NCBI RefSeq assembly: GCF_009189165.1
Contig: NZ_CP045118.1
Span: 3,162,001-3,226,000 of the forward strand
DNA from: Pseudomonas sp. SCB32
GTDB taxonomy: Bacteria > Pseudomonadota > Gammaproteobacteria > Pseudomonadales > Pseudomonadaceae
Length of the DNA stretch: 64,000 nucleotides
Direction: 5' to 3'
In this document: positions 1 to 64,000 of the stretch, piece by piece
Layout: each line of letters begins with the position of its first letter
Numbering within the stretch: the first letter of the stretch is position 1
The notes under the pieces: generated by a model
The model's database searches: none
The model's input: the letters and a program-made list of their open reading frames with translations, nothing else
Told to the model about the DNA's origin: nothing
Translations under genes and position numbers: made by a program

Positions 1-239
1 ATCAGGTCCAGGGCTACAGCGGCCGACCCGGGCCGCTTGAGGTCGAGGGTGACCGAGCGGCGGCCACGTCCGGTGATATCCACCTTCGGGCCGCTCATCT
101 TCGGCCCGAGGTCGTCGTGGGCGAGCGGGCGGTCGATGCGGATCACGTCCGCCCCCATGTCGGCCAGCAGCATGGTGCCAAAGGGCGCGGGGCCGATCGC
201 CTCGAATTCCAGCACCCGAATACCGCTCAACACACCCAT
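1..239 (-). CDS. Alpha-methylacyl-CoA racemase / CaiB-BaiF family, N-terminal part
   Basis: Only the first 79 codons are in the window; the gene runs off the left edge. The reading starts at an ATG whose complement is at 237-239, and the protein begins MGVLSGIRVLEFEAIGPAPF, followed by MLLADMGADVIRIDRP. This matches the first Rossmann strand of the class III CoA-transferase fold, and the IGP..P...ML.D.GADV.RIDRP pattern is closer to AMACR-type racemases than to CoA transferases. AMACR enzymes epimerise the 2-methyl carbon of branched acyl-CoAs so that acyl-CoA dehydrogenase can act. It is divergent from the MalT-like regulator, so the two probably share a control region. The catalytic residues lie outside the window, so CoA transferase remains possible. 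Confidence 0.85.
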   Translation of the reverse strand, partial: MGVLSGIRVLEFEAIGPAPFGTMLLADMGADVIRIDRPLAHDDLGPKMSGPKVDITGRGRRSVTLDLKRPGSAAVALDL

Positions 240-396
240 TCGCATCGTCCTGCTCAAGAGTCCACCGGCGCCCTCGCGCCGCCTTTCCTCCATGGAACAA
301 TGCGTCAGGACCACCTCCGCCACCCGCGTTGGGTGGCACAGCCCGCCAGCCCGCGCCGATGCAGAAAGACACTGGTGAATGACGGGGAAACTGCGG

Positions 397-418
397 CATG
401 CTCTGGGCCATGCTCTGG
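397..418. repeat. 10-bp tandem direct repeat in the divergent promoter region
   Basis: CATGCTCTGG occurs at 397-406 and again at 409-418, a 12-bp period, 47 bp upstream of the regulator start. MalT-class activators bind directly repeated sites, so this could be an autoregulatory operator. A chance repeat is equally possible. The rest of the 225-bp divergent interval (240-464) shows no clear promoter hexamers. Confidence 0.3.
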
Positions 419-464
419 CGACCCGACGATGGTCACGGGTTGCCGAACCTGCCTCGGAATGCCC

Positions 465-3296
465 ATGGACAAGCCCAGCAGCACCACAACAAGAACAAGC
501 CCTGCATACGCCAAGGCGCCCATCGAACCGGCCCTTGCCGCCGCACTGGACCGCTCCCGGCTTTCGCCGCCGCGTAGCGGCAGCCGCACCGTGGCTCGCG
601 AGCGCCTGGCGACCCGCCTGGTGGAAGCACGCCGCCTGCGCTGCATCGTGATCAAGGGGCCCGCCGGTTGCGGCAAGACCACCACTCTGGTGGCCTGGCG
701 CCAACAATTGCTGCCGCTGGGCTTCGACGTCGCCTGGCTGAGCCTGGGCAGCGACGACAACGAGCCGGGGCGCTTCATCGACTACCTGCTGGGCAGCCTG
801 GCCCAGGTCGACCCGTCGATCGTGCGCGAGGCCTCGCTGCTGGAGGCTCACGGCTTCGACGGCGAGGCACTGGAGCGCACGGTGATTACCCTGGTGCGCG
901 GCATCGCCGAACGCGGCCGTGAGCTGGTGCTGGTGCTCGATGACCTCCACACCCTCACCGACGTCGGCATTCACCAGGCGCTGCAGTGGCTGCTCGAATA
1001 CGCCCCTTCCAACCTGCATCTGGTGCTGGGTACGCGCAGCGCCGTACCGCTCTCCCTCGCCCGCCTGCGCAGCCAGGAACAGATGCTGGAACTGGACCTG
1101 CGCGACCTTCGCTTCACCCCCGAGGAGACTGCGCTGTTCCTGCGTCAGCAGCTGGGCGAGCTGCCTACCGAGGAGGTCCGCGAGATCCACGAGATGACCG
1201 ATGGCTGGATCGCCGGCCTGCAGCTGCTCGCCGCCGGCCGCCGTAAACCCGCGCCGCGGGATCTTGCCGTCGACGCCGCCCGTTCGCCCTTGCGCGACCA
1301 TCAGGCGTTCGCCGACTACTTCGAATCCGCCGTGCTCTCGCACCTGGCCAGCAATGATGTCGAATTGCTGGTGCACACCGCCGTCTGCGACCGCTTCTGC
1401 CCTTCGCTATGCGCCGCGCTGGTCGACCGCCCGAGCGCGGTGGGCGAAGCGATGGCGCTTCTGGCGCGCCTGGAAAGCGACAACCTGTTCCTGATCGCGC
1501 TGGACGGCCCCGACCCGGAAACCTGGTACCGTTTGCACCCGCTGTTGCGCGAGACCCTGCTCAAGCTCCTGGCCCGACGCGATCCGGCGCACCAGCAGGC
1601 GGTGCATGCCCGTGCCTGGCGCTGGCTGCGCGAGCGCGGACAACTGACCGACGCGGTGCGCCACGCCGTCGCCGGCGGCGAAGCCCAGGCCGCCGCGCAA
1701 TTGGTGGAGGAGCGCCTGGAAGCCCTGTATGCCCAGGGCGACCTGCGCGTGCTGGTGGAACTGGCGCGCCTGCTGCCCAGGGAGCAGATCCAGGCCAGCC
1801 TGCGCCTGCGCCTGCTGTTCGCCCGCATGCAGGTCTTCGCCCGTGACTTCAGCGCCTGCCTGGAGAGCATCGCCCACTTGGAGCGCGACATCCCTGCCGA
1901 CGATCACGACGCCCGCTTCCGGGTGGCCATGCTGCGCGCGACGCTGGCCGTGCAGCGCGACAACACCGACGACGCCGTGCGGATTCTCCCGCAACTGCTC
2001 AACCCGCCACCGGGAGTCAACGCCGTGATGGTCGGCGGCAGCCTGAACATCCTCTCCTGGCTGTACATGAACCTGGGCGAGTACGAGCGTGCCCGTCAGG
2101 TGCAACTGGAGCGCCCGCAACTGCTGGTGGACGGCGCGCCGCTGCTCGGCACCGCCGGCGGTAGCCTGCAGGGCCGCTGCCTGATCGGCCTGAGCCTGGC
2201 GATGGAAGGCCAGATCGCCCAAGCCGAGCGCATCTACCGCGAAGTCATCTACGAAGCCCAGAAACACGGCCGCTCGTGTGCCGACGCCCTGCACCTGGCC
2301 ACCGCGCTGCTCGGCGACACACTCTATGAAACCAACGAGATCGATGCCGCCCTGCAACTGCTGGAGCCGCAGATCGACGTACTGGAGCGCATCTCAATAC
2401 CCGACTCGGTGCTGCGCGCGCTGGAGGTCCTGGGCAAGGCTCACTGGGTCGCCGGCAACCGCCGCGAGGCCTTCGCCTACCTGGAACGCCTGCACGAATA
2501 CGCGCGCCAGCACAGTCTCGATCGCCTCATGGCCCACTCCCTGGTCTGGCAGGTGCACTGGCACCTCCTGCTGGGCGAGGTGGTGGCGGCCGAAACCAAG
2601 CTGGCCCGCCTGGACAGCATCGCCGCCCGCCACCCCGAGGCCGCCACCAGCCACCGCAAGGACATCTTCCTCATCGTCGAGAACGCCCATGTGCGCTGGG
2701 ACGCCATGCGAGGCGACCTGCACAGCGCCACACTGCGCCTGAACCGCATGATCGAGGCTGGCGAAGCGGATGGCCGGCAGCTCGCGGTGACGCGCCTGAA
2801 GGTACTCGGCGCGGTGTTCGACGCCCAGCGCGGCCAACTCGACCTGGCCCGCGACAAGGTGCTCGCTGCGCTGCGCACTGCCCAGCGCTACGGCCAGCTG
2901 CGCAGCGTGGTGGACGCCCACCCCACGGCGCTTGAACTGATCGAGGCGGTGACCCGCGACCAGGCGCTCGATCCGATCCTGGCGTTCTACATCGACCGCC
3001 TGCGCAGCACCCGCCGCACCGTCGTCGAGCCAACGGCCGCCGACGAAGCCCCGCGCGGAGCCCTGAACCTCGGCAGCGCCATGGAGCCGCTGAGCGAACG
3101 CGAACTGGAAGTGCTGCGCCTGCTCGCCCAGGCCTTGCCGAACAAGAAGATCGCCCGCGCCCTGGGGCTCTCCCACGAAACGGTGAAATGGCACCTGCGG
3201 CACATCTACAGCAAGCTCGGCGTCGGCAGCCGCGACGAAGCGGTGGCCCGCCTGCGCGATGCAGAAACCGCCGGCATGGCAGGCGCCGGCCGCTGA
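465..3296 (+). CDS. MalT-type (LAL/STAND) LuxR-family transcriptional activator
   Basis: A 943-residue STAND-class ATPase with a C-terminal LuxR helix-turn-helix, the size usual for MalT-like activators. Walker A GPAGCGKTT is at residues 65-73, Walker B LVLVLDDLH near 155-162, the middle is a helical TPR-like sensor region, and the DNA-binding domain with LSERELEVLRLLA and TVKWHLRHIYSKLGV is near 875-925. MalT-family proteins use ATP and an inducer to multimerise and activate nearby promoters. The open frame extends upstream into the divergent racemase, so a start at 465 (MDKPSS) or 459 (MPMDK) is preferred; no strong ribosome site distinguishes them. It lies directly upstream of the beta-oxidation, alkylsulfatase and wax-ester genes and is the likely local activator. 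The inducer is unknown. Confidence 0.9.
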   Translation: MDKPSSTTTRTSPAYAKAPIEPALAAALDRSRLSPPRSGSRTVARERLATRLVEARRLRCIVIKGPAGCGKTTTLVAWRQQLLPLGFDVAWLSLGSDDNEPGRFIDYLLGSLAQVDPSIVREASLLEAHGFDGEALERTVITLVRGIAERGRELVLVLDDLHTLTDVGIHQALQWLLEYAPSNLHLVLGTRSAVPLSLARLRSQEQMLELDLRDLRFTPEETALFLRQQLGELPTEEVREIHEMTDGWIAGLQLLAAGRRKPAPRDLAVDAARSPLRDHQAFADYFESAVLSHLASNDVELLVHTAVCDRFCPSLCAALVDRPSAVGEAMALLARLESDNLFLIALDGPDPETWYRLHPLLRETLLKLLARRDPAHQQAVHARAWRWLRERGQLTDAVRHAVAGGEAQAAAQLVEERLEALYAQGDLRVLVELARLLPREQIQASLRLRLLFARMQVFARDFSACLESIAHLERDIPADDHDARFRVAMLRATLAVQRDNTDDAVRILPQLLNPPPGVNAVMVGGSLNILSWLYMNLGEYERARQVQLERPQLLVDGAPLLGTAGGSLQGRCLIGLSLAMEGQIAQAERIYREVIYEAQKHGRSCADALHLATALLGDTLYETNEIDAALQLLEPQIDVLERISIPDSVLRALEVLGKAHWVAGNRREAFAYLERLHEYARQHSLDRLMAHSLVWQVHWHLLLGEVVAAETKLARLDSIAARHPEAATSHRKDIFLIVENAHVRWDAMRGDLHSATLRLNRMIEAGEADGRQLAVTRLKVLGAVFDAQRGQLDLARDKVLAALRTAQRYGQLRSVVDAHPTALELIEAVTRDQALDPILAFYIDRLRSTRRTVVEPTAADEAPRGALNLGSAMEPLSERELEVLRLLAQALPNKKIARALGLSHETVKWHLRHIYSKLGVGSRDEAVARLRDAETAGMAGAGR

Positions 3297-3384
3297 TCCA
3301 GGCGACGCCGCCACCCGCAAAGGGGGGAGGCGCTGGCTGGGCCGCCACCGAGCATGGACGGGTCACCTCCGCCGAGAGCCCGTC

Positions 3385-4212
3385 ATGACTACCGAACTCA
3401 TCACGTTCCGCGAATCCCAGCTGGGCATTGCCGATGGCATCGCCACCTTCACCCACCAGAAGCCCGCGGCACGCAACGCCCTGTCCCTGGAGCTGCGCGA
3501 AGACTACGCCGACCTGCTGGACCGTCTGGAAACCGACCGCAGCATTCGCGCCCTGATCATCACCGGCTCGGGCGGCAGCTTCTGCGCCGGCGGCGACCTC
3601 AAATCGCTGCGCGAGCGCCAGACCAGCACCGATCCCGAGATCAACTCGGCCAATGCCATGCGCCTGCGCATCCGCCGCCTGCATGGCTGGCTGGAGCGCC
3701 TGCGCGGCCTGGAGATCCCGGTGATCGCCGCGGTAGACGGCCCGGCCTACGGCGCCGGCTTCGCCATCGCCCTGCTCGCGGACTTCATCCTCGCCTCCAA
3801 CCGCGCCTCGTTCTGCATGCCCTTCGCCAAGCTCGGCCTGGTCCCGGACTCCGGTGCGCTCTACACCCTGCCCCGCCTCGTCGGCCTGCAGATGGCCAAG
3901 GAGCTGCTGTTCAGCGCCCGCCGCGTGGACATCGAGGAAGCGCAGAACCTGCGCATCGTGCACGCGATATACAGCTCGGAAGCGTTACCGGCCGAAGCCG
4001 AGAAGCTCGCCCGACGCTTCCTTGCCGCCCCTCGCGATGCCCTGGCAATGAGCAAGCGCCTGCTCAACCAGAGCTTCGAGACCTCCTGGGGCAATCTCGC
4101 CGAGCTGGAAAGCCTAGCCCAGGGCGTGGCCTCCACCGCGCCTTACCACGGCGAAGCGGTGTCGGCCTTCCTCGGCGGCGAACCCTCCCGCTTCGACTGG
4201 GACCGCGGCTGA
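3385..4212 (+). CDS. Enoyl-CoA hydratase/isomerase family protein (crotonase fold)
   Basis: 275 residues, typical crotonase length. The oxyanion-hole segments are SFCAGGDL (65-72) and AYGAG (121-125). At the two positions that carry catalytic glutamates in true hydratases the protein has ASFCMPF (141-147) and GLVPDSG (151-157), so only an acidic Asp155 remains. That pattern is common in PaaG-like and delta3-delta2 enoyl-CoA isomerases, so isomerase activity is at least as likely as hydration. The start at 3385 (MTTELITF) gives the family N-terminus; the longer open frame upstream is unlikely to be translated. It is the first gene of the rightward beta-oxidation run. Hydration of the enoyl-CoA could instead be done by the MaoC pair downstream. 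Confidence 0.9.
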   Translation: MTTELITFRESQLGIADGIATFTHQKPAARNALSLELREDYADLLDRLETDRSIRALIITGSGGSFCAGGDLKSLRERQTSTDPEINSANAMRLRIRRLHGWLERLRGLEIPVIAAVDGPAYGAGFAIALLADFILASNRASFCMPFAKLGLVPDSGALYTLPRLVGLQMAKELLFSARRVDIEEAQNLRIVHAIYSSEALPAEAEKLARRFLAAPRDALAMSKRLLNQSFETSWGNLAELESLAQGVASTAPYHGEAVSAFLGGEPSRFDWDRG

Positions 4213-4351
4213 AGCTGCCACCCACCAAGGGTGGAGTGCCCGCCAAGGCGCCCCCTCTACCGTAGAACCCACCCCACCGCGCCAGCCGCGCGGGACGACA
4301 ACCACGACCGGCGCCGCCGGTCGGCAGCCTTGCCTGCCCGAGGAGCTATCC

Positions 4352-5491
<1,140 letters not shown>

Positions 5492-5510
5492 TCACACAAG
5501 GACAATAACG

Positions 5511-6698
5511 ATGAGCCAGAAAGCATTCGTCGCCGGCGTCGGCATGATCCAGTTCAAGAAGCCCGGCACCAGCGATTTCTACGACGTCATGGCGCGCGAC
5601 GCCATCCGCCAGGCCCTGGACGACGCAGGCATCGACTACCGCCTGGTGCAGCAGGCCTACGCCGGCTACGTCTACGGCGACTCCTGCTGCGGCCAGAAGG
5701 CCGTATACCACGAGGGCATGACCGGCATCCCGGTGCTCAACGTCAACAACAACTGCGCCACCGGCTCCTCCGCCCTCTTCCTCGCCCGCCAGGCGGTGCA
5801 GAGCGGCGCGGTGGAATGCGCCCTGGCGGTGGGCTTCGAGCAGATGAACCCCGGCGCGCTGAAGTCCGCCTGGACCGACCGCCCGGCTGCGCTGGAGCGC
5901 GCCAACGCCATCGTCGACGAGCTGGTGACCGGCGTCGACGTGCCCAGCAACGCCATCCGCCAGTTCGCCGGCGCCGGCCGCGCGCACATGCAGAAGTACG
6001 GCACCCAGCTGGAAACCTTCGCCGCTATCCGCGCCAAGGCCAGCCGCCACGCGGCACGCAACCCGCTGGCGGTGTTCCGCAACGTGGTCACCACCGAGCA
6101 GGTGATGAACGACGTGGTGCTCTGGCCGGGCGTGCTCACCCGCCTGATGGCCTGCCCGCCCACTTGCGGCGCGGCGGCGGCCATCGTGGTTTCCGAGGCC
6201 TTTGCGAAGAAGCACGGCCTGCGCACCGACGTGCTGATCGCAGGTCAGGCAATGGCCACTGACGTACCGGACTCCTTCGAGACCCGCGACATGATCCGCG
6301 TGGTCGGCTTCGAGGTCACCCGCCTGGCGGCCCGCCTGGCGTACGAACAGGCCGGGATCGGCGTGAACGACATCGACGTCATCGAACTGCACGACTGCTT
6401 CGCCCAGAACGAACTGCTGACCTACGAGGGCCTCGGACTCTGCGCCGAAGGCCAGGGCGAAAAGCTGGTGCGCGACGGCGACAACACCTACGGCGGACGC
6501 TGGGTGGTCAACCCGTCCGGTGGCCTGCTCTCCAAGGGCCATCCGCTGGGCGCCACCGGCCTTGCCCAGTGCTACGAGCTGACCCACCAGCTGCGCGGCA
6601 GCGCCGGTGACCGGCAGGTGGCCAATGCGCGCATCGCGGTGCAGCACAACCTCGGCCTCGGCGGTGCCGGCGTGGTCACCGTGTACCAGAAGAACTGA
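5511..6698 (+). CDS. SCP2-type thiolase / lipid-transfer protein
   Basis: 395 residues. NVNNNCATGSSALFLARQ places the nucleophilic Cys at residue 82, LHDCFAQNELLTYE supplies the SCP2-thiolase HDxF motif, and NPSGGLLSKGHPLGATGL is the C-terminal active-site loop. This is the SCPx/lipid-transfer subfamily, which cleaves 3-ketoacyl-CoAs with bulky or branched chains; some relatives (Ltp2) are retro-aldolases that need a DUF35 partner, and none is seen here. An AAGGA ribosome site precedes ATG 5511. It lies between the acyl-CoA dehydrogenase and the two MaoC genes with gaps below 20 bp, so it probably performs the last step of the encoded spiral. Confidence 0.92.
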   Translation: MSQKAFVAGVGMIQFKKPGTSDFYDVMARDAIRQALDDAGIDYRLVQQAYAGYVYGDSCCGQKAVYHEGMTGIPVLNVNNNCATGSSALFLARQAVQSGAVECALAVGFEQMNPGALKSAWTDRPAALERANAIVDELVTGVDVPSNAIRQFAGAGRAHMQKYGTQLETFAAIRAKASRHAARNPLAVFRNVVTTEQVMNDVVLWPGVLTRLMACPPTCGAAAAIVVSEAFAKKHGLRTDVLIAGQAMATDVPDSFETRDMIRVVGFEVTRLAARLAYEQAGIGVNDIDVIELHDCFAQNELLTYEGLGLCAEGQGEKLVRDGDNTYGGRWVVNPSGGLLSKGHPLGATGLAQCYELTHQLRGSAGDRQVANARIAVQHNLGLGGAGVVTVYQKN

Positions 6699-6715
6699 CC
6701 TGCGGAGCCAGTCCC

Positions 6716-7156
6716 ATGATCGACAAGAAACATATCGGCAAGGTCCTGCCGTCCTTCAGCGCCACCGCCGAAGCCGGGCAACTGCGCTTCTTCGCCAAGA
6801 CCATCGGCGAGACCGACCCGATCTACTTCGACGAGCAGGCCGCGCGCGATGCCGGGCACCCCACCCTGCCGCTGCCGCCGACCTTCCTCTTCTCCCTGGC
6901 CTTCCAGATGCCCAACCAGGCCTGGCGCGACGAACTGGGGATCATCTCATCGCGCATTCTGCATGGCGAGGAGTCCTTCACCTACCAGCGCATGGCCTAT
7001 GCCGGCGACACCCTGCACTACGACGTACGCATCACCGACATCTACGACAAGAAAGGCGGCGCGCTGAGCTTCGTGGTGCGCGAATCGAAGGTCACCAACC
7101 AGCGCGGCGAGCACATGGCGACCCTGCGCACCACCCTCGTCCACCGCAACGGCTGA
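6716..7156 (+). CDS. MaoC-like hot-dog protein, probably the non-catalytic subunit
   Basis: 146 residues with a hot-dog fold pattern (FFAKTIGETDPIYFDEQAA). Where catalytic R-hydratases have an Asp and a His in GDxNPIH, this protein has Glu32 and Tyr37 (GETDPIY), so both catalytic residues are substituted. The adjacent gene has the intact motif. Such pairs form heteromeric hydratases, as in mycobacterial HadAB and ChsH1-ChsH2, where one subunit shapes the acyl tunnel and the other does catalysis. It starts 17 bp after the thiolase gene and ends 11 bp before its partner. Assignment as a structural subunit is inference from the missing residues. Confidence 0.85.
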   Translation: MIDKKHIGKVLPSFSATAEAGQLRFFAKTIGETDPIYFDEQAARDAGHPTLPLPPTFLFSLAFQMPNQAWRDELGIISSRILHGEESFTYQRMAYAGDTLHYDVRITDIYDKKGGALSFVVRESKVTNQRGEHMATLRTTLVHRNG

Positions 7157-7167
7157 CCGGAGGTCCC

Positions 7168-7587
7168 ATGAGCACTGTCCACTTCGATTCCATCCAGGTT
7201 GGCGACCAGTTGCCAGCGCTGGCCCTGGCGCCGATCAACCGCACCACCCTGGCGCTGTTCGCCGGCGCCTCCGGCGACCACAACCCGATCCACATCGACA
7301 TCGACTACGCGCGCAAGGCCGGCATGGCCGACGTGTTCGCCCACGGCATGCTGTCCATGGCCTACCTCGGCCGCCTGCTCACCCAGTGGGTCGACCAGCG
7401 CCAGCTGCGCGGCTTCAGCGTGCGCTTCGCCGGCATCACCCACCTCGGCCACCAGATCACCTGCACCGGCAAGGTGGTGGAGAAGTTCGAGGCCGAGGGC
7501 GAGCGCCGCGTGAAGCTGGAAATCCAGACCGCCAATCAATACGGCGAAACCAAGATCGTCGGCGACGCCATCGTCGCCCTGCAGTGA
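7168..7587 (+). CDS. MaoC family enoyl-CoA hydratase, catalytic subunit
   Basis: 139 residues. The R-hydratase motif is intact: FAGASGDHNPIHIDIDYA with Asp37 and His42, then ADVFAHGMLSMAYLG. These enzymes hydrate trans-2-enoyl-CoA to the (R)-3-hydroxy product. AGGTCCC precedes ATG 7168 and the coding region is tightly packed between the first MaoC gene and the SDR. Together with that first MaoC gene it probably forms a heteromeric hydratase that feeds the SDR dehydrogenase downstream. Confidence 0.92.
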   Translation: MSTVHFDSIQVGDQLPALALAPINRTTLALFAGASGDHNPIHIDIDYARKAGMADVFAHGMLSMAYLGRLLTQWVDQRQLRGFSVRFAGITHLGHQITCTGKVVEKFEAEGERRVKLEIQTANQYGETKIVGDAIVALQ

Positions 7588-7598
7588 GGACCCCGAAC

Positions 7599-8423
7599 AT
7601 GGCAAAACTCGACGGCAAGGTGGCCCTGGTCACCGGCTCCGGACGCGGCATCGGCCAAGCCATCGCGCTGAAGCTGGCCAGCGAAGGCGCACGCATCGTG
7701 ATCAACGACCTGGACCTTGAACCGGCGCAGGAAACCGCCTCGATGATCCGTGACCTCGGCGGGCAGGCGGCGATCTGCCACGGCAACGTCAGCGCGCCGG
7801 ACTTCGCCGAGCGCTACATCCGTACCGCGATGGAGAACTTCAAGGCCATCGACATCATCGTCAACAACGCCGGCTACACCTGGGATGACGTGGTGCAGAA
7901 GATGAGCGACGAGCAGTGGTACGCCATCCTCGATTGCCACATGACCGCGCCCTTCCGCATCTTCCGCGCCGCCTACCCGATCATCAAGGCCCAAGCCCAG
8001 GCTGACGCCGAAGCCGGCCGCGAGGTGTTCCGCAAGGTGGTGAATATCTCCTCGGTGTCCGCCCTCAACGGCAACGCCGGGCAACTCAACTACAGCGGCG
8101 CCAAGGCCGGCGTCGCCGGCATGACCCGTGCCCTGGCCCGCGAATGGGGGCGCTTCAAGGTCAACGTCAACGCGGTGGCCTTCGGCTTCATCGAGACCCG
8201 CATGACCCGCGCCGACGCCCACGCCGGCGCCACGGTAAGCATCGACGGACGCGACATCCGCGTAGGCATCAGCCCGGAAGTGGCCAAGTCGTTCGCCCAG
8301 CGCAACCCGCTGGGGCGCCCCGGCACCGTGCAGGAAGCCGCCGACGCGGTGTACCTGTTCTGCTCCCCCGAGTCGAACTACATCACCGCACAGACCGTCG
8401 CCGTGGCCGGCAACCTGCAGTAA
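7599..8423 (+). CDS. SDR-family 3-hydroxyacyl-CoA dehydrogenase (FabG-like)
   Basis: 274 residues, classical short-chain dehydrogenase. The cofactor loop is VTGSGRGIG (11-18), NNAG follows beta-4, and the catalytic Ser152, Tyr165 and Lys169 are in SSVSALNGNAGQLNYSGAKA. Asp37 after beta-2 (VINDLD) suggests NAD preference over NADP. An insertion around SIDGRDIRVGIS and a C-terminus ending YITAQTVAVAGNLQ are like FabG4-type or peroxisomal multifunctional enzymes. It follows the MaoC gene by 11 bp, so oxidation of the hydrated intermediate to 3-ketoacyl-CoA for the SCP2-type thiolase is the natural role. Substrate chain length is not visible. Confidence 0.92.
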   Translation: MAKLDGKVALVTGSGRGIGQAIALKLASEGARIVINDLDLEPAQETASMIRDLGGQAAICHGNVSAPDFAERYIRTAMENFKAIDIIVNNAGYTWDDVVQKMSDEQWYAILDCHMTAPFRIFRAAYPIIKAQAQADAEAGREVFRKVVNISSVSALNGNAGQLNYSGAKAGVAGMTRALAREWGRFKVNVNAVAFGFIETRMTRADAHAGATVSIDGRDIRVGISPEVAKSFAQRNPLGRPGTVQEAADAVYLFCSPESNYITAQTVAVAGNLQ

Positions 8424-8481
8424 ACCCGGCGCCGCGGGCTTCCGCCTGCGGGCCACTAGAGAACAAGAATAAGGAGTCCCC

Positions 8482-10470
8482 ATGAAGTCCATGTTCGTCC
8501 GCTATCTGCCCCGCACCCTGCTGGCCGGCACCATCGCCGCCAGCCTCGGCCAGCCCCTGTTCGCAGAGGAAAAGCCTGCCAGCCAGCCGGCCAGCACCTT
8601 CACTGCGGCAAAGAATGCCGAAGTGCTCAAGGTCCTGCCCTTCACCGACCGTACCGACTACGAGTCGGTTACCCGTGGCCTGGTCGCGCCCTTCAAGGGG
8701 CAGGTGAAGAACGCCGCCGGCAAGGTGGTCTGGGACAGCCAGAGCCACGACTTCCTCGATGCGGACAAGGCTCCCGACACCATCAATCCAAGCCTCTGGC
8801 GCGTGGCCCAGCTGAACAACCACGCCGGCTTGTTCCAGGTGGCGGACGGCATCTACCAGCTGCGCGGAATGGACGTGTCGAACATGACCATCATCGAGGG
8901 CAAGGACGGGCTCTTCGTCATCGACCCCCTCACCTATGCCGAGACGGCCCGCAACGCCCTGGAGCTGTATTACCAGCACCGTCCGAAGAAACCGATCATC
9001 GGCGTGGGCTACAGCCATAGCCACGGCGACCACTTCGGCGGCGTGCGCGGCATCGTCGACGAAGCCGACGTGAAGAGCGGCAAGGTGAAGATCTTCGCGC
9101 CGTCGGGCTTCATGGAGCATGCCATCAGCGAGAACATTTTCGCTGGCAACGCCATGAGCCGCCGTTCGCAGTACCAGTTCGGCACCTTCCTGCCGCGCGG
9201 AGAGCGCGGCCAGGTCGACGTCGGTATGGGCAAGGCGCTGCCCTCGGGCGGCACCTTCACCCTGATCGCGCCGACCGACCTGATCCAGAAGGAATACGAA
9301 ACCCACACCGTTGGCGACATCGAGATCGAGTTCCAGCTCACGCCCGGCACCGAAGCGCCGGCGGAGATGAACTTCTACTTCCCGCAGCATCGCGCCCTGT
9401 GCATGTCCGAGAACAGCACGCAGATGATGCACAACATCCTCACCCCGCGTGGCGCGCTGGTGCGCGATGCCAAGGCCTGGTCGCAATACCTCGACGCGAG
9501 CCTGGAGCATTACGGCGACAAGACCGACGTGATGTTCGTCTCCCACAACTGGCCGACCTGGGGCGCCGAGCGCATCCGCACCCTGCTGGCCGACCAGCGC
9601 GACATGTACGCCTATCTCAACGACCGCACCCTGCACCTGATGAACCAGGGCCTGACCTCCACCGAGATCGCCCAGAAGATGGACAAACTGCCGGGCGACC
9701 TCGACAAGAAGTGGTACACCCGCGGCTACTACGGCTCCCTCAGCCACAACTCGCGCGCGGTCTACCAGCGCTACCTGGGTTACTACGACGGCAACCCGGC
9801 CAACCTGGACCCGCTCACGCCGACCGACGCTGCCCAGCACTATGTCGAGGCGCTCGGCGGCGCGGAAGCGGTGAGCAAGCTGATCCATGCGGCTCTGGAC
9901 AAGGGCGACTACCGCTGGGCGGCGACGCTGGGCAACCACCTGGTGTTCGCCCAGCCGGACAACAAGGAAGCCAAGGCGCTGCAGGCCGAAGCCCTGGAGC
10001 AGCTCGGCTACCAGTCGGAAAACGCCCTGTGGCGCAACATCTACCTCACCGGCGCCATGGAGCTGCGCGGCGGCGTGCCGGTCTATGACGCCGGCGCCAC
10101 CAAGGCCGACGTGGTGAAGAGCATGGACCCCAGCCAGTTCTTCGACTTCCTGGCGATCCGCCTGGATTCGGACAAGGCCCAGGGCCACGACATGGTGATG
10201 AACTGGGAGTTCACCGACATCGGCAAGGACTACGCCGTGACGCTGCGTAATGGTGTACTCACCCACCGCAATGACGAGAAGAGCGCCAACGCAAACGTGA
10301 CCATCAGGCTGGCCAAGGCGACCCTCGACCAGATCAGCCTGCGCAAGCTGGACTTCCCCACCGCGATCAAGCAGGGCGACATCAAGCTGGAAGGCGACAG
10401 CAAGGTGCTGGCCGGCCTGCTCGGTATGGTCGACAGCTTCCCGCCGCAGTTCAACATCGTCACGCCGTAA
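8482..10470 (+). CDS. Exported alkylsulfatase, SdsA1/BDS1-type (class III, metallo-beta-lactamase fold)
   Basis: 662 residues. An N-terminal signal peptide (basic MKSMFVRYLPRTLLAG, cleavage near LFA-EEK) points to periplasmic or secreted location. The binuclear zinc motif SHSHGDHFGG places His179, His181, Asp183 and His184, with further ligands in MSENSTQ and VSHNWP, the pattern of P. aeruginosa SdsA1. The central helical dimerisation domain and a C-terminal SCP2-like domain (about 540-662) follow. These enzymes hydrolyse primary or secondary alkyl sulfates to an alcohol and sulfate. A 58-bp gap separates it from the SDR on the same strand. Its placement inside a beta-oxidation cluster suggests that the released alcohol, perhaps branched or secondary, is the carbon source. 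No sulfate-ester transporter is visible. Confidence 0.93.
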   Translation: MKSMFVRYLPRTLLAGTIAASLGQPLFAEEKPASQPASTFTAAKNAEVLKVLPFTDRTDYESVTRGLVAPFKGQVKNAAGKVVWDSQSHDFLDADKAPDTINPSLWRVAQLNNHAGLFQVADGIYQLRGMDVSNMTIIEGKDGLFVIDPLTYAETARNALELYYQHRPKKPIIGVGYSHSHGDHFGGVRGIVDEADVKSGKVKIFAPSGFMEHAISENIFAGNAMSRRSQYQFGTFLPRGERGQVDVGMGKALPSGGTFTLIAPTDLIQKEYETHTVGDIEIEFQLTPGTEAPAEMNFYFPQHRALCMSENSTQMMHNILTPRGALVRDAKAWSQYLDASLEHYGDKTDVMFVSHNWPTWGAERIRTLLADQRDMYAYLNDRTLHLMNQGLTSTEIAQKMDKLPGDLDKKWYTRGYYGSLSHNSRAVYQRYLGYYDGNPANLDPLTPTDAAQHYVEALGGAEAVSKLIHAALDKGDYRWAATLGNHLVFAQPDNKEAKALQAEALEQLGYQSENALWRNIYLTGAMELRGGVPVYDAGATKADVVKSMDPSQFFDFLAIRLDSDKAQGHDMVMNWEFTDIGKDYAVTLRNGVLTHRNDEKSANANVTIRLAKATLDQISLRKLDFPTAIKQGDIKLEGDSKVLAGLLGMVDSFPPQFNIVTP

Positions 10471-10556
10471 GGCCGCGCCCGCCGCCTCCTCTGCAAAGCT
10501 GGCGGTGGGAGCGCTCCCCGAGAGCAACGCTCTCGACTCCTCACAGGACATACAGC

Positions 10557-12068
10557 ATGAAGCAACTCACCCCCATGGATGCGCAGTTCTTCTACTCCGA
10601 TGCCCCACACCAGCCCATGGTCATCGGTGGCCTGTGGATCTGCGACCAGAACACGGCGCCCAACGGCCTGGTCCGGCACAAGGACATCATCCGCTTCATC
10701 GACAGCCGCCTGAGCAGCACCTCGCTGTTCCGCCGCCGGCTGCACCACGCGCCCTTCCGCCTGGACGATCCGTACTGGCTGGAGGACAAGCACTTCGACC
10801 TGGAATACCACATCCGCCACGTCGGCCTGCCGCAACCGGGGGACTGGCGTCAGCTGTGCATCTTCACCGCACGGGCGATGTCGCGCAGCCTGGACATGGA
10901 ACGCGCGCCCTGGGAAATCACCATCATCGAAGGGCTGAACAATGTCGAGGGCGTACCGCCAGGCAGCTTCGCCCTGCTGCTGCGCTTCCACCACGCCTAC
11001 GTCGATGGCAAGTCCGGGGTCGAGATCGCCACCCTGCTGATGGACGACCAGATCGAGTTCGACGAACACACCTATCGCCAGCCCATCAACGAACGTGTGC
11101 CCACCCGCGCGCAGATGTGGGCCAAGACCATGCCGCGCCTTCTCAGCCAGTCGCTGCGCAGTGCCAAGGCGGGCTACAGCGTGGCGCGCAAGAGCATGCA
11201 ACTGATGACCCAGTTGCGCGGTGACGCCAGCCCCGACCAGCACCGTGTGCCCACCACCTTGTTCAACGCCCAGGTCTCGCCGCATCGCAGCTATGGCGCC
11301 ACGCGCTGGCCGATCGAGGAGCTGAAGCAGATCCGCCGCTGCGCCCAGGGGGCCACCCTGAACGACGTGATCATCGCGATCATTTCCGGCGGCCTGCGCC
11401 GCTACCTGCTGCGCCGCGAAGCGCTGCCGGTAGACCAGTCGCTGGTCGCGCTGTGCCCGGTGGCGATGCGCCCGGACGCCGCCCGGCGCGACATGGGCAA
11501 CCTCATCTCGATGATGCTGATCGGCATGGGCACCGACATGGCCGACCCGCAGTCGCGCCTGCAGGCCATAACCGAACGCACCCAGCGCGGCGCACCGCTG
11601 GCCAAGGAAGTGATGCACGAGCTGATCACCTCCATGGGCGAAATGCTGCCGGCGCCAATGCGCATGCTCGGCGGCTGGCTGCAGAACCAGGTCCGCTACG
11701 TCAGCCGCTTCCACCTGCAGAACACCCTGATCACCAACGTGCCGGGGCCGGCCAATGGCATCGAAAAGAAGTACTTCGCCGGCGCCGAGATCCTCGCCAC
11801 CTTCCCCATCGTCCCGGTGTTCGACGGCATGGGCCTGAGCCACGGCATCACCAGCCTCTACGGGCAGATCATCCTCGGGGTGCTGGCCGACCGGCAGATG
11901 CTGCCGGACATGGACGTGTACATGGATTGCCTGCAGGAATCGCTCGACGAGCACCTGGGGCTGGCACGCGCCCAGCTCCCCCCACCAGCCGAAGAAGGGA
12001 CCAGCCGGCCAGCCGCTCCCCGCAGGCGTCAAGCGGCAGCCAGCCCAACCGAGCCTGCCAGCGAATAA
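10557..12068 (+). CDS. Wax ester synthase / diacylglycerol acyltransferase (WS/DGAT)
   Basis: 503 residues. The acyltransferase motif HHAYVDG is at 145-151 in LLLRFHHAYVDGKSG, PLDAQFF-type opening (MKQLTPMDAQFFYSD) and the conserved TNVPGPANG near residue 400 match the bacterial WS/DGAT family. These enzymes esterify long-chain alcohols or diacylglycerol with acyl-CoA on the inner membrane. The extreme C-terminus is low-complexity and proline/alanine-rich. Placed after an alkylsulfatase and before a patatin lipase, it could store alcohols as wax esters when beta-oxidation is saturated. Whether it prefers alcohols or diacylglycerol cannot be read from the sequence. Confidence 0.93.
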   Translation: MKQLTPMDAQFFYSDAPHQPMVIGGLWICDQNTAPNGLVRHKDIIRFIDSRLSSTSLFRRRLHHAPFRLDDPYWLEDKHFDLEYHIRHVGLPQPGDWRQLCIFTARAMSRSLDMERAPWEITIIEGLNNVEGVPPGSFALLLRFHHAYVDGKSGVEIATLLMDDQIEFDEHTYRQPINERVPTRAQMWAKTMPRLLSQSLRSAKAGYSVARKSMQLMTQLRGDASPDQHRVPTTLFNAQVSPHRSYGATRWPIEELKQIRRCAQGATLNDVIIAIISGGLRRYLLRREALPVDQSLVALCPVAMRPDAARRDMGNLISMMLIGMGTDMADPQSRLQAITERTQRGAPLAKEVMHELITSMGEMLPAPMRMLGGWLQNQVRYVSRFHLQNTLITNVPGPANGIEKKYFAGAEILATFPIVPVFDGMGLSHGITSLYGQIILGVLADRQMLPDMDVYMDCLQESLDEHLGLARAQLPPPAEEGTSRPAAPRRRQAAASPTEPASE

Positions 12069-12141
12069 CCCCTGGGCGACGGGCGGCACGCACGGATGCC
12101 CCGCCCGACCGCCGTCACCGCAGCCTACAGGAAGAATTCCC

Positions 12142-13578
12142 ATGTTCAGGCACAAGACAGCGGCCCAGCAGTGGCGCGAGAAAATGGATCACGCCCACAG
12201 CTACCAGGACTGGAGGAGACATGCCGCTGCCCTCGACCAGGCGACCGGCATGAACAATTGGCGCCACAACGAGGTCTCGTCCGACTATGACTACCGCACC
12301 GTACGCCAGCGCTACGAACGCCTGCGCGGCATGCGTAGTGCAGGCAGCTACGCCAGCCTGATGTTCGCGCTCAACGAGGGCATCCACGGCAACCTCGCCG
12401 GCATGGGTAAAGCCTCGCTCTATGGCCAGTCCCACCTCGGCACCAAACACCTGATCCATCAGTACATCGAAGAAGTCTGTCTGTCTCTGGAAACCATCGA
12501 CGGGCTTGATGACAATGTCATTCCCCTGGAGGAGCGCAGGGACTTCTTCCTTCGCGCCAGCCACTGCTTCGGCCGCTCGGCGCTGATGCTCAGCGGCGGT
12601 GCGGTGCTCGGTTACTTCCATGCCGGCGTACTCAAGGCGCTGTTCGAGCAGAACCTTCTACCCGCCATCATTTCCGGTTCCAGCGCCGGCTCGATCCTCG
12701 CGTCCATCGCCTGTACCCACAGCGATGCCGAACTGCTGGACAAGCTGCAGCCTGAGATCCTGCTGATCCAGCCGGAGGGGGCGACCCGCCAGCGCCGCCT
12801 GCGGACACGACCCGCGCTTGAAGCCGGCGACCTGGCCGGCTACCTGGAGCGACTGATCCCCGACCTGACCTTCGCCGAGGCCTACAAGATCAGCGGTCGG
12901 CACCTGAACATCACCGTCACCGGCCTGGAACCGAGCCAGGCACCGCGCCTGCTCAATGCGATTACCGCGCCCACGGTGCTGGTGCGCTCGGCGGTCATGG
13001 CATCCTGCGCCATCGCCGGCCTTTATCCGCCGGTGACCCTCCAGGCGAAGAATGCAGCGGGCCAGCAGGTCCACTACCTGCCGGAACAGCAATGGATCGA
13101 CGGTTCCTTCCTCGACGACCTGCCGGCCAAGCGCTTGGGTCGCCTGTATGGAGTCAACCACTTCATCTCCAGCATGGCCAACCCCGCCGCCTTGCTCTTC
13201 ACGCCCAACCCCAATGCCCACCACAACCTGCTACAGAGCGCGGTGAACCAGCAGATTCGCCTCGGCAAGGGTGTCGCCACCCAGCTGCTGCGCCTTGGCC
13301 GCGACCACCTGCGCATCCGCAACCCCACACTGGCCCGCTGGCAGCATCTGAGTTACAGCGTACTGGTGCAGGACTACATCGCCGATATCAACATCTTCCT
13401 CGGCAAGCGCTGGCACAACCCGCTCAAGCTACTGGCACCCATGCCTCTGGGAGAGCTGAAACAACTGGTGCACGAAGGCGAACAGGCGACCTGGGAACGC
13501 ATGGAGATGGTGCGCAATTGCACGGCCATCAGCCGGACCCTGGACCGCATCCTGCGTGATCGCAAATGGATTGGGTGA
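12142..13578 (+). CDS. DUF3336 patatin-like lipase
   Basis: 478 residues. An N-terminal helical DUF3336 region (about 1-140) precedes a patatin domain with the oxyanion loop LSGGAVLGYFHAG, nucleophile Ser181 in GSSAG and Asp320 in WIDGS, a complete Ser-Asp dyad. This architecture is that of fungal Tgl3/4/5 and plant SDP1 triacylglycerol lipases and of bacterial relatives. No signal peptide is seen, so it acts in the cytoplasm, plausibly on lipid inclusions. It lies 73 bp after the WS/DGAT gene, making a synthesis-mobilisation pair. It could also act as a phospholipase. Confidence 0.9.
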   Translation: MFRHKTAAQQWREKMDHAHSYQDWRRHAAALDQATGMNNWRHNEVSSDYDYRTVRQRYERLRGMRSAGSYASLMFALNEGIHGNLAGMGKASLYGQSHLGTKHLIHQYIEEVCLSLETIDGLDDNVIPLEERRDFFLRASHCFGRSALMLSGGAVLGYFHAGVLKALFEQNLLPAIISGSSAGSILASIACTHSDAELLDKLQPEILLIQPEGATRQRRLRTRPALEAGDLAGYLERLIPDLTFAEAYKISGRHLNITVTGLEPSQAPRLLNAITAPTVLVRSAVMASCAIAGLYPPVTLQAKNAAGQQVHYLPEQQWIDGSFLDDLPAKRLGRLYGVNHFISSMANPAALLFTPNPNAHHNLLQSAVNQQIRLGKGVATQLLRLGRDHLRIRNPTLARWQHLSYSVLVQDYIADINIFLGKRWHNPLKLLAPMPLGELKQLVHEGEQATWERMEMVRNCTAISRTLDRILRDRKWIG

Positions 13579-13722
13579 CCGGGCTTCCGCCCTCACGCCG
13601 CACAGGCTCCTTCTAATCAGTCCCCTCACGGCACCTTCGGCCGCAAGGACCAGTCAGATGTCCTGAGGGCGGCGCGCGTCCGCTACCGACACCGGGCTCA
13701 TCTTTCGAACAGGAGTTCCACC

Positions 13723-15516
13723 ATGAGTGAGTACATTGCCCCGCTGCGCGACATGCAGTTCATCCTGCGCGAGTTGCACCTGCTGGATGCGCTGGCCGAG
13801 TTGCCCGGACAGCAGGAGATGAACGCCGAACTGGTGGCGGCGATCCTCACCGAGGCCGGTCGCTTCGCCCAGGGCGTGCTGGCACCGCTGAACGTCGTCG
13901 GCGACCGCCAGGGCGCGCGCTGGCAGGATGGCCAGGTGAGCACGGCCCCAGGCTGGGGCAACGCCTACGAACAGTTCGTCGCCAATGGCTGGAATGCCCT
14001 CTCCTGCCCGTCCGACTTCGGCGGCCAGGGCGCGCCTCGACTGGTTTCGGCACTGGTGGAAGAAATGTGGAACGCCGCCAACGTAGCCTTCGGCCTCTGC
14101 CCGATGCTCACCCGGGGCGCCATCGAAGCCATCGAGCTGCGCGGTTCCGACGAGCTCAAGCGCACCTGGCTGCCAAAGATGGTGAGCGGCGAGTGGACTG
14201 GAACCATGAACCTCACCGAACCCCAGGCCGGCTCCGACCTCTCCGCCGTCCGCAGCCGTGCCGAGCCAACCGGCGAAGGCACCTACCGGCTGTTCGGTCA
14301 GAAGATCTTCATCACCTACGGCGAGCACGATCTCACCGAGAACATCGTCCATCTGGTCCTGGCCCGCGTACCCGGCGCACCGGAGGGCGTGAAAGGCATC
14401 TCGCTGTTCGTGGTGCCCAAGGTGCTGCTGAACGCCGATGGCAGCCCGGGCCGGCGCAACGACGTGCGCTGTGTGTCCATCGAACACAAACTCGGCATCC
14501 ACGGGAGTCCCACCGCCGTACTGGCCTTTGGCGACCACGGTGGCGCCACCGGCTGGCTGGTGGGCGAAGAGAACCGTGGCCTGGAATACATGTTCATCAT
14601 GATGAACGCCGCGCGCTTCTCGGTGGGCATCGAGGGCATCGGCCTCGCTGAACGGGCCTACCAGCGCGCGGTGGCCTACGCCCGCCAGCGCATCCAGGGT
14701 GGCGAAACCGGCAGTTCCAGTCGCGAAAAAGTGGCCATCCTCCGCCATCCGGATGTGCGCCGCATGTTGATGTCGATGCGTTCGCGCATTGAGGCCATGC
14801 GCGCGCTGGCCTGCGAAGTGGCGCTGGCCATGGATCAGGCCCACAGCCATCCGGCCGCGACCGTACGCAGCAATCGGCAGGCGTTCGTCGAGCTGATGAT
14901 TCCCGTGATCAAGGGCTGGTGTACGGAAAACGCCGTGGACATCGCCTCCCTGGGCGTGCAGGTTCACGGAGGCATGGGCTTCATCGAGGAAACGGGCGCC
15001 GCCCAGCACCTGCGCGACGCACGGATCACCCCGATCTATGAAGGCACCACCGGCATCCAGGCCAGTGACCTGGTCGGCCGCAAGATTGCCCGCGACCGGG
15101 GCGAGGCAGCGGCCTCGCTGATCGCGGCGATGCGGGAGACCCAGCGCGGCCTGCCGGACGAGGATACGCAGCTGGCGGGCATACGCCACCACCTGTTCCT
15201 GGCCATCAACGCCCTGGATGACGCCGTCAGCTTCGTCGTCAACCACTACGACCACCAGGTGCGGCAGGTGGCACTCGGCTCCGTGCCGCTGCTGGAGCTG
15301 TTCGGCATCGTCGCCGGCGGCTGGCAGCTCGCCCGTGCCGCGCGCATCGCTCAGCAGCATCTGAGCGCCGGCAGTGGCGATGCCGCCTTCTACCGCGCCA
15401 AGCTGCGCACTGCGCAGTTCTATGCCGGACATCTCCTGACCCGCGCGCCGGGACTGGCGCAGAGCATCATCGATGGCAGTGATGCCGCCCTGGCCATGGA
15501 TGACTTTGCGTTCTGA
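13723..15516 (+). CDS. Acyl-CoA dehydrogenase with C-terminal extension (DmdC-type, about 600 aa)
   Basis: 597 residues, the long form with an extra C-terminal helical domain. MNLTEPQAGSDLSAVRSRAE is the FAD/acyl site, VQVHGGMGFIEETG the C-terminal loop, and ITPIYEGTTGIQASDLVGRK carries the usual catalytic Glu, unlike the other dehydrogenase in this cluster. Family members include 3-methylmercaptopropionyl-CoA dehydrogenase, but most are of unknown chain specificity. An AGGAG site lies 8 bp before ATG 13723. It is the last gene of the rightward run, separated by 144 bp from the patatin gene, so it may have its own promoter. Confidence 0.92.
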   Translation: MSEYIAPLRDMQFILRELHLLDALAELPGQQEMNAELVAAILTEAGRFAQGVLAPLNVVGDRQGARWQDGQVSTAPGWGNAYEQFVANGWNALSCPSDFGGQGAPRLVSALVEEMWNAANVAFGLCPMLTRGAIEAIELRGSDELKRTWLPKMVSGEWTGTMNLTEPQAGSDLSAVRSRAEPTGEGTYRLFGQKIFITYGEHDLTENIVHLVLARVPGAPEGVKGISLFVVPKVLLNADGSPGRRNDVRCVSIEHKLGIHGSPTAVLAFGDHGGATGWLVGEENRGLEYMFIMMNAARFSVGIEGIGLAERAYQRAVAYARQRIQGGETGSSSREKVAILRHPDVRRMLMSMRSRIEAMRALACEVALAMDQAHSHPAATVRSNRQAFVELMIPVIKGWCTENAVDIASLGVQVHGGMGFIEETGAAQHLRDARITPIYEGTTGIQASDLVGRKIARDRGEAAASLIAAMRETQRGLPDEDTQLAGIRHHLFLAINALDDAVSFVVNHYDHQVRQVALGSVPLLELFGIVAGGWQLARAARIAQQHLSAGSGDAAFYRAKLRTAQFYAGHLLTRAPGLAQSIIDGSDAALAMDDFAF

Positions 15517-15532
15517 GCATACCAACGCGCAG

Positions 15533-15555
15533 CCGCCCGTCCGGACTCCGGGCGG
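15533..15555 (+). terminator. GC-rich hairpin after the acyl-CoA dehydrogenase gene
   Basis: A 7-bp stem CCGCCCG (15533-15539) pairs with CGGGCGG (15549-15555) around a 9-nt loop, 17 bp after the stop codon. There is no U-tract, so it is at best a weak or Rho-assisted terminator. It lies in the 335-bp gap 15517-15851, which otherwise holds the palindrome and the promoter candidate listed separately. Confidence 0.4.
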
Positions 15556-15566
15556 GCGGACACGAT

Positions 15567-15586
15567 GTGTAAAGCCGGCTTTACAC
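15567..15586. promoter_or_regulatory. Perfect 20-bp palindrome matching the TyrR/PhhR box
   Basis: GTGTAAAGCCGGCTTTACAC is a perfect palindrome. Its core TGTAAA-N6-TTTACA is exactly the consensus known for E. coli TyrR and Pseudomonas PhhR, which control aromatic amino-acid genes. It stands 266 bp upstream of the hypothetical gene at 15852 and just after the hairpin that ends the lipid cluster. No aromatic-catabolism gene is in the window, so its target is unclear. A site for another regulator is possible. Confidence 0.5.
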
Positions 15587-15683
15587 CCCTCCGACAATCC
15601 GCCGCCCTTGCCCCTCTCCGCGTCCGCGGCATGCCGCAGAGCGCTTGGCTATTTGCGTCCTCACCCTTATGCGGGATTGCTCA

Positions 15684-15712
15684 TTGACAGTCCGACCCCA
15701 CTTAAGTGAGAT
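15684..15712 (+). promoter_or_regulatory. Candidate sigma-70 promoter
   Basis: TTGACA (15684-15689), a 17-bp spacer and TGAGAT (15707-15712). The -35 is perfect and the -10 is weak. The spacer contains the 10-bp palindrome CACTTAAGTG (15699-15708), which overlaps the -10 and could be a repressor site. It would transcribe the hypothetical gene at 15852. Confidence 0.35.
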
Positions 15713-15851
15713 GGCGATTCGTTCGGGCAAATGGCATTGCCGGTCGACCGATGTGTGCGTTGTATTCCCTGCAATGCCGCGATGACGGAACCCAGGCGAT
15801 CCCGACGGTCGCGCGGGTTTCAATGATTCATCGAGACAGGAGATGCCGGCG

Positions 15852-16265
15852 ATGCACAACCAGGCAACCCGGAATACCCCGGAAGTCGATTTCGACGAGC
15901 AGTTCTTCCTCGCCTTCGAGATCCAGGTCCTGCAGAAGGCCCTGCCCGCTTTCGAAGAAGCCTCGCGCTTCGCCCGCGACCGAGGCCTGCGCTGTAGCGT
16001 GGAGCTGGTCACCAACGCCGATGGCCACCCCGAATTGAGCCTGAATGCCAGGCAACGCGATGACCTGCCGGACAGTTGTTATCGTCTTATCGCCGATCCC
16101 CAGACCCAGGGCATCGTCCATGAAGAGTTCACCGCCGTGAGCCGACGCACGCGGCGTCAACCCTCGCACCTGGCATCGCTGAACCCGCAGATGCTGGAGA
16201 TACAACTGGAGGCATTCTTCATGCGTGCCTTCGGTATGCGCCTGGACTACGCGATAGCGCGCTGA
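15852..16265 (+). CDS. Conserved-looking hypothetical protein, 137 aa
   Basis: I do not recognise a family. The chosen ATG at 15852 (MHNQATRN) has AGGAG 9 bp upstream; an in-frame ATG at 15843 abuts the ribosome site and is less likely. The protein is acidic and soluble with no signal peptide: an N-terminal helical part (FDEQFFLAFEIQVLQKALPA), a central beta-like part with SVELVTNADGHPELSL, and a C-terminal helix. Coding bias matches the neighbours, so it is probably real. It follows the TyrR-like palindrome and the promoter candidate. Confidence 0.7.
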   Translation: MHNQATRNTPEVDFDEQFFLAFEIQVLQKALPAFEEASRFARDRGLRCSVELVTNADGHPELSLNARQRDDLPDSCYRLIADPQTQGIVHEEFTAVSRRTRRQPSHLASLNPQMLEIQLEAFFMRAFGMRLDYAIAR

Positions 16266-16419
16266 CCTCCTTTTGACCCGCCGGTCATCGGCCGGACCAG
16301 GTCGTTCCGTCGGAGCAGCCCGGCAAAGGATGATTTATGGCAACGCCAAGACAGCGGGAGTCGCTATCATTTGCGGCCTGTGCGCCACTTTGTGCGTGTT
16401 TCTCCGCTGTCGTTTCGCC

Positions 16420-16599
16420 ATGAATGAATTCCTCGTCCACTTCAAGGACGGTCACTGCCTGGGCAAGACCGTGCTGCGCTCGTTCTCCCGCCACATGACA
16501 CTGTCCGAGGCGCGCGTGCGCCTGCAGGCGTGCTACCCACTGCGCGTCCCGCACCTCTTGAGCATCCTGCACCTTACCCCGATGCTGCCGGGCCGCTGA
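16420..16599 (+). CDS. Small basic hypothetical protein, 59 aa
   Basis: MNEFLVHFKDGHCLGKTVLR followed by a basic C-terminus ending in LTPMLPGR. No family is recognised and no clear ribosome site precedes the ATG. An alternative in-frame start at 16330 would add a hydrophobic Cys-rich stretch (GVAIICGLCATLCVFL). The call rests on position, frame length and amphipathic composition only, and it could be non-coding. Confidence 0.4.
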   Translation: MNEFLVHFKDGHCLGKTVLRSFSRHMTLSEARVRLQACYPLRVPHLLSILHLTPMLPGR

Positions 16600-16777
16600 G
16601 TCCACCCGTACGGTTTTCCTCCGCTACCGTGCCTGCCGGGTATCCCCCGGTGTGGCGGCTATCGTTCGTGCCGACTTCATGACGGTCGAGGCTCCACGAC
16701 CGCCTGGCCGAAATATCGACACGCCGAGGCAGGCACCGGTCAAAGCCAGCACCCCCGACCGTAGAAGGAGTGCCGGC

Positions 16778-17451
16778 ATGAGCGTGAACATCGACAACCT
16801 CGACATCGCCCTGCCCGTGGCCAGGTCCACGACCAACCCCGTGCCCCTGGAGCTGCCAAGCCCTGAAGCGCAGGCGTTGTACCCGGAGCTGGTCCTGCGG
16901 CTATCGAACGGCAGCCTGCAGCTCACCGCCCCAACCCGGGGCGCATCGAACAAGGGCACCCACCGTACCCGCTGCGAGTGGAAGGAGCCGTTCTACTGGA
17001 GCCTGAGCAGCGCCACCGAGCATGTAAATCACCAGCAGATGAAGGTCACCCAGGTGAACTCCGCGCAGGAGGTGGTGGTCACGCAGATGCGCGTGAAGAA
17101 CGATGACAGCCCACTGATCAAGGTGTTCTGGCAGAAAGGCAGGCTGGGCATGGGGTTCCGCCAGAACTTCAACCAGACCACTTCGGTGGACGCCACGGTA
17201 CTGGACGACGTGCCGCTGGGGGCGGACTTCGACATCCTGATCCTGGTCACCTCCAGCCTGATGCTCAAGTACAGGCGAGCTGCAATGGCCGCACCTCGAA
17301 CATTCTGCCGATTCCCCTGGATGCCAGCTGGGCGGTACAGACGTTCGACTTCCACGGCGGGGTCTACAACCAGCTGGACTATACCGACGCGACCCTGCCG
17401 ACCGATGCCTCGGTGTGCGAGATCAAGGATCTGCAGATCTGGCATATCTGA
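16778..17451 (+). pseudogene. Polysaccharide lyase family 7 (alginate lyase-like) protein, frameshifted
   Basis: The reading from ATG 16778 (AAGGAG just upstream) gives a PL7-like jelly-roll start: LDIALPV, then GTHRTRCEWKEP, and VVVTQMRVKNDDSPLIKVFW. After LMLKY (about 17270) the frame departs into unrelated Arg/Ser-rich sequence. Shifting frame restores SCNGRTSNILPIPL, DASWAVQTFDFHGGVYNQLD and IKDLQIWHI with a stop at 17449-17451. GGVYNQ is the canonical PL7 C-terminal motif (YFKAGVYNQ). One extra base near 17267, giving LMLKVQASCNGR, would make a 224-residue protein, the normal size of small PL7 proteins. The QIH motif reads QMR, so activity is doubtful even if repaired. Either a real mutation or a sequencing error. 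Confidence 0.8.
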
Positions 17452-17612
17452 GATCAACCCCCTGCAGCGCTTGCAGGCCCCAACGTGGGCGCCGCAGGAG
17501 CAGACCTGACCCGCGCGAGGGATATCACGCCACACCCGACGTCCACGGTACAAAACCAGCCGTGCTTTGGTTACGCTGCGGAAACACCTCAGCATCGCCC
17601 AGAGCCGCCGCC

Positions 17613-18209
17613 ATGCCCTCCCCGACCTGCCCGCACCTGATCGGCGAACACGTCGAACTCCTTCCGCTGCGCACCGAACAGGCCGACGCCCTGCTCATGG
17701 CCGCCGCCGATGGCGCGCTGTGGAGCCTCAAGGTCACCGTGGTACCGGGGCCGGACAGCATCGCCAGCTATATCGCCAAGGCACTGGCCGGACTGGAAGC
17801 GGGGACGGTAATGCCCTTCGCCATTCTCGACCGGCACAGTGGCAGGATCGTCGGCAGCACGCGCTTCTGGAAGATCGACCCGGCCAACCGCAAGCTGGAA
17901 ATCGGCCATACCTGGCTGGCTCTGTCGGCGCAGCGCACGCCGATCAACACCGAGGCCAAGCTCCTGCTGCTGCGCCATGCCTTCGAGGTCATGAACTGCG
18001 TGCGGGTGCAATTCACCACCGACGAGCTGAATGAGAAGTCCCGCGCAGCGATCCTTCGCCTGGGCGCGGTTCAGGAAGGCATTGTCCGCCATGAACGGAT
18101 CATGCCTGACGGGCGCAAACGCAATTCGGTGCGTTTCAGCATCATCGACAGCGAATGGCCCGAGGTCAGGGGCCGACTGATCGCGCGCCTGGGGCTCACT
18201 CCAGGCTGA
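17613..18209 (+). CDS. GNAT-family N-acetyltransferase (RimJ/RimL-like)
   Basis: 198 residues. LIGEHVELLPLRTEQADALL opens a RimJ/RimL-type fold, with GRIVGSTRFWKIDPANRKLEIGHTWL as beta-4/5 and a C-terminal NEKSRAAILRLGAVQEG, the usual acetyl-CoA segment. No signal peptide. Substrate is not predictable; relatives acetylate protein N-termini or small amines. The start at 17613 (MPSPTCPHL) begins the fold. Its 3' end overlaps the convergent GlmU-like gene by 14 bp, so the two cannot share a terminator and may interfere in transcription. Confidence 0.88.
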   Translation: MPSPTCPHLIGEHVELLPLRTEQADALLMAAADGALWSLKVTVVPGPDSIASYIAKALAGLEAGTVMPFAILDRHSGRIVGSTRFWKIDPANRKLEIGHTWLALSAQRTPINTEAKLLLLRHAFEVMNCVRVQFTTDELNEKSRAAILRLGAVQEGIVRHERIMPDGRKRNSVRFSIIDSEWPEVRGRLIARLGLTPG

Positions 18210-19122
18210 TCGCCTCCAGCCGGCTGAAGGCGGGTACCCTGACGCCGGACGCCACCCGCACACCAGGGCCGAACACCACACAGGGCTCCACCAGCACGTC
18301 GGCATCCAGCTCGGTGTCGGCGCTGAAATACACCGATTGCGCATCGGCCAGGGTCACCCCGGCGCGCATCGCCTGCTGGCGACGGCGGCGCTGGAACACC
18401 TGCTCGGCGGCGTGCAGTTGCTCGCGATCATTGACGCCGAGGATGTCCTCTTCGTCCACCTCCACCGCCGTCACCAGCAGCCCCGCACGGTTCGCCACTT
18501 CCACCGCGTCGGTCAGGTAGTACTCGCCCTGGGCGTTGGCGTTGCCGATGCGTTCCAGCAACCACAGGCAATGATCGGCGCGCAGACCCATCACCCCGCC
18601 GTTGCACAAGCGCACCTGCAACTCCTCCTCGGTACAGTCCTTGGCTTCGCGGATGGCGCGCAGGTTGCCGTCTTCCACCAGCAATCGGCCGTAGCCGCCG
18701 GGCCGCTCAGTGGTGAATCCCGCCACAGCCACTGCCGCGCCGTCGATCAGCGCGGCACGCAGCCTGGCCAGGGTTTCGACGCTGACCAGTGGCGAGTCGC
18801 CAAACAACACCAGCACGCAGCCTTCGCCGTGCTCTTCCAGAACCCTGCGAGCAGCAAGCAGCGCGTGGGCGGTGCCCAGGCGCTCGCGCTGGACGAAGCG
18901 CCGTGCTCCCGGCGCATGCTCCGCCAGATACTCACCCACCGCGGGGGCGTCAGGCCCGTGCACCACCGCCACCTGGTTGACCCGCGCGGCCTCGCAGGTG
19001 GCCAGCACATGGCCAAGCAACGGCCGGTGGCCGACGCAATGCATTACCTTGGGCAGTGACGAACGCATGCGCGTGCCCTGCCCGGCGGCGAGAATCACCG
19101 CCAGAGTCGAGTAGCTATTCAT
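18196..19122 (-). CDS. GlmU-like UDP-sugar pyrophosphorylase lacking the acetyltransferase domain
   Basis: 308 residues. The uridylyltransferase signature LAAGQGTRM is at 11-19 followed by RSSLPKVMH; further GlmU-like blocks are RLGTAHALLAA, VLFGDSPLVSVETL, GGYGRLL, NANAQGEYYLTDAVEVA and EDILGVNDREQLH. A few hexapeptide-like turns (DADVLVEPCVVFGPGVRV) follow and then the protein stops, about 150 residues short of a housekeeping bifunctional GlmU (about 454). So it should make a UDP-sugar from a hexosamine 1-phosphate-like compound but cannot acetylate. It is the last gene of the leftward operon, 166 bp after the aldehyde dehydrogenase gene, alongside an AmgK-like kinase and a glycosyltransferase. 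The sugar is unknown. Confidence 0.88.
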   Translation of the reverse strand: MNSYSTLAVILAAGQGTRMRSSLPKVMHCVGHRPLLGHVLATCEAARVNQVAVVHGPDAPAVGEYLAEHAPGARRFVQRERLGTAHALLAARRVLEEHGEGCVLVLFGDSPLVSVETLARLRAALIDGAAVAVAGFTTERPGGYGRLLVEDGNLRAIREAKDCTEEELQVRLCNGGVMGLRADHCLWLLERIGNANAQGEYYLTDAVEVANRAGLLVTAVEVDEEDILGVNDREQLHAAEQVFQRRRRQQAMRAGVTLADAQSVYFSADTELDADVLVEPCVVFGPGVRVASGVRVPAFSRLEAISLE

Positions 19123-19288
19123 AGGCCCTCCTCGGCGCCTGTCCGGAATCGAGCCAGGTCGTGCCGCGGCACAGCAGGTGCGCCGCAGCGGCTCGAAAAA
19201 ACGGGCGCTGATTTACCACAGCCCAACCGCATGCCCTTGCGGACATGCGACGGCCTGCACGCGCCCCAACAGAACCTTGAACGGCTTC

Positions 19289-20803
19289 TCAGCCCTGGTA
19301 GAACACCTCGTCCCCGTAGGGGTACCACCAGGAGTGGATCTGCGGCTGGTGATCGATGATCACCATCTTCGAGCGGCGGAATGCATCCAGGCCCTGACGG
19401 CCCAGCTCACGGCCCATGCCGGACATCTTCCAGCCGCCGAAGGGCAAGGCGTCGTTGTCGATCAGCGGGTTGTTGACCCAGACCATGCCGGCTTCCAGGC
19501 GGTCGGCCGCCTCCATCGCCTCGGCCAGGTCGGTGGAGAACAGCGAGGCGCCCAGGCCGAAGGGTGAATCATTGGCCAGGCGCACGGCCTCGTCGAAGTC
19601 CTTCACCTTGCAGATTGCCGCCACCGGGCCGAAGCACTCCTCGTGGAAGATCGCCATGGCCGGGGTGACGTCGGTGAGGATGGTCGGCTCGTAGTACCAG
19701 CCCACCGGCAGTTGCGGCGGAATCCGCCCGCCGCAGACCAGCGTGGCGCCCTTGGCCACGGCATCGTCCACCAGGCGGATGACCTTGGCGCGGGCCGCTT
19801 CGCTGACCAACGGGCCGATCTCCGAGCGTTCCAGGCCATGGCCGATGCGCAACGCGCGGGTGCGCTCGGCGAAGCGGGCGACGAACGCGTCGTGAATCTC
19901 GTCGACGACGAAGAAGCGCTCGGCCGAGGTGCAGATCTGCCCCGTCAGGTGGAACGCCGCCGTCACCGCGCCGGCCGCCGCCACTTCCAGCGGCGCGTGG
20001 CGGGAGATGATCATCGGGTCGCTGCCACCCGCTTCGATCACCGCCGGTTTCATCCGTTCGGCGCAGGCCACTGCCACCGCCTTGCCGGCCGCCACGCTGC
20101 CGGTGAAGGCCACGGCGTGGGTGCGCTCGGACTGCACCAGGCGCTGCGCGGTGCTCGCGTCGCCCGGCACGCAGCTGACCATGCCCGCCGGCAGCACCTT
20201 GAAGTGCTCCATGAATTTCAGCGTGCACAGCGTGGTGCTTTCCGCCGGTTTGACGATGCAGGCGTTGCCGGCGGCCAGCGAGGCGGCCAGGGTCCAGCAC
20301 ATCAGCAGGATGGGGAAGTTGAACGGCATGATGTGCACGCTGACGCCATAGGGCTCGTAGCGCACATGCTGGAACGAGCCGAGCTGGGTGGTGCCGGCCA
20401 CCTTGCCGGCCTCGTCGCGAGCCATCTCGGCGTAATAGCGGAAGATCGGCGCGCAGTTGGCCAGCTCGCCCATGGCCTCGGGGAACGGCTTGCCCATCTC
20501 CAGGGTCATCAGCCGCGCCACTTCGCGGAGGGTCGCCTGGTCGGTCTCGATGGTGTTGGCCAACTGGTGGAGAATCGCCGCGCGGGATTTCGCATCCACG
20601 CGCTTCCACTCGCGCTGGGCGGCGTTGGCGGCGTCGATGGCGGCATCGACGTCCTCGGCGTCGCACAGGGCGATGCGGCCGACCGTGGTCAGGTCGGCGG
20701 GGTTGATGATGTCGCGCAGGCGGCTGCTCGTTGCAGCCTGGTAGTGCGGGCCGATGAAACGCAGGGGTGAATCGGGATGGAACGCGCTGTGAAACTCGGT
20801 CAT
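19289..20803 (-). CDS. NAD(P)-dependent aldehyde dehydrogenase
   Basis: 504 residues, full ALDH length. Asn162 in MPFNFPILL, general base Glu257 in VIEAGGSDPM and nucleophile Cys291 in TGQICTSAERFF are all present, as is FTGSVAAGK in the cofactor fold. The base motif EAGGSDP differs from the common ELGGK and is seen in SSADH-like and related subfamilies. A GGAG site lies before the ATG at 20803, 18 bp after the kinase gene, so they are cotranscribed. In an operon with a polyamine-type importer it may oxidise an amino aldehyde, but its substrate is inferred from context only. Confidence 0.92.
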   Translation of the reverse strand: MTEFHSAFHPDSPLRFIGPHYQAATSSRLRDIINPADLTTVGRIALCDAEDVDAAIDAANAAQREWKRVDAKSRAAILHQLANTIETDQATLREVARLMTLEMGKPFPEAMGELANCAPIFRYYAEMARDEAGKVAGTTQLGSFQHVRYEPYGVSVHIMPFNFPILLMCWTLAASLAAGNACIVKPAESTTLCTLKFMEHFKVLPAGMVSCVPGDASTAQRLVQSERTHAVAFTGSVAAGKAVAVACAERMKPAVIEAGGSDPMIISRHAPLEVAAAGAVTAAFHLTGQICTSAERFFVVDEIHDAFVARFAERTRALRIGHGLERSEIGPLVSEAARAKVIRLVDDAVAKGATLVCGGRIPPQLPVGWYYEPTILTDVTPAMAIFHEECFGPVAAICKVKDFDEAVRLANDSPFGLGASLFSTDLAEAMEAADRLEAGMVWVNNPLIDNDALPFGGWKMSGMGRELGRQGLDAFRRSKMVIIDHQPQIHSWWYPYGDEVFYQG

Positions 20804-20821
20804 GGAATGCTCCGCAAGGAT

Positions 20822-21853
20822 TCAGTGGGCGGCCAGGCGCTCGGCGAGCAGTTCGCCGTTCAGCGGCTGGCGCCAGGAAGGGAGTTCGGCATCGAGCAGG
20901 TCACGCAAGGGAGTCAGAGGCTCGCTGTGCAGCGCCCGCTGGAACAGTCCGAGCACCCGCGGCAGGTGTGCCAGGTAACCGGACTTGCCGTCGCGCCGGG
21001 CCAGGCGCACGAAGATGCCCAGCACCTTGGCGTGGCGCTGCGCGGCCAGCGCCTGGTAGTCGGCCATGAAGCGGCGGCCGGCGACTTCCGGACGCTGGCT
21101 CAGGTATTGAGTCAGCAGCGACACCCGCAGCGCCTCGGGCACATCGCGGCGGGCGTCTTCGAGTAGGGACATCAGGTCATAGGCGGGTGAGCCGCAGAGC
21201 GCATCCTGGAAATCCAGCAGGCCGCAGGCGGCGACACCTTCGCGACCGTCCAGCAGCATCAGGTTGTCGACGTGGTAGTCGCGCAGTACCAGCACCTCGC
21301 GGCGCATGGCGACTTCACGGCATGCCGTGGCGAAAGCCTCGAGGTAGGCCTCGCGCAGTCGCGCGGCGTGCTGCGCACCGACCAGTAACGGCGCATACCA
21401 GTCGATGAACAGCGCCGCCTCATCGCCCAGCTTCTGCCCGTCATACGCCGGCACGCCCTCGGCGGCCTGGGGGCCGGCCCGATGCAGGCGCACCAGGGCA
21501 TCCACGGCGAGGCGATACAGCGCCTCCTCGTCGTGGCCGGTGGCGAGCAACCGGGTATAGGTGGCATGACCGAAGTCTTCCACCAGCGCCAGGCCGAGCT
21601 CGACATCCGAGGCCAGTACCTTCGGCGCCGACAGCCCGCAGCCGCGCAGCAACTGCGCCACCCGCAGGTAAGGCGCCAGCGGCTCGGCGCCGGGCGGCGA
21701 ATCCATCAGCAGCAGGCCTTGCCCTTCCAGGCGGAAGTAGCGCCGGGCGGAGGCATCCGCCGGCAGCGCATGCAGAGGCCGGCCGGCATGGCCGCAGCCT
21801 GCGAGAAACATCTCGCGGGCTGCGGCACGGGTGGTTTCCAGGGTCAGGCTCAT
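20822..21853 (-). CDS. AmgK-like sugar kinase (APH fold)
   Basis: 343 residues, aminoglycoside-phosphotransferase fold. DASARRYFRLEGQGLLLMD (residues 33-51) matches the nucleotide-binding start of AmgK, the P. putida N-acetylmuramate/N-acetylglucosamine anomeric kinase. The catalytic loop RDYHVDNLML has Asp192, His194 and Asn197, and LDFQDALCGSPAYDLMSLL has the metal-binding Asp214; DFQDA-x-x-G is characteristic of AmgK. It starts 4 bp after the upstream cupin stop, so translation is probably coupled. A sugar 1-phosphate made here could feed the GlmU-like gene downstream. Choline or ethanolamine kinase activity is an alternative. This is not expected to be the cell-wall recycling AmgK, which sits beside murU. 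Confidence 0.85.
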   Translation of the reverse strand: MSLTLETTRAAAREMFLAGCGHAGRPLHALPADASARRYFRLEGQGLLLMDSPPGAEPLAPYLRVAQLLRGCGLSAPKVLASDVELGLALVEDFGHATYTRLLATGHDEEALYRLAVDALVRLHRAGPQAAEGVPAYDGQKLGDEAALFIDWYAPLLVGAQHAARLREAYLEAFATACREVAMRREVLVLRDYHVDNLMLLDGREGVAACGLLDFQDALCGSPAYDLMSLLEDARRDVPEALRVSLLTQYLSQRPEVAGRRFMADYQALAAQRHAKVLGIFVRLARRDGKSGYLAHLPRVLGLFQRALHSEPLTPLRDLLDAELPSWRQPLNGELLAERLAAH

Positions 21854-21857
21854 GGCA

Positions 21858-22202
21858 TCACCGAATCATGTAGACCTTTTTCACCGTCTCATGGACGGTG
21901 CACACGCCCTTCCAGTCCTTGGGGAAGAAGGCTGCGGTGTCCGGGGTGATCTCGATCACCTCGCCGGACTCGTGCACATAGGTGCAGCGGCCTTCGAGGA
22001 AGTGGCAGAACTCGTCGCTGGTGACGTGGCAGAACCACTTGCCCGGCGTGCAATGCCAGATACCGCATTCGGACTGGCCTTCCGGCCCCTTGTACAGGAC
22101 CACGCCGCTGACGCGGGATTCGCCCTCGAGCATGGTCGGGATCACGCCCCAGTCCTTGAGTTCGGTGACTTGCAGCGGGCGATGGATAACGGGGGTCTTC
22201 AT
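21858..22202 (-). CDS. Small cupin protein (DUF861/EutQ-like)
   Basis: 114 residues, a single cupin barrel. HVTSDEFCHFLEG is the first cupin motif with metal-type His/Glu, and a second half with ITPDTAAFFPKDWKGVCTVH follows. AGGAG precedes ATG 22202. It is a paralogue of the cupin encoded at 22364-22729: both share the ELCHF/EFCHF core, a tryptophan-rich PxxWxGxCTVH segment and a C-terminal YM. Single-domain cupins of this family often sit beside oxidases or transporters of amines. No enzymatic role can be assigned from the sequence. Confidence 0.85.
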   Translation of the reverse strand: MKTPVIHRPLQVTELKDWGVIPTMLEGESRVSGVVLYKGPEGQSECGIWHCTPGKWFCHVTSDEFCHFLEGRCTYVHESGEVIEITPDTAAFFPKDWKGVCTVHETVKKVYMIR

Positions 22203-22263
22203 TGTTCACTCCTGAATAAACGTCTTCATAAACTCGGGCCCGGCAATGGGCGCCCGAGTCAAC

Positions 22264-22351
22264 GTAGGGCGAATAACCGCTTGCGGTTATCCGCCGATGG
22301 ATTGGGCTGGAAATCGATGGCGGATAACGCTTGCAGCGTTATGCGCCCTAC
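22264..22351. repeat. Paired inverted intergenic repeat (GTAGGGCG family)
   Basis: A unit starting GTAGGGCGAATAACC and ending GGTTATCCGCC (22264-22295) is followed by its inverted partner GGCGGATAACGC...GCGCCCTAC (22319-22351). Each unit also contains a short internal hairpin (AACCGCTTGCGGTT, AACGCTTGCAGCGTT). A single unit of the same family is at 52955-52987. It sits between two genes of one operon, where it would form a strong mRNA stem-loop. Confidence 0.8.
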
Positions 22352-22363
22352 GAACCGAGCGGA

Positions 22364-22729
22364 TCACGCCAGCATGTAAAGGTTGCGAAGGGTGGTATGC
22401 ACGGTGCATTCGCCGGTCCAGCCGGCCGGGAACAGCACCAGGGTGTCGGGCTCCACCTCGATCACCTCGCCCGCGTCCGAGCGGTAGGTGGCGCGTCCGG
22501 CGACGAAGTGGCACAGCTCGTCGCGCGGGATCGACAACCGCCACCGGCCGGGGGTGCAGACCCACAAGCCGGTCTCGGGGCTGTTGTTCAGCCCCTTGAA
22601 CAGCAGGCGGCCGCTGGAGTGCGAGACGCCTTCGAGGGCGTCGGACTGCACGCCCCAGTCCACCAGGTCGTCGTAGTCGCGGGCGCCAACGATGTGCGGC
22701 GCGGTCGAATCGGACTTGAACTCAGGCAT
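22364..22729 (-). CDS. Small cupin protein, paralogue of the neighbouring cupin
   Basis: 121 residues. SIPRDELCHFVAGRATYRSD and VEPDTLVLFPAGWTGECTVH are the two cupin halves. Its ATG overlaps the end of the glycosyltransferase gene by 8 bp (22722-22729), a sign of translational coupling. The first 20 residues (MPEFKSDSTAPHIVGARD) are absent from the other cupin. Two diverged copies in one operon suggest either a heterodimer or two related ligands. The function is unknown. Confidence 0.85.
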   Translation of the reverse strand: MPEFKSDSTAPHIVGARDYDDLVDWGVQSDALEGVSHSSGRLLFKGLNNSPETGLWVCTPGRWRLSIPRDELCHFVAGRATYRSDAGEVIEVEPDTLVLFPAGWTGECTVHTTLRNLYMLA

Positions 22730-24008
22730 TGCTCATCACCTTGTGCAGAATCTGTGCAGCATCTTCCGGGCCCTTGCGGGAACGCATGTAAGTGCTGGTG
22801 CGTTGCAGGCGCTCACCCATGCGCGAATCGGTGAGCAGCTGGGCGAGGTTCCGCGCCAGGTCTTCCTCGCTCCAGTCGTAGCGGTCCATGCGCAGGCCGT
22901 GGCCGCTTTCCTGGGCGCGCATGGCGTTGTCGTGACCGTCCCAGACGTAGGGCATGACGATGGCCGGTTTGCCGAAGAACAGGCACTCGGTGAAGCTGTT
23001 GTTGCCGCCGTGGTGGATTACCGCGTCGACCTGGGCGATCACCGAGGGCTGCGGGTACCAGTTGGAGACGATCACGTTGTCCGGCAGCTCGGTGTACTTC
23101 TCCAGGTGCTCGCCGACGTTGAACAGCGCGCGGTATGGCAGCTTGCCGACGGCGGTGACCAGGCGCTTGAGCAGGTCCACGTCGCCCGAACCGAGGCTGC
23201 CGAAGCTCACGTAGAGCAGAGGCTTGTCGTTGTTCGCCTTGAACTGCGGGATGTCATACGGCTTGTCGGTACGCACGCAGCCCTGCAAGTAGTGGAACTG
23301 CCGGGCCGGCAGCGGATGGCGGCGATCGAACTTCACCGGGTCCGGGTACAGCAGCAGGTTCATGTAGGGCGACTCTTCGAAGAACACCCCCAGCGGATAC
23401 GGCCGCTCGCCGCACTGGCCGAGGAAGTCGTTGAAGTCGGCATGGATGGGCGCGATCACTTCCTCGAAGCGCTTCTGGAAGCGCGCGTGGCCGGCCTTGT
23501 CGTCCACGCTCATGCCCGACAGGTACGGCGGGATGTCCGGGTCGTGCACTTCGTTCTCCGAGCAGGAGATGATGCGCACCCAGGGCTTGCCGTACTGCTT
23601 GATGGCCGGGAAGAGGATCACGTTGTCGACGCAGATCAGGTCCGGCTTGATCTTGTCGAGGATCGCCGGCAGCTCCTTCTGCGCCCACTTGGAGGTGGAG
23701 ACGATGGCCTCCCAGCACTCCTTCACGTAGTTATCCAGCTGGTCGATCGGCGCCTTGCGGAAGTTGGGGATGTGGCCGTTGATGAAGTCGGTCCAGTAGC
23801 GCGCCATCTCCTCGGCCGGCATCGGCTCGGACATGTTCACGTAGTGTTCCTCGAAGCCGTAGGCCGAATAGACCCCGGTCATGCCCGGGTCGGTGAGGAA
23901 CACCGCCTTGTGCCCCAGCGCCTCGCAGGCCTGGGCGATGCCGACGGAGTTGAGGGCCGGGCCGTAGGCGGCCTCGGGGAAGAATGCGATGACTTTGCGT
24001 TCACTCAT
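22722..24008 (-). CDS. GT1-family glycosyltransferase (UGT/MGT-like), copy 1
   Basis: 428 residues, GT-B fold. The N-terminal domain opens IAFFPEAAYGPALNSVGIAQ; the C-terminal donor domain has LYVSFGSLGSGD, WYPQPSVIAQVDAVIHHGGN and VMPYVWDGHDNA, the nucleotide-sugar site of macrolide/UDP-glycosyltransferases. No membrane segment or signal peptide. An AGGAG site precedes ATG 24008, 34 bp after the ATPase gene. A second copy of identical length lies at 29152-30438 on the other strand. Donor is probably a UDP-hexose or UDP-hexosamine; the acceptor is unknown. Association with a polyamine-type importer, a kinase and a GlmU-like enzyme is unusual for this family. Confidence 0.9.
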   Translation of the reverse strand: MSERKVIAFFPEAAYGPALNSVGIAQACEALGHKAVFLTDPGMTGVYSAYGFEEHYVNMSEPMPAEEMARYWTDFINGHIPNFRKAPIDQLDNYVKECWEAIVSTSKWAQKELPAILDKIKPDLICVDNVILFPAIKQYGKPWVRIISCSENEVHDPDIPPYLSGMSVDDKAGHARFQKRFEEVIAPIHADFNDFLGQCGERPYPLGVFFEESPYMNLLLYPDPVKFDRRHPLPARQFHYLQGCVRTDKPYDIPQFKANNDKPLLYVSFGSLGSGDVDLLKRLVTAVGKLPYRALFNVGEHLEKYTELPDNVIVSNWYPQPSVIAQVDAVIHHGGNNSFTECLFFGKPAIVMPYVWDGHDNAMRAQESGHGLRMDRYDWSEEDLARNLAQLLTDSRMGERLQRTSTYMRSRKGPEDAAQILHKVMSNA

Positions 24009-24042
24009 GGTGCTCTCCTGTAGGTCTTGTTGTTCTAGGCAG

Positions 24043-25122
24043 TCAGTGAGTCAGCACGCGGGCATGCCGCGCATCCCAGCCCAGGCGCACCGGCATGCCG
24101 GCGGCAAGGCGCAAGAAGTCGTAGTCAGAAGACGGCACGCGGACGATCAGCGGCTTGCTTGAAAGCGCCGTGTTCACGTGCAGGTTGGTGTCCAGGCCGT
24201 GGTAGGCCACTTCGGCCACTTCTCCCTGGATCTGGTTGTCAGTGGCGGGAGTCGCGTCGGTGAGTACGCGCAAACGTTCCGGGCGCAGGGCCAGGGTCAC
24301 GCTTTCGGGGCTCGATTCGGCGGTGGTTTCGATATGCAGAATCTGCTCGCCGGCCTGCAGGCGGTTGGTGCCCACGCGGCGGCCGTCAATCAGGTTGCTG
24401 ACGCCGATGAAGTCGGCGACGAAGCGGTTGCCCGGGTTCTCGTACAGCTCGCTCGGGCTGCCGCACTGGCAGACCTTGCCGTCGCGCAGCACGGCCATGC
24501 GGTCGGACATGACCAGGGCTTCTTCCTGGTCGTGGGTGACCATGATGAAGGTGATGCCGCTCTCGAGCTGCAGACGCTTGAGTTCGAGCTGCATCTTCTC
24601 GCGCAGCTTCTTGTCCAGTGCGCCGAGCGGTTCGTCCAGCAGCAGCACGCGCGGACGCTTGACCAGCGCGCGGGCCAGGGCGACGCGCTGGCGCTGGCCG
24701 CCGGAGAGCTGGTCCGGGCGGCGGTTGGCCAGTTGGCCGAGCTGTGCGGTCTCCAATACCTGGTCCACGCGCTGGCGGATTTCGCTGGCCGGCAGCTTCT
24801 CCATCTCCAGGCCGTAGGCGATGTTGCTGCGCACGGTCATGTTGGGAAACAGCGCGTAGGACTGGAACATCAGGTTCAGCGGGCGCTTGTTCGGCGGCAG
24901 CGGCGAGATGTCCTGGCCGCCCAGATAGATGGCGCCGGAGGTCGGCGTCTCGAAGCCGGCGATCATCCGCATCAGGGTGGTCTTGCCGCAGCCGGAGGGG
25001 CCGAGCAGCGCGAAGAACTCGTTCTCGCGGATCGCCAGGGAAACCTGGTCCACGGCGGTCATACCCTCGCCATAGGATTTGCTCACCTGGTCCAGCACGA
25101 GCAGGTCGGAAGACTTATTCAT
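24043..25122 (-). CDS. ABC transporter ATPase, PotA-like
   Basis: 359 residues. Walker A LLGPSGCGKTT, signature LSGGQRQRV and Walker B LLLDEPLGALD are intact, with a C-terminal TOBE regulatory domain (about 270-359). It overlaps the upstream permease gene by 8 bp. It energises the importer formed with the two permeases and the binding protein; the arrangement is that of spermidine/putrescine-type (CUT1/POPT) systems. Confidence 0.95.
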   Translation of the reverse strand: MNKSSDLLVLDQVSKSYGEGMTAVDQVSLAIRENEFFALLGPSGCGKTTLMRMIAGFETPTSGAIYLGGQDISPLPPNKRPLNLMFQSYALFPNMTVRSNIAYGLEMEKLPASEIRQRVDQVLETAQLGQLANRRPDQLSGGQRQRVALARALVKRPRVLLLDEPLGALDKKLREKMQLELKRLQLESGITFIMVTHDQEEALVMSDRMAVLRDGKVCQCGSPSELYENPGNRFVADFIGVSNLIDGRRVGTNRLQAGEQILHIETTAESSPESVTLALRPERLRVLTDATPATDNQIQGEVAEVAYHGLDTNLHVNTALSSKPLIVRVPSSDYDFLRLAAGMPVRLGWDARHARVLTH

Positions 25123-25921
25123 GGGCTTTGGGCACCTTGTTCAGACGTTGGGAAGCGAACAGCGCGGTGAAGCTGACCAGCATCACCAGGGTGGCGAGGG
25201 CATTGATTTCAGGGGTCACGCCGAAGCGGATCATCGAGTAGATCTGCATCGGCAGCGTGGTAGAGGCGCTGCCGGAGCCGGCGTTGAAGAAGGCGATGAT
25301 GAATTCGTCCACCGACAGGGTGAACGCCAGCAGCCCGCCCGCCAGCACGCCGGGGAAGATCGCCGGCAGCAGCACCCGGCGCGCGGTGGTGAACCAGCCG
25401 GCGCCCAGGTCGATGCTGGCTTCGAGGATCGAGTAATCGAAGTGCTTGAGCCGGGTGCGCACCACCGCGCAGACGAAGGCGATGTTGAACACCACGTGAC
25501 TGAGGATGATGGAGTGCAGCCCCAGGCTCATCTTCAGCAGGTTGAAGAAGCTCAGCAGCGCGATGGCCAGGACGATGTCGGGGATGATCATCGGCGCCAT
25601 CAGCAAGGTGTCGGCGAGGTTGCCGCCCTTCTTGCCGCCGCTGCTACGCGAGCGCATCTCCACGCCCAGGGCGAGCAGCGTGCCGAGCATGCAGGCGATG
25701 ACGGTCGAGGTCAGCGCAACGATCAGGGTGTTCAGCGCGGCGTGCTGGATCGAGGTATTGGCCAGGAGCTTGGCGTACCACTTCAGCGAAGCGCCGCCCC
25801 AGGCGGTGGGCAGGCCGCTGGCGTTGAACGACAGCAGGATCAGCACCAGGATCGGTACATAAAGGAAGGCGTACACCAGCCAGAGGTGCGCACCCAGGGC
25901 GATACCGGAAGAATTACGCAT
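25115..25921 (-). CDS. ABC transporter permease, PotC-like
   Basis: 268 residues with about six membrane segments. The EAA loop that docks the ATPase reads EASIDLGAGWFTTARRVLLP. It begins 8 bp inside the preceding permease gene and ends 8 bp inside the ATPase gene, a tightly coupled run. Pairs with the PotB-like subunit to import a small, probably amine-containing, solute. Confidence 0.94.
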   Translation of the reverse strand: MRNSSGIALGAHLWLVYAFLYVPILVLILLSFNASGLPTAWGGASLKWYAKLLANTSIQHAALNTLIVALTSTVIACMLGTLLALGVEMRSRSSGGKKGGNLADTLLMAPMIIPDIVLAIALLSFFNLLKMSLGLHSIILSHVVFNIAFVCAVVRTRLKHFDYSILEASIDLGAGWFTTARRVLLPAIFPGVLAGGLLAFTLSVDEFIIAFFNAGSGSASTTLPMQIYSMIRFGVTPEINALATLVMLVSFTALFASQRLNKVPKAHE

Positions 25922-26786
25922 GGCGTTCGCCCTCCGCGCCCTGGGCCCGGCGCGAAACCAGGGCCTGGATGAACAGCAGCAGCAACATGATGCCGATCAG
26001 GAAGAAGCTCAGCGCCGAGCCGAAGGGCCAGTCCCGCGCGGTGAGGAACTGCGCGTAGATCAGGTTGCCGACCATCTGCACCTGCTTGCCGCCGAGCAGG
26101 TCGGCGGTGATGAAGTTGCCGATCGACAGCACGAAGACGAACACCGCGCCGGCCGCAACGCCTGGCACCGACAGCGGCAGGATCACCCGGCGGAAGGTGG
26201 TCCAGCCGGAGGCGCCGAGGTCCCGCGAGGCTTCCCAGAGTTCGTTGTCGATGCGCGACAGCGAGCTGTAGATAGCGAGGATGACGAAGGGGATGTAGTT
26301 GTAGACCAGCCCCAGCACTACGGTGGCGTCGGTGTAGAGCAGGTTGATCGGCTCGCCGCTGTAGCCCAGCAGGTTGAACAGGCGGTTGAGCAGACCCTCG
26401 CGGTTGAGCAGGACGATCCAGGCGTAGGTGCGGATCAGGTAGTTGCTCCAGAACGGCAGCATCACCAGGAACAGGTAGGCCCCCTGCCGACGCGGCGTGG
26501 CGCGGGTGATGGCGTAGGCCGCCGGGTAGCCGATGAGCACCGCGAAGAGCATCGCCAGGCCGGCGATCTTCGCCGAGCGCAGGAGGATGTCGAGGTACAG
26601 CGGGTCCACCGCGCGGCGGTAGTTCTCCCAGGTGAACACATAGTCGATGCCGCCGTAGGCACCGCGTTCGAGGAAGCTGTAGAGCAATACCAGCAGGCAC
26701 GGCAGCAGCAGGAACAGGGCCAGCCAGCCCAGACCGGGCGCGAGCAGCCAGGCCGACAGTTTTCGGTCGGCGGACAAAGCGGTCAT
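25914..26786 (-). CDS. ABC transporter permease, PotB-like
   Basis: 290 residues from ATG 26786, which follows GGGGGAA; a TTG at 26801 would add MGELR. Six hydrophobic segments and the EAA loop EASRDLGASGWTTFRRVILP identify the first permease of a POPT-type importer. The 97-bp gap to the binding-protein gene (26787-26883) may hold a processing or attenuation site that lets the binding protein be made in excess. Confidence 0.94.
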   Translation of the reverse strand: MTALSADRKLSAWLLAPGLGWLALFLLLPCLLVLLYSFLERGAYGGIDYVFTWENYRRAVDPLYLDILLRSAKIAGLAMLFAVLIGYPAAYAITRATPRRQGAYLFLVMLPFWSNYLIRTYAWIVLLNREGLLNRLFNLLGYSGEPINLLYTDATVVLGLVYNYIPFVILAIYSSLSRIDNELWEASRDLGASGWTTFRRVILPLSVPGVAAGAVFVFVLSIGNFITADLLGGKQVQMVGNLIYAQFLTARDWPFGSALSFFLIGIMLLLLFIQALVSRRAQGAEGERHA

Positions 26787-26883
26787 GCGTAGTTCCCCCA
26801 ACCCCGCGAGGCGGAGTGGTTCAGGGTTGTCGTATCGAGTGAGAAGCCGGGGCGCGATTGCAGCGCCCCGCTGACAGGGGCTA

Positions 26884-27933
26884 CTACTGCGCCGCCATGA
26901 TTTCCGTCACAGCGCGGGTATAGGCCTTCTGCGTGGAACCGCCGACGTCACGCAACTGCTGCTGCTTGACCAGCTCGGCCGGCGTGGTGGTGAGGTTGGG
27001 GTACTTGGCCAGCAGGTCGGGCTTGAGCGTGGCCATCGCCGCCTGGTTGGGCACCTTGTAGAGGATGTTCTCCGCGACCCATGCGTGGTTGGCCGGTTCG
27101 AGCATGTAGTTGATGAAGCGGTAGGCCGCCTCGGGGTTCTTCGAGCTCTTGAGCACCACCATGGTGTCCACCCAGAGGTCGGAGCCCTCTTTCGGCACGA
27201 CGAACTTGATCGAGTCGTTGGCCTGGGTGCCGTAGTTACACCAGCCGTCCCAGGCGTGGGCCATCAGCGCCTCGCCCGAGGCGAGCTTGGAGTAGAAGGT
27301 GGTGTCGTCGAAGGACAGCAGGCGCTTCTTGGTGGTGATCAACTGGTCGCGCACCGCATTGATCTGGTCCGGATTGCCGTCGTTCACCGACCAACCGTTG
27401 GCGAGGAAGCCCGCGCCCAGCAGCCAGCGATCGGTGGCGAGCATGGTGGTCTTGCCCTTGAGCGCATCGGACGGCTTGAGCAGGTCGCTCCAGCTCGACG
27501 GGGCCGGGTTGACCTTGTCGGCGCGATAGCAGATGCCGGTGGTGCCCCAGGTGTAGGGCACGGAGAAGTGGTTGCCCGGGTCGTACTCGAGCTTCTGCGC
27601 TTCGGGGTAGAGGTTCTTGAGGTTCGGCACCTTGGCCGGATCGATGTCGGCGAGCAGGCCCTGCTTGTGCAGGATCTCGGCGAAAGGAGAGGAAACGAAC
27701 ACCACGTCGTAACCTTCGCCGCCGGAGGCCATGAGCTTGCCCATGATCTCCTCGTTGGTGGCGTGGAGCGACTTGTCGGCTTCAAGGCCCGTGGCCTTCT
27801 GGAACTTCTCGAGGGTATCCGGGGCCATGTAGCCGTCCCAGATGGAGATCACGAGGTCCTTGGCGCTGGCAGTTGTGGCCGACAGCGTAAGCGCGAGGGT
27901 AGCCCCCGCGTAGAGCATGGTCTTCAGCTTCAT
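26884..27933 (-). CDS. Periplasmic polyamine-type binding protein (PotD/SpuD family)
   Basis: 349 residues. Signal peptide MKLKTMLYAGATLALTLSAT, cleavage near ASA-KDL. The mature part has VISIWDGYMAPDTLEKFQKA, an extracellular solute-binding family 1 start, and YDVVFVSSPFAEILHKQGLL and GTTGICYRADKV in the hinge. ATG 27933 has TAGGTG 6 bp upstream; a GTG at 27942 is an alternative. First gene of the long leftward operon, divergent from the GntR gene. The aromatic and acidic residues that bind polyamines in PotD (for example W in IWDGY) are partly recognisable, but the ligand cannot be named. Confidence 0.93.
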   Translation of the reverse strand: MKLKTMLYAGATLALTLSATTASAKDLVISIWDGYMAPDTLEKFQKATGLEADKSLHATNEEIMGKLMASGGEGYDVVFVSSPFAEILHKQGLLADIDPAKVPNLKNLYPEAQKLEYDPGNHFSVPYTWGTTGICYRADKVNPAPSSWSDLLKPSDALKGKTTMLATDRWLLGAGFLANGWSVNDGNPDQINAVRDQLITTKKRLLSFDDTTFYSKLASGEALMAHAWDGWCNYGTQANDSIKFVVPKEGSDLWVDTMVVLKSSKNPEAAYRFINYMLEPANHAWVAENILYKVPNQAAMATLKPDLLAKYPNLTTTPAELVKQQQLRDVGGSTQKAYTRAVTEIMAAQ

Positions 27934-27961
27934 GTTGCGCACCTAACGATGGTTGTTGTTG

Positions 27962-28013
27962 TTTCGAAGGCAGCGGATCGAAAAGCGTGTTACATGTCTT
28001 TTTTTCAAAATAA
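27962..28013. promoter_or_regulatory. Operator-like sites in the GntR/importer divergent region
   Basis: An inverted repeat TTTCGA (27962-27967) and TCGAAA (27978-27983) with a 10-bp spacer is followed by an A+T-rich tract TCTTTTTTTCAAAATAAAT (about 27997-28014). A similar T/A tract occurs upstream of the second glycosyltransferase (29071-29090). The tract is well below local GC content and lies where the leftward promoter is expected. Binding by the GntR protein is inference. Confidence 0.35.
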
Positions 28014-28121
28014 ATACCGAACGAATGGCGAAGTCAACAACTTCCCGCATCCTTGTTGCACCACCCGCCCTGTGGCATAAGGGGCTCGCATCGCTGAAAC
28101 CCCTGTCGGAGAGAGAACGGT

Positions 28122-29054
28122 TTGAGCAAGGACATCGAAAAAAAACCGCGCACCAATCATCTGGAATTGGCCCGACGGATCATCGAACACGCCCAGGACA
28201 GTGGCCTGGGTGAAGGTGCCGCACTGTCCGAGCAGCAGTTGGCGCGCACTTTCGGTGTGTCGCGCACGCTGATCCGTGCCGGCCTCGACCTGCTGCTGGA
28301 GCAGCAACTGGTGGCCCACGAGCCGGGCAAGGGCTATCGCCTGTGTGCCGACCCGTCCGCCCAGGTGCTGGGCCCCGCCCTGCCCCAGGCCGAGGAACAG
28401 GCCCTGGCCGCCTCGGTGTTGCGCGACCGCATGGCCGGCCGGCTGGGCAACAGCCTCAGTGCCAGCGAACTGATGCGCCGCTACGACATCAATCGCGCTG
28501 CCGCGCAGAAGGTGCTGGCGCAGCTCAGCGAAGACCAGGTGCTGGAACGCGGCGCCGGGCAGAGCTGGTCGTTCCGCCCGCTGCTGAACAACCTCGCGGC
28601 ACTGGAAGACAGCCTGCGCTACCGGTTGATCCTCGAGCCCGAAGCCCTCCTCGCCCCCGGCTTCGACCCGGACCTGGCGCGCCTGGCGCTGCTCCGTGGC
28701 GCCATGGAAGAGCTACTGGCGGTGCCAATCGAGCGCTTCGACGTGGTGCAGTTCCGCGAGCTGGATATCAGCTTCCACGAGCTGATCGCCCTGGGCTGTG
28801 GCAACCGCTTCGTCGGTGATGCGCTGCTGCAGCACCAACGCCTGCGCCGCCTGCCCAACCTGCTGCCGATGGTCAGCGTGCACCGTTTGCAGGAAGCGCT
28901 GCGCGAGCATTTGCGAATCATCGAGCAGATCGAACGCGGCCAGCTGGAAGTCGCCGCGGACCTGATGCGCCTGCACCTGCGGCTGTCCGCGGCGCAGCGT
29001 CCGCAGACGGCCAACCGCGGAATTCCGCAGTCGTTTGCCGGGACACGCCGGTAA
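28122..29054 (+). CDS. GntR-family regulator with FCD-like ligand domain
   Basis: 310 residues from TTG 28122 after GGAGAGAAC. A first winged helix (about 15-76, ALSEQQLARTFGVSRTLIRA) is followed by a second HTH-like segment (about 100-150, SASELMRRYDINRAAAQKVL) and an all-helical FCD ligand domain with the metal/ligand His-type helix (DISFHELIALGCGNRF, LREHLRIIEQIERGQ). A tandem second helix-turn-helix is unusual for GntR proteins. Divergent from the importer operon and upstream of the second glycosyltransferase, so it probably represses or activates both in response to a small acid or amine. Confidence 0.88.
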   Translation: MSKDIEKKPRTNHLELARRIIEHAQDSGLGEGAALSEQQLARTFGVSRTLIRAGLDLLLEQQLVAHEPGKGYRLCADPSAQVLGPALPQAEEQALAASVLRDRMAGRLGNSLSASELMRRYDINRAAAQKVLAQLSEDQVLERGAGQSWSFRPLLNNLAALEDSLRYRLILEPEALLAPGFDPDLARLALLRGAMEELLAVPIERFDVVQFRELDISFHELIALGCGNRFVGDALLQHQRLRRLPNLLPMVSVHRLQEALREHLRIIEQIERGQLEVAADLMRLHLRLSAAQRPQTANRGIPQSFAGTRR

Positions 29055-29070
29055 ATTTTTTCGAGCACGG

Positions 29071-29090
29071 TGTTTTTTTTATCAAAAAAA
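29071..29090. promoter_or_regulatory. A+T-rich symmetric tract upstream of glycosyltransferase 2
   Basis: A run of eight T, ATC and seven A (29073-29090) lies between the GntR stop and the glycosyltransferase start, a T-run/A-run dyad without GC stem. It resembles the tract in the importer promoter (27997-28014). It could be a promoter UP element, a regulator site or part of a bidirectional terminator. Confidence 0.35.
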
Positions 29091-29151
29091 TGCACTATCC
29101 ATTTTACGCAGTGCCCTTACAGCACCCGTGACCCGCACCGTGGATGTGCCC

Positions 29152-30438
29152 ATGACGCAAAGAACCAGAACCATCGCCTTCTTCCCTGAAGCCAGCTTCG
29201 GCGCCGCGCTGAACTGCATCGGCATCGCCCAGGCGCTGCGCGAACTCGGCGCGCGCCCGGTGTTCATCTGCCACTCGCACTTCCAGGGCATCTTTGCCGA
29301 GTACGGCTTCGCCGAGTATCCGCTACAGCTGGACTCACCGCTGTCCGCCGCTGACCACCAGCACTACTGGGAACGCTTCATCGAGCGCAACGTGCCGTAC
29401 TTCGACCAGACGCCGCTCGAGCAGATCGACAGCTACGTGGCGCCGGCCTGGGAAGCCATCATCGACACCGCCATCGAGTCGGAGCGACCGCTTCAGCAGC
29501 TGCTCGCACGGCTCAAGCCGGACGCCATCGTGCTGGACAACGTGGTCGCCTTCCCGGCCATCGCCGCCGCCGGCTGCCCCTGGGTGCGCATGGTTTCCTG
29601 CGCCGAGACCGAACTGCCTGACCCGGCGGTGCCGCCCTACCTGTCCGGGGCCAGCAGCCAGGACCCGCAGGCCTGCGCGGCCTTCCGCGAGCGCTACCTG
29701 CAGGCGGTCAAACCCATCCACGACCGCTTCGCCCGCTTCCTCGCCGAGTGCGGCCACCCCGCCCTGCCCCCCGGCCAGTTCCTTGAGGACTCGCCCTGGC
29801 TGAACCTGCTGCTGTCGCCGACACCGGTACGCTACGAGCGGACCAACCCGCTGCCGGCCGAACGCTACCTGTACCTCGACGGCTGCGTGCGCAGCGAGGC
29901 GCCCTACATCCCGCCGCAGTTCCCCCGGCACAACGACGCACCGCTGATCTACGTGAGCTTCGGCAGCCTCGGTGCCGCCGATGTGGCGATGATGCGCCGG
30001 CTGATCGATGCCCTGGCGCAACTGCCCTACCGCTTCCTGATCAACGTCGGTGCCTACCGCGAGCACTACGACACGGTGCCGGACAACGTCTACCTCGACA
30101 GCTGGTTCCCGCAGCCAGTGGTGCTGCGCGAATGCCAGCTGTTCGTCCACCACGGTGGCAACAACAGCTTCTGCGAAGCGCTCTACCATGGGCTGCCGTC
30201 GGTGATCATCCCCTACTGCTGGGACGGCCACGACAATGCCCGACACGCCGAGGAAGTCGGTGTGGCGCGCTACCTGCCGCGCTACCAGGACCCGATTGCA
30301 GCACTGCCCGAAGCCCTGGCCGAACTGCTCGCCGACCAGGCCATGGGCCATCGTCTCGCCGCCGTGCGCGAGCAGATGCAGGCCTCGCGTGGCACCGAAA
30401 TGGCAGCACGAGCCATCCTCGGCATCTGCGCCGACTGA
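29152..30438 (+). CDS. GT1-family glycosyltransferase (UGT/MGT-like), copy 2
   Basis: 428 residues, exactly the length of copy 1, with matching blocks throughout: IAFFPEASFGAALNCIGIAQ, LDNVVAFPAI, YVSFGSLGAADV, FVHHGGNNSF and IPYCWDGHDNARHAEE. The start at 29152 (MTQRTRTIAFF) aligns with copy 1. It is transcribed in the opposite direction, downstream of the GntR gene. A 96-bp A+T-rich gap suggests its own promoter. Two diverged copies in one locus imply two acceptors, two sugars, or a heterodimer. Donor and acceptor are unknown. Confidence 0.9.
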   Translation: MTQRTRTIAFFPEASFGAALNCIGIAQALRELGARPVFICHSHFQGIFAEYGFAEYPLQLDSPLSAADHQHYWERFIERNVPYFDQTPLEQIDSYVAPAWEAIIDTAIESERPLQQLLARLKPDAIVLDNVVAFPAIAAAGCPWVRMVSCAETELPDPAVPPYLSGASSQDPQACAAFRERYLQAVKPIHDRFARFLAECGHPALPPGQFLEDSPWLNLLLSPTPVRYERTNPLPAERYLYLDGCVRSEAPYIPPQFPRHNDAPLIYVSFGSLGAADVAMMRRLIDALAQLPYRFLINVGAYREHYDTVPDNVYLDSWFPQPVVLRECQLFVHHGGNNSFCEALYHGLPSVIIPYCWDGHDNARHAEEVGVARYLPRYQDPIAALPEALAELLADQAMGHRLAAVREQMQASRGTEMAARAILGICAD

Positions 30439-30532
30439 TCGGCGATTGGTACCTTCGAAGCCTGCCCCAATGGCCCTCTACAACAGGCCAATCCAGCCGT
30501 AAGCTGGGCTCCAGACAACCCCGGAGCCCGGC

Positions 30533-31084
30533 ATGAACACCTTCGACGACCAGCCGACATTGATCGGCGAAATCCTGCAACTGCGCCCGTTGCGGGCCGA
30601 TGATCTCGACGCGCTCCATGCCGCCGCCAGCGACCCGCGGACCTGGGCGGGCCACCCGGCGACCGAACGCTATCGCCGCGAGGTCTTCGAGCCCTACTTC
30701 CAGTTCCTGGTCCAGGCCGGTGGCTGCCTGCTGATTCTCGATCGCACCTCCGGCCAGGCCATCGGTTGTTCGCGCTACTACCCGGTACCGGACCAGCCGG
30801 ATGACATCGGCATCGGCTTCACCTTCATCAACCACCGCTACTGGGGCGGCGTGACCAACCGCGAGCTGAAGACCCTGATGCTCAGCCACGCCTTCCAGCA
30901 TTTCGCGCGCGTGTGGTTCCACATCGCGCCGAGCAACATCCGCTCGCAGAAAGGCACGGCGAAACTGGGTGCGGAACTGGCCTACGAGGCCGCACTGGAC
31001 CTCTCCGGCACACCCGAGCAATGGCTTTGCTATGTGTTGCCGCGCGAGCGTTGGGCAGCCCGCGCTGGCAGCCAGGAAAGATGA
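30533..31084 (+). CDS. GNAT-family N-acetyltransferase
   Basis: 183 residues, RimJ/RimL-like: LQLRPLRADDLDALHAAASD start, IGCSRYYPVPDQPDDIGIGF central strands and SNIRSQKGTAKLGAEL in the acetyl-CoA segment. GGAGC precedes ATG 30533. It is 94 bp from the second glycosyltransferase on the same strand and might be cotranscribed with it; its substrate is unknown. Confidence 0.88.
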   Translation: MNTFDDQPTLIGEILQLRPLRADDLDALHAAASDPRTWAGHPATERYRREVFEPYFQFLVQAGGCLLILDRTSGQAIGCSRYYPVPDQPDDIGIGFTFINHRYWGGVTNRELKTLMLSHAFQHFARVWFHIAPSNIRSQKGTAKLGAELAYEAALDLSGTPEQWLCYVLPRERWAARAGSQER

Positions 31085-31124
31085 TCGCGGCCTGAATCGC
31101 CACGATCCAGCGAGCAGAGGGCGG

Positions 31125-32051
31125 TCAGCGGGTCCAGAGCGGATCGCTGGTGAAGGCGATCGTCAGCCAGCGGTTCGGGCCTTCGTCCCCGATGGCCTCG
31201 CCGATCTCGTCGCGCAGCCGATCCCATTCGTCCAGGGTCTGCGCCGGCCACTTCGGCGGCACGATGAAATACAGCTCGATCTGCTGCGCCCGCCCGACCT
31301 TGGCGACATAGGCCTGGTACGCCACGAAGCCGTGCTGCGAGACGAAGGCCGAGGCCACTTCGTCGACGTGCTGTTTGAGCTCCGGCGGGGTGACCAGGAG
31401 GATGTCCTTGAAGGCCTGGCGAATGGTCAGGAAGGGAATCGGCAGGATCACCAGACAGATCAATGCCAGCACCGCCGGGTCGACGTAGGGACCGATCTGC
31501 GCGTACCCGCTCACGGTGGCCAGGTCGCCGACCAGGAAGGCAATCAACAAGGCCAGGGAGATGCTGCCGGACATCACCCAGGACTTGGCGTCGAGAGCGA
31601 CGAAGTCCGAGCCGATGCGTCGGTTGGCGCGAAACTGCACCGCGGCCAGGGCGAAACAGACCAGCGTGGCGACCGCCGCATAGAGGATGGCGAAACCGAA
31701 CTCCAGCGCATGACCGCCGCTGAGCAGCCGGCCGATGGCGTTGATCAGCGCGTACAGCGTCACGCCGCACAACAGCGTGCCGTTGAGTGCCAGCACCATC
31801 GGTTCCAGGTGCCAGAAGCCCATATTGAACCGCTCGGCAAGGCGCCGGCTGGCGTCGCCTTCGGTCGTATGGCGACGGATCAGCGTCGCCACCATCAGTG
31901 CCAGGCCGCTCATGCTGGCATCCGCCAGCGAGTAGACACCGTCGAAGACGATGGAAAAGGATCCCGAAAGCAGGCCGACGACAATACCGAAACCGGCCAA
32001 CAGCACAGTCACGATGATGGAAAGCCGCAGGATGCCCTGTTCTGTTTTCAT
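31125..32051 (-). CDS. Cation diffusion facilitator (CDF) family metal efflux protein
   Basis: 308 residues with six hydrophobic segments and a cytoplasmic C-terminal domain (about 205-308). TM2 carries FDGVYSLADASMSG, a Dxx..D metal-site pattern (Asp instead of the His seen in zinc-specific members), and TM5 has DFVALDAKSWVMSG. The Asp-rich site is closer to iron/manganese or unspecified CDF members than to zinc CzcD types. It exports divalent metal in exchange for protons. It lies alone, convergent with the GNAT gene. Confidence 0.88.
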   Translation of the reverse strand: MKTEQGILRLSIIVTVLLAGFGIVVGLLSGSFSIVFDGVYSLADASMSGLALMVATLIRRHTTEGDASRRLAERFNMGFWHLEPMVLALNGTLLCGVTLYALINAIGRLLSGGHALEFGFAILYAAVATLVCFALAAVQFRANRRIGSDFVALDAKSWVMSGSISLALLIAFLVGDLATVSGYAQIGPYVDPAVLALICLVILPIPFLTIRQAFKDILLVTPPELKQHVDEVASAFVSQHGFVAYQAYVAKVGRAQQIELYFIVPPKWPAQTLDEWDRLRDEIGEAIGDEGPNRWLTIAFTSDPLWTR

Positions 32052-32365
32052 TGCTGGCGTGCTCCTCGCGCCTGAAGGGTTGCGTCGCCGGACGCAGGCC
32101 TGGACGGCACTGGCGGCTTCGCTGGGGGGCGCGACTATAAGCCAGGGCCCAGGCCAAGGCTATTGGTACCTGGGCAATGTTGCTCTGCACTTTTGCAAGG
32201 ACGCTGGCCGGGTCGGCTATCGCTATGCAGGTAATCCAATGCCACCCGGAGGCAACGCTCGCCACAGGCAACTCGTCAGAACATATGCGGAGGGGCGATT
32301 GCTCACCTAATCCCGGCTGGAACCGGCCAGCGGTAAAATCGAGGCTCTCTCGGCCACTTGCGCTG
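32052..32365. other. Non-coding interval upstream of the CDF gene
   Basis: No credible gene is seen. It contains a 7-bp inverted repeat GCCCAGG (32147-32153) / CCTGGGC (32169-32175) with a 15-bp spacer, about 100 bp upstream of the CDF start, that could be a metal-regulator site, and on the minus strand a TATAGT hexamer just downstream of it. No matching -35 was found. Confidence 0.4.
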
Positions 32366-32400
32366 AAAAATGCAGGGGCGCATTTATTGGCGCCCCCTGC
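32366..32400 (-). terminator. Intrinsic terminator of the serine hydrolase gene
   Basis: Read on the minus strand, a 10-bp GC-rich stem (arms 32390-32400 and 32372-32381, loop CAATAAAT) is followed by a T-run (complement of AAAAA, 32366-32370). It lies immediately after the hydrolase stop codon. Confidence 0.8.
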
Positions 32401-32407
32401 CCGTGGA

Positions 32408-33868
32408 TCAATGCAACGCTGCAAGCATTGCATTCAGGAAGGTCGATTCCTCGCCATAGGGGTTGCTGGCGATATAGCTTGTCTCCGATGAGTCACAGCA
32501 GGTCGGGTCCGGCTTGTCCCAGACCGACCATTGAACAACCACCAGGTTCTCCTTCTGGTTGATCGCAATCATCTGGCCGAAAACCCCGATAGCCGCGAAC
32601 GTCCAGTCGGACGCCGAGCCGGGCTGCCCCTGAACGGCTGCGCGCCCCTGGATCGGAACCGCACCTGCCGGATTGGTTGTGTTTTGCAGCGGGGCGCCAA
32701 TATTGGCGAACAGGGGCGATGGCTTGTGGACTCCATCATCGTTTGCGGGACTGAACCACCACATGTATCCGTATTGGCCATTGTCCGAAACCTTGGGTTC
32801 GGCCGAGGCCAACGTCCAGGTCGTGGCGTCCCGGACCCAATTCTCCGGAAGCACGGCTGAGCCGTCGGACAGGAGTCCGTTGTTCAGGACAAACAGCCCG
32901 AAGCGGCCATAGTCTCGCAGCGTTGCATTGAACCCGCCGCCGCCGAAGGACACACCGTTGGAGGTCCAGTAGTTGCCATCGGCCTCCATGCCAAAGGGCT
33001 GCCATATCTTCTGCTCAAGGTATTGGGCAAGGGACTTTCCGGTGGCGCGTTGAACCACCAGGCCACTCAAATAGGCCTCACCGGTGCTGTAGTTGAAGAC
33101 GTCCCCCGGCGCGACGGGCTTTCCCGTTGCAGGATCAACAGTACGTTTCAACGTCCGCATATGATTCAGCATGCAACTCGGTGTGTCGGCCTTGTTACGC
33201 TGACAAGCCAGTTGCGCCACGATGTCTGATTTCGGGTTCAGATAGTTTTCATCCCAGCTCACACCTGACGTCATCCGCAGCATGTTGCGAAGGGACACCC
33301 CCTCATAGGCCGACCCTTTGAGTTCAGGGATGTACTTGTCCACGGTGTCGTCCAGGCTTTTGATGTAGCCGTCCTTGAGGGCGACACCCATCAACGTGGA
33401 GGTAACCGACTTACCGACCGATTTGCTGTCCCACAAGGTGGCCGCGTTGATACCCATCGCGTACTTCTCGAGGACGACGGCACCATCTTTGATTACCAAC
33501 AGGCCCGTGGCCTTGCTGTGATCCATGTAGTCATCGACCGTGTTGTCACGTTTCGGCGTGCCATCGGCGCTGCTCCCATATTGATAGGTAACGGCCTGGG
33601 CGCGCGTCATCAAGGCACTGCTTCCCGAGGGCAGCGCGAGAACATTGGCCCCTCGCCGAAACGCCTCGGTACCGTATAAGTCGGCGCTATGGCTGAACCC
33701 GGCAACCTTTTCCTGAGTCGTCCATGAGAACAGATTCTTCGGGTCGGGCAGCTGCTGATTGAGCGCCGGCGTCGTGACGCCATCGCCGCCACCATAGGCG
33801 TTTAACGCACCGAGTGCCGAAATAGACGCAGCCAACAGCGTCGTGATGCTACGGGTTCTCACGTTCAT
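32408..33868 (-). CDS. Exported serine hydrolase, beta-lactamase / NylB-like family
   Basis: 486 residues from ATG 33868 (AGGAAG upstream). Signal peptide MNVRTRSITTLLAASISALG. The penicillin-recognising fold has the SxxK nucleophile Ser150-Val-Gly-Lys153, a catalytic Tyr in FNYSTGEAY, and a late GQYGYMWWF block, as in 6-aminohexanoate-dimer hydrolase (NylB) and class C-like esterases. Hydrolysis of an amide or ester in the periplasm is expected. Codon use is noticeably less GC-rich than in the neighbours, as is the divergent LuxR gene, which suggests the pair was acquired together. A strong terminator follows. Confidence 0.88.
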   Translation of the reverse strand: MNVRTRSITTLLAASISALGALNAYGGGDGVTTPALNQQLPDPKNLFSWTTQEKVAGFSHSADLYGTEAFRRGANVLALPSGSSALMTRAQAVTYQYGSSADGTPKRDNTVDDYMDHSKATGLLVIKDGAVVLEKYAMGINAATLWDSKSVGKSVTSTLMGVALKDGYIKSLDDTVDKYIPELKGSAYEGVSLRNMLRMTSGVSWDENYLNPKSDIVAQLACQRNKADTPSCMLNHMRTLKRTVDPATGKPVAPGDVFNYSTGEAYLSGLVVQRATGKSLAQYLEQKIWQPFGMEADGNYWTSNGVSFGGGGFNATLRDYGRFGLFVLNNGLLSDGSAVLPENWVRDATTWTLASAEPKVSDNGQYGYMWWFSPANDDGVHKPSPLFANIGAPLQNTTNPAGAVPIQGRAAVQGQPGSASDWTFAAIGVFGQMIAINQKENLVVVQWSVWDKPDPTCCDSSETSYIASNPYGEESTFLNAMLAALH

Positions 33869-33967
33869 AGCTTCCTTGTTCCTTCGCGGGTTCAGTTGTT
33901 GTCCGCTCAACCAGAGTCATGGGAGCGGGAGGCGCAAGTTCAGCAAGACACAGGCACTGCGCCAACC

Positions 33968-33979
33968 CTGCAATTGCAG
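33968..33979. promoter_or_regulatory. 12-bp palindrome between the hydrolase and LuxR genes
   Basis: CTGCAATTGCAG is a perfect palindrome, roughly midway in the 200-bp divergent interval 33869-34068. A flanking CACTGC (33956-33961) also pairs with GCAGTG (33976-33981). It is a plausible site for the adjacent LuxR-type regulator. Confidence 0.4.
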
Positions 33980-34068
33980 TGGGCAATGGTGTGTTTGCGC
34001 CCCAACTTCAGCTGCGTAGAATCGTGGAATCATCATCTCACTGGCCTGGGGAAGGGACCCGCGAAGAC

Positions 34069-35019
34069 ATGCAACTCTCAACCCTGTCATCCCTGCTCCT
34101 GGCATGGCACCGACTCTCCGCACAGTCGACACTCGAGAATTTCCGGAGCGGCGCCCTGGCATTGCTGGAAGCCCATCTACCCATCAGCGCCGCGTGGTGG
34201 GGAGTAGCGCACTTGAGAAGTGGCTCACCCAGGGTGCTCCAGAGCTATCTTCATCGGCTCCCGGCCGGTTTCGCCGATGACTGGCTCTCGAGCGCCGAGA
34301 TCGACGATCTGGCACAGACCGTCATCGAGCATCCCGGGGTCACGGTGAGATACAACGGCTACGAGACGCCGGAGGAGTTCGACGCGAACTACGGAATTGT
34401 GTCAGCGCTGTCGACGGCGGCGCCTGCCGAAGACACTGGGCTCGTGCATTTTCTATCAATCTACCGCGACGACTCGCTGCCGTTATTCACGGAGGAAGAC
34501 CGCGCACTGGTCGAACTACTGATGCCCCACCTGTTCCTGGCCGAAGAGAAACAGGCACTGGCAACCTGGCAAAGCGAGCAGGCCAACGCCCGCCAGTTGA
34601 CAGCGACAGTGAGCAAGCACGCCTGGCTGGAGCAAGCCACGCCCGCCTTCTGCCAGGTGTTCATGGCCGAGTTTCCCGAGTGGTTTGGGGGGCACTTACC
34701 CAATACGCTGCGCCGCATGATTCATATCGGCGCAGGGCAGTGGCAAGGGCGCACGCTGGATGTGTCGGTATCCCAAGGCAAGGATGGAGGCTGCCAATTG
34801 AGCCTGCAGCGTCGCGCCAGCCTGGGGCTTACCCGCCGGGAGGAAACGGTGGCGCGCGCCTATGCTGCCGGCGGCTCGCACAAGGAGATTGCACGCGACC
34901 TTGGGCTTAAGCCGGCTACGGTTCGCGGCTACCTTCAACAGTGCTACCTGAAGCTCAATGTATCGAACAAGGTCTCGTTGGGAGATGCATTGCGAGGTGG
35001 CAGCGGGCACCGCCCATAA
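34069..35019 (+). CDS. LuxR-type HTH transcriptional regulator
   Basis: 316 residues from ATG 34069 (MQLSTLSSLL); the open frame continues upstream but lacks family features. The N-terminal 240 residues form a GAF/PAS-like sensor-sized region of no recognised family. The C-terminal HTH has LTRREETVARAYAAG, HKEIARDLGLKPATVRGYLQ and YLKLNVSN. It is divergent from the exported serine hydrolase and probably controls it. The ligand is unknown; this is not a recognisable acyl-homoserine-lactone receptor. Confidence 0.85.
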   Translation: MQLSTLSSLLLAWHRLSAQSTLENFRSGALALLEAHLPISAAWWGVAHLRSGSPRVLQSYLHRLPAGFADDWLSSAEIDDLAQTVIEHPGVTVRYNGYETPEEFDANYGIVSALSTAAPAEDTGLVHFLSIYRDDSLPLFTEEDRALVELLMPHLFLAEEKQALATWQSEQANARQLTATVSKHAWLEQATPAFCQVFMAEFPEWFGGHLPNTLRRMIHIGAGQWQGRTLDVSVSQGKDGGCQLSLQRRASLGLTRREETVARAYAAGGSHKEIARDLGLKPATVRGYLQQCYLKLNVSNKVSLGDALRGGSGHRP

Positions 35020-35418
35020 ATCACCCAACGCCTGAATATTTCCGGCCACGAGAGAATTCAAGCTCGGAGGCGAAGGCGCAAGACGCGCGGATGTTGATCG
35101 CACAGGAATCCAAAGGGCCTGGCGGCGCGCTTGCTGCTGCCCAGGCGTGCATCGCCGAAGGCAGCCGGGGACGGTTCGAGAACGCGCCGACCACCCGTCG
35201 CAGGGCAGCAGCAAATAGCGACTTGTCGCTCCCCGGCAGGCGCGCGCAATGGCCTCGCCAGGGCGAAAGCCGGATGGCGACGCCGACAGATAGAAAAACG
35301 TCGGTGCGCCGCCTTCCCAAGCGTCACGGGCGACCGGCAAGATAGCCGCACTCGTCATAGCCGTATTGGCCGCCGCACTTGGGTGGCCCACTTTCTGCCT
35401 TTGCGCTCCGGGATCCTT
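35020..35418. other. 399-bp interval without a recognised gene
   Basis: A frame is open on the minus strand through 35021-35320, giving a Ser/Arg/Ala-rich peptide (for example GPLDSCAINIRASCAFASEL) with no recognised domain and no good ribosome site, and a second minus frame covers the right part. From memory, similar peptides occur as repeated small hypotheticals in Pseudomonas genomes, so this may be a dispersed non-coding repeat; that could not be checked. The last part presumably carries the EamA gene promoter. Confidence 0.3.
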
Positions 35419-36303
35419 ATGCAACCGCGCGACCTCGCCGCCTACCTGTTCCTCGCGATTGGCTGGGGGCTGTCCTTTCTCGTTCTGCTCAAGGCCATCG
35501 CCGGCTTCGGCTGGGCCGGGACGGTAACCTTCCGTGCGCTGATCGCCAGCTTCACCCTCTTCGCGGTGGCCAGGCTATCCGGGCGCAAGCTGAATTTCGA
35601 AGGCTTGTGGAAGCCGCTGTGCGTGGTCGGCGCCACCACGGTCGCCGGCCAACTGATCGGCCTGAGCTATGCCACCCCGCGCATCGGCACTGCCATGGCG
35701 GCGATCTTCGTTGCCGGGATTCCGCTGTTTTCCATGTTGATCGGCCGCATCTGGGGACTGGAGCGGATCACCTGGAGCGGTCTGGGCGGGCTCGTCCTGG
35801 GCTTCTTCGGCATGGTGCTGCTGGTGGGTTTCCCCACTGTGCCGATCACTCACGAGTTCATCCTCGGTTGCGTAGCCTCGGTGTTCGGCGCGGTGTGCGC
35901 GGCCTTCGGCAGCAACTATGCGAGCCTGCGCCTGCGCACTGCCGGCCCCTGGGAGGTGACCTGTGGCGCCTTCCTCATCGGCGGCCTGCTGACCCTGCCG
36001 CTACTGATCTGGGTGCCGGTACCGGGCACGCCGCAGCCGCTGGAATTCATCTATCTGCTGCTGTGTGGCTGCGTACTGAGCGCGGTGAACTACGTGGTCT
36101 ATTTCCAACTGGTTGGACGAATCGGAGCCACCAGGACCATCAGCGTGGAGTTCGTCGTCACCGTGGTCGCCGTGCTGGTCGGCGCACTGGTGCTGGGCGA
36201 AAGCCTGTCGCTGATGCAGGGTCTGGGCGCGCTGATCATCCTCATCGGCTGTGCCCTGGTGCTCGGTCTGGTACCGGGCACCAGGGCACGCGCGATCAGT
36301 TGA
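35419..36303 (+). CDS. EamA/DMT-family transporter
   Basis: 294 residues, ten hydrophobic segments in two EamA repeats (about 5-135 and 150-290). The start MQPRDLAAYLFLAIGWGLSF at 35419 begins the first helix. DMT exporters of the RhaT/YdcZ kind move amino acids or metabolites out of the cell. Its end overlaps the convergent MHS transporter by 8 bp. Substrate unknown. Confidence 0.88.
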   Translation: MQPRDLAAYLFLAIGWGLSFLVLLKAIAGFGWAGTVTFRALIASFTLFAVARLSGRKLNFEGLWKPLCVVGATTVAGQLIGLSYATPRIGTAMAAIFVAGIPLFSMLIGRIWGLERITWSGLGGLVLGFFGMVLLVGFPTVPITHEFILGCVASVFGAVCAAFGSNYASLRLRTAGPWEVTCGAFLIGGLLTLPLLIWVPVPGTPQPLEFIYLLLCGCVLSAVNYVVYFQLVGRIGATRTISVEFVVTVVAVLVGALVLGESLSLMQGLGALIILIGCALVLGLVPGTRARAIS

Positions 36304-37636
36304 TCGCCTGCACGGACGCGGCGCCCGGCACCGCATCGTCGCGGTCGATCACGTCCATCGGCAGGCGCGAGGTTTCACGCAGCATCCACGAGCAGAACGC
36401 CACCAGCGCCAGTGCCGCCGCGCCGTACAGGGAAACGCCGAAGGGATTGCGTCCGGTGGCGATGAGGATCGCGGTAGCGATGCTCGACGCCGTGCCGCCG
36501 CCCAGTGCCGCACCGATCTGGTAGCTGAAGGAAATCCCCGAATAACGCATCTCGCGCGGGAACTGCTCGGCCAGGAACGCCGGGATCGGCCCCTGGGTCG
36601 CGCCCATGAAGAAGCCCACGGCGACGTACGCCAGCAGTGCCAGCGGCAAGCTGTGCAGGCCGATCATCGGGAAGAAGGCGAACAGTCCCACGGCCATGAT
36701 GGCGGCGCCCGCGATCATCACCGTACGACGACCGAAACGGTCCGACAGGTGCCCAAAGAACGGCGCCGAGATGACGATGGCCACCGACAGGGAGAAGTCG
36801 AACAGCAAGGCTTCGCTGCTGCTGTAACCGATGTCGGTCGCATAGGCGAGGAAGAAGGTGCTGCCGATGTAGGCGATGGTGACGTAGCCGAAGGCGATGC
36901 CGATGCACAGCAGCAGCTCGCGCGGACGACGGCGGAAGGCTTCCATCAGCGGCATGCGCGCTTCGGCCTTGGGAGCGGCCTTGGGTTGCGGCTCCGCGGC
37001 GTTCTGCAGACGCGCGTAGAGGCCGATCAGTACCAGCACGCCACCGAGCCAGAACGGGATGCGCCAGCCGATGCCGGTGAGGTCGTCATTGAAGGCGAAG
37101 CTGACGATGGCGAACACCGCCGAGCCGAAGATACCACCAATGCCGATGCCCATGCTGGTGAAGCTGCCCCACAGGCCGCGACGACCCTTGGGCGCCACTT
37201 CAATGCCGAACAGCGCCGCGCCGCCCCACTCGCCGCCAGCGGCGAAGCCTTGGACCAGTCGCAGCACCACCAGCAGGAAGGGTGCGGCGGCACCGAGCGC
37301 CGCATGGGTCGGCAGGAAGCCGATCAGCAAAGTGCTGCTACCCATCAGCACCAGTGTGGCAACCAACGCCTTCTGACGACCGTAGCGGTCGCCCAGGTGG
37401 CCGAAGACCACACCACCCAGGGGGCGGGCGAAGAAACCCGCGCCGAAGGCGGCGAAGGCGATCAGCACGGCGGTGAGGCGATCCAGACCGGGGAAGAACA
37501 GTTGCGGGAAGACCAGCGCGGCGGCATAGCCGTAGATGATGAAGTCGTAGAACTCCAGCGCGGTGCCCATGCCGGAGACGCAGAAGGTGCGAAAGGCCGA
37601 ACGGGACCCCGGCGCAGCGGGTGTGTGATCGATCAT
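36296..37636 (-). CDS. MFS transporter, metabolite:H+ symporter (MHS) family
   Basis: 446 residues, twelve membrane segments. GMGTALEFYDFIIYGYAAAL is the MHS N-terminus and GHLGDRYGRQKAL and GHLSDRFGRRTVM are the two inter-helix MFS signatures. Homologues (ShiA, ProP, KgtP) import organic acids or zwitterions. ATG 37636 follows AGAGTGAG. It is the last gene of a leftward group with the C45 and amidohydrolase genes, so it may import their substrate or product. Confidence 0.92.
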   Translation of the reverse strand: MIDHTPAAPGSRSAFRTFCVSGMGTALEFYDFIIYGYAAALVFPQLFFPGLDRLTAVLIAFAAFGAGFFARPLGGVVFGHLGDRYGRQKALVATLVLMGSSTLLIGFLPTHAALGAAAPFLLVVLRLVQGFAAGGEWGGAALFGIEVAPKGRRGLWGSFTSMGIGIGGIFGSAVFAIVSFAFNDDLTGIGWRIPFWLGGVLVLIGLYARLQNAAEPQPKAAPKAEARMPLMEAFRRRPRELLLCIGIAFGYVTIAYIGSTFFLAYATDIGYSSSEALLFDFSLSVAIVISAPFFGHLSDRFGRRTVMIAGAAIMAVGLFAFFPMIGLHSLPLALLAYVAVGFFMGATQGPIPAFLAEQFPREMRYSGISFSYQIGAALGGGTASSIATAILIATGRNPFGVSLYGAAALALVAFCSWMLRETSRLPMDVIDRDDAVPGAASVQAIN

Positions 37637-37727
37637 GGCGGCTCACTCTTGTTTTTGTGGCAAACGAAACCCGCGCAGCGGCCGGAAGGCCGCCGCGGGG
37701 CGCATGGATCGGAACTACAGGGTTACG

Positions 37728-38807
37728 TCAGAAACGCAGGAAACCTTCTTCCGCCAGCTTCTTCGGCGTGCCGGCGATGTACTCCAGGGCACAGCTCCGG
37801 GTGTCGATGCCGACGCTCAGCAGGGTCTCCCAGCGTTCGGTGTCGGGCATCGACAGGTCCGGGTGGAAGCACACGATGGCCTGGTCGCCCTCGGCGCCGC
37901 AGAAAGCGTCGGCGCGCTCGCGCAGGGCCACTGCGGTCATCCCGGCGATGCTGGCCTTGAGATGGTCCAGGCGCGCATAGGTGGTGGAAACGTCGGCGGT
38001 GCGCTCGCCCCAGCTCAGTTCGCCGTCGAGGAAGTGGTTGGTATGCAGCAGCCAGCCATCCTCGCGCGGCACCACCACGGAGGTGTGCGCCGGGCTCATT
38101 TCGATGCTGGCGGCGCGGGCGCGCACGTCTTCACGGGTGAACACGCTGAGCACGGTGGACGCGCTGACCCGCGCCGAACGCGCCATCTCGACGGCCTCGG
38201 TGACACTGGTGGCTTCTTCCAGCACGCGGCGGGCGATGGCATGGACCGGCACGCCGGCACTGCCGTTGTCGCTGGCGTGATGCAGGATGTTGAAGTGCAC
38301 GCCCAGGCCAGCGCTGTTGACGCCGATCTTGCCGAGCATGCCGAACTCGGTGAACAGCTTGGCGGTCAGGCCGGTGGCGCCGGGGAACTGCAGCAGCAGG
38401 CCGTGGGGCACCAGGCTGTCGTGCCAGTCCCAGGTTTGCAGGCTGCGCGGCGCGGTGGCGCCTGCGGGCGCGTGAATGGAGGTGGAGCACTCGCCTTCCA
38501 CCGGCTGCTGCGGCATCACCGCCAGCACTTCGGTGCGCGCGTTCAGCGCAGCCAGTTGCCACAGCGGCAGGCCAACGCCCAGGGCGAGGCCTTCGACTTC
38601 CTGCGCCAGTGCCGGGCACCAGTCGGCCAGCGCACTGAGGCTGCCTTCACCGATGGAACGGGCCTTGTCGATTTCCACACCTACGCGCGGGAAGAACTCC
38701 AGGTACAGCGCCACGGTCTGGCGGATCTGCTCGGCGAAGGTTTCGCCGATCTGCCGGCCACGCTGCAGCGGGTCGCGGATGTCGGTGGTGAAGGTGTGAA
38801 GAATCAC
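37728..38807 (-). CDS. C45-family Ntn hydrolase (acyl-CoA:6-APA acyltransferase-like)
   Basis: 359 residues. The start is GTG 38807 after AGGAG. An Ntn-type nucleophile is seen as Cys107 in VEGECSTSIHAPAG, where autocleavage before Cys would create a 106-residue alpha chain. Other conserved parts are WDWHDSLVPHGLLLQFPGAT and KIGVNSAGLGVHFNIL. C45 members hydrolyse or transfer acyl groups of N-acyl amides and include isopenicillin-N acyltransferase. Located between the MHS transporter and a periplasmic amidohydrolase, hydrolysis of an N-acyl compound is plausible. The substrate is unknown. Confidence 0.88.
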   Translation of the reverse strand: MILHTFTTDIRDPLQRGRQIGETFAEQIRQTVALYLEFFPRVGVEIDKARSIGEGSLSALADWCPALAQEVEGLALGVGLPLWQLAALNARTEVLAVMPQQPVEGECSTSIHAPAGATAPRSLQTWDWHDSLVPHGLLLQFPGATGLTAKLFTEFGMLGKIGVNSAGLGVHFNILHHASDNGSAGVPVHAIARRVLEEATSVTEAVEMARSARVSASTVLSVFTREDVRARAASIEMSPAHTSVVVPREDGWLLHTNHFLDGELSWGERTADVSTTYARLDHLKASIAGMTAVALRERADAFCGAEGDQAIVCFHPDLSMPDTERWETLLSVGIDTRSCALEYIAGTPKKLAEEGFLRF

Positions 38808-38913
38808 GGCAAGGCTCCTGCAATTGCTTTTTTAAACGGATACTTTTTCAACGGCTACTGGTTCAACGAAAGTGGAGCGCCGGGGGCGCTCCGGATGGAT
38901 CAGAGCTTCACGC

Positions 38914-40635
38914 TCAACGACTATAGACTTCGCGGCCGGCGAACCAGGTCTTGAGCACCTGGGTGTCACGCAGCGCTTCGGGCTCGACGGTGAACACGTC
39001 GCGGTCGACCAGGATCAGGTCAGCCTGCTTGCCCGGCTTGAGCGAACCGATGCTGTCTTCCAGCCGGATGGTGCGCGCGGCGTTGAGGGTGTAGGCCTGG
39101 AACATGGTCAGGCGGTCAATGTCCTCGGCGGCATTGAGCACACCCTTGGAACCGACGCGCTTGACTGCCTGGTAGATGGCCTTCCACGGATCGGGGGTGG
39201 TGATCGGCCAGTCGCTGGCGCCGGCAATGGTCGCGCCGTTCTTCAGCAGCGAGCGCGCCGGGTACATGTGCATGAAGGCCATGGCGCTGACGTAGGGCTT
39301 GACCAGATCCACGCTGTTCTCGTCGGCGGCGGCCCAATAGAGCTGCATCGAAGCGATCACGTTGAGCGGCTTGAAGCGGGGGAAGTCCTTCGGGTTGACC
39401 ATCTGCAGGTGGGTAATGGAGTGCGGGATGCCGCTGTTGCGGTCCTTGCGCGCCTGCTCGATGCCATTGAGGGACTCGCGCACCGCGCGGTCGCCGATGG
39501 CGTGGATGTGCACCAGCCAGCCGCGTGCGTCGGCGGCGCTGACCAGCTCGCCGAAGTGCTTCGGATCGATCAGCAGTTCGCCGAACTTCTTCGAGTTGCT
39601 GTAGGGTTCGAGCATCGCCGCGCTCTGCGCCGGCATCTCGGCCACGCCATCGGCGAAGACCTTGATACCCGGCAGGGTCAGGTTCTTCACGCCGAGGAAC
39701 TGCTGGCGCACCTTGTCCAGTTCGTCGAGGTCGGCCGGGGTGGCCTTGGAGTCGGCCATCAGCAAGGCGGCGACGTGAGCGGTCAGCCCGCCCTGCTCCG
39801 ACAGCGCCTTGTAGGCCGGCAGCACACCCACCGAGTCGTTATGAATGTCGCCACCGGGGTTCTCGTTTGCCAGGGGTTCCATCCAGGCGGTGATGCCCAG
39901 CTCGTGGTAATAGCTTTGGGCGCCCTTCAGGGCTTTGAGCAACTCGTCGTTGGTCGGCAGCGGCAGCAATGCCTGTACCGGGTAGAGGCCGGCATCCACC
40001 AGGAAACCGTTGGGCGTGCCGTCGGCGGCATGGCCGATGGTGGCCTGCTCCTCTCCCTGCAGCGACTTGACTTTGGCGGCGTCGACCCCGGCCAGCTCCA
40101 GCAATGCCTTGTTGGCCCAACCGGTGTGGTAGTCGCCGCCAGCCAGGAGGATCGGCTGCGTGGCCCACTCGCCCTGGTTGAAACGCTGCTGCAGTTCGCC
40201 GACCTGGTCCCAGTAGGACGTGGGGATGCCTCCGACATAGAGGAACTTCCCACGGCGCGCACGGCCATCGTCGCGCCACCCGCGCAGCTTGCTCTCGAAC
40301 TCGGCGAGCGGCATGTCCTGGTTGTTCAGGTTGGCCTGGAGCATCTGCAGGCCAGCCTTGACCAGGTGGGTATGGGAGTCGATGAAGCCGGGCATCAGCA
40401 CCTGGCCGTGGAGGTCGATGACCTGGGTCGCCGGCTGCTGGAGCTTGAGGATCTGCGCGTCGGAACCGACAGCGAGAATGCGGCCGTTCTCCACCGCCAC
40501 AGCCTGCTGCAGCGGCTGGCCGGGTTCGGCGGTGTAGACCTTGCCGCCGTGGAAGATGAGATCGGCGGCAGCCATACTTTCCATCGAGGAAAAAGCGCAC
40601 GCCATGGAAAGTAGCGTCGGAATCAGTAGTTTCAT
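38914..40635 (-). CDS. Exported amidohydrolase family 3 (YtcJ-like), copy A
   Basis: 573 residues. Signal peptide MKLLIPTLLSMACAFSSMES then a TIM-barrel metal-dependent hydrolase: DSHTHLVKAG for the first metal ligands, IKVFADGV for the bridging segment, LVHIHAIGDRAVRESL for the two His, and ATIAGASDWPITTPD for the catalytic Asp; the C-terminal sandwich ends GKQADLILVDRDVF. This family (including N-substituted formamide deformylase) cleaves amide bonds. Periplasmic, unlike copy B at 42985. It is divergent from a LysR gene with inverted repeats between them. Confidence 0.9.
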   Translation of the reverse strand: MKLLIPTLLSMACAFSSMESMAAADLIFHGGKVYTAEPGQPLQQAVAVENGRILAVGSDAQILKLQQPATQVIDLHGQVLMPGFIDSHTHLVKAGLQMLQANLNNQDMPLAEFESKLRGWRDDGRARRGKFLYVGGIPTSYWDQVGELQQRFNQGEWATQPILLAGGDYHTGWANKALLELAGVDAAKVKSLQGEEQATIGHAADGTPNGFLVDAGLYPVQALLPLPTNDELLKALKGAQSYYHELGITAWMEPLANENPGGDIHNDSVGVLPAYKALSEQGGLTAHVAALLMADSKATPADLDELDKVRQQFLGVKNLTLPGIKVFADGVAEMPAQSAAMLEPYSNSKKFGELLIDPKHFGELVSAADARGWLVHIHAIGDRAVRESLNGIEQARKDRNSGIPHSITHLQMVNPKDFPRFKPLNVIASMQLYWAAADENSVDLVKPYVSAMAFMHMYPARSLLKNGATIAGASDWPITTPDPWKAIYQAVKRVGSKGVLNAAEDIDRLTMFQAYTLNAARTIRLEDSIGSLKPGKQADLILVDRDVFTVEPEALRDTQVLKTWFAGREVYSR

Positions 40636-40636
40636 C

Positions 40637-40698
40637 GCAGATCCTTAGTTATTGTTGATCTGCAGCGAAGGTTAAGCAAAAGCTCCGATTGCTTTAAC
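40637..40698. promoter_or_regulatory. Two inverted repeats in the LysR-amidohydrolase promoter region
   Basis: GCAGATC (40637-40643) pairs with GATCTGC (40657-40663) over a 13-bp spacer. Next to it GTTAAGCAA (40671-40679) pairs with TTGCTTTAAC (40689-40698) except for one extra T. Both sit in the 106-bp divergent interval and fit the recall/activation site arrangement of LysR regulators. Confidence 0.5.
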
Positions 40699-40741
40699 AC
40701 TGATTTCCCGCACAACTTCTATTCCTATCAGGAAGTAATCC

Positions 40742-41656
40742 TTGGACAAGATGACTGCGCTCACCATGTTCGTCGCCACTGCCGACCACGGCGGCTTCAG
40801 CCGCGCCGCCGAGCAGCTGGGCAAGACCCCTTCGGCGATCACCAAGGGCGTGGCACAGTTGGAGGCCGAGCTGGGGCAGCGCCTGTTCGAGCGCACCACC
40901 CGCAGCATGGCGCTGACCGAAGCCGGGCACATCTACCTGGAGGGGGCACGCCAGGCGTTGATGCAACTGCAGCGCGCCGGCGAGGAAGTCGAGCAACTGC
41001 AGCACGAGCTACGCGGCAGCCTGCGCATCGCCGCCCCGCCCTCCTTTGCCCCGGCCTTCTTCAACGCCGTGTGCTGCCGCTTCCTGCGCGAGCACCCGCA
41101 GGTGCGCCTGGAGGTGGACCTGGCCGACGAATTCGCCGACCTGGTGGAAGGCGGCTACGACCTCGCCCTGCGCGACGGCCCCATCGACCTGCCCGACGTG
41201 ATCGCCCAGCCGCTGCTGGAAAACCGCCTGATGCTCTGCGCCACCCCGGCCTACCTGGCCAGCAAGGGCATCGACGTGACGCTGGACAACTACGAGCAGC
41301 ACGACTGGCTGATCTTCCGCCACCCGCTGCTGAACCGGAACTTCTGGTGGGTACAGCGCGATGGCGAACGCATCCGCATCCGCCAGCCGGTGCCACGCGT
41401 CGCCAGCGACAACTATGACTTCCTGCTCTCCTGCCTGCTGGACGGCCAGGGGCTGCAGTTCCTCCCGCAATGGAGCGCGCAGCCCTACCTCTCCCGTGGC
41501 GAACTGGTGGAGCTGCTACCGGACTGCTGGCGCGACCAGAGCGCCTTCGGGCCCTGGGTGCATGTGCTGTACCTGCCGCACCGCAGGAGCACACGCAAGG
41601 TGCGGGTATTCATCGAGTATCTACGGGAGCATTTGCAAGGCAAAGGGTTGATCTGA
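40742..41656 (+). CDS. LysR-family regulator (CrgA-like), copy 1
   Basis: 304 residues starting at TTG 40742 with AGGAAG upstream. The HTH is FVATADHGGFSRAAEQLGKT, the recognition region FERTTRSMALTEAG, and the effector domain ends HRRSTRKVRVFIEYLREHL. It is divergent from the exported amidohydrolase and likely activates it. The second LysR gene (41675-42583) shares the exact stretch FERTTRSMALTEAG and is clearly a paralogue. Confidence 0.92.
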   Translation: MDKMTALTMFVATADHGGFSRAAEQLGKTPSAITKGVAQLEAELGQRLFERTTRSMALTEAGHIYLEGARQALMQLQRAGEEVEQLQHELRGSLRIAAPPSFAPAFFNAVCCRFLREHPQVRLEVDLADEFADLVEGGYDLALRDGPIDLPDVIAQPLLENRLMLCATPAYLASKGIDVTLDNYEQHDWLIFRHPLLNRNFWWVQRDGERIRIRQPVPRVASDNYDFLLSCLLDGQGLQFLPQWSAQPYLSRGELVELLPDCWRDQSAFGPWVHVLYLPHRRSTRKVRVFIEYLREHLQGKGLI

Positions 41657-41674
41657 GCCCCATCACGGGTAGCC

Positions 41675-42583
41675 CTACACCAGCCGCTGCTCCTTCAGGT
41701 ATTCCCGCAGGTGCTCGATGAAAGCGAAGATCTTCCGCGTCGCGCGCCTTGTACTCGGATAGACCGCCAACAGCTCCGAGCCGAGCGCCTTGGGGTCGAA
41801 ATGGCAATCATCGAGAATCGTCCGCAACCGCCCATCCCGCAGGTACGGCAACACGCTCCAGTACGGGCAGGGCAATATCCCCTGCCCGGCCAGGCAGGCT
41901 TCCAGCAACAGCTCCTGGTTGTCGCTGTTCAGCCGGCCGCTACGCGGCAATAGAGTCCGCTCGCCAGCCCGTTCGATCAGCCAGCTTTCCCCCAGCGCCG
42001 GATGGCGATAGACCAGGCACTCATGCTCCGCCAACTGCTCCGGACGCTCCGGCACGCCGTGGCGCTCCAGGTACCCGGGACTGGCGCAGAACACCACCCG
42101 GCTCTCGCCGACAGGTTGGGCGATCAGCCCCGGCAGATCGCTGTGCCCCAGGCGCAGCGCAAGGTCGTAGCGGCCGTCGAGCATATCGATGTACGCATCG
42201 CTCAAATCCACCTGCAGGCGCATCTCCGGATGCTTCTGCAGGAAGCTCGCACAGGCACCGTTGAGGAAGGGCCGGCCGAATGCCAGCGGGCCATTGATGC
42301 GCAGCCGCCCCTTGAGACTATGGTGCAGCTGCGCGATCTCCTCCTCTGATTCGCGCATCCGCTCCAACACTTCCCGCGCGGTTTCCAGGTAGAGCTGGCC
42401 CGCCTCGGTGAGGGCCATGCTGCGTGTGGTGCGCTCGAACAGCCGCGCACCGATCTCGATTTCCAGCTGGCCGACCGACTTGGCCACCGCCGAAGGCGTC
42501 TTTCCCAACTCGTCCGCGGCACGGCTGAAACTGCCGAGTTCGGCGCTGACCACGAATATCTGCAGGCTGCTGAGCTTGTCCAC
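41675..42583 (-). CDS. LysR-family regulator (CrgA-like), copy 2
   Basis: 302 residues from GTG 42583. HTH FVVSAELGSFSRAADELGKT, then FERTTRSMALTEAG and the C-terminal RRATRKIFAFIEHLREYLK. It converges on the first LysR gene with an 18-bp gap and is divergent from the second amidohydrolase. The layout makes each LysR face one amidohydrolase. Effector unknown. Confidence 0.92.
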   Translation of the reverse strand: MDKLSSLQIFVVSAELGSFSRAADELGKTPSAVAKSVGQLEIEIGARLFERTTRSMALTEAGQLYLETAREVLERMRESEEEIAQLHHSLKGRLRINGPLAFGRPFLNGACASFLQKHPEMRLQVDLSDAYIDMLDGRYDLALRLGHSDLPGLIAQPVGESRVVFCASPGYLERHGVPERPEQLAEHECLVYRHPALGESWLIERAGERTLLPRSGRLNSDNQELLLEACLAGQGILPCPYWSVLPYLRDGRLRTILDDCHFDPKALGSELLAVYPSTRRATRKIFAFIEHLREYLKEQRLV

Positions 42584-42984
42584 GATTCAGTCCGAAGTTT
42601 CGCAAGTGTTATTCCAGGCGGCAGCTTATTCACCGAGCCAAACGACCGTAGCCTCCTCGACAAGCCAACAAGAATCAAGGGATCGGCAAGCACCCCGCTG
42701 GAACACCTCCTGTCCAGCTGCCCAGCATTTTGAACCCAAAAATGAAAATGAGCCGCCCCGCCCGCTACCGGGCACTTCGTCCATCGCACCCCGCCAACCA
42801 ATCGGTGACGGGGTTGGCAAGTGCTCACCGAACCTGCCCCGACACCTCCTCTTCCGTGGACGGTCCGGCGCCATCCGGGCGATACGCAGCTCCCGTGATG
42901 ACGCTTCGCCGGTCGCCGCACCATCCCGCCCTCGCTGATGCAGGGTTCGAACCGTCATCCACCCGCTGCCTGCCTGGAGTCACC
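42584..42984. other. 401-bp divergent interval, no gene seen
   Basis: It lies between the LysR copy 2 start and the amidohydrolase copy B start. The amidohydrolase frame is open upstream as far as 42730, but the encoded residues are Pro/Arg-rich and unlike the family, so they are taken as untranslated. No clear -10/-35 pair or palindrome was found. The length is ample for both promoters. Confidence 0.5.
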
Positions 42985-44622
42985 ATGCCCACCACCGCCG
43001 AGCTGATCATCACCCACGCCGACATCCGCACCCAGGATGAGCGCAACCCGCGTGCCGAAGCCATTGCCATCGCTGATGGACGAATCCTCGCCGTGGGCAG
43101 CAATGGCGAGATCGAACGCCTGGCCGGCCCCACCACCCGCCGCATCGACGCCGGCGGGCGGCTGATGCTGCCGGGCCTGCAGGACACCCATGTGCATTTC
43201 CAGCTGAGCGCGGCAGACCTCTATCACAACGCCTCCTTGTACGACGCCACGACGGTCGAAGAACTGCTGGCGACCATCCGCGCCTTCGCCCAGGCGCATC
43301 CTGAGAAGCCCTGGATTCGTGGCGTCGGCTTCTCCTCCGCGCGCTTCAACCACGAACAGCTCACCCGGGAACTGCTGGACAGCGTCACCGACGGCCGCCC
43401 GGCGCTGATGTTCGCCAGCGACTACCACAACGGCTGGGCCAACAGCGCTGCCTTCGAGCGGGCCGGTGTACGCCCCGGTAGCGCCGAGCCGGACAACGGC
43501 GAATACATGCGCCTGGCTGACGGCACGCCGAAAGGCTGGCTGGTGGAAGACGCCATCTGGGCCATGAACCGCATCGCCCCCGGCTACAGCGACGACGACT
43601 ACCTGCAGGCCATGGCGCACTACAGCAAGGCCTTCAACGCCCGCGGCATCACCGGCGTGCTGGATGCCATGGCCGCACGCAACTACCTGAAGAACTACCA
43701 GGCCTCCCATGCGCGCGGCGACCTGACCCTGCGCGTTTGCGCGACCTCGAAAGTCTTCGCGCACAAATCACTGGCCGAGCAGATGGCCGAACTCAAGGAC
43801 CTGCGCACCACCTATCCGGGCGACCGCGTGCGCCTGCATTCCGCGAAGTTCTTCCTCGACGGTGTACTGGAGAACGGCACCGCCGTGCTGGCCGCGCCGC
43901 GCAGCGACACCGGCGGCAATGCAGAACTGATGTTCAGCCAGGAGCAGATCGACGAGTTCTTCACGGCCTTCGACAAGGAAGGCTTCCAGATTCACGTGCA
44001 CAGCATCGGCGACGGCACAGTGCGCGCGGCGCTCAACGGCCTGGAGATCGCCCGCGAGCGCAACGGCAAGTGGGATTCGCGCCACCAGCTGGCGCACCTT
44101 CAGGTCGTCGCGCCGGAGGACATCCCGCGCTTCCGGCAACTGGGCGCGCTGGCGAACTACCAGACGCTCTGGGCGCAGCCCAACCCGGAAGCCGACGCCA
44201 TCGTCGAAGCCATGATCGGCCCCGAGCGCAGCCAGTACATCTATCCGCTGGGCGAGTTCGTCCGCCAGGGCGTGACCTGCATGCTCAGCAGCGACTGGGG
44301 CGTGACCGGCTACGACCCGTTCCAGATCATCCAGTGCGCCCTCACCCGGCAGAACCCCGCGCTGGGCAGCGACAGCCCGGTGCAGACCGCCCAGCACCGC
44401 ATCGGCATCGAAGACGCGGTCAGGGGCTACACGATCAACGCCGCCCACGCGGCCTGGCGCGACGACTGCACCGGCAGCCTCGAACCGGGCAAGTATGCCG
44501 ACCTGATCCTGCTGGACCGCGACCTCTACGCCATCTCGCCCTACGAGATCGGCCAGACCCAGGTCCTGCTGACCCTGCTCGAAGGCCGCGAAGTCCACCG
44601 TGACGCCGCCTTCACCGGCTGA
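42985..44622 (+). CDS. Amidohydrolase family 3 (YtcJ-like), cytoplasmic copy B
   Basis: 545 residues from ATG 42985 (CTGGAGTCACC upstream). No signal peptide. QDTHVHFQLSA, AKFFLDGVLENGTAV, IHVHSIGDGTVRAAL, ANYQTLWAQPN and CMLSSDWGVTGYDPFQI carry the metal-ligand and catalytic positions; GKYADLILLDRDLY closes the sandwich domain. It is a distant paralogue of the exported copy A. The APC permease gene follows 68 bp later on the same strand and probably imports its substrate or exports its product. A short hairpin without U-tract (44639-44657) lies between them. Confidence 0.92.
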   Translation: MPTTAELIITHADIRTQDERNPRAEAIAIADGRILAVGSNGEIERLAGPTTRRIDAGGRLMLPGLQDTHVHFQLSAADLYHNASLYDATTVEELLATIRAFAQAHPEKPWIRGVGFSSARFNHEQLTRELLDSVTDGRPALMFASDYHNGWANSAAFERAGVRPGSAEPDNGEYMRLADGTPKGWLVEDAIWAMNRIAPGYSDDDYLQAMAHYSKAFNARGITGVLDAMAARNYLKNYQASHARGDLTLRVCATSKVFAHKSLAEQMAELKDLRTTYPGDRVRLHSAKFFLDGVLENGTAVLAAPRSDTGGNAELMFSQEQIDEFFTAFDKEGFQIHVHSIGDGTVRAALNGLEIARERNGKWDSRHQLAHLQVVAPEDIPRFRQLGALANYQTLWAQPNPEADAIVEAMIGPERSQYIYPLGEFVRQGVTCMLSSDWGVTGYDPFQIIQCALTRQNPALGSDSPVQTAQHRIGIEDAVRGYTINAAHAAWRDDCTGSLEPGKYADLILLDRDLYAISPYEIGQTQVLLTLLEGREVHRDAAFTG

Positions 44623-44690
44623 GCCTCGCAGCCACTACGCCCGTCGCATGGACGGGCATCCCTCAAGAACAACAAGATCGGAGCCTGATC

Positions 44691-46025
44691 ATGGGCGTTG
44701 CAAACCTGCAGAGCGGAGCGCAACTCAAGCGCACCCTCGGCCTGAAAGACCTGGTGGCCTATGGCATGGCCTACATCGCGCCGATGGCGCCGCTGACCAC
44801 CTTCGGCTTCGTCTGGGACGCCTCTGGCGGATTGATCGCCCTGGCCTACCTGCTGGGGGCGATCTGCATGTACTTCACCGCGCAGAGCTACGCCACGTTG
44901 TCCGGTGAAGTGCAGAGCGCCGGCTCGGTCTATGGCTTCGCCCGCCTCTGCCTGGGCGAACTGCCCGGGTTCGTCGCCGGCTGGCTCATCTTGCTGGACT
45001 ACCTGCTGATCCCGGCTCTGGTATTCCTGATCATGTCGGTGGGCCTGCAGATCCTGATCCCCGGCCTCGACCGCGCGCCCTGCCTGGTGCTGCTGGTGGC
45101 GGTGTCGCTGGGCATCAACTGGTTCGGCGTCGCCGTCACCACGCGGGTGAGCATGGTCTCGGTGGTGTTGCAGTTCACCGCGATGTTCAGCCTGCTGGGC
45201 CTCGCGCTGTTCGCGCTGTCCCAGGGCAAGGGCGCGGGCACGCTGACGGCTGCGCCGTTCTTCGACGCCGGCGCCTTCGATGTCGCCAAGGTGTTCACCG
45301 CGACGTCCATCTGCGTGCTGTCATTCCTGGGTTTCGATGCCATTTCCACCCTCGCCGAGGAGGTGAAGGACAACGACCGCCGGCTGGTCGGGCGCGCCAT
45401 CCTCACCGTGCTGTTCATCTGCGCGGCGCTGTTCGTGGTGACGACCTGGGTGCTGGGCAACCTGATGCCGGGCGTGACCATCAAGGATGCCTCCGCCGCC
45501 ATCTATGAGCTGACCTCGACGCAGATCGGCCCCTGGCTCGCATTGGTGCTGGCCTGGGTGATCGCAGTGATGGTCGGCCTGACCAACGCGCTGCCGATGC
45601 AGGTCGGCGTATCCCGCGTGCTGTTCGCCATGAGCCGCGACCGTCAATTGCCGTCGCTGTTCGCCCGCCTGCACCGCAGGCATGGCACGCCGCACGTGGC
45701 GCTGGTGCTGTCGACGCTGCTGTCGCTGGGAATCGCGCTGGTGATGCGGGAGAAAATCGACACCCTCGCCTCCTTCGTCAACTTCGGCGCACTCACTGCC
45801 TTCGTCCTGCTGCACCTGTCGGTACTGATCAAGCTCGGCATCAAGGGGCGCAGCCGCCGCTGGTTCGCCCACTGGCTGGTGCCCATCGTCGGCATCGCGG
45901 TGGTGCTGACGGTGCTCGACGGCATGGACGTGCATGCACTGACCATGGGCAGTATCTGGCTGGCGGCCGGCGTGGTCTACGGCCTGTATCTGCGCGGCAA
46001 GGGGCGGGTCGCACTGAGCGTTTGA
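44691..46025 (+). CDS. APC-superfamily amino acid/amine permease
   Basis: 444 residues, about twelve membrane segments. LVAYGMAYIAPMAPLTTFGF is the APC signature of helix 1, with SGEVQSAGSVYGFARLCLGE in helices 2-3 and FLGFDAISTLAEEVKDNDRR around helix 6-7, typical of the PuuP/YfnA-like group. It transports an amino acid or amine by proton or solute exchange. Cotranscribed with amidohydrolase copy B by position. Substrate unknown. Confidence 0.92.
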   Translation: MGVANLQSGAQLKRTLGLKDLVAYGMAYIAPMAPLTTFGFVWDASGGLIALAYLLGAICMYFTAQSYATLSGEVQSAGSVYGFARLCLGELPGFVAGWLILLDYLLIPALVFLIMSVGLQILIPGLDRAPCLVLLVAVSLGINWFGVAVTTRVSMVSVVLQFTAMFSLLGLALFALSQGKGAGTLTAAPFFDAGAFDVAKVFTATSICVLSFLGFDAISTLAEEVKDNDRRLVGRAILTVLFICAALFVVTTWVLGNLMPGVTIKDASAAIYELTSTQIGPWLALVLAWVIAVMVGLTNALPMQVGVSRVLFAMSRDRQLPSLFARLHRRHGTPHVALVLSTLLSLGIALVMREKIDTLASFVNFGALTAFVLLHLSVLIKLGIKGRSRRWFAHWLVPIVGIAVVLTVLDGMDVHALTMGSIWLAAGVVYGLYLRGKGRVALSV

Positions 46026-46056
46026 TCCAACATGAGGCCCGAGATGCCTGGCGAGC

Positions 46057-46138
46057 GTAGGAGCGGACTACGTCCGCGATTTGCCACCGGGCAGCTCTGA
46101 GCTGCCGGGAAGCGATCGCGGACGGAGTCCGCTCCTAC
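46057..46138. repeat. REP/BIME element: facing GTAGGAGCGGA repeats
   Basis: Unit GTAGGAGCGGACTACGTCCG (46057-46076, then CGAT) and its inverted partner (46115-46138) enclose a perfect hairpin GGCAGCTC-T-GAGCTGCC. Further units of this family lie at 50625, 51783, 53017 and 60711. It lies between convergent genes, where it may serve as a bidirectional terminator. Confidence 0.85.
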
Positions 46139-46161
46139 ACAACGGCTTTCCGCTCCCGAGC

Positions 46162-47634
46162 TTATTTGATGTACCAACCCCAAGGCTGGTCGCTGAGGTA
46201 CTCGGTGACCTGCTTGGTCTCCAGATAGTTGTCCAGCCCCCACACGCCCAGCTCGCGGCCGATGCCGCTCTGCTTGTAGCCGCCCCAGGGCGCCTGGGTG
46301 AAGGTCGGCTGCGAGCAGTTGACCCAGACGATTCCGGCGCGCAGGCCACGGCTCACCCGCTGGCAACGCGCCGGGTCGGCGGACATCACCGCCGCCGCCA
46401 GGCCGAACTGGCTGTCGTTCGCCAGGCGCAGTGCCTCGGCTTCGTCCTTGAAGCGGCGGACGGCGAGGACCGGGCCGAAGATTTCCTCGCGCCACAGGGC
46501 ACTCTCCAGCGGCGCGTCGATGAATACCGTCGGTTCGACGAACCAGCCCTTCTCGCGATGGGCCGGGCGCTTGCCGCCAGTGGCCAGCTTCGCGCCGTCG
46601 CGCACGCCGGCCTCGATGGCCTGCAGCACCTTGGCATGTTGCCCGGCGCTGACCAGCGGGCCGAGCAGGACGCCCGGTTCCAGGCCATTGCCGATAGTGA
46701 TGCGGCGCGTCTCTTCCACCAGTCGCTCCACCAGCCGGTCGTGCAGGCCATCCTGCACCAGCAGTCGCGAAGTGGCGCTGCACACCTGGCCCTGGTTCCA
46801 GAAGATGCCGAACAGAATCCACTCCACGGCGGCTTCGACATCAGCATCATCGAACACGATGAAGGCCGACTTGCCGCCCAGCTCCAGGCTGACGTTCTTG
46901 ATGTCCTGGGCGGCCGCCTGCATGATCGCGCGCCCGGTCGGCACGCTGCCGGTGAAGGCCAGCTTGTCCACGCCCGGATGCGCCGAGAGCGGCGAACCAG
47001 CCTCTCGACCGAGACCGGTGACCACGTTGAGCACGCCCTCGGGCAGGCCCACGGCGTCGGCGGCGGCGGCCAGTTCCAAGGCGGTCAGCGGAGTCAGTTC
47101 GGAAGGCTTGAGCACCGCGGTGCAGCCTGCGGCCAGCGCCGGCGCGACCTTCCACGACGCCATCAGCAACGGGTAGTTCCACGGGATGATCTGCCCGGCC
47201 ACTCCCACCGGCTCGCGCAGCACGCGGCAGGCGAAGCGCTCGTCCGGCAGCGCGACCACTTCACCCTCGCCGTTCAGCCCTTCGGCCAGCTCGGCGTAGT
47301 AATCGAAGCAGCCGATGGCGTCATCGATATCCCACTGCGCCTCGGGAAGCGGCTTGCCGTTGTCCTGCACTTCCAGGCAGGCCAGGTCCTCGCGACGGCC
47401 ACGCAGGTTGTCGGCGATGGCGCGCAGGTAGCCGGCGCGCTCCTTGCCCGTGCTGCGGCCCCACTCGCCTTCATCGAAAGCACGGCGGGCGGACTGCACG
47501 GCACGATCGACATCCTCGCCAGTGGCGGCGGCGACCTCGGTCAGCACGGCTTCGCTGGAAGGTTCGTATACCTCGAAGCGGCCGCCCTGAGCGGGCGCCC
47601 GCCATTGGCCATCGATGTAGAGCTGGTCGCGCAT
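46162..47634 (-). CDS. NAD-dependent aldehyde dehydrogenase (betaine-aldehyde-DH-like)
   Basis: 490 residues from ATG 47634 (AGGAG upstream); the frame stays open upstream to 47994 but this is excluded. IIPWNYPLLMASWKVAPALA holds the catalytic Asn, SLELGGKSAFIVFDD the base, and NQGQVCSATSRLLVQDG the nucleophile Cys; the C-terminus APWGGYKQSGIGRELG is the BetB/aminoaldehyde-type tail. It would oxidise an amino aldehyde to an acid, possibly downstream of the DAO-type oxidase at 48838. It is the only gene of this transcription unit. Confidence 0.93.
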   Translation of the reverse strand: MRDQLYIDGQWRAPAQGGRFEVYEPSSEAVLTEVAAATGEDVDRAVQSARRAFDEGEWGRSTGKERAGYLRAIADNLRGRREDLACLEVQDNGKPLPEAQWDIDDAIGCFDYYAELAEGLNGEGEVVALPDERFACRVLREPVGVAGQIIPWNYPLLMASWKVAPALAAGCTAVLKPSELTPLTALELAAAADAVGLPEGVLNVVTGLGREAGSPLSAHPGVDKLAFTGSVPTGRAIMQAAAQDIKNVSLELGGKSAFIVFDDADVEAAVEWILFGIFWNQGQVCSATSRLLVQDGLHDRLVERLVEETRRITIGNGLEPGVLLGPLVSAGQHAKVLQAIEAGVRDGAKLATGGKRPAHREKGWFVEPTVFIDAPLESALWREEIFGPVLAVRRFKDEAEALRLANDSQFGLAAAVMSADPARCQRVSRGLRAGIVWVNCSQPTFTQAPWGGYKQSGIGRELGVWGLDNYLETKQVTEYLSDQPWGWYIK

Positions 47635-47763
47635 GCGAAGGTCTCCTGAGCGTGTTGGAATGCTTGTGGGCCGAGCATAGGGGGACGGGCGCCGGGTTGA
47701 TAACGCGGGCGCCGTACATGCGGGCACGCGCGGAGCGGACCATGCCCGAGCGCATGGCACCTC

Positions 47764-47844
47764 GTAGGATGGGTGGAGCTTGCGATACCCATCGCCAGTG
47801 TCACCAGCGATTGATGGGTATCGCTTCGCTCCACGCCATCCTAC
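47764..47844. repeat. Inverted intergenic repeat, GTAGGATGGGTGGAGC family
   Basis: GTAGGATGGGTGGAGCTTGC at 47764 has an imperfect inverted partner ending CCACGCCATCCTAC at 47844 around a 19-bp centre. This repeat type is common in Pseudomonas intergenic DNA. It separates the aldehyde dehydrogenase promoter from the AraC gene end. Confidence 0.75.
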
Positions 47845-47857
47845 AAAAGCGGCCCGA

Positions 47858-48685
47858 TCACGAAGCCGCCTTCTGCTCCAGATAGGCCTTGGGCGACAAC
47901 CCCGTCTCCTCACGGAAGCAGCGGTAGAAGGTCGACAGCGAGCGGAACCCCGCCGCCCGCGCCAATTCGTCGATACGGGTGACGCTGGTGGCATCGCCCA
48001 GTTGGCTCAACAGGTGACGCAGGCGCAGCTGGTTCAGGTACTGGTAGAAGCTCAGGCCCAGCACCTGGTTGAGGAAATAGGAAATCTGGTTGCGCGTATA
48101 GCCGGTGGCCGACGCGACCTGGGGCATGTCCAGGTCCGGGTTGAGGAACGGCCGGGTCTGCTGGAAGTACTGCTGGATATCGCCACCCAGCAGGCTCAAC
48201 TGCCGAGCGGAAAGCCCCAGCCGGCTGTCAGCCATGCGCGGTTGCGGCTCACTGGCGGGCTTTTGCGGCTGGCCGACCAGCGCAGCGTGTTCGTTGACGC
48301 GGATGATCCGGCGATCACGCACGGTGTACGCCTCGGTGGTGCGGAAGGACACCAGCCCCTGGGTGCCGCGCAGGGTCACCTGGTACTGCAGGAAAGCCGT
48401 GTCGCCGTCCACCCGCAAGCGGTCGGTGTAGACCTGCGATTCGTCCCCTGCTGCCGGCATGCTGGTCTGGAGGTATTCGCGCAGCTCCGCCGGATCGATC
48501 CGACGCCCCTGGAAGAAGTCGTTGTATTCCACCTGTGGGTCAAACAGCGCCATCAGCGCGTCGACGTCATGGCGGCGCCAGGCCTGGTGGTAGCGCATCA
48601 CCACGGCATGGGTAGCGGCGCTCGCCGGATCGGGCTGGTAGGTCGCACCTTCGAGGGTGGCGCTCCAGCCCTGTTCATCACTCAT
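47858..48685 (-). CDS. AraC-family regulator with N-terminal NTF2/SnoaL-like domain
   Basis: 275 residues. Residues about 25-140 have the SnoaL/NTF2 pattern: YHQAWRRHDVDALMALFDPQ, YNDFFQGRRID, FLQYQVTLRGTQGLVSFR. The C-terminal HTH (about 170-270) has the AraC double helix-turn-helix: MPQVASATGYTRNQISYFLN and DELARAAGFRSLSTFYRCFR. A sensor cone fold replaces the usual cupin. It lies between the aldehyde dehydrogenase and the divergent oxidase genes and probably controls them. The ligand is unknown. Confidence 0.88.
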   Translation of the reverse strand: MSDEQGWSATLEGATYQPDPASAATHAVVMRYHQAWRRHDVDALMALFDPQVEYNDFFQGRRIDPAELREYLQTSMPAAGDESQVYTDRLRVDGDTAFLQYQVTLRGTQGLVSFRTTEAYTVRDRRIIRVNEHAALVGQPQKPASEPQPRMADSRLGLSARQLSLLGGDIQQYFQQTRPFLNPDLDMPQVASATGYTRNQISYFLNQVLGLSFYQYLNQLRLRHLLSQLGDATSVTRIDELARAAGFRSLSTFYRCFREETGLSPKAYLEQKAAS

Positions 48686-48837
48686 TCAGATTCCCCTGCC
48701 GGTCTGTGCCGGCTCCGATGCTCCGGGCGTGCCCGCAAAGAGCGGCGGACCGTATGCCTGGCCCCCGTGAGCGTTACAAGATTTCGGACGCGGCCCGAAG
48801 ACCGCTTTTTCTTCCGACATTCTGCCGGAGTTTTCCG

Positions 48838-50223
48838 ATGACATCCGCCCAACTTGCACGCGCCACTCCCAGACCCTTCTGGCTCGATACCCTCGGCCCC
48901 GCTCCTGCCGCCCCTCCGCTGGAGGCCGATCGCAGCTTCGACCTGGTGGTGGTCGGCGGCGGCTTCACCGGCCTCTGGACCGCTTTGCAAGCCCGCCAGC
49001 GCCGACCCGGTGCGAGCATCGCAGTGGTCGAGGCACGCCGTTGCGGCGGCGAGGCCAGCGGACGCAATGGCGGTTTCTGCGCACCCAGCATTTCCCACGG
49101 TGTAGGCAACGCCCTGCGCCGCTGGCCGGAGGAAGCCGAAACGCTGGTGCGCCTGGGCCGACAGAACCTCGATGAGTTCGAGGCGGACCTGAAGCGCTTC
49201 GGCATGAACGTGGAGTTCGAGCGCCGTGGCAAGCTCAGCGTCGCCATGCAGCCCTGGCAGGTCGATGGCCTGCGCGGCATGCAGCGCAACTACCAGCGCT
49301 TCGGCATCGACTGCGAGTGGCTGGAAGGTTCGGAACTGGCGCAGCGGCTGGACTCGCCGATGTACAAGGCCGGCGTGTTCGAGCCCAACTACGCCCTGCT
49401 CAACCCGGCGAAGATGGCCGCCGAGCTGCGTCGGGTTTGCCTGGATCAAGGCATCGAACTGTTCGAGAACACCCCCGTGCACGAGATGCACCAGCGCGGC
49501 GACCGCCTGATGCTGCGCTGCGACCGTGGTGAGCTGGAAGCCGGGCAGATCGCCCTGGCGACCAATATCGCGCCGCCGTTGCTCGGCCACCTGAATTCCA
49601 GCGTGATTCCGGTGTACGACTACTCGCTGGTCACCCAGCCGCTCTCCGACGACCAGTTGCGAGCTATCGGCTGGGTCGACCGCTACGGCATCGCCGATGC
49701 CGGCAACCAGTTCCACTACCTGCGCAAGACCGCCGACAACCGCATCCTCTGGGCCGGCTTCGACGCCATCTACCACTTCGGCAGCCGCCGCGACGAGTCT
49801 CTGACCCAGCGCCCGGAAAGCTTCCAGCGCCTGGCCGAGCAGTTCCGCGAAGCCTTCCCCCAGCTAGGCCCGGTGCAGTTCAGCCATGCCTGGGGCGGCA
49901 TCATCGACACTTCGGCGCGCACCACGCTGTTCACCGGCTGCGTGCTCGGCAACCGCGTCGCCTATGCGCTGGGCTTCACCGGCCAGGGTGTAGCGGCCAG
50001 CCGCTTCGCCGCACTGAACATGCTCGACCAGCTGGCCGGAGAACGCACCGAGCGCACCCAGCTGCGCATGACCTCGCAGAAGCCCTTCCCCTTCCCGCCC
50101 GAGCCGCTGCGCTACCTCGGCGTGCGCCTGGCCCAGCGTTCGCTGGCCAAGGAAGACCGCACCGGCCGCCGCGACCTGCTGCTCAAGACCTTCGATGCCT
50201 TCGGCGTCGGTTTCGATTCCTGA
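48838..50223 (+). CDS. FAD-dependent amine/amino-acid oxidase (DAO family, PuuB-like)
   Basis: 461 residues from ATG 48838 after CCGGAG. The dinucleotide fold is VVVGGGFTGLWTALQA, then EASGRNGGFCAPS and the C-terminal GFTGQGVAASRFAAL. Homologues include gamma-glutamylputrescine oxidase and related amine oxidases, which yield an aldehyde, ammonia and peroxide. The cupin gene follows at once (its alternative ATG overlaps this stop codon). The aldehyde dehydrogenase at 46162 could use the product. Confidence 0.92.
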   Translation: MTSAQLARATPRPFWLDTLGPAPAAPPLEADRSFDLVVVGGGFTGLWTALQARQRRPGASIAVVEARRCGGEASGRNGGFCAPSISHGVGNALRRWPEEAETLVRLGRQNLDEFEADLKRFGMNVEFERRGKLSVAMQPWQVDGLRGMQRNYQRFGIDCEWLEGSELAQRLDSPMYKAGVFEPNYALLNPAKMAAELRRVCLDQGIELFENTPVHEMHQRGDRLMLRCDRGELEAGQIALATNIAPPLLGHLNSSVIPVYDYSLVTQPLSDDQLRAIGWVDRYGIADAGNQFHYLRKTADNRILWAGFDAIYHFGSRRDESLTQRPESFQRLAEQFREAFPQLGPVQFSHAWGGIIDTSARTTLFTGCVLGNRVAYALGFTGQGVAASRFAALNMLDQLAGERTERTQLRMTSQKPFPFPPEPLRYLGVRLAQRSLAKEDRTGRRDLLLKTFDAFGVGFDS

Positions 50224-50234
50224 TGGAGAACCCC

Positions 50235-50594
50235 ATGTCCAGCCTGCCCCGCCACGTCATCGACTTCGCCAACCCCGACCTCGCCCCGCAGGAACGCGAG
50301 ATCAACGATCCGGCCATCGTCGATGCGCCGTACCAGAGCCGCAGCTGGCGGCACTTCAGCGCTCCGGAAAAGAACGCCATCGCTGGCATCTGGGAAGCCG
50401 GCGTGCACCTGGAGCGCTGCGAGTGCGACTACGACGAGCTGTGCCACATTCTCGAAGGCACCGTGCGCCTGACCGACGCGGACGGCGTGGCGAAGACCTT
50501 CGGGCCGGGGGACTCCTTCGTGGTGGCGGCGGGCTTCAAGGGCACCTGGGAGAACCTCACGCCGGTGCGCAAGGTGTATTTCATTCTCGGCTGA
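50235..50594 (+). CDS. Small cupin protein (DUF861-like)
   Basis: 119 residues from ATG 50235, which has GGAG 8 bp upstream; an ATG at 50223 overlaps the oxidase stop. ERCECDYDELCHILEGTVRL is the first cupin motif and FGPGDSFVVAAGFKGTWENL the second. It is a third member of the kind found twice in the glycosyltransferase operon. In several Pseudomonas loci such cupins accompany DAO-type oxidases, but no activity is established here. Confidence 0.85.
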   Translation: MSSLPRHVIDFANPDLAPQEREINDPAIVDAPYQSRSWRHFSAPEKNAIAGIWEAGVHLERCECDYDELCHILEGTVRLTDADGVAKTFGPGDSFVVAAGFKGTWENLTPVRKVYFILG

Positions 50595-50624
50595 GGCCTG
50601 CTTGAGGAAGGTCTCGCAAGGTGC

Positions 50625-50713
50625 GTAGGAGCGGACTCCGTCCGCGATTGGCCTCGCCCAGCTCCGGGCCAAACCGGCGCGGCGGTGATTCGATCGCGGA
50701 CAGAGTCCGCTCC
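50625..50713. repeat. REP/BIME element, GTAGGAGCGGA family
   Basis: GTAGGAGCGGACTCCGTCCG begins at 50625, and an inverted unit ATCGCGGACAGAGTCCGCTC starts at 50693. The interval 50595-50879 is entirely such repeats and has no gene. Confidence 0.85.
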
Positions 50714-50727
50714 AACCTTCTTCTGGA

Positions 50728-50815
50728 TCCCCGCGTTCGCGGGGATGACGCAGAGGAGCGCGAACCTTGCTCCCGTCACTCCCGCGAACGCGGGAGCCCA
50801 AAAGACAGTTGCTCC
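50728..50815. repeat. Duplicated repeat module with facing CCCGCGTTCGCGGG hairpins
   Basis: TCCCCGCGTTCGCGGGGATG (50728-50747) and CACTCCCGCGAACGCGGGAG (50777-50796), followed by AGACAGTTGCTCCT, recur at 60554-60643. Each half is itself a perfect hairpin. The two modules are near-identical copies 10 kb apart, each beside a REP unit. Confidence 0.85.
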
Positions 50816-50879
50816 TGCGTCATCGCCACCCTGTAGGCGTGGGCCCGCGAACAGCGTCCGCAGGACGCTCCTCTTCCCG

Positions 50880-51608
50880 TCAATTCAGCGTCAACACCAC
50901 CCGCCGCGTGCGGGCGGTCTTCTTTTCCATTTTCGACACACGCACGCCGCCGATCTCCGCCGTATTGGCCACATGGGTGCCGCCACATGGCTGCAGGTCG
51001 ATACCTTCGATGCGCACCAGCCGCACCTGACCAAAGCCCATCGGCGGTTTCACGCTCATGGTGCGCACCAGCTCGGGGTTGGCGGCCAGTTCCTCGTCGC
51101 TGATGCTGTCGATATTAACCGCAGCCGCTTGCGCCACGAACTCGGCCAGGCGCACATCGATCTCCTCCCGCGACAGCGGTTCCGTAGTAACGAAATCCAG
51201 CCGCGCGTAATCGCTGGTGATGCTGCAGCCGTCCACCGGGTACGGCAGGATCGCGCACATCAGGTGCGACGCGGTGTGCAGGCGCATGTGGCGGTGCCGG
51301 CGCTCCCAGTCGATTTCCACCTGCACCGGCTGGCCTACTTGCAGGTCGGCCGCCGCCAACTGGTCCTCGGCGATCAGGTGCAGTACGTCGTCGGGACCGG
51401 CTCCCTCGATGGGCGCCTTGCGCGCGTCGGTAATGCGCAGTCGCGTGCCATCGGCCAGGCTCAGCCAGCCGCTGTCGCCGGCCTGACCGCCACCCAGCGG
51501 GTAGAACACGGTGCGATCGAGCAGCACGCCGGTCTCGGTGACCTGGCGGATGTGCGCCTCGCAATGGGTGAGGTAGGTATCGCGGCGAAACAGTGCTTGA
51601 GTACTCAT
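50880..51608 (-). CDS. Free-standing alanyl-tRNA editing protein (AlaX-M type)
   Basis: 242 residues from ATG 51608. The editing-domain metal motif HTASHLM (HxxxH) and PCGGTHV (CxxxH) are present, and FYPLGGGQAGDSG is the AlaRS-like GGGQ region before the editing domain. It hydrolyses Ser- or Gly-tRNA(Ala) in trans. It is a housekeeping-type accessory gene that stands alone between repeats; the frame continues upstream to 51743 without family similarity. Confidence 0.9.
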   Translation of the reverse strand: MSTQALFRRDTYLTHCEAHIRQVTETGVLLDRTVFYPLGGGQAGDSGWLSLADGTRLRITDARKAPIEGAGPDDVLHLIAEDQLAAADLQVGQPVQVEIDWERRHRHMRLHTASHLMCAILPYPVDGCSITSDYARLDFVTTEPLSREEIDVRLAEFVAQAAAVNIDSISDEELAANPELVRTMSVKPPMGFGQVRLVRIEGIDLQPCGGTHVANTAEIGGVRVSKMEKKTARTRRVVLTLN

Positions 51609-51782
51609 CAGGCTCTTCCTTGGGCTTCCAGCGAACGGAACCGCCACTCTACGCCTACACCGGAGCAGACATCGCCGCGAATTCCGTAGCCCGATGCCTA
51701 TAACCGCCTCGCCTGCTCGCAGCATCTTCAGGTTCTTGCACAAAAATCGGACATCCGCTCTGCCCCGTGAGTCGGGATTGAC

Positions 51783-51848
51783 GTAGGAGCGGATTCATCC
51801 GCGATGTCTCCTCGGTGGATGCCGATCCCGCACGCAGCCCGCTCCTAC
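51783..51848. repeat. Divergent REP-type pair in a gene-free 482-bp interval
   Basis: GTAGGAGCGGATTCATCCGC starts at 51783 and an inverted end GCAGCCCGCTCCTAC (51834-51848) closes a looser pair. The whole interval 51609-52090 shows no gene; it holds the promoters of the editing protein and the lytic transglycosylase. Confidence 0.7.
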
Positions 51849-52090
51849 GCAACGGCTGGCCCGCTGCGGGACGCACACTTGAAACAAACACCGCCCGGCG
51901 CCGAGTCCCGCAGCGCCGGCAAGCCGTACGTCATCCCGAAATCCAGGGCCGCCTGCAAGGGTTATAACTACCCGAACGAAACGGCAGGTTCTGGGGAGTC
52001 GGGCCTGCAACCACTGCCCTTGTCGGCGTTCACCTCTTGCACGGATCAGTGCCCACGGCCTGATCGGCGCCTGTGGCGCGGAGCGGTTTG

Positions 52091-52897
52091 ATGAGTTCCA
52101 GAGCGTGGCGTTGGGCTCGCAGGGGCCTTCCTGGCTGCATCGGGCTGGCATTGCTGGTTGCTCCGCTTTATGCCAACGCCCTGTTCCGCTGCCAGGCGCG
52201 GGACGGAACCGTCAGCCACACCAGCCATGCTATCGCCGGTGCGCACTGCACGCTTCAGAACGGCAAGGCTGGCGCTGCTACCGGCGCCAGGCCAAAGGCC
52301 GCGCCAATGTCCGAACGAAGTGACGCCGCAGGTGCAGAGCGCATTCGGGTGTACACCTTCGTCCACAAGGGGGTTCGCCAGTATGTGAGCCGACGCCCCG
52401 TGGGGATCCCAGAACGGGTCGATGTGCTGGAGGTGTATTACATCAAGGGCTGCTACCTGTGCATGGCGCCGAAGGATTTCAATGTCGCCACCCTGCATCT
52501 GGACACCCGTTCCTATCAGCGCGAGATCGAGGCTGCTTCGAAACTATACGGCGTCGACAGGTCGCTGGTCCGCGCGGTGATCCATGCCGAATCGGCGTTC
52601 CAGCCGAACGCCATTTCCATCGCTGGCGCCCAGGGGCTGATGCAGTTGATGCCCGACACCGCTGTGCGCTTCAACGTGACCAATCCGTTCGATGCGCGAC
52701 AGAACATTCGCGGCGGCGTGCGCTACCTGGCTTGGCTGCTCAAACACTTCAATGGCAATCAGACATTGGCGCTGGCAGGCTATAACGCCGGCGAGGCGTC
52801 GGTGGAGGAGTACAACGGCGTGCCGCCCTACGCCGAGACACGATTCTATGTCTCCCGCGTGCAGTCGCTGACCGAGCGTTATCGCAATCATCGCTAG
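52091..52897 (+). CDS. Exported lytic transglycosylase (SLT/MltE-like)
   Basis: 268 residues from ATG 52091 after GGAGCGG. Twin basic residues and LPGCIGLALLVAPLYANA form a signal peptide. The SLT domain (about 145-265) has catalytic Glu in AVIHAESAFQPNA, then AGAQGLMQLMPDTA and LALAGYNAGEASVEEY. The segment YYIKGCYLCMAPKDF precedes it, with a Cys pair of unknown role. It cleaves peptidoglycan glycan strands with 1,6-anhydro product. Context gives no specific partner. Confidence 0.9.
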   Translation: MSSRAWRWARRGLPGCIGLALLVAPLYANALFRCQARDGTVSHTSHAIAGAHCTLQNGKAGAATGARPKAAPMSERSDAAGAERIRVYTFVHKGVRQYVSRRPVGIPERVDVLEVYYIKGCYLCMAPKDFNVATLHLDTRSYQREIEAASKLYGVDRSLVRAVIHAESAFQPNAISIAGAQGLMQLMPDTAVRFNVTNPFDARQNIRGGVRYLAWLLKHFNGNQTLALAGYNAGEASVEEYNGVPPYAETRFYVSRVQSLTERYRNHR

Positions 52898-52954
52898 GAC
52901 GTTGGGCGCCAACGCCAGCGATGGTTCGCGAGCAGCGACGGTAAGCCCCATTAC

Positions 52955-52987
52955 GTAGGGCGCATAACCTGGAACAGGTTATCCGCC
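52955..52987. repeat. Single GTAGGGCG-family repeat unit
   Basis: GTAGGGCGCATAACC, a short centre and GGTTATCCGCC. It matches the left unit at 22264-22295 in both ends and hairpin core (AACCTGGAACAGGTT here). Confidence 0.75.
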
Positions 52988-53016
52988 AGACCTTCTGCCG
53001 GAGCGGCGCCGAATCG

Positions 53017-53040
53017 ATCGCGGACGGAGTCCGCTCCTAC
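53017..53040. repeat. Single REP unit, inverted GTAGGAGCGGA family
   Basis: ATCGCGGACGGAGTCCGCTC begins at 53017 and ends CTAC at 53040. It sits between the convergent transglycosylase and deacetylase genes. Confidence 0.8.
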
Positions 53041-53098
53041 GCTAACCCTGCCCCCTACGCAGGCGGTCAATCCGGCGCGAACGGATCGCGCCGGAGGC

Positions 53099-54205
53099 TC
53101 AGGCGAACTTCCACCCCGCCGTCGCCAGCCGCGCATCCAGCGCGGCGAGATCGGCTTCCACCCGCGCCGCCGGTTCCGGCATATACGCCAGCGGGTCGGG
53201 CAGCGTGGACGGCTGGCCGAGGAAGCCTTCAGTCGCGGCATGCAGGCAGTACGCGCTGTAGGCCGGGTTGTAGCCGCCTTCCTGCACCACCAGCAGGCGA
53301 CCCTGGCAGAGCTCGTCGGCCAGCGCGCGGGCGCGGCGGGCCAGACGATTGAAGCCCTGCATGGTCACCAGCTGGCGGCCGTTGGGGTCGAACTGCGAGG
53401 CGTCCAGGCCGTTGGCGATGATCAGCAGGTCCGGCTTGAACGCGCGCAGCGTCGGCTCGACAAAGCGGCTGAAGACCATCTCGTAGAGCTGGTCGCCAGA
53501 GCCCATCGGCAGCGGCAGGTTGAGGTTGCTGCCTAATCCCGCGCCAAAGCCGCGCTCGTCCACCGCGCCGGTCTGCGGGTGGCTCGGGCCCCAGGCGCCG
53601 TGGTCCATGTGCAGCGAGACGGTGAACACCGAGGGATCGTCGTAGAAGCCTTCCTGCGTGCCGTTGCCGTGGTGTACGTCCCAATCGACGATGGCGACGC
53701 GTTCCAGGCCGGCCGACTGGGCCGCACGTGCGGCAATCCCGGCGTGATTGAAGAAGCAGTAGCCGTCCGCCATGGCTGGCGCGGCGTGGTGACCCGGCGG
53801 GCGCACCAAGGCCATGGCCGGATGGCCGCTGGCCAATACGCTCTCCAGCGCCGCCAGGCTGGTGCCGGCAGCGGCCAGCAGCCCGGCGAGGCTGCCGGCG
53901 GACATCAGCGTGGTGCTGCTGAAGCGCTTGCCCTGGGTATCCGCCTCGAAGATGCCGCGCAGGTAGTCGGCATCGTGGAAGCGCAGCAGTTCTTCTTCGT
54001 TGGCATGGCGACCTTCGTGCCAGCGCAGCGAGTCGGCGACCGGGCCGCGCTGGAGGATGGCGCGCATGTTGAGCAGCCGGGGATTGCTCTCCGGGTGCAG
54101 CAGTTGCTCGGCCAGCAGGTCGCTGGGCGGCGCTTCGAACACGCCGGCGGCGGTGTCGTGGCGCAGCACGTCGTCGTGCCAGAAAATATCCATCGTGTGA
54201 CTCAT
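53099..54205 (-). CDS. HDAC-family deacetylase / acetylpolyamine amidohydrolase-like
   Basis: 368 residues. Catalytic His pair His139-His140 in RPPGHHAAP, Zn ligands Asp176 and His178 in VDWDVHHGNGTQ and Asp in IIANGLDASQFDPN, and transition-state Tyr in VQEGGYNPAYS, all as in the class II HDAC-like bacterial enzymes. Pseudomonas relatives deacetylate polyamines or acyl-lysines. No signal peptide, so cytoplasmic. It is the last gene of the importer operon, 99 bp after the M24 hydrolase, so removal of an acetyl group from an imported or ring-opened amide is likely. Confidence 0.92.
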   Translation of the reverse strand: MSHTMDIFWHDDVLRHDTAAGVFEAPPSDLLAEQLLHPESNPRLLNMRAILQRGPVADSLRWHEGRHANEEELLRFHDADYLRGIFEADTQGKRFSSTTLMSAGSLAGLLAAAGTSLAALESVLASGHPAMALVRPPGHHAAPAMADGYCFFNHAGIAARAAQSAGLERVAIVDWDVHHGNGTQEGFYDDPSVFTVSLHMDHGAWGPSHPQTGAVDERGFGAGLGSNLNLPLPMGSGDQLYEMVFSRFVEPTLRAFKPDLLIIANGLDASQFDPNGRQLVTMQGFNRLARRARALADELCQGRLLVVQEGGYNPAYSAYCLHAATEGFLGQPSTLPDPLAYMPEPAARVEADLAALDARLATAGWKFA

Positions 54206-54304
54206 CAGAAGCCCTCGGTTTCCATCACTGCGCCACAGGCGCAGACACGCAACATGGATTCGCCCCGGGCCGGCCAGCGAAGCGCCGCCGGGGGCGAACG
54301 CCCA

Positions 54305-55456
54305 TCAGTCGATGATCGTCAGCTCGGGCGGAATCTCCGACAGGCTCGCCGAGCCCTTCTCGCCGCACAGCACGGTGTCGCCGAGCTTGATGCCGAAGCC
54401 TTCGTTGTACAAGGACAGGTTGGGCTCGATGGAGAACGACATGTTCGGCTGGAACACGTGGTCGTCGGCCTCGTCCACCATCATCGCTTCCAGCCAGGTC
54501 GGCGGGTAGGCCAGGCCCAGGCTGTAGCCGATGCGGTGCACGCGGGTGCGCGACAGGTCGATGCGATCGAGGATCTGGTTGCACACGCGGTTGGCCTCGC
54601 CCACCGGGGTACCCGGCTTGGCGATGTCGATGGCAGCATTGAAGGCCTCGGTGAGCAGGGTCGCCACCTCCTTCACTCGCGGGCTGGGTTTGCCGATCAC
54701 CGCGGTGCGCATGAGGATCGCGTGGTAGCGGTTGCACACGCCCGCATGCTCGAGGATCACCACGTCGCCGTGGCTGATGGTCTGGCGGTGCGGCATGGCG
54801 TGGGTCATGGTGCTGCGGCGGCCGGTGGCGCACATCGGGCTGATCGCCGAGTACTCGCTGCCGGCACGGCCCAGGGCGTTGGCGACGATGCCCGCCACTT
54901 CCACTTCGGAGATGCCCGGACGTAGCGCCTCGAAGGCGGCCAGCATACCCTGGTCAGCCATGCGCGCGGCGCTGCGCTGGTATTCGATTTCCTCGGCGGT
55001 CTTGATCAGGCGGTTCTCGGCGACCAGCGGGCCGGCGTCCTCGAAGCGGGCTTCGGGCATATAGCCCAGCAGCGCGTTGTACTGCGCCGGGGAGAAGGTC
55101 GAGGCGGTCATTTCCAGGCCGATGCGCGCCTGGGACAGGCCAGCCTGGGCGAGCACGTCGGCGACGATCTTCAGCGGGTCCTGCCTGGCGATGTCATAGA
55201 AGATCGCCTCGTTGATGCACGACAGCTCCCAGGTGCAGGGCTCCTCGCTGGTGCGGGTGAGGAACACCGGCTCGGCCAGCTTCGGCGAGATGATCAGCGC
55301 CTGGTACCAGAGGAAGCCCAGGCTGTCGAAACCGCTCAGGTAGTTGATGTTGTCCGGGTAGTTGACCACCAGGGCATCCAGGCCACGATCGGCCATGCGC
55401 CGTTTGACGGCTTCGACGCGTTGACGGTAGGTGCGCGCGGGGAAAGCGGTAAGCAT
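54305..55456 (-). CDS. M24-family hydrolase, DoeA/creatinase-like (metal ligands lost)
   Basis: 383 residues from ATG 55456 (GAGGAGGG upstream). The pita-bread fold is recognisable, but the metallopeptidase ligands are not kept: the first Asp reads Glu in VVILEHAGV, the second Asp is Ile in RYHAILMRT, the metal His is Tyr in RIGYSLGLAYPP and the last Glu is Gly in IKLGDTVL; only Glu in SIEPNLS remains. The segments RYHA..MRT and GYSxGLxYPP are those of the ectoine hydrolase DoeA and its relatives, which like creatinase work without metal and open C-N bonds. It follows the importer permease by 86 bp and precedes a deacetylase. Confidence 0.88.
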   Translation of the reverse strand: MLTAFPARTYRQRVEAVKRRMADRGLDALVVNYPDNINYLSGFDSLGFLWYQALIISPKLAEPVFLTRTSEEPCTWELSCINEAIFYDIARQDPLKIVADVLAQAGLSQARIGLEMTASTFSPAQYNALLGYMPEARFEDAGPLVAENRLIKTAEEIEYQRSAARMADQGMLAAFEALRPGISEVEVAGIVANALGRAGSEYSAISPMCATGRRSTMTHAMPHRQTISHGDVVILEHAGVCNRYHAILMRTAVIGKPSPRVKEVATLLTEAFNAAIDIAKPGTPVGEANRVCNQILDRIDLSRTRVHRIGYSLGLAYPPTWLEAMMVDEADDHVFQPNMSFSIEPNLSLYNEGFGIKLGDTVLCGEKGSASLSEIPPELTIID

Positions 55457-55542
55457 GGGGATTCCCTCCTCAGGGACAAGGTGTAAGCGACAGGCAGTTC
55501 GACTGGTCGCCAAGGTGGCGACCGGATGTAAATCGGGGTAAG

Positions 55543-56385
55543 TCAGGAAGGCGGCTGTCGGCGCTCCAGGTACATGCGCAGCAGCATCACCGCCAGGGTG
55601 AGGACGATCATCAGGGTGGACACGGCGGCGATCGCCGGGTCGAGGTTGTAGCGCAGGCCGTCCCAGATGCGCTTGGGCAGCGTCACCACGTTCAGGCCGC
55701 TGGTGAACAGGGTCACCACCACCTCTTCCCAGCTCATCACGAAGCCCATGAAGAAGCCGCCGAGGATGCCGCCGCGCACGTTGGGCAGCAGCACATGCCA
55801 GAGCGTCGGCCAGAGCCCGGCGCCGAGCGAGCGCGAGGCCTTGTACAGGCTCAGGTCGAGCCGCGCGTAGGCCACCAGCAGGGCGATCACCGAGTACGGC
55901 AGCGCCATCAGCAGGTGGCCGAAGCCGACGCCCAGCAGGTTGTCGAGAATCCCCAGACGCGCGTCGAGGTAGTAGATCGACATCGCCGAGACCACCTGCG
56001 GGACGATCATCGGCAGCAGCACGATCAGCGTCAGCACGGTGCGGAAGCGCCGCTGCAGCCAGATGCCGGTGGCGAACAGGAAGGCCAGCGCCGTGGACAG
56101 CGCGCCGACCACCAGGGCCAGGCCCAGGCTCTGCAGGATCGACACCAGCCAGGCGCCGTCGAACAGCGTCGCATAGTGGCGCAGCGACCAGCCGCCCTCC
56201 GGGAAGGCCAGGTAGCGTTGGTTGCCGAACGACAGCGGGACGATCACCAGGATCGGCAGCAGCAGGAACAGCGCGGACAGCGCCAGGGCGGCCCAGGACA
56301 GCCAGCGGCCGACCTGCGGGCGTGGCAGTTGCGGCTTTTTCACGCCCTTGGGCATGGCGGAGAGATAGGTTCCCTGCTCAGTCAC
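55543..56385 (-). CDS. ABC transporter permease, PotC-like
   Basis: 280 residues, six membrane segments after a 28-residue polar N-terminus. EAA loop KASRSLGAGLWPTLWHVLLP. The start overlaps the previous permease gene by 4 bp. Subunit of the second Pot-type importer. Confidence 0.94.
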   Translation of the reverse strand: MTEQGTYLSAMPKGVKKPQLPRPQVGRWLSWAALALSALFLLLPILVIVPLSFGNQRYLAFPEGGWSLRHYATLFDGAWLVSILQSLGLALVVGALSTALAFLFATGIWLQRRFRTVLTLIVLLPMIVPQVVSAMSIYYLDARLGILDNLLGVGFGHLLMALPYSVIALLVAYARLDLSLYKASRSLGAGLWPTLWHVLLPNVRGGILGGFFMGFVMSWEEVVVTLFTSGLNVVTLPKRIWDGLRYNLDPAIAAVSTLMIVLTLAVMLLRMYLERRQPPS

Positions 56386-57233
56386 AGCTCAGTCCTCCCA
56401 AGCAGGCGGCGGAAGCCGATGAGTTGTCCGAACAGCAGCGCGCAGCCCACCACCAGCAGCATCAGCACGATGCTCAGCGCCGCGCCCAGGCCCCAGTTGG
56501 AGAGCTGGAACATCTGCACGTAGATGTACTCGGCGAGCATCGCGGCCTTGCCGCCGCCCAGCAGCGCCGGTGTGACGAAGCAGCCGAGGCTGAACACGAA
56601 GACGATGGCGGACGCGGCGACCACGCCCGGCAAGGTCAGCGGGATGAAGACGTCCTTGAGCGTCTGCCAGCGGCTGGCGCCCAGGCTGCTGGAGGCGCGC
56701 AGCAAGCTGTCGTCCACCTGTTTCAGCGAGGACAGCAGCGGCAGCACCGCGTACGGCACCATGAAGTGCACCATGCCGATCAGCGCGCCCAGTTCGTTGC
56801 GCACCAGCGGCGGCGGCGCGTCGAACCATCCGGTGGCCATCAGCCCCTGGCTGACCAGCCCACCGTTGCGCAGCAGCACCAGCCAGGCGAAGGCGCGGAT
56901 CAGCATCGACAGCCAGAACGGCAGCAGCACGAACAGCTCGATCAGCTGTCGGCCGCGCGGCGTCGCGAAACGCCAGCGATAGGCGATCAGGTAGGCGATG
57001 GCGACGCTGATCGCGGTGGTCAGCAGGCAGATGCGCAAAGTGCGCCAGATCACTGCCTGCAGGTTGGCGTTGTCGGCGATGGCCGCGTAGTTCTGCGTGC
57101 CCCACTCCGGCAGGCTGAAACTCCAGCCCAGCACGCCGAGGGTCGGCAGCAGGTAGCCGACCACGACGAGCACAGGCAGGGGCAGGATCAGCAGGCCGTA
57201 GACCGGCAGCACGCCCGGTGCAAAGAGTCGCAT
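56382..57233 (-). CDS. ABC transporter permease, PotB-like
   Basis: 283 residues from ATG 57233; a GTG at 57242 would add MAE and overlap the binding-protein gene by 8 bp, as in many coupled operons, so the exact start is open. EAA loop RASSSLGASRWQTLKDVFIP; six membrane segments. Partner of the PotC-like subunit. Confidence 0.92.
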   Translation of the reverse strand: MRLFAPGVLPVYGLLILPLPVLVVVGYLLPTLGVLGWSFSLPEWGTQNYAAIADNANLQAVIWRTLRICLLTTAISVAIAYLIAYRWRFATPRGRQLIELFVLLPFWLSMLIRAFAWLVLLRNGGLVSQGLMATGWFDAPPPLVRNELGALIGMVHFMVPYAVLPLLSSLKQVDDSLLRASSSLGASRWQTLKDVFIPLTLPGVVAASAIVFVFSLGCFVTPALLGGGKAAMLAEYIYVQMFQLSNWGLGAALSIVLMLLVVGCALLFGQLIGFRRLLGRTEL

Positions 57234-57234
57234 C

Positions 57235-58356
57235 TCAGCCACCGATCAGCGCCAGGTAGCGCTCCAGGGTTTTACCGTAGTGTTCGGCGTGCCACTTGTT
57301 GTTCAGCGACACCTGCTTCTTCAGGTTGTCCGGTGCGGTGGGGTTGATCGCCTGCAGTTGGGCAGTGAGCAGGTCGTTGGCCGCAAGGTTCACCGGGCCC
57401 ATGTTGTAGACCTCCATGAGCTTGGCCTGCACCTCGGGACGCAGCGCGTAGGCGATGAAGTCCATGGCCGCCTTGGCGCCTGCCGGGTTGCTCTTGGGCA
57501 CCATCCACACCGAGGGCGAGACGATGCCGCCGTCGAAGCTCCAGTCGATCTTGCCGGCGCTGTCGTTCTTCACCAGCTCCGCGCGGGTGTGCCACATCTG
57601 CGCCATGCTCACCTCGCCGTCGCGGATCAGCTGCTGCGACTCGGCGCCGGTGGACCAGTGGGTGGCGATGTGCGGCAGCAGCTGCTCGATCTTGCGCAGC
57701 GCGCGGTCCACGTCCAGCGGGTAGAGCTGCTCCGGCGGTACGCCATCGGCCAGCAGCGCGCATTCGAGGTTGGCGCTCATCCACTTGTAGAGGGTGCGCT
57801 TGCCCGGGTACTTCTTCACGTCCCAGAAGTCAGCCCAGGACTTGGGCGGGTTCTTGCCGAACTGCTCGTGGTCGTAGCCGATCACGTAGCTGTAGGTGTA
57901 GTTGGCGAGGCCGAAATCATGTACGTCGCCGTAGCCGATCAGCGACTTGTCGACGATGCCGTAGTCGATGGGGGTGAGGAACTTGTCCTTGCCCAGCCGG
58001 TAGGACGAGTACATCTCGCCGTCGCACACGTCCCAGCGCACCGCGCCGCTGCTCACCTGGGTCTTCAGCGCGCCCTCGGTGGGGCCGCTGCCGTCCACTT
58101 TCAGGGTCAGCCCGGAGGTCTGGTCGAAGCCGCCGAAGCTCTTCTCGAAGGCCGGCACCGCATCGCCGCCCCAGTTGGCCAGCACCAGGCTGCCGCCCGC
58201 GGCGAAGGCCCGGCCACCGCTACCGAAAGGCAGCGCACTGGCGGCGGCGAGCAGCAGCAGACTGCGGTTGAAATCGCGGCGGCTGATGCCGGCGCGCTCG
58301 CCCTTTTCGGCGGCGATTTCGATGGCATCTTCGATGAAGCCCTGGCGTTCTTTCAT
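57235..58356 (-). CDS. Periplasmic binding protein, PotD-like, Tat-exported
   Basis: 373 residues. A 24-residue leader precedes ISRRDFNRSLLLLAAASALP, a twin-arginine signal (SRRxF) with a following hydrophobic stretch and FAAG cleavage region. The mature part LVLANWGGDAVPAFEKSF and WDVCDGEMYSSYRLGKDKFL is that of polyamine/opine family 1 solute-binding proteins. Tat export suggests folding or cofactor binding in the cytoplasm. It is the second gene of the operon after the ATPase. Confidence 0.92.
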   Translation of the reverse strand: MKERQGFIEDAIEIAAEKGERAGISRRDFNRSLLLLAAASALPFGSGGRAFAAGGSLVLANWGGDAVPAFEKSFGGFDQTSGLTLKVDGSGPTEGALKTQVSSGAVRWDVCDGEMYSSYRLGKDKFLTPIDYGIVDKSLIGYGDVHDFGLANYTYSYVIGYDHEQFGKNPPKSWADFWDVKKYPGKRTLYKWMSANLECALLADGVPPEQLYPLDVDRALRKIEQLLPHIATHWSTGAESQQLIRDGEVSMAQMWHTRAELVKNDSAGKIDWSFDGGIVSPSVWMVPKSNPAGAKAAMDFIAYALRPEVQAKLMEVYNMGPVNLAANDLLTAQLQAINPTAPDNLKKQVSLNNKWHAEHYGKTLERYLALIGG

Positions 58357-58395
58357 GTAATTGCTCCCCGATCGTTTGTTTTCGTTATGGGTTTG

Positions 58396-59475
58396 TCAGG
58401 CGGACAACAGGTGGCAGTGCTGCGGTGACCAGCTGCACCAGTAGCGCTGGCCGCTGCGCAGGCTACCCAGCAGCGGGTGCGATACCGGCAGGCGCAGGTC
58501 GAGGCGATCGCCCTGTTCCAGAGTCAGTTCGAGGTTGACGTGGGCGCCCTGGTAAGTGGCCGGGCCCGCGGTGGCGCAGAGGCCGTTGTCGCGGCCAGCG
58601 TCCTGCAGCGGACGCAGGTCGATGTGCTCCGGGCGCACCGCCAGCCAGCTCTTGCCGCCCTGGCTGGCATTGGCCGTATTGGCCACGCGCAGGTGCTGGC
58701 CACGGAAATCGCAGAGCGTCGCTTCGGCCTCACGCCCCACCACGCCAACTTCCAACAGGTTGGTGTCGCCGAGGAAGTTGGCGACGAAGCGGCTGGCCGG
58801 ACGCTCGTAGACCTCGCGCGGCGTGCCGACCTGCTCCAGGCGGCCCTTGTTGAACACCGCGATGCGGTCGGACAGCGCCAGGGCTTCTTCCTGGTCGTGG
58901 GTGACGAAGACGAAAGTGGTGCCGAAATCCTTGTGCATGCGCGCCAGCTCGCCCTGCATTTCCTGGCGCAGGCGGCGGTCGAGGGCGGACAGCGGTTCGT
59001 CGAGCAGCAAGAGCTTGGGTTTGAACACCAGCGCACGGGCCAGGGCCACACGTTGCTGCTGGCCGCCGGACAGCTGGGCGATGCCGCGATTGCCCATGCC
59101 GGCCAGGCCGACGCGCTCCAGCACCTCGGCCACCCGGCGCTCGACCTCCGCGCCCGGCACCTTGCGGATGCGCAGCGGGTAGGCGACGTTCTGCGCCACG
59201 CTCATGTGCGGGAACAGCGCGTAGCCCTGGAACACCACGCCGAATTCACGCTGGTCCGGCGACAGCTGGGTGATGTCGCGACCGTCCTGCTCGATGCGCC
59301 CTTCGCTGGGCTCGACGAAGCCGGCGAGCATCATCAGCGTGGTGCTTTTACCCGAGCCGGATGGACCCAGGAGCGTGAGGAATTCTCCCTGGCGGATGCT
59401 CAGGCTGAGGTCGCTCAGGACCTGCAGGTTGCCGTAGCGCTTGCCCAGGCCGAGCAAGTCGACGAAATGCTGCAT
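58396..59475 (-). CDS. ABC transporter ATPase, PotA-like
   Basis: 359 residues from ATG 59475 (GGAGATCC upstream). LLGPSGSGKSTTLMMLAGF, LSGGQQQRVALARAL, LLLDEPLSALD and a C-terminal TOBE domain. First gene of the leftward operon with binding protein, two permeases, M24 hydrolase and deacetylase; divergent from the LysR gene. Confidence 0.95.
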   Translation of the reverse strand: MQHFVDLLGLGKRYGNLQVLSDLSLSIRQGEFLTLLGPSGSGKSTTLMMLAGFVEPSEGRIEQDGRDITQLSPDQREFGVVFQGYALFPHMSVAQNVAYPLRIRKVPGAEVERRVAEVLERVGLAGMGNRGIAQLSGGQQQRVALARALVFKPKLLLLDEPLSALDRRLRQEMQGELARMHKDFGTTFVFVTHDQEEALALSDRIAVFNKGRLEQVGTPREVYERPASRFVANFLGDTNLLEVGVVGREAEATLCDFRGQHLRVANTANASQGGKSWLAVRPEHIDLRPLQDAGRDNGLCATAGPATYQGAHVNLELTLEQGDRLDLRLPVSHPLLGSLRSGQRYWCSWSPQHCHLLSA

Positions 59476-59536
59476 GGCGGATCTCCAGCCGTTTTTTCTT
59501 GTTGATCGGTGTTGGCTTGGGCTCATCTTCTGTGCA

Positions 59537-59588
59537 AATTTAACTAACGACAATTCAATAGATTTCCACCTGAATCGTTAGTCAAATT
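59537..59588. promoter_or_regulatory. Long inverted repeat in the LysR-importer promoter
   Basis: A 14-bp arm AATTTAACTAACGA (59537-59550) pairs with TCGTTAGTCAAATT (59575-59588) with one mismatch, spacer 24 bp. It fills the short divergent gap between the ATPase and LysR starts (59476-59606). Length and position fit a LysR binding region, with the inner arms ATTCA (59553-59557) and TGAAT (59571-59575) also paired. Confidence 0.7.
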
Positions 59589-59606
59589 CACCAAAGAAGG
59601 TCCTTC

Positions 59607-60500
59607 ATGGGTCAGAACAGTGCGTTTCGCATGCCCTCGCTCATCGCCCTGCGCGCTTTCGAGGCGCTGGTCCGCCAGGGCAGCATCAGCCGCGCGGCGC
59701 TGGAGCTGCACGTCACCCACGGGGCGGTCAGCCACCAGGTGAAGAAGCTCGAGGAAGAACTGGGCATGGCGCTGGTGGAGCGCCAGGGCAAGGGCGTCAA
59801 GCTGACCGCGGCCGGGCGTCAGTTGAGCCAGCAGATCAGCAGCGCCTTCGACCAGTTGCGCGACATCCGCCGCACCTTGCCCACCGAAGAACCCGCCGGC
59901 GAATTGCGCATCGCCTGCGCCCCGGCGCTGCTGGCGCGGGTGTCATCGCTGCTGGAGAAATTCCTGCGCAACTATCAGGAAGTCGCCCTGCACCTGCTGC
60001 CGATCAGTAGCGATCTCGGCGACGTGGACATGGTGATTTCCTTCGGCGAGACGCATATCGAGGGCCAACGCTTCGCCGCGCTGGGCGACATCCGCTACTT
60101 CCCGGTGTGCAGCCCGCGTCTGCTCAACACCCAGGAACACCTGCGCAAACCCCGCGATCTGGCGCGCCAGGTGCTGCTGCACGAGGACGACGGCTTCGAC
60201 TGGAGCCGCTACTTCCTTGCCGCCGGCGTGCCCGGCCTGCAGGCACGGCAGAACGTGTTCCTGCCCGACGCCTACCTGACCATCCGCGCGGCCCTGGCCG
60301 GCGGCGGCGTGACCATCAGCGACCACATCCTGGCCGGCGAGGAACTGCACCAGGGGCGCCTGGTGCGCCTGTTCGACATCGACTTCCCGGCGCCCCACCC
60401 CTACTTCCTGATCATCCCGCCCCATGGTCACCAGGCCCTGGCGCAGGAATTCGCCGACTGGCTGCTGCGCGAGCTGGAGGCGATTCCGGCGTTTGATTGA
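59607..60500 (+). CDS. LysR-family regulator (GcvA-like)
   Basis: 297 residues from ATG 59607 (GAAGG upstream). HTH FEALVRQGSISRAALELHVT and THGAVSHQVKKLEEELGMAL, with effector domain ending DWLLRELEAIP. It is divergent from the importer operon and probably controls it via the inverted repeat. Confidence 0.93.
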   Translation: MGQNSAFRMPSLIALRAFEALVRQGSISRAALELHVTHGAVSHQVKKLEEELGMALVERQGKGVKLTAAGRQLSQQISSAFDQLRDIRRTLPTEEPAGELRIACAPALLARVSSLLEKFLRNYQEVALHLLPISSDLGDVDMVISFGETHIEGQRFAALGDIRYFPVCSPRLLNTQEHLRKPRDLARQVLLHEDDGFDWSRYFLAAGVPGLQARQNVFLPDAYLTIRAALAGGGVTISDHILAGEELHQGRLVRLFDIDFPAPHPYFLIIPPHGHQALAQEFADWLLRELEAIPAFD

Positions 60501-60553
60501 GAGGGTGTTGTCTGTTGCAGGAGCATCAGGAGGAACACATCTTACAAACTGAG

Positions 60554-60643
60554 TCCCCGCGTTCGCGGGGATGACGTGTGCAGAGGGCGATACATGACAC
60601 CGTCACTCCCGCGAACGCGGGAGCCTAGAAGACAGTTGCTCCT
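60554..60643. repeat. Second copy of the duplicated hairpin module
   Basis: TCCCCGCGTTCGCGGGGATG at 60554, CACTCCCGCGAACGCGGGAG at 60604 and AGACAGTTGCTCCT at 60630-60643, in the same order as at 50728. The interval 60501-60767 has no gene. Confidence 0.85.
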
Positions 60644-60710
60644 ACAAGAACAGCGCCGATGCGGACCGGCGGGAACGGGCCCTACCCGCAAACAGCAGGG
60701 TGCGGATTCA

Positions 60711-60734
60711 ATCGCCGACGGAGTCCGCTCCTAC
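60711..60734. repeat. Single REP unit, inverted GTAGGAGCGGA family
   Basis: ATCGCCGACGGAGTCCGCTC at 60711 ending CTAC at 60734, just after the duplicated module and before the end of the convergent RND gene. Confidence 0.8.
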
Positions 60735-60767
60735 GCAGGAACGAACTCCGATGAGCCGAGAGGTATC

Positions 60768-63203
60768 TCACCCCTTCCGCTCATTCAACAGGAAGTGCGA
60801 CAGCGCCGGAATCAGCAACAGCGCACCCAGCATGTTCCAGAGGAACATGAAGGTCAGCAGGATGCCCATGTCGGCCTGGAACTTGATCGGCGACCAGGCC
60901 CAGGTGATCACCCCGGCGGCCAGGGTCACGCCCACCAGCGCCACTACCTTGCCGGTGAAGATCACCGCCTGCTGATAGGCCATCGCGAGCGGGAAGCCGG
61001 CACGCTGCAATTGCAACTGCACGCTGAGCAAGTACAGCGCATAGTCCACGCCGATCCCCACGCCCAGGGCGATCACCGGCAGCGTCGCCACCTTCACGCC
61101 GATGCCGAGGAACACCATCAGCGCCTCGCAGAGCATGGAGGTCAGCACCAGCGGCAGCATGGCCACCAGGGTCGCGCGCCAACTACGGAAGGTGATCAGG
61201 CAGAACAGGCTGACGGCGCCGTAGATGTACAGCAGCATGGTGCGGTTGGCCTGGTGCACCACGCTGTTGGTGGCGGCCTCGATACCGGCGCTGCCGGCGG
61301 CGAGGAGGAACTGGCGGTCCGGCGTGCTGTTGGCCTTGGCGAAGTCCTCGGCGATGCTCGTGACTTCTTCCAGGGTCTTGGCCTTGTGGTCCTTGAGGAA
61401 GGCGATCACCGGCATCACCGAGCACTCGGTGTTGAACAGCTCCGGGGTATTCACCGAAGCCTGCTGCGCCGAGTAGTTGAGCACGTCCTGGTTGCGCTGC
61501 AGGCTGGCAAACTTGGGGTTGCCCTCGTAGGTGCCGGCGGTGATCTGGCGCACCGCATCGGCCAGCGACACGGTGGCCTGTACGCCCGGATGCTGCTGCA
61601 GCGCCCAGCCCAGGCGGTCGGCGAGGATCAGCGTCTTGTAGTTCAGGCAGCCTTCGGCCGGGGTCTTCACCATCACCGCGAACAGGTCGCTGGACAGCGC
61701 GTAGTGGCTGGTGATGAAGGCGTTGTCGCGGTTGTAGCGCGAGTCGGCGCGCAGCTCCGGTGCGCCGGCATCGAGGTCGCCGATCTGCAGGTGCTGGCTG
61801 ACCAGGTAGCTGCCGGCGCCAATCAGCGCGGCGCACCCCAGGGCGATGGTCGCCCAGCGGCGCTCGGTGAAGCGGTCGAGCAGGCTCCACAGCCGGCCCA
61901 GGCCCTGCTCGCGGGCTTCCTGCTGCTCCTCACGGAGGGCACGAGCGGCAGCGCGCGGGCTGACGCCGATGAAGGACAGCGCCACCGGCATCAGCAGCAG
62001 CGAGGTGAAGACCAGCACCGCCACGCCAATGCTCGCGGTGATCGCCAGCGCCTTGATCACCGGGATGTCGATCAGCATCAGCACGCCGAAGCCCACTGCG
62101 TCGCAGAGCAGCGCGCTGACCCCGGCCAGGAACAGGCGGCGGAAGGTGTTGCGCGCGGCCACCAGGCGATGGGTGCCACGGCCGATGTCCTGCATGATGC
62201 CGTTCATCTTCTGCGTGGCGTGGGACACGCCGATGGCGAAGATCAGGAACGGCACCAGGATCGAGTACGGGTCCAGCGCGTAGCCCAGCCAGGCGATCAG
62301 GCCCAGCTGCCAGATCACCGCCAGCAGCGAGCAGACGATCACCAGCAGGCTGCTGCGCAGGCAGCGGGTGTAGAGCAGGATGATGACGAAGGCCGAGACC
62401 ACCGCCAGGCCGAAGAACATCATCACCCGGACCAGGCCATCGATCAGGTCGCCGACCAGCTTGGCGAAGCCGATCACGTGGATGCGGACGTTACCCTTGC
62501 CCGGCTCGCCGGCATCGAAGGCGCGCTGGTCACCCTGGTATTCGTACTTCAGGCGCAGCGCGTCGAGCTGATGGGAGAACTGCTGGTAGTCGATGCCCTT
62601 GCCGGTGGCCGAATCGTGGTCCAGCAGCGGCACCACCAGCATGCTCGAACGGAAATCATTGGCCACCAGGCTGCCGACGATGCCGGCGCGGGCGATGTTC
62701 TGGCGCAGGCGCGCAATGCTCGCGGCGTCGCCGGCGTAGCCGTCGGGCATCACCGGGCCGCCCTGGAAGCCCTCCTCGGTGACTTCGGTCCAGCGCACCG
62801 CCGGCGACCACAGCGATTTCATCCAGGCGCGGTCGACGCCGGGGCTGAGGAACAGCTGGTCGTTGATCTGCTTGAGGGTGTCCAGGTAGGCCGGGTCGAA
62901 GATGTCCTCGCCACGGCTCTCCACCACCACCCGCACCGAGTTGCCCAGGCCCCGCAGCGCCCCGCGATTGTCCAGGTAGTTGCGGATGTAGGGATGGCTC
63001 TGCGGGATCATCTTCTCGAAGCTGGGCTTGATCTCCAGGCGGGTCACGGCCATCCAGCCGAGCAGCAGCGTGACCAGGGCGATCAGGCCGATGAACAGGA
63101 GCCGGTGGTTGAACACCAGGCGCTCCAGCGGGCTGCCGCTGTGCGCGTCGAAGTCCCGCAGATCGCTGATGACGGGCATCTGCCCTTGCTTGAGGTCGAC
63201 CAT
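60768..63203 (-). CDS. RND/MMPL-type transporter (HAE3-like, SSD domain)
   Basis: 811 residues with two sets of about six membrane segments separated by large periplasmic loops: FNHRLLFIGLIALVTLLLGW, then a periplasmic region to about 260, a sterol-sensing-like block IPVIKALAITASIGVAVLVF, and the second half from about 430. GVGIGVDYALYLLSVQLQLQ is the TM10-11 GXXXD region. The family exports hydrophobic compounds; bacterial HAE3/hopanoid-type members act without an outer-membrane channel. ATG 63203. It is transcribed after the YCF48-like gene with a 23-bp gap, so the two probably act together. Confidence 0.9.
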   Translation of the reverse strand: MVDLKQGQMPVISDLRDFDAHSGSPLERLVFNHRLLFIGLIALVTLLLGWMAVTRLEIKPSFEKMIPQSHPYIRNYLDNRGALRGLGNSVRVVVESRGEDIFDPAYLDTLKQINDQLFLSPGVDRAWMKSLWSPAVRWTEVTEEGFQGGPVMPDGYAGDAASIARLRQNIARAGIVGSLVANDFRSSMLVVPLLDHDSATGKGIDYQQFSHQLDALRLKYEYQGDQRAFDAGEPGKGNVRIHVIGFAKLVGDLIDGLVRVMMFFGLAVVSAFVIILLYTRCLRSSLLVIVCSLLAVIWQLGLIAWLGYALDPYSILVPFLIFAIGVSHATQKMNGIMQDIGRGTHRLVAARNTFRRLFLAGVSALLCDAVGFGVLMLIDIPVIKALAITASIGVAVLVFTSLLLMPVALSFIGVSPRAAARALREEQQEAREQGLGRLWSLLDRFTERRWATIALGCAALIGAGSYLVSQHLQIGDLDAGAPELRADSRYNRDNAFITSHYALSSDLFAVMVKTPAEGCLNYKTLILADRLGWALQQHPGVQATVSLADAVRQITAGTYEGNPKFASLQRNQDVLNYSAQQASVNTPELFNTECSVMPVIAFLKDHKAKTLEEVTSIAEDFAKANSTPDRQFLLAAGSAGIEAATNSVVHQANRTMLLYIYGAVSLFCLITFRSWRATLVAMLPLVLTSMLCEALMVFLGIGVKVATLPVIALGVGIGVDYALYLLSVQLQLQRAGFPLAMAYQQAVIFTGKVVALVGVTLAAGVITWAWSPIKFQADMGILLTFMFLWNMLGALLLIPALSHFLLNERKG

Positions 63204-63226
63204 AGTAGGCTGTCTCTTCTTTTTTC

Positions 63227-64000
63227 TTATTGGGAGAGCGGCAGCGCGCTGCGCTGCAGGCCGCGGTTGCCCACCAGCAGCAGACTGTCGCCGCTGACCA
63301 GGGCACCACTGACCGGCGTGCGCTGGGCCAGGGCCAGCGTTTTGAAGGAGGCGCCGTCGTCACGGCTGACCAGCCCCTGGCCGGCCTGGCTGAACAGGTA
63401 GAGGCCGCCATCGGCGCCCTCGCTGGCCGCCGTCAGGCTGACCGGCAGGCCGGTGTTTATCTCGCTCCAGTTCAACCCGCCATCCACGCTGCGCACCGCA
63501 TTGCCGCGCAGTCCGTAGGCGAACAGGAGGCCGGGCTTGCCGAGCAGGCCGAAGAAGGTGCCCTTGTACGGCGAGTTCAGCGCGACGAAGCGCTGTGCCT
63601 GGTGATCGAGCTTGAGCAGCAGGCCCTGCTCGCCAACGATGAACAGGTCGTCGCCCACCGCCGAAATGGCGGTCAGGTGCAGCGATTGCGGGTTTTCGAT
63701 GCGGTGGTTCCAGGGCTCCCAGCTGTGCCCGCCATCGGTGGTGTGCAGGATCAGGTTGAAGGCACCGATCACGAAACCCTCCTGGGCATTGCGGAACCAG
63801 AGGTCCAGGAACGGCTTGTCCGCCCCCTCCTCCTTCATGCGCCGCGACTGCTCCAGCAGGGTTTCGTTATCCGCCTGGGGATTGGCCGTGTAGTAATCGA
63901 GCATCAGCTGGCCGATAGCCCGGCCGTCGAGCTGGCGGGTCCAGTGCGAGCCACCGTCGGCGCTGTGCAGCACCACGCCGTCGTGGCCCACCGCCCAGCC
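63227..64000 (-). CDS. YCF48/BNR-repeat protein, C-terminal part (partial)
   Basis: The frame runs to the window edge; 257 codons are seen. Repeated beta-propeller blades: GWAVGHDGVVLHSADGGSHW, LILHTTDGGHSWEPW, NAVRSVDGGLNWSEIN, GLVSRDDGASFKTLAL, each with an Asp-Gly-Gly box of BNR/YCF48 type. Periplasmic propellers of this type accompany RND exporters in Pseudomonas loci, often near DUF1329 and DUF1302 genes, none of which is visible here. The signal peptide would lie outside the window. Its partner is the RND gene 23 bp downstream. Confidence 0.85.
   Translation of the reverse strand, partial: GWAVGHDGVVLHSADGGSHWTRQLDGRAIGQLMLDYYTANPQADNETLLEQSRRMKEEGADKPFLDLWFRNAQEGFVIGAFNLILHTTDGGHSWEPWNHRIENPQSLHLTAISAVGDDLFIVGEQGLLLKLDHQAQRFVALNSPYKGTFFGLLGKPGLLFAYGLRGNAVRSVDGGLNWSEINTGLPVSLTAASEGADGGLYLFSQAGQGLVSRDDGASFKTLALAQRTPVSGALVSGDSLLLVGNRGLQRSALPLSQ

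Follow-up and report, generated by a model that had tools for sequence, protein, structure and literature searches.

Why should an operon for a Pot-type importer of Pseudomonas sp. SCB32 also encode glycosyltransferases, cupins, an aldehyde dehydrogenase and enzymes of sugar activation? We addressed this question computationally in a 64,000-nucleotide stretch of contig NZ_CP045118.1 (the window), in which all positions below are counted. We propose, with a probability of roughly 35%, that the genes serve the catabolism of an amine through a glycosylated intermediate with recycling of the sugar, in a horizontally spread set dedicated to one imported amine other than an ordinary diamine.

Gene content and layout

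A sequence-only reading had listed an importer, two glycosyltransferases, cupins, a kinase, an aldehyde dehydrogenase (ALDH), a GlmU-like protein and a GntR regulator, and all of them were found in the places it gave.

18196..19122, minus strand: GlmU-like uridylyltransferase domain without acetyltransferase domain, 308 aa, optional member
19289..20803, minus strand: aldehyde dehydrogenase 1 (ALDH; Aldedh, 498 bits)
20822..21853, minus strand: AmgK-like sugar kinase of APH fold (NF045698 AmgK, 239.8 bits, cut-off 500)
21858..22202, minus strand: Cupin_3 protein 2 (cup2)
22364..22729, minus strand: Cupin_3 protein 1
22722..24008, minus strand: GT_A, GT1-fold glycosyltransferase, 428 aa
24043..25122, minus strand: PotA-like ATPase (375 bits, potA subfamily cut-off 356)
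25115..25921, minus strand: PotC-like permease, overlapping its neighbours by 8 nt
25914..26801, minus strand: PotB-like permease
26884..27942, minus strand: Pot-type periplasmic binding protein (SBP)
27943..28121, no strand: divergent intergenic region between SBP and GntR genes, with conserved TTGAC and CTTATG-like blocks in Pseudomonas
28122..29054, plus strand: GntR/FCD transcription regulator (Pfam GntR and FCD), divergent from the importer operon
29152..30438, plus strand: GT_B, second GT1-fold glycosyltransferase, 428 aa

The frame of GT_B is open from 29035, and 29152 is the more likely start. The intergenic region is a probable promoter/operator judging by its conserved blocks, which lie in the listed part of an alignment of 24 Pseudomonas intergenic regions; a generic promoter scan of this region returned no site. 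Between the two operon cupin genes lies a gap of 161 nt in which an inverted repeat was visible by eye, and the GlmU-like gene starts 166 nt past the ALDH stop. A terminator in the latter gap looked plausible by eye, but none of the four hits that the terminator scan gave in the region fell in this gap, and four is below the shuffled mean of 6.8.

Conservation of the gene set

The locus sample comprised the best 80 of at least 571 confirmed candidates and is biased to close relatives; each gene was counted only in loci with enough flank. The counts are based on tblastn instead of gene calls: the window-trained gene caller missed genes in other genomes, and the self-trained caller mis-frames some GC-rich loci. 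Among these best 80 loci, gammaproteobacteria and alphaproteobacteria repeatedly show the order GT_B, GntR, SBP-PotB-PotC-PotA, GT_A, cupins, (kinase), ALDH. No gene accompanies GT_A more constantly than cup2, which was found within 1.6 kb downstream in 74/76 loci; the other counts are 63/71 for the SBP gene upstream, 56/65 for ALDH within 4.2 kb downstream, 58/69 for GntR, 55/68 for GT_B orthologs upstream and 61/78 for Cupin_3 protein 1. The linkage of importer, glycosyltransferases, cupins and ALDH is thus conserved, and the layout is not due to chance, as it is found again at GT_A identities of 66-95%. The gene set is presumably spread horizontally. A relative on a Streptomyces plasmid has neighbours unlike the operon's gene set, and the corresponding stretch of two more actinobacterial records is without annotation.

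The sugar-activation genes are linked less evenly. In the same best 80 of at least 571 loci, the kinase is present in 35/74 and absent from 39/74; its linkage holds in Pseudomonas and some alphaproteobacteria, but outside Pseudomonas it occurs in only 10/47, and most rhizobial loci keep the importer without it. The GlmU-like gene, the least conserved operon member, lies within 6.5 kb in 13/59, with one more (L047) at 6.6 kb. Within the genus, the co-occurrence that the sequence-only reading had predicted stands for the kinase, which was found in 17/17 GT_A-positive and 0/8 GT_A-negative genomes, but the GlmU-like gene accompanies GT_A in only 5 of the 17. Together with the 13/59 loci, this count led us to reject the GlmU-like gene as a core member.

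The importer and its binding protein

As in PotABCD, all four subunits are present (Pot-type SBP, two permeases and ATPase), and the ATPase is the only one above its NCBIfam cut-off. The operon had been read as importing an amine; the Pot-type character applies to every subunit, but the pocket argues against an ordinary diamine. In contrast to PotD, in which Glu36, Asp168, Glu171, W229, D257 and Y293 are, we assume, the polyamine-pocket residues, the SBP has G37, T170 and W173 aligned with E36, D168 and E171 (HMMER alignment), so that acids anchoring both polyamine ends are not found. The equivalents of W229, D257 and Y293, an Asp/Trp/Tyr amine site, are kept, and Trp234 replaces a Ser of PotD, at a position where PotF presumably has Asp. 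These pocket residues are invariant in 67 sequences. With the three anchoring acids missing, ordinary polyamines were rejected as the plain substrate, and from this alignment uptake of an ordinary diamine appears unlikely. One ligand could define the whole SBP family, since the alpha- and gammaproteobacterial orthologs that were compared show no variation in the pocket.

The pocket also bears on another explanation, in which the amine already carries its sugar when it is imported. The glycoside would be split in the cell, its sugar would be salvaged through the kinase and the GlmU-like protein, and the glycosyltransferases would rearrange or reverse the linkage. Trp173 and Trp234 beside a retained amine site would suit a sugar or ring stacked at one end, and a salvage kinase is present. 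However, no glycosidase was seen among the genes of the set, two glycosyltransferases would be an odd means of breaking a glycoside, and most rhizobial loci have the importer but no kinase. We regard this explanation as improbable.

Glycosyltransferases without the usual base

GT_A and GT_B share 45% identity. In the tree, GT_B forms one clade (support 1.0) nested within GT_A, and a clean GT_A clade separate from GT_B was not recovered. GT_A has a GT-B fold over its whole length and a UDPGT/EryCIII-like C-terminal domain, and its nearest solved relatives are the spider-mite enzymes UGT203A2 (7lvy, 7mco) and UGT202A2, of which UGT202A2 was solved in the presence of flavonoids. It shares the HGGNN donor motif with these GT1/UDPGT enzymes (HHGGNN in GT_A) and differs from them in having Asp-Gly for Asp-Gln, conserved acids in the N-domain and a gene within a bacterial import operon. 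It also differs in the catalytic His, which is present in UGT203A2. The usual GT1 catalytic His was found in 0/132 sequences (86 GT_A and 46 GT_B, leaving out copies that covered 85% of the query or less, contained a stop or fell under the identity cut). At this position (17 in GT_A), GT_A has Pro in 85/86 and Met in 1/86, and GT_B has Ala or Ser in 46/46. Because the His is absent, glycosyltransferase activity on any acceptor is only putative.

With such replacements, the two proteins might no longer be glycosyltransferases and might bind a nucleotide sugar for another reaction or for regulation, as the poorly predicted loop 15-17 around the catalytic-His position in the structure model and the Asp-Gly at the donor end would also allow. 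We consider this very doubtful, since the donor motif, the GT-B fold and Glu12 are conserved, three actinobacterial relatives (35-38% identity) with Pro at the same position keep Asp-Gln, and some GT1 enzymes use other catalytic bases.

Glycosyltransferases of the GT1 fold are usually regarded as biosynthetic or detoxifying, and the mite relatives would agree with a role in detoxification or storage. Here the glycosyltransferases would conjugate the imported amine or a toxic aminoaldehyde as a side branch, and the kinase and GlmU-like protein would top up the UDP-sugar pool with no recycling of sugar, which is in line with the 39/74 loci that have no kinase (best 80 of at least 571). On the other side, no pair in this sample is more constant than GT_A with cup2, the GT_A gene follows those of the importer, GT_B is paired with the regulator, and a dedicated sugar kinase would better suit a stoichiometric flux of free sugar. 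On balance a side branch of this kind is unlikely. An anti-phage defence role was rejected, as six proteins compared with PADLOC gave no match.

The kinase and the GlmU-like protein

The kinase had been described as AmgK-like, and at E 0.001 its only NCBIfam hits are the two AmgK models, at 239.8 and 154.3 bits and below their cut-offs (NF045698, 500; NF045759, 550); no model for choline or amino-alcohol kinases was among the hits, and such an activity was rejected. The genome's own AmgK (L150) scores 341 bits (cut-off 550) and 135 bits, likewise under both cut-offs. The motif D192-x-H194...N197 and D217, which we take to be the catalytic residues of the APH fold, show at least 98% conservation across 36 sequences, and Asp192, Asn197 and Asp217 are shared with the genome's own AmgK. 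The GlmU-like protein is matched by GlmU structures and is 38% identical over 292 residues to the genome's GlmU, whose signature segments it retains, so a uridylyltransferase identity is predicted as before; its best GlmU match ends at 304 of 453, consistent with the acetyltransferase domain being absent as had been noted.

The pair resembles AmgK-MurU recycling in that some strains have a sugar-1-phosphate uridylyltransferase beside the AmgK-like kinase. It differs in that this uridylyltransferase corresponds to the N-terminal half of GlmU and the pair lies in an amine-import operon, and the genome has its own AmgK elsewhere with a MurU-like frame behind it (by eye).

The sugar-activation half may instead be incidental, with the GlmU-like gene a passenger and the kinase acting on the imported compound and not on a sugar. 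The 5/17 distribution of the GlmU-like gene and the sub-threshold kinase scores fit this explanation, and so does the finding that 25/25 genus genomes have another GlmU match, in a long frame of 462-497 aa, and another AmgK-type kinase. However, the score of the genome's own AmgK is also under the cut-off, and in 5/5 genus genomes with the GlmU-like gene, this gene follows the kinase at a distance of 1.5-1.7 kb, which leaves room for ALDH. In addition, GT-cupin-ALDH is accompanied on two haloarchaeal plasmids by genes for a ROK kinase and a GlmM-like mutase, which by sequence would yield a sugar 1-phosphate by a non-homologous route. A different sugar kinase with a mutase in the same company supports the sugar-activation idea, and the incidental explanation is somewhat doubtful.

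A separate amine-oxidase module

The range first assigned to the operon (18196..30438) contains the genes named for it but missed a module at 46-51 kb, 16-20 kb from the operon, which encodes an FAD amine oxidase, a cupin, an ALDH and a SnoaL-AraC regulator.

46162..47634, minus strand: aldehyde dehydrogenase 2 (ALDH2), 68% identical to ALDH2 downstream of the operon in L046
47858..48685, minus strand: regulator, SnoaL-like domain fused to an AraC-type DNA-binding domain
48838..50223, plus strand: FAD-dependent amine oxidase, DAO family, sharing 70% identity with the oxidase encoded near GT_B in L048
50223..50594, plus strand: Cupin_3 protein 3, overlapping the end of the oxidase gene

The oxidase was found in 15/17 GT_A-positive vs 0/8 GT_A-negative genus genomes (E 1e-80); G002 and G005 have GT_A and the kinase without it. 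Among the best 80 of at least 571 loci, relatives of Cupin_3 protein 3 (62-82%) occur in 15, each with the oxidase, and relatives of the regulator in only 2 (61% in L048, 48% in L103). L103 also has an oxidase next to the operon, which gene calls had clustered with the others; it is only 28% identical to that of the window and was not counted as an ortholog. ALDH2 was rejected as a specific marker, as it matches in 22/25 genus genomes, including four without GT_A at 75-76%; 29 full-flank loci were counted for it, L043, L077 and L104 matching at only 33-41%. Aminophosphonate oxidation was also rejected, since the best NCBIfam model of the oxidase, Phn_aa_oxid, scored 223 bits against a cut-off of 633.

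Proposed pathway

We infer the substrate, the sugar, the order of steps and every reaction as follows. The importer would bring in one particular amine compound, not an ordinary diamine. GT_A would then glycosylate this amine from a UDP-sugar, probably with a hexose or N-acetylhexosamine, and GT_B would perhaps act on another position or a later intermediate. The protected molecule would be oxidised to an acid by the FAD amine oxidase and one or two ALDHs; in rhizobia, a saccharopine-dehydrogenase-like enzyme would take the place of the oxidase. Release of the sugar, possibly by the cupins, is a guess; the model of cup2 (AlphaFold, pLDDT 96) has a predicted fold best matched by the DUF861 protein 3bcw and then by EutQ. 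The freed sugar would be converted to its 1-phosphate by the AmgK-like kinase, or by the ROK kinase and mutase in haloarchaea, and to the UDP-sugar by the GlmU-like protein or, where it is absent, a housekeeping enzyme. Recycling would not be universal, because among the best 80 of at least 571 loci the kinase occurs in 10/47 outside Pseudomonas and the GlmU-like gene in 13/59. The full chemical version, in which histidine-less GT1 enzymes N-glycosylate the amine, the masked amine is oxidised, the cupins cut off the sugar and a kinase with a uridylyltransferase (in archaea a kinase with a mutase) re-activates it, is decidedly unlikely as a whole.

The proposed pathway would be analogous to the Puu pathway, in which a gamma-glutamyl group protects putrescine: both would combine an importer, an FAD amine oxidase, an aldehyde dehydrogenase and a removable group on the amine. 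In contrast, gamma-glutamylpolyamine synthetase and hydrolase are absent among the genes of the set, which has two glycosyltransferases, cupins and a sugar kinase instead, and its binding protein does not have the canonical polyamine acids. A GS-like gene lies within the flanks of 3/51 full-flank loci (best 80 of at least 571), and the Natrialba neighbourhood has both GS-like and gamma-glutamyl hydrolase-type genes. Our literature search found no paper on such a gene set.

In conclusion, if the proposed pathway is true, the problem that gamma-glutamylation solves would have a second solution, based on a glycosyl protecting group, and glycosylation would become a catabolic step in a widely exchanged operon. 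The pathway would also provide a function for a large family whose annotation often goes no further than nucleotide-sugar binding, and it would raise the question of what mechanism GT1-type enzymes use when the textbook catalytic base is absent.

Operon layout and its conserved core

Every gene that the sequence-only reading had named between 18196 and 30438 was found at the same position in the window, which covers bases 3162001-3226000 of a single 6.3-Mb contig. The two GT1-fold glycosyltransferases, GT_A (22722-24008, minus strand) and GT_B (plus strand, most likely starting at 29152), are 45% identical over their full length, and in a tree of 137 glycosyltransferase sequences GT_B forms one clade (support 1.0) nested inside GT_A. 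Relatives of GT_A with 93-95% identity occur in Pseudomonas multiresinivorans, P. nitroreducens and further Pseudomonas strains. The solved structures closest to GT_A are those of spider-mite UGTs (PDB 7lvy, 7mco, 6pnt), which are genes of bacterial origin. Between the cupin genes cup1 and cup2 (22203-22363), an imperfect inverted repeat that looks REP-like by eye was noted.

A scan of genome contigs gave at least 571 confirmed GT_A relatives, and the best 80 loci were retained and compared by tblastn using twelve window proteins as queries. The same layout was detected in Pseudomonas, Rhizobiaceae, Roseobacteraceae, other alphaproteobacteria and one gammaproteobacterial MAG.

Genes linked to GT_A, counted only in loci with sufficient flank, from the best 80 of at least 571
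PotA (importer ATPase), upstream of GT_A: 65/78 loci
SBP (Pot-type binding protein), upstream of GT_A: 63/71 loci
GntR (divergent GntR/FCD regulator), upstream of GT_A: 58/69 loci
GT_B, upstream of GT_A: 55/68 loci
cup1 (Cupin_3 protein), downstream of GT_A: 61/78 loci
cup2 (Cupin_3 protein), downstream of GT_A: 74/76 loci
Kinase (AmgK-like), downstream: 35/74 loci (Pseudomonas 25/27, others 10/47)
ALDH (aldehyde dehydrogenase), downstream of GT_A: 56/65 loci
GlmU-like uridylyltransferase, downstream: 13/59 loci (Pseudomonas 12/26, others 1/33)

GT_A and cup2 are the constant core, and the sugar-activation genes are optional. The predicted structure of cup2 (pLDDT 96) is nearest to the solved folds of the DUF861 protein 3bcw and EutQ, neither of which fixes a function; sugar release by a cupin is only conjecture.

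In the Pseudomonas locus L065, the importer genes of the operon do not adjoin GT_A, and an arginase-family gene (13574-14530) lies behind GT_A-cup2-ALDH. On a Pseudomonas frederiksbergensis plasmid (L123, 8264-9004), a GT_B relative is broken into several separate parts that come after alpha/beta-hydrolase and PAAR genes; the type VI secretion gene tssM lies farther along.

Proposed sugar activation

Among 25 genomes of the genus, 17 carry both GT_A (92-100% identity) and a relative of GT_B, in G021 split across two contigs. The expected co-occurrence of kinase, truncated GlmU and GT_A held for the operon kinase (77-100%; 17/17 GT_A-positive vs 0/8 GT_A-negative genomes) but not for the GlmU-like gene (70-100%; 5/17 and 0/8). 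All 25 genomes also have a second kinase elsewhere, 34-41% identical to the operon kinase, and an additional GlmU match (37-43% identity, frame of 462-497 aa). In the window genome, this second kinase scores highest with AmgK and is followed, by eye, by a MurU-like frame. Thus, of the proposal that kinase and uridylyltransferase supply a UDP-sugar to the glycosyltransferases, the linkage of kinase and glycosyltransferases stands in Pseudomonas and some other lineages, whereas the GlmU-like protein is reduced to an optional helper.

Of the two AmgK models, the operon kinase favours NF045698, the Caulobacter type (240 bits vs 154 bits with NF045759), and the genome's own AmgK shows the reverse preference (NF045759 341 vs NF045698 135 bits). 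These model scores, together with the many alphaproteobacterial loci, would fit a transfer into Pseudomonas.

Matches were present in 15 plasmid records, two of them archaeal, with GT_A relatives in Natrialba magadii (58%) and Natronorubrum aibiense (56%). On both archaeal plasmids, one cupin gene and an ALDH gene come after the GT_A relative, and then a ROK kinase on the opposite strand and a mutase. The Natrialba ROK kinase, the only one of the two scanned, is glucokinase-like but under the cut-off, and the mutases score best with the archaeal phosphoglucosamine mutase model (288 and 292 bits vs cut-off 439). Genes close by encode a Pot-type importer, DAO oxidases and an aminotransferase-family protein. 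The predicted kinase and mutase would together yield a sugar 1-phosphate, the product type of an anomeric kinase. To us, this non-homologous replacement, seen in two related archaea, is the top support for the sugar-activation idea.

Importer ligand

By sequence, SBP is closest to PotD/PotF-type proteins. In a HMMER alignment with 1pot, SBP Gly37, Thr170 and Trp173 align with PotD Glu36, Asp168 and Glu171, and W231, D259 and Y295 of SBP are retained from PotD. These six pocket positions are identical in 67/67 sequences compared. From these residues we infer that the ligand is probably a single conserved compound that carries an amine at one end only and is non-cationic at the opposite end, and not spermidine or putrescine.

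Oxidase module

Three more genes recur, encoding a DAO-family FAD oxidase (58-72%, L048 query), a saccharopine-dehydrogenase-like (SDH-like) enzyme (73-97%, L091 query) and ALDH2, a second aldehyde dehydrogenase. Of the best 80 of at least 571 loci, 51 have 9 kb or more of flank on each side; 17 of these 51 hold the oxidase, 12 the SDH-like enzyme and 29 ALDH2, with three ALDH2 matches at only 33-41%. Oxidase and SDH-like enzyme occurred together in none of these best 80. Outside Pseudomonas, the oxidase was present in 6/9 kinase loci vs 1/20 others (Fisher p = 0.001, uncorrected for related genomes). In the window, the module is as follows.

46162-50594: oxidase, third cupin, SnoaL-AraC regulator and ALDH2

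Relatives of the third cupin (62-82%) were found in 15 of the best 80 of at least 571 loci, each with the oxidase, and those of the regulator only in L048 (61%) and L103 (48%) of the same set. This unusual regulator (47858-48685), divergent from the amine oxidase, fuses a SnoaL-like domain to an AraC-type DNA-binding domain. Across the genus, the oxidase is present in 15/17 GT_A-positive vs 0/8 GT_A-negative genomes (p = 4e-5), the GT_A-positive exceptions being G002 and G005. By match coordinates it lies >1 Mb from GT_A in G017, and closeness is thus not constant. ALDH2-like genes occur in 22/25 genus genomes regardless of GT_A, which counts against module specificity. The predicted oxidase module, beyond the range of the sequence-only reading, would supply an oxidation step absent from its gene set.

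Farther along (53099-59553) are a histone-deacetylase-type amidohydrolase, an M24 peptidase and a second Pot-type importer. The best NCBIfam model of the peptidase is ectoine hydrolase DoeA (222 bits vs cut-off 575). In L053 and L057, amidohydrolase (75-76%) and peptidase (84-85%) lie directly past GT_B.

Distribution and conclusion

GT_A-type matches were found in 20/298 genomes of the family sample, 17 of the 20 within this genus, and in 8/398 of the phylum sample, 4 of the 8 within it. A literature search did not find the gene set described. So few matching genomes mark its spread as patchy, which is what one would expect of an accessory trait moving between lineages; the module itself is real and conserved.
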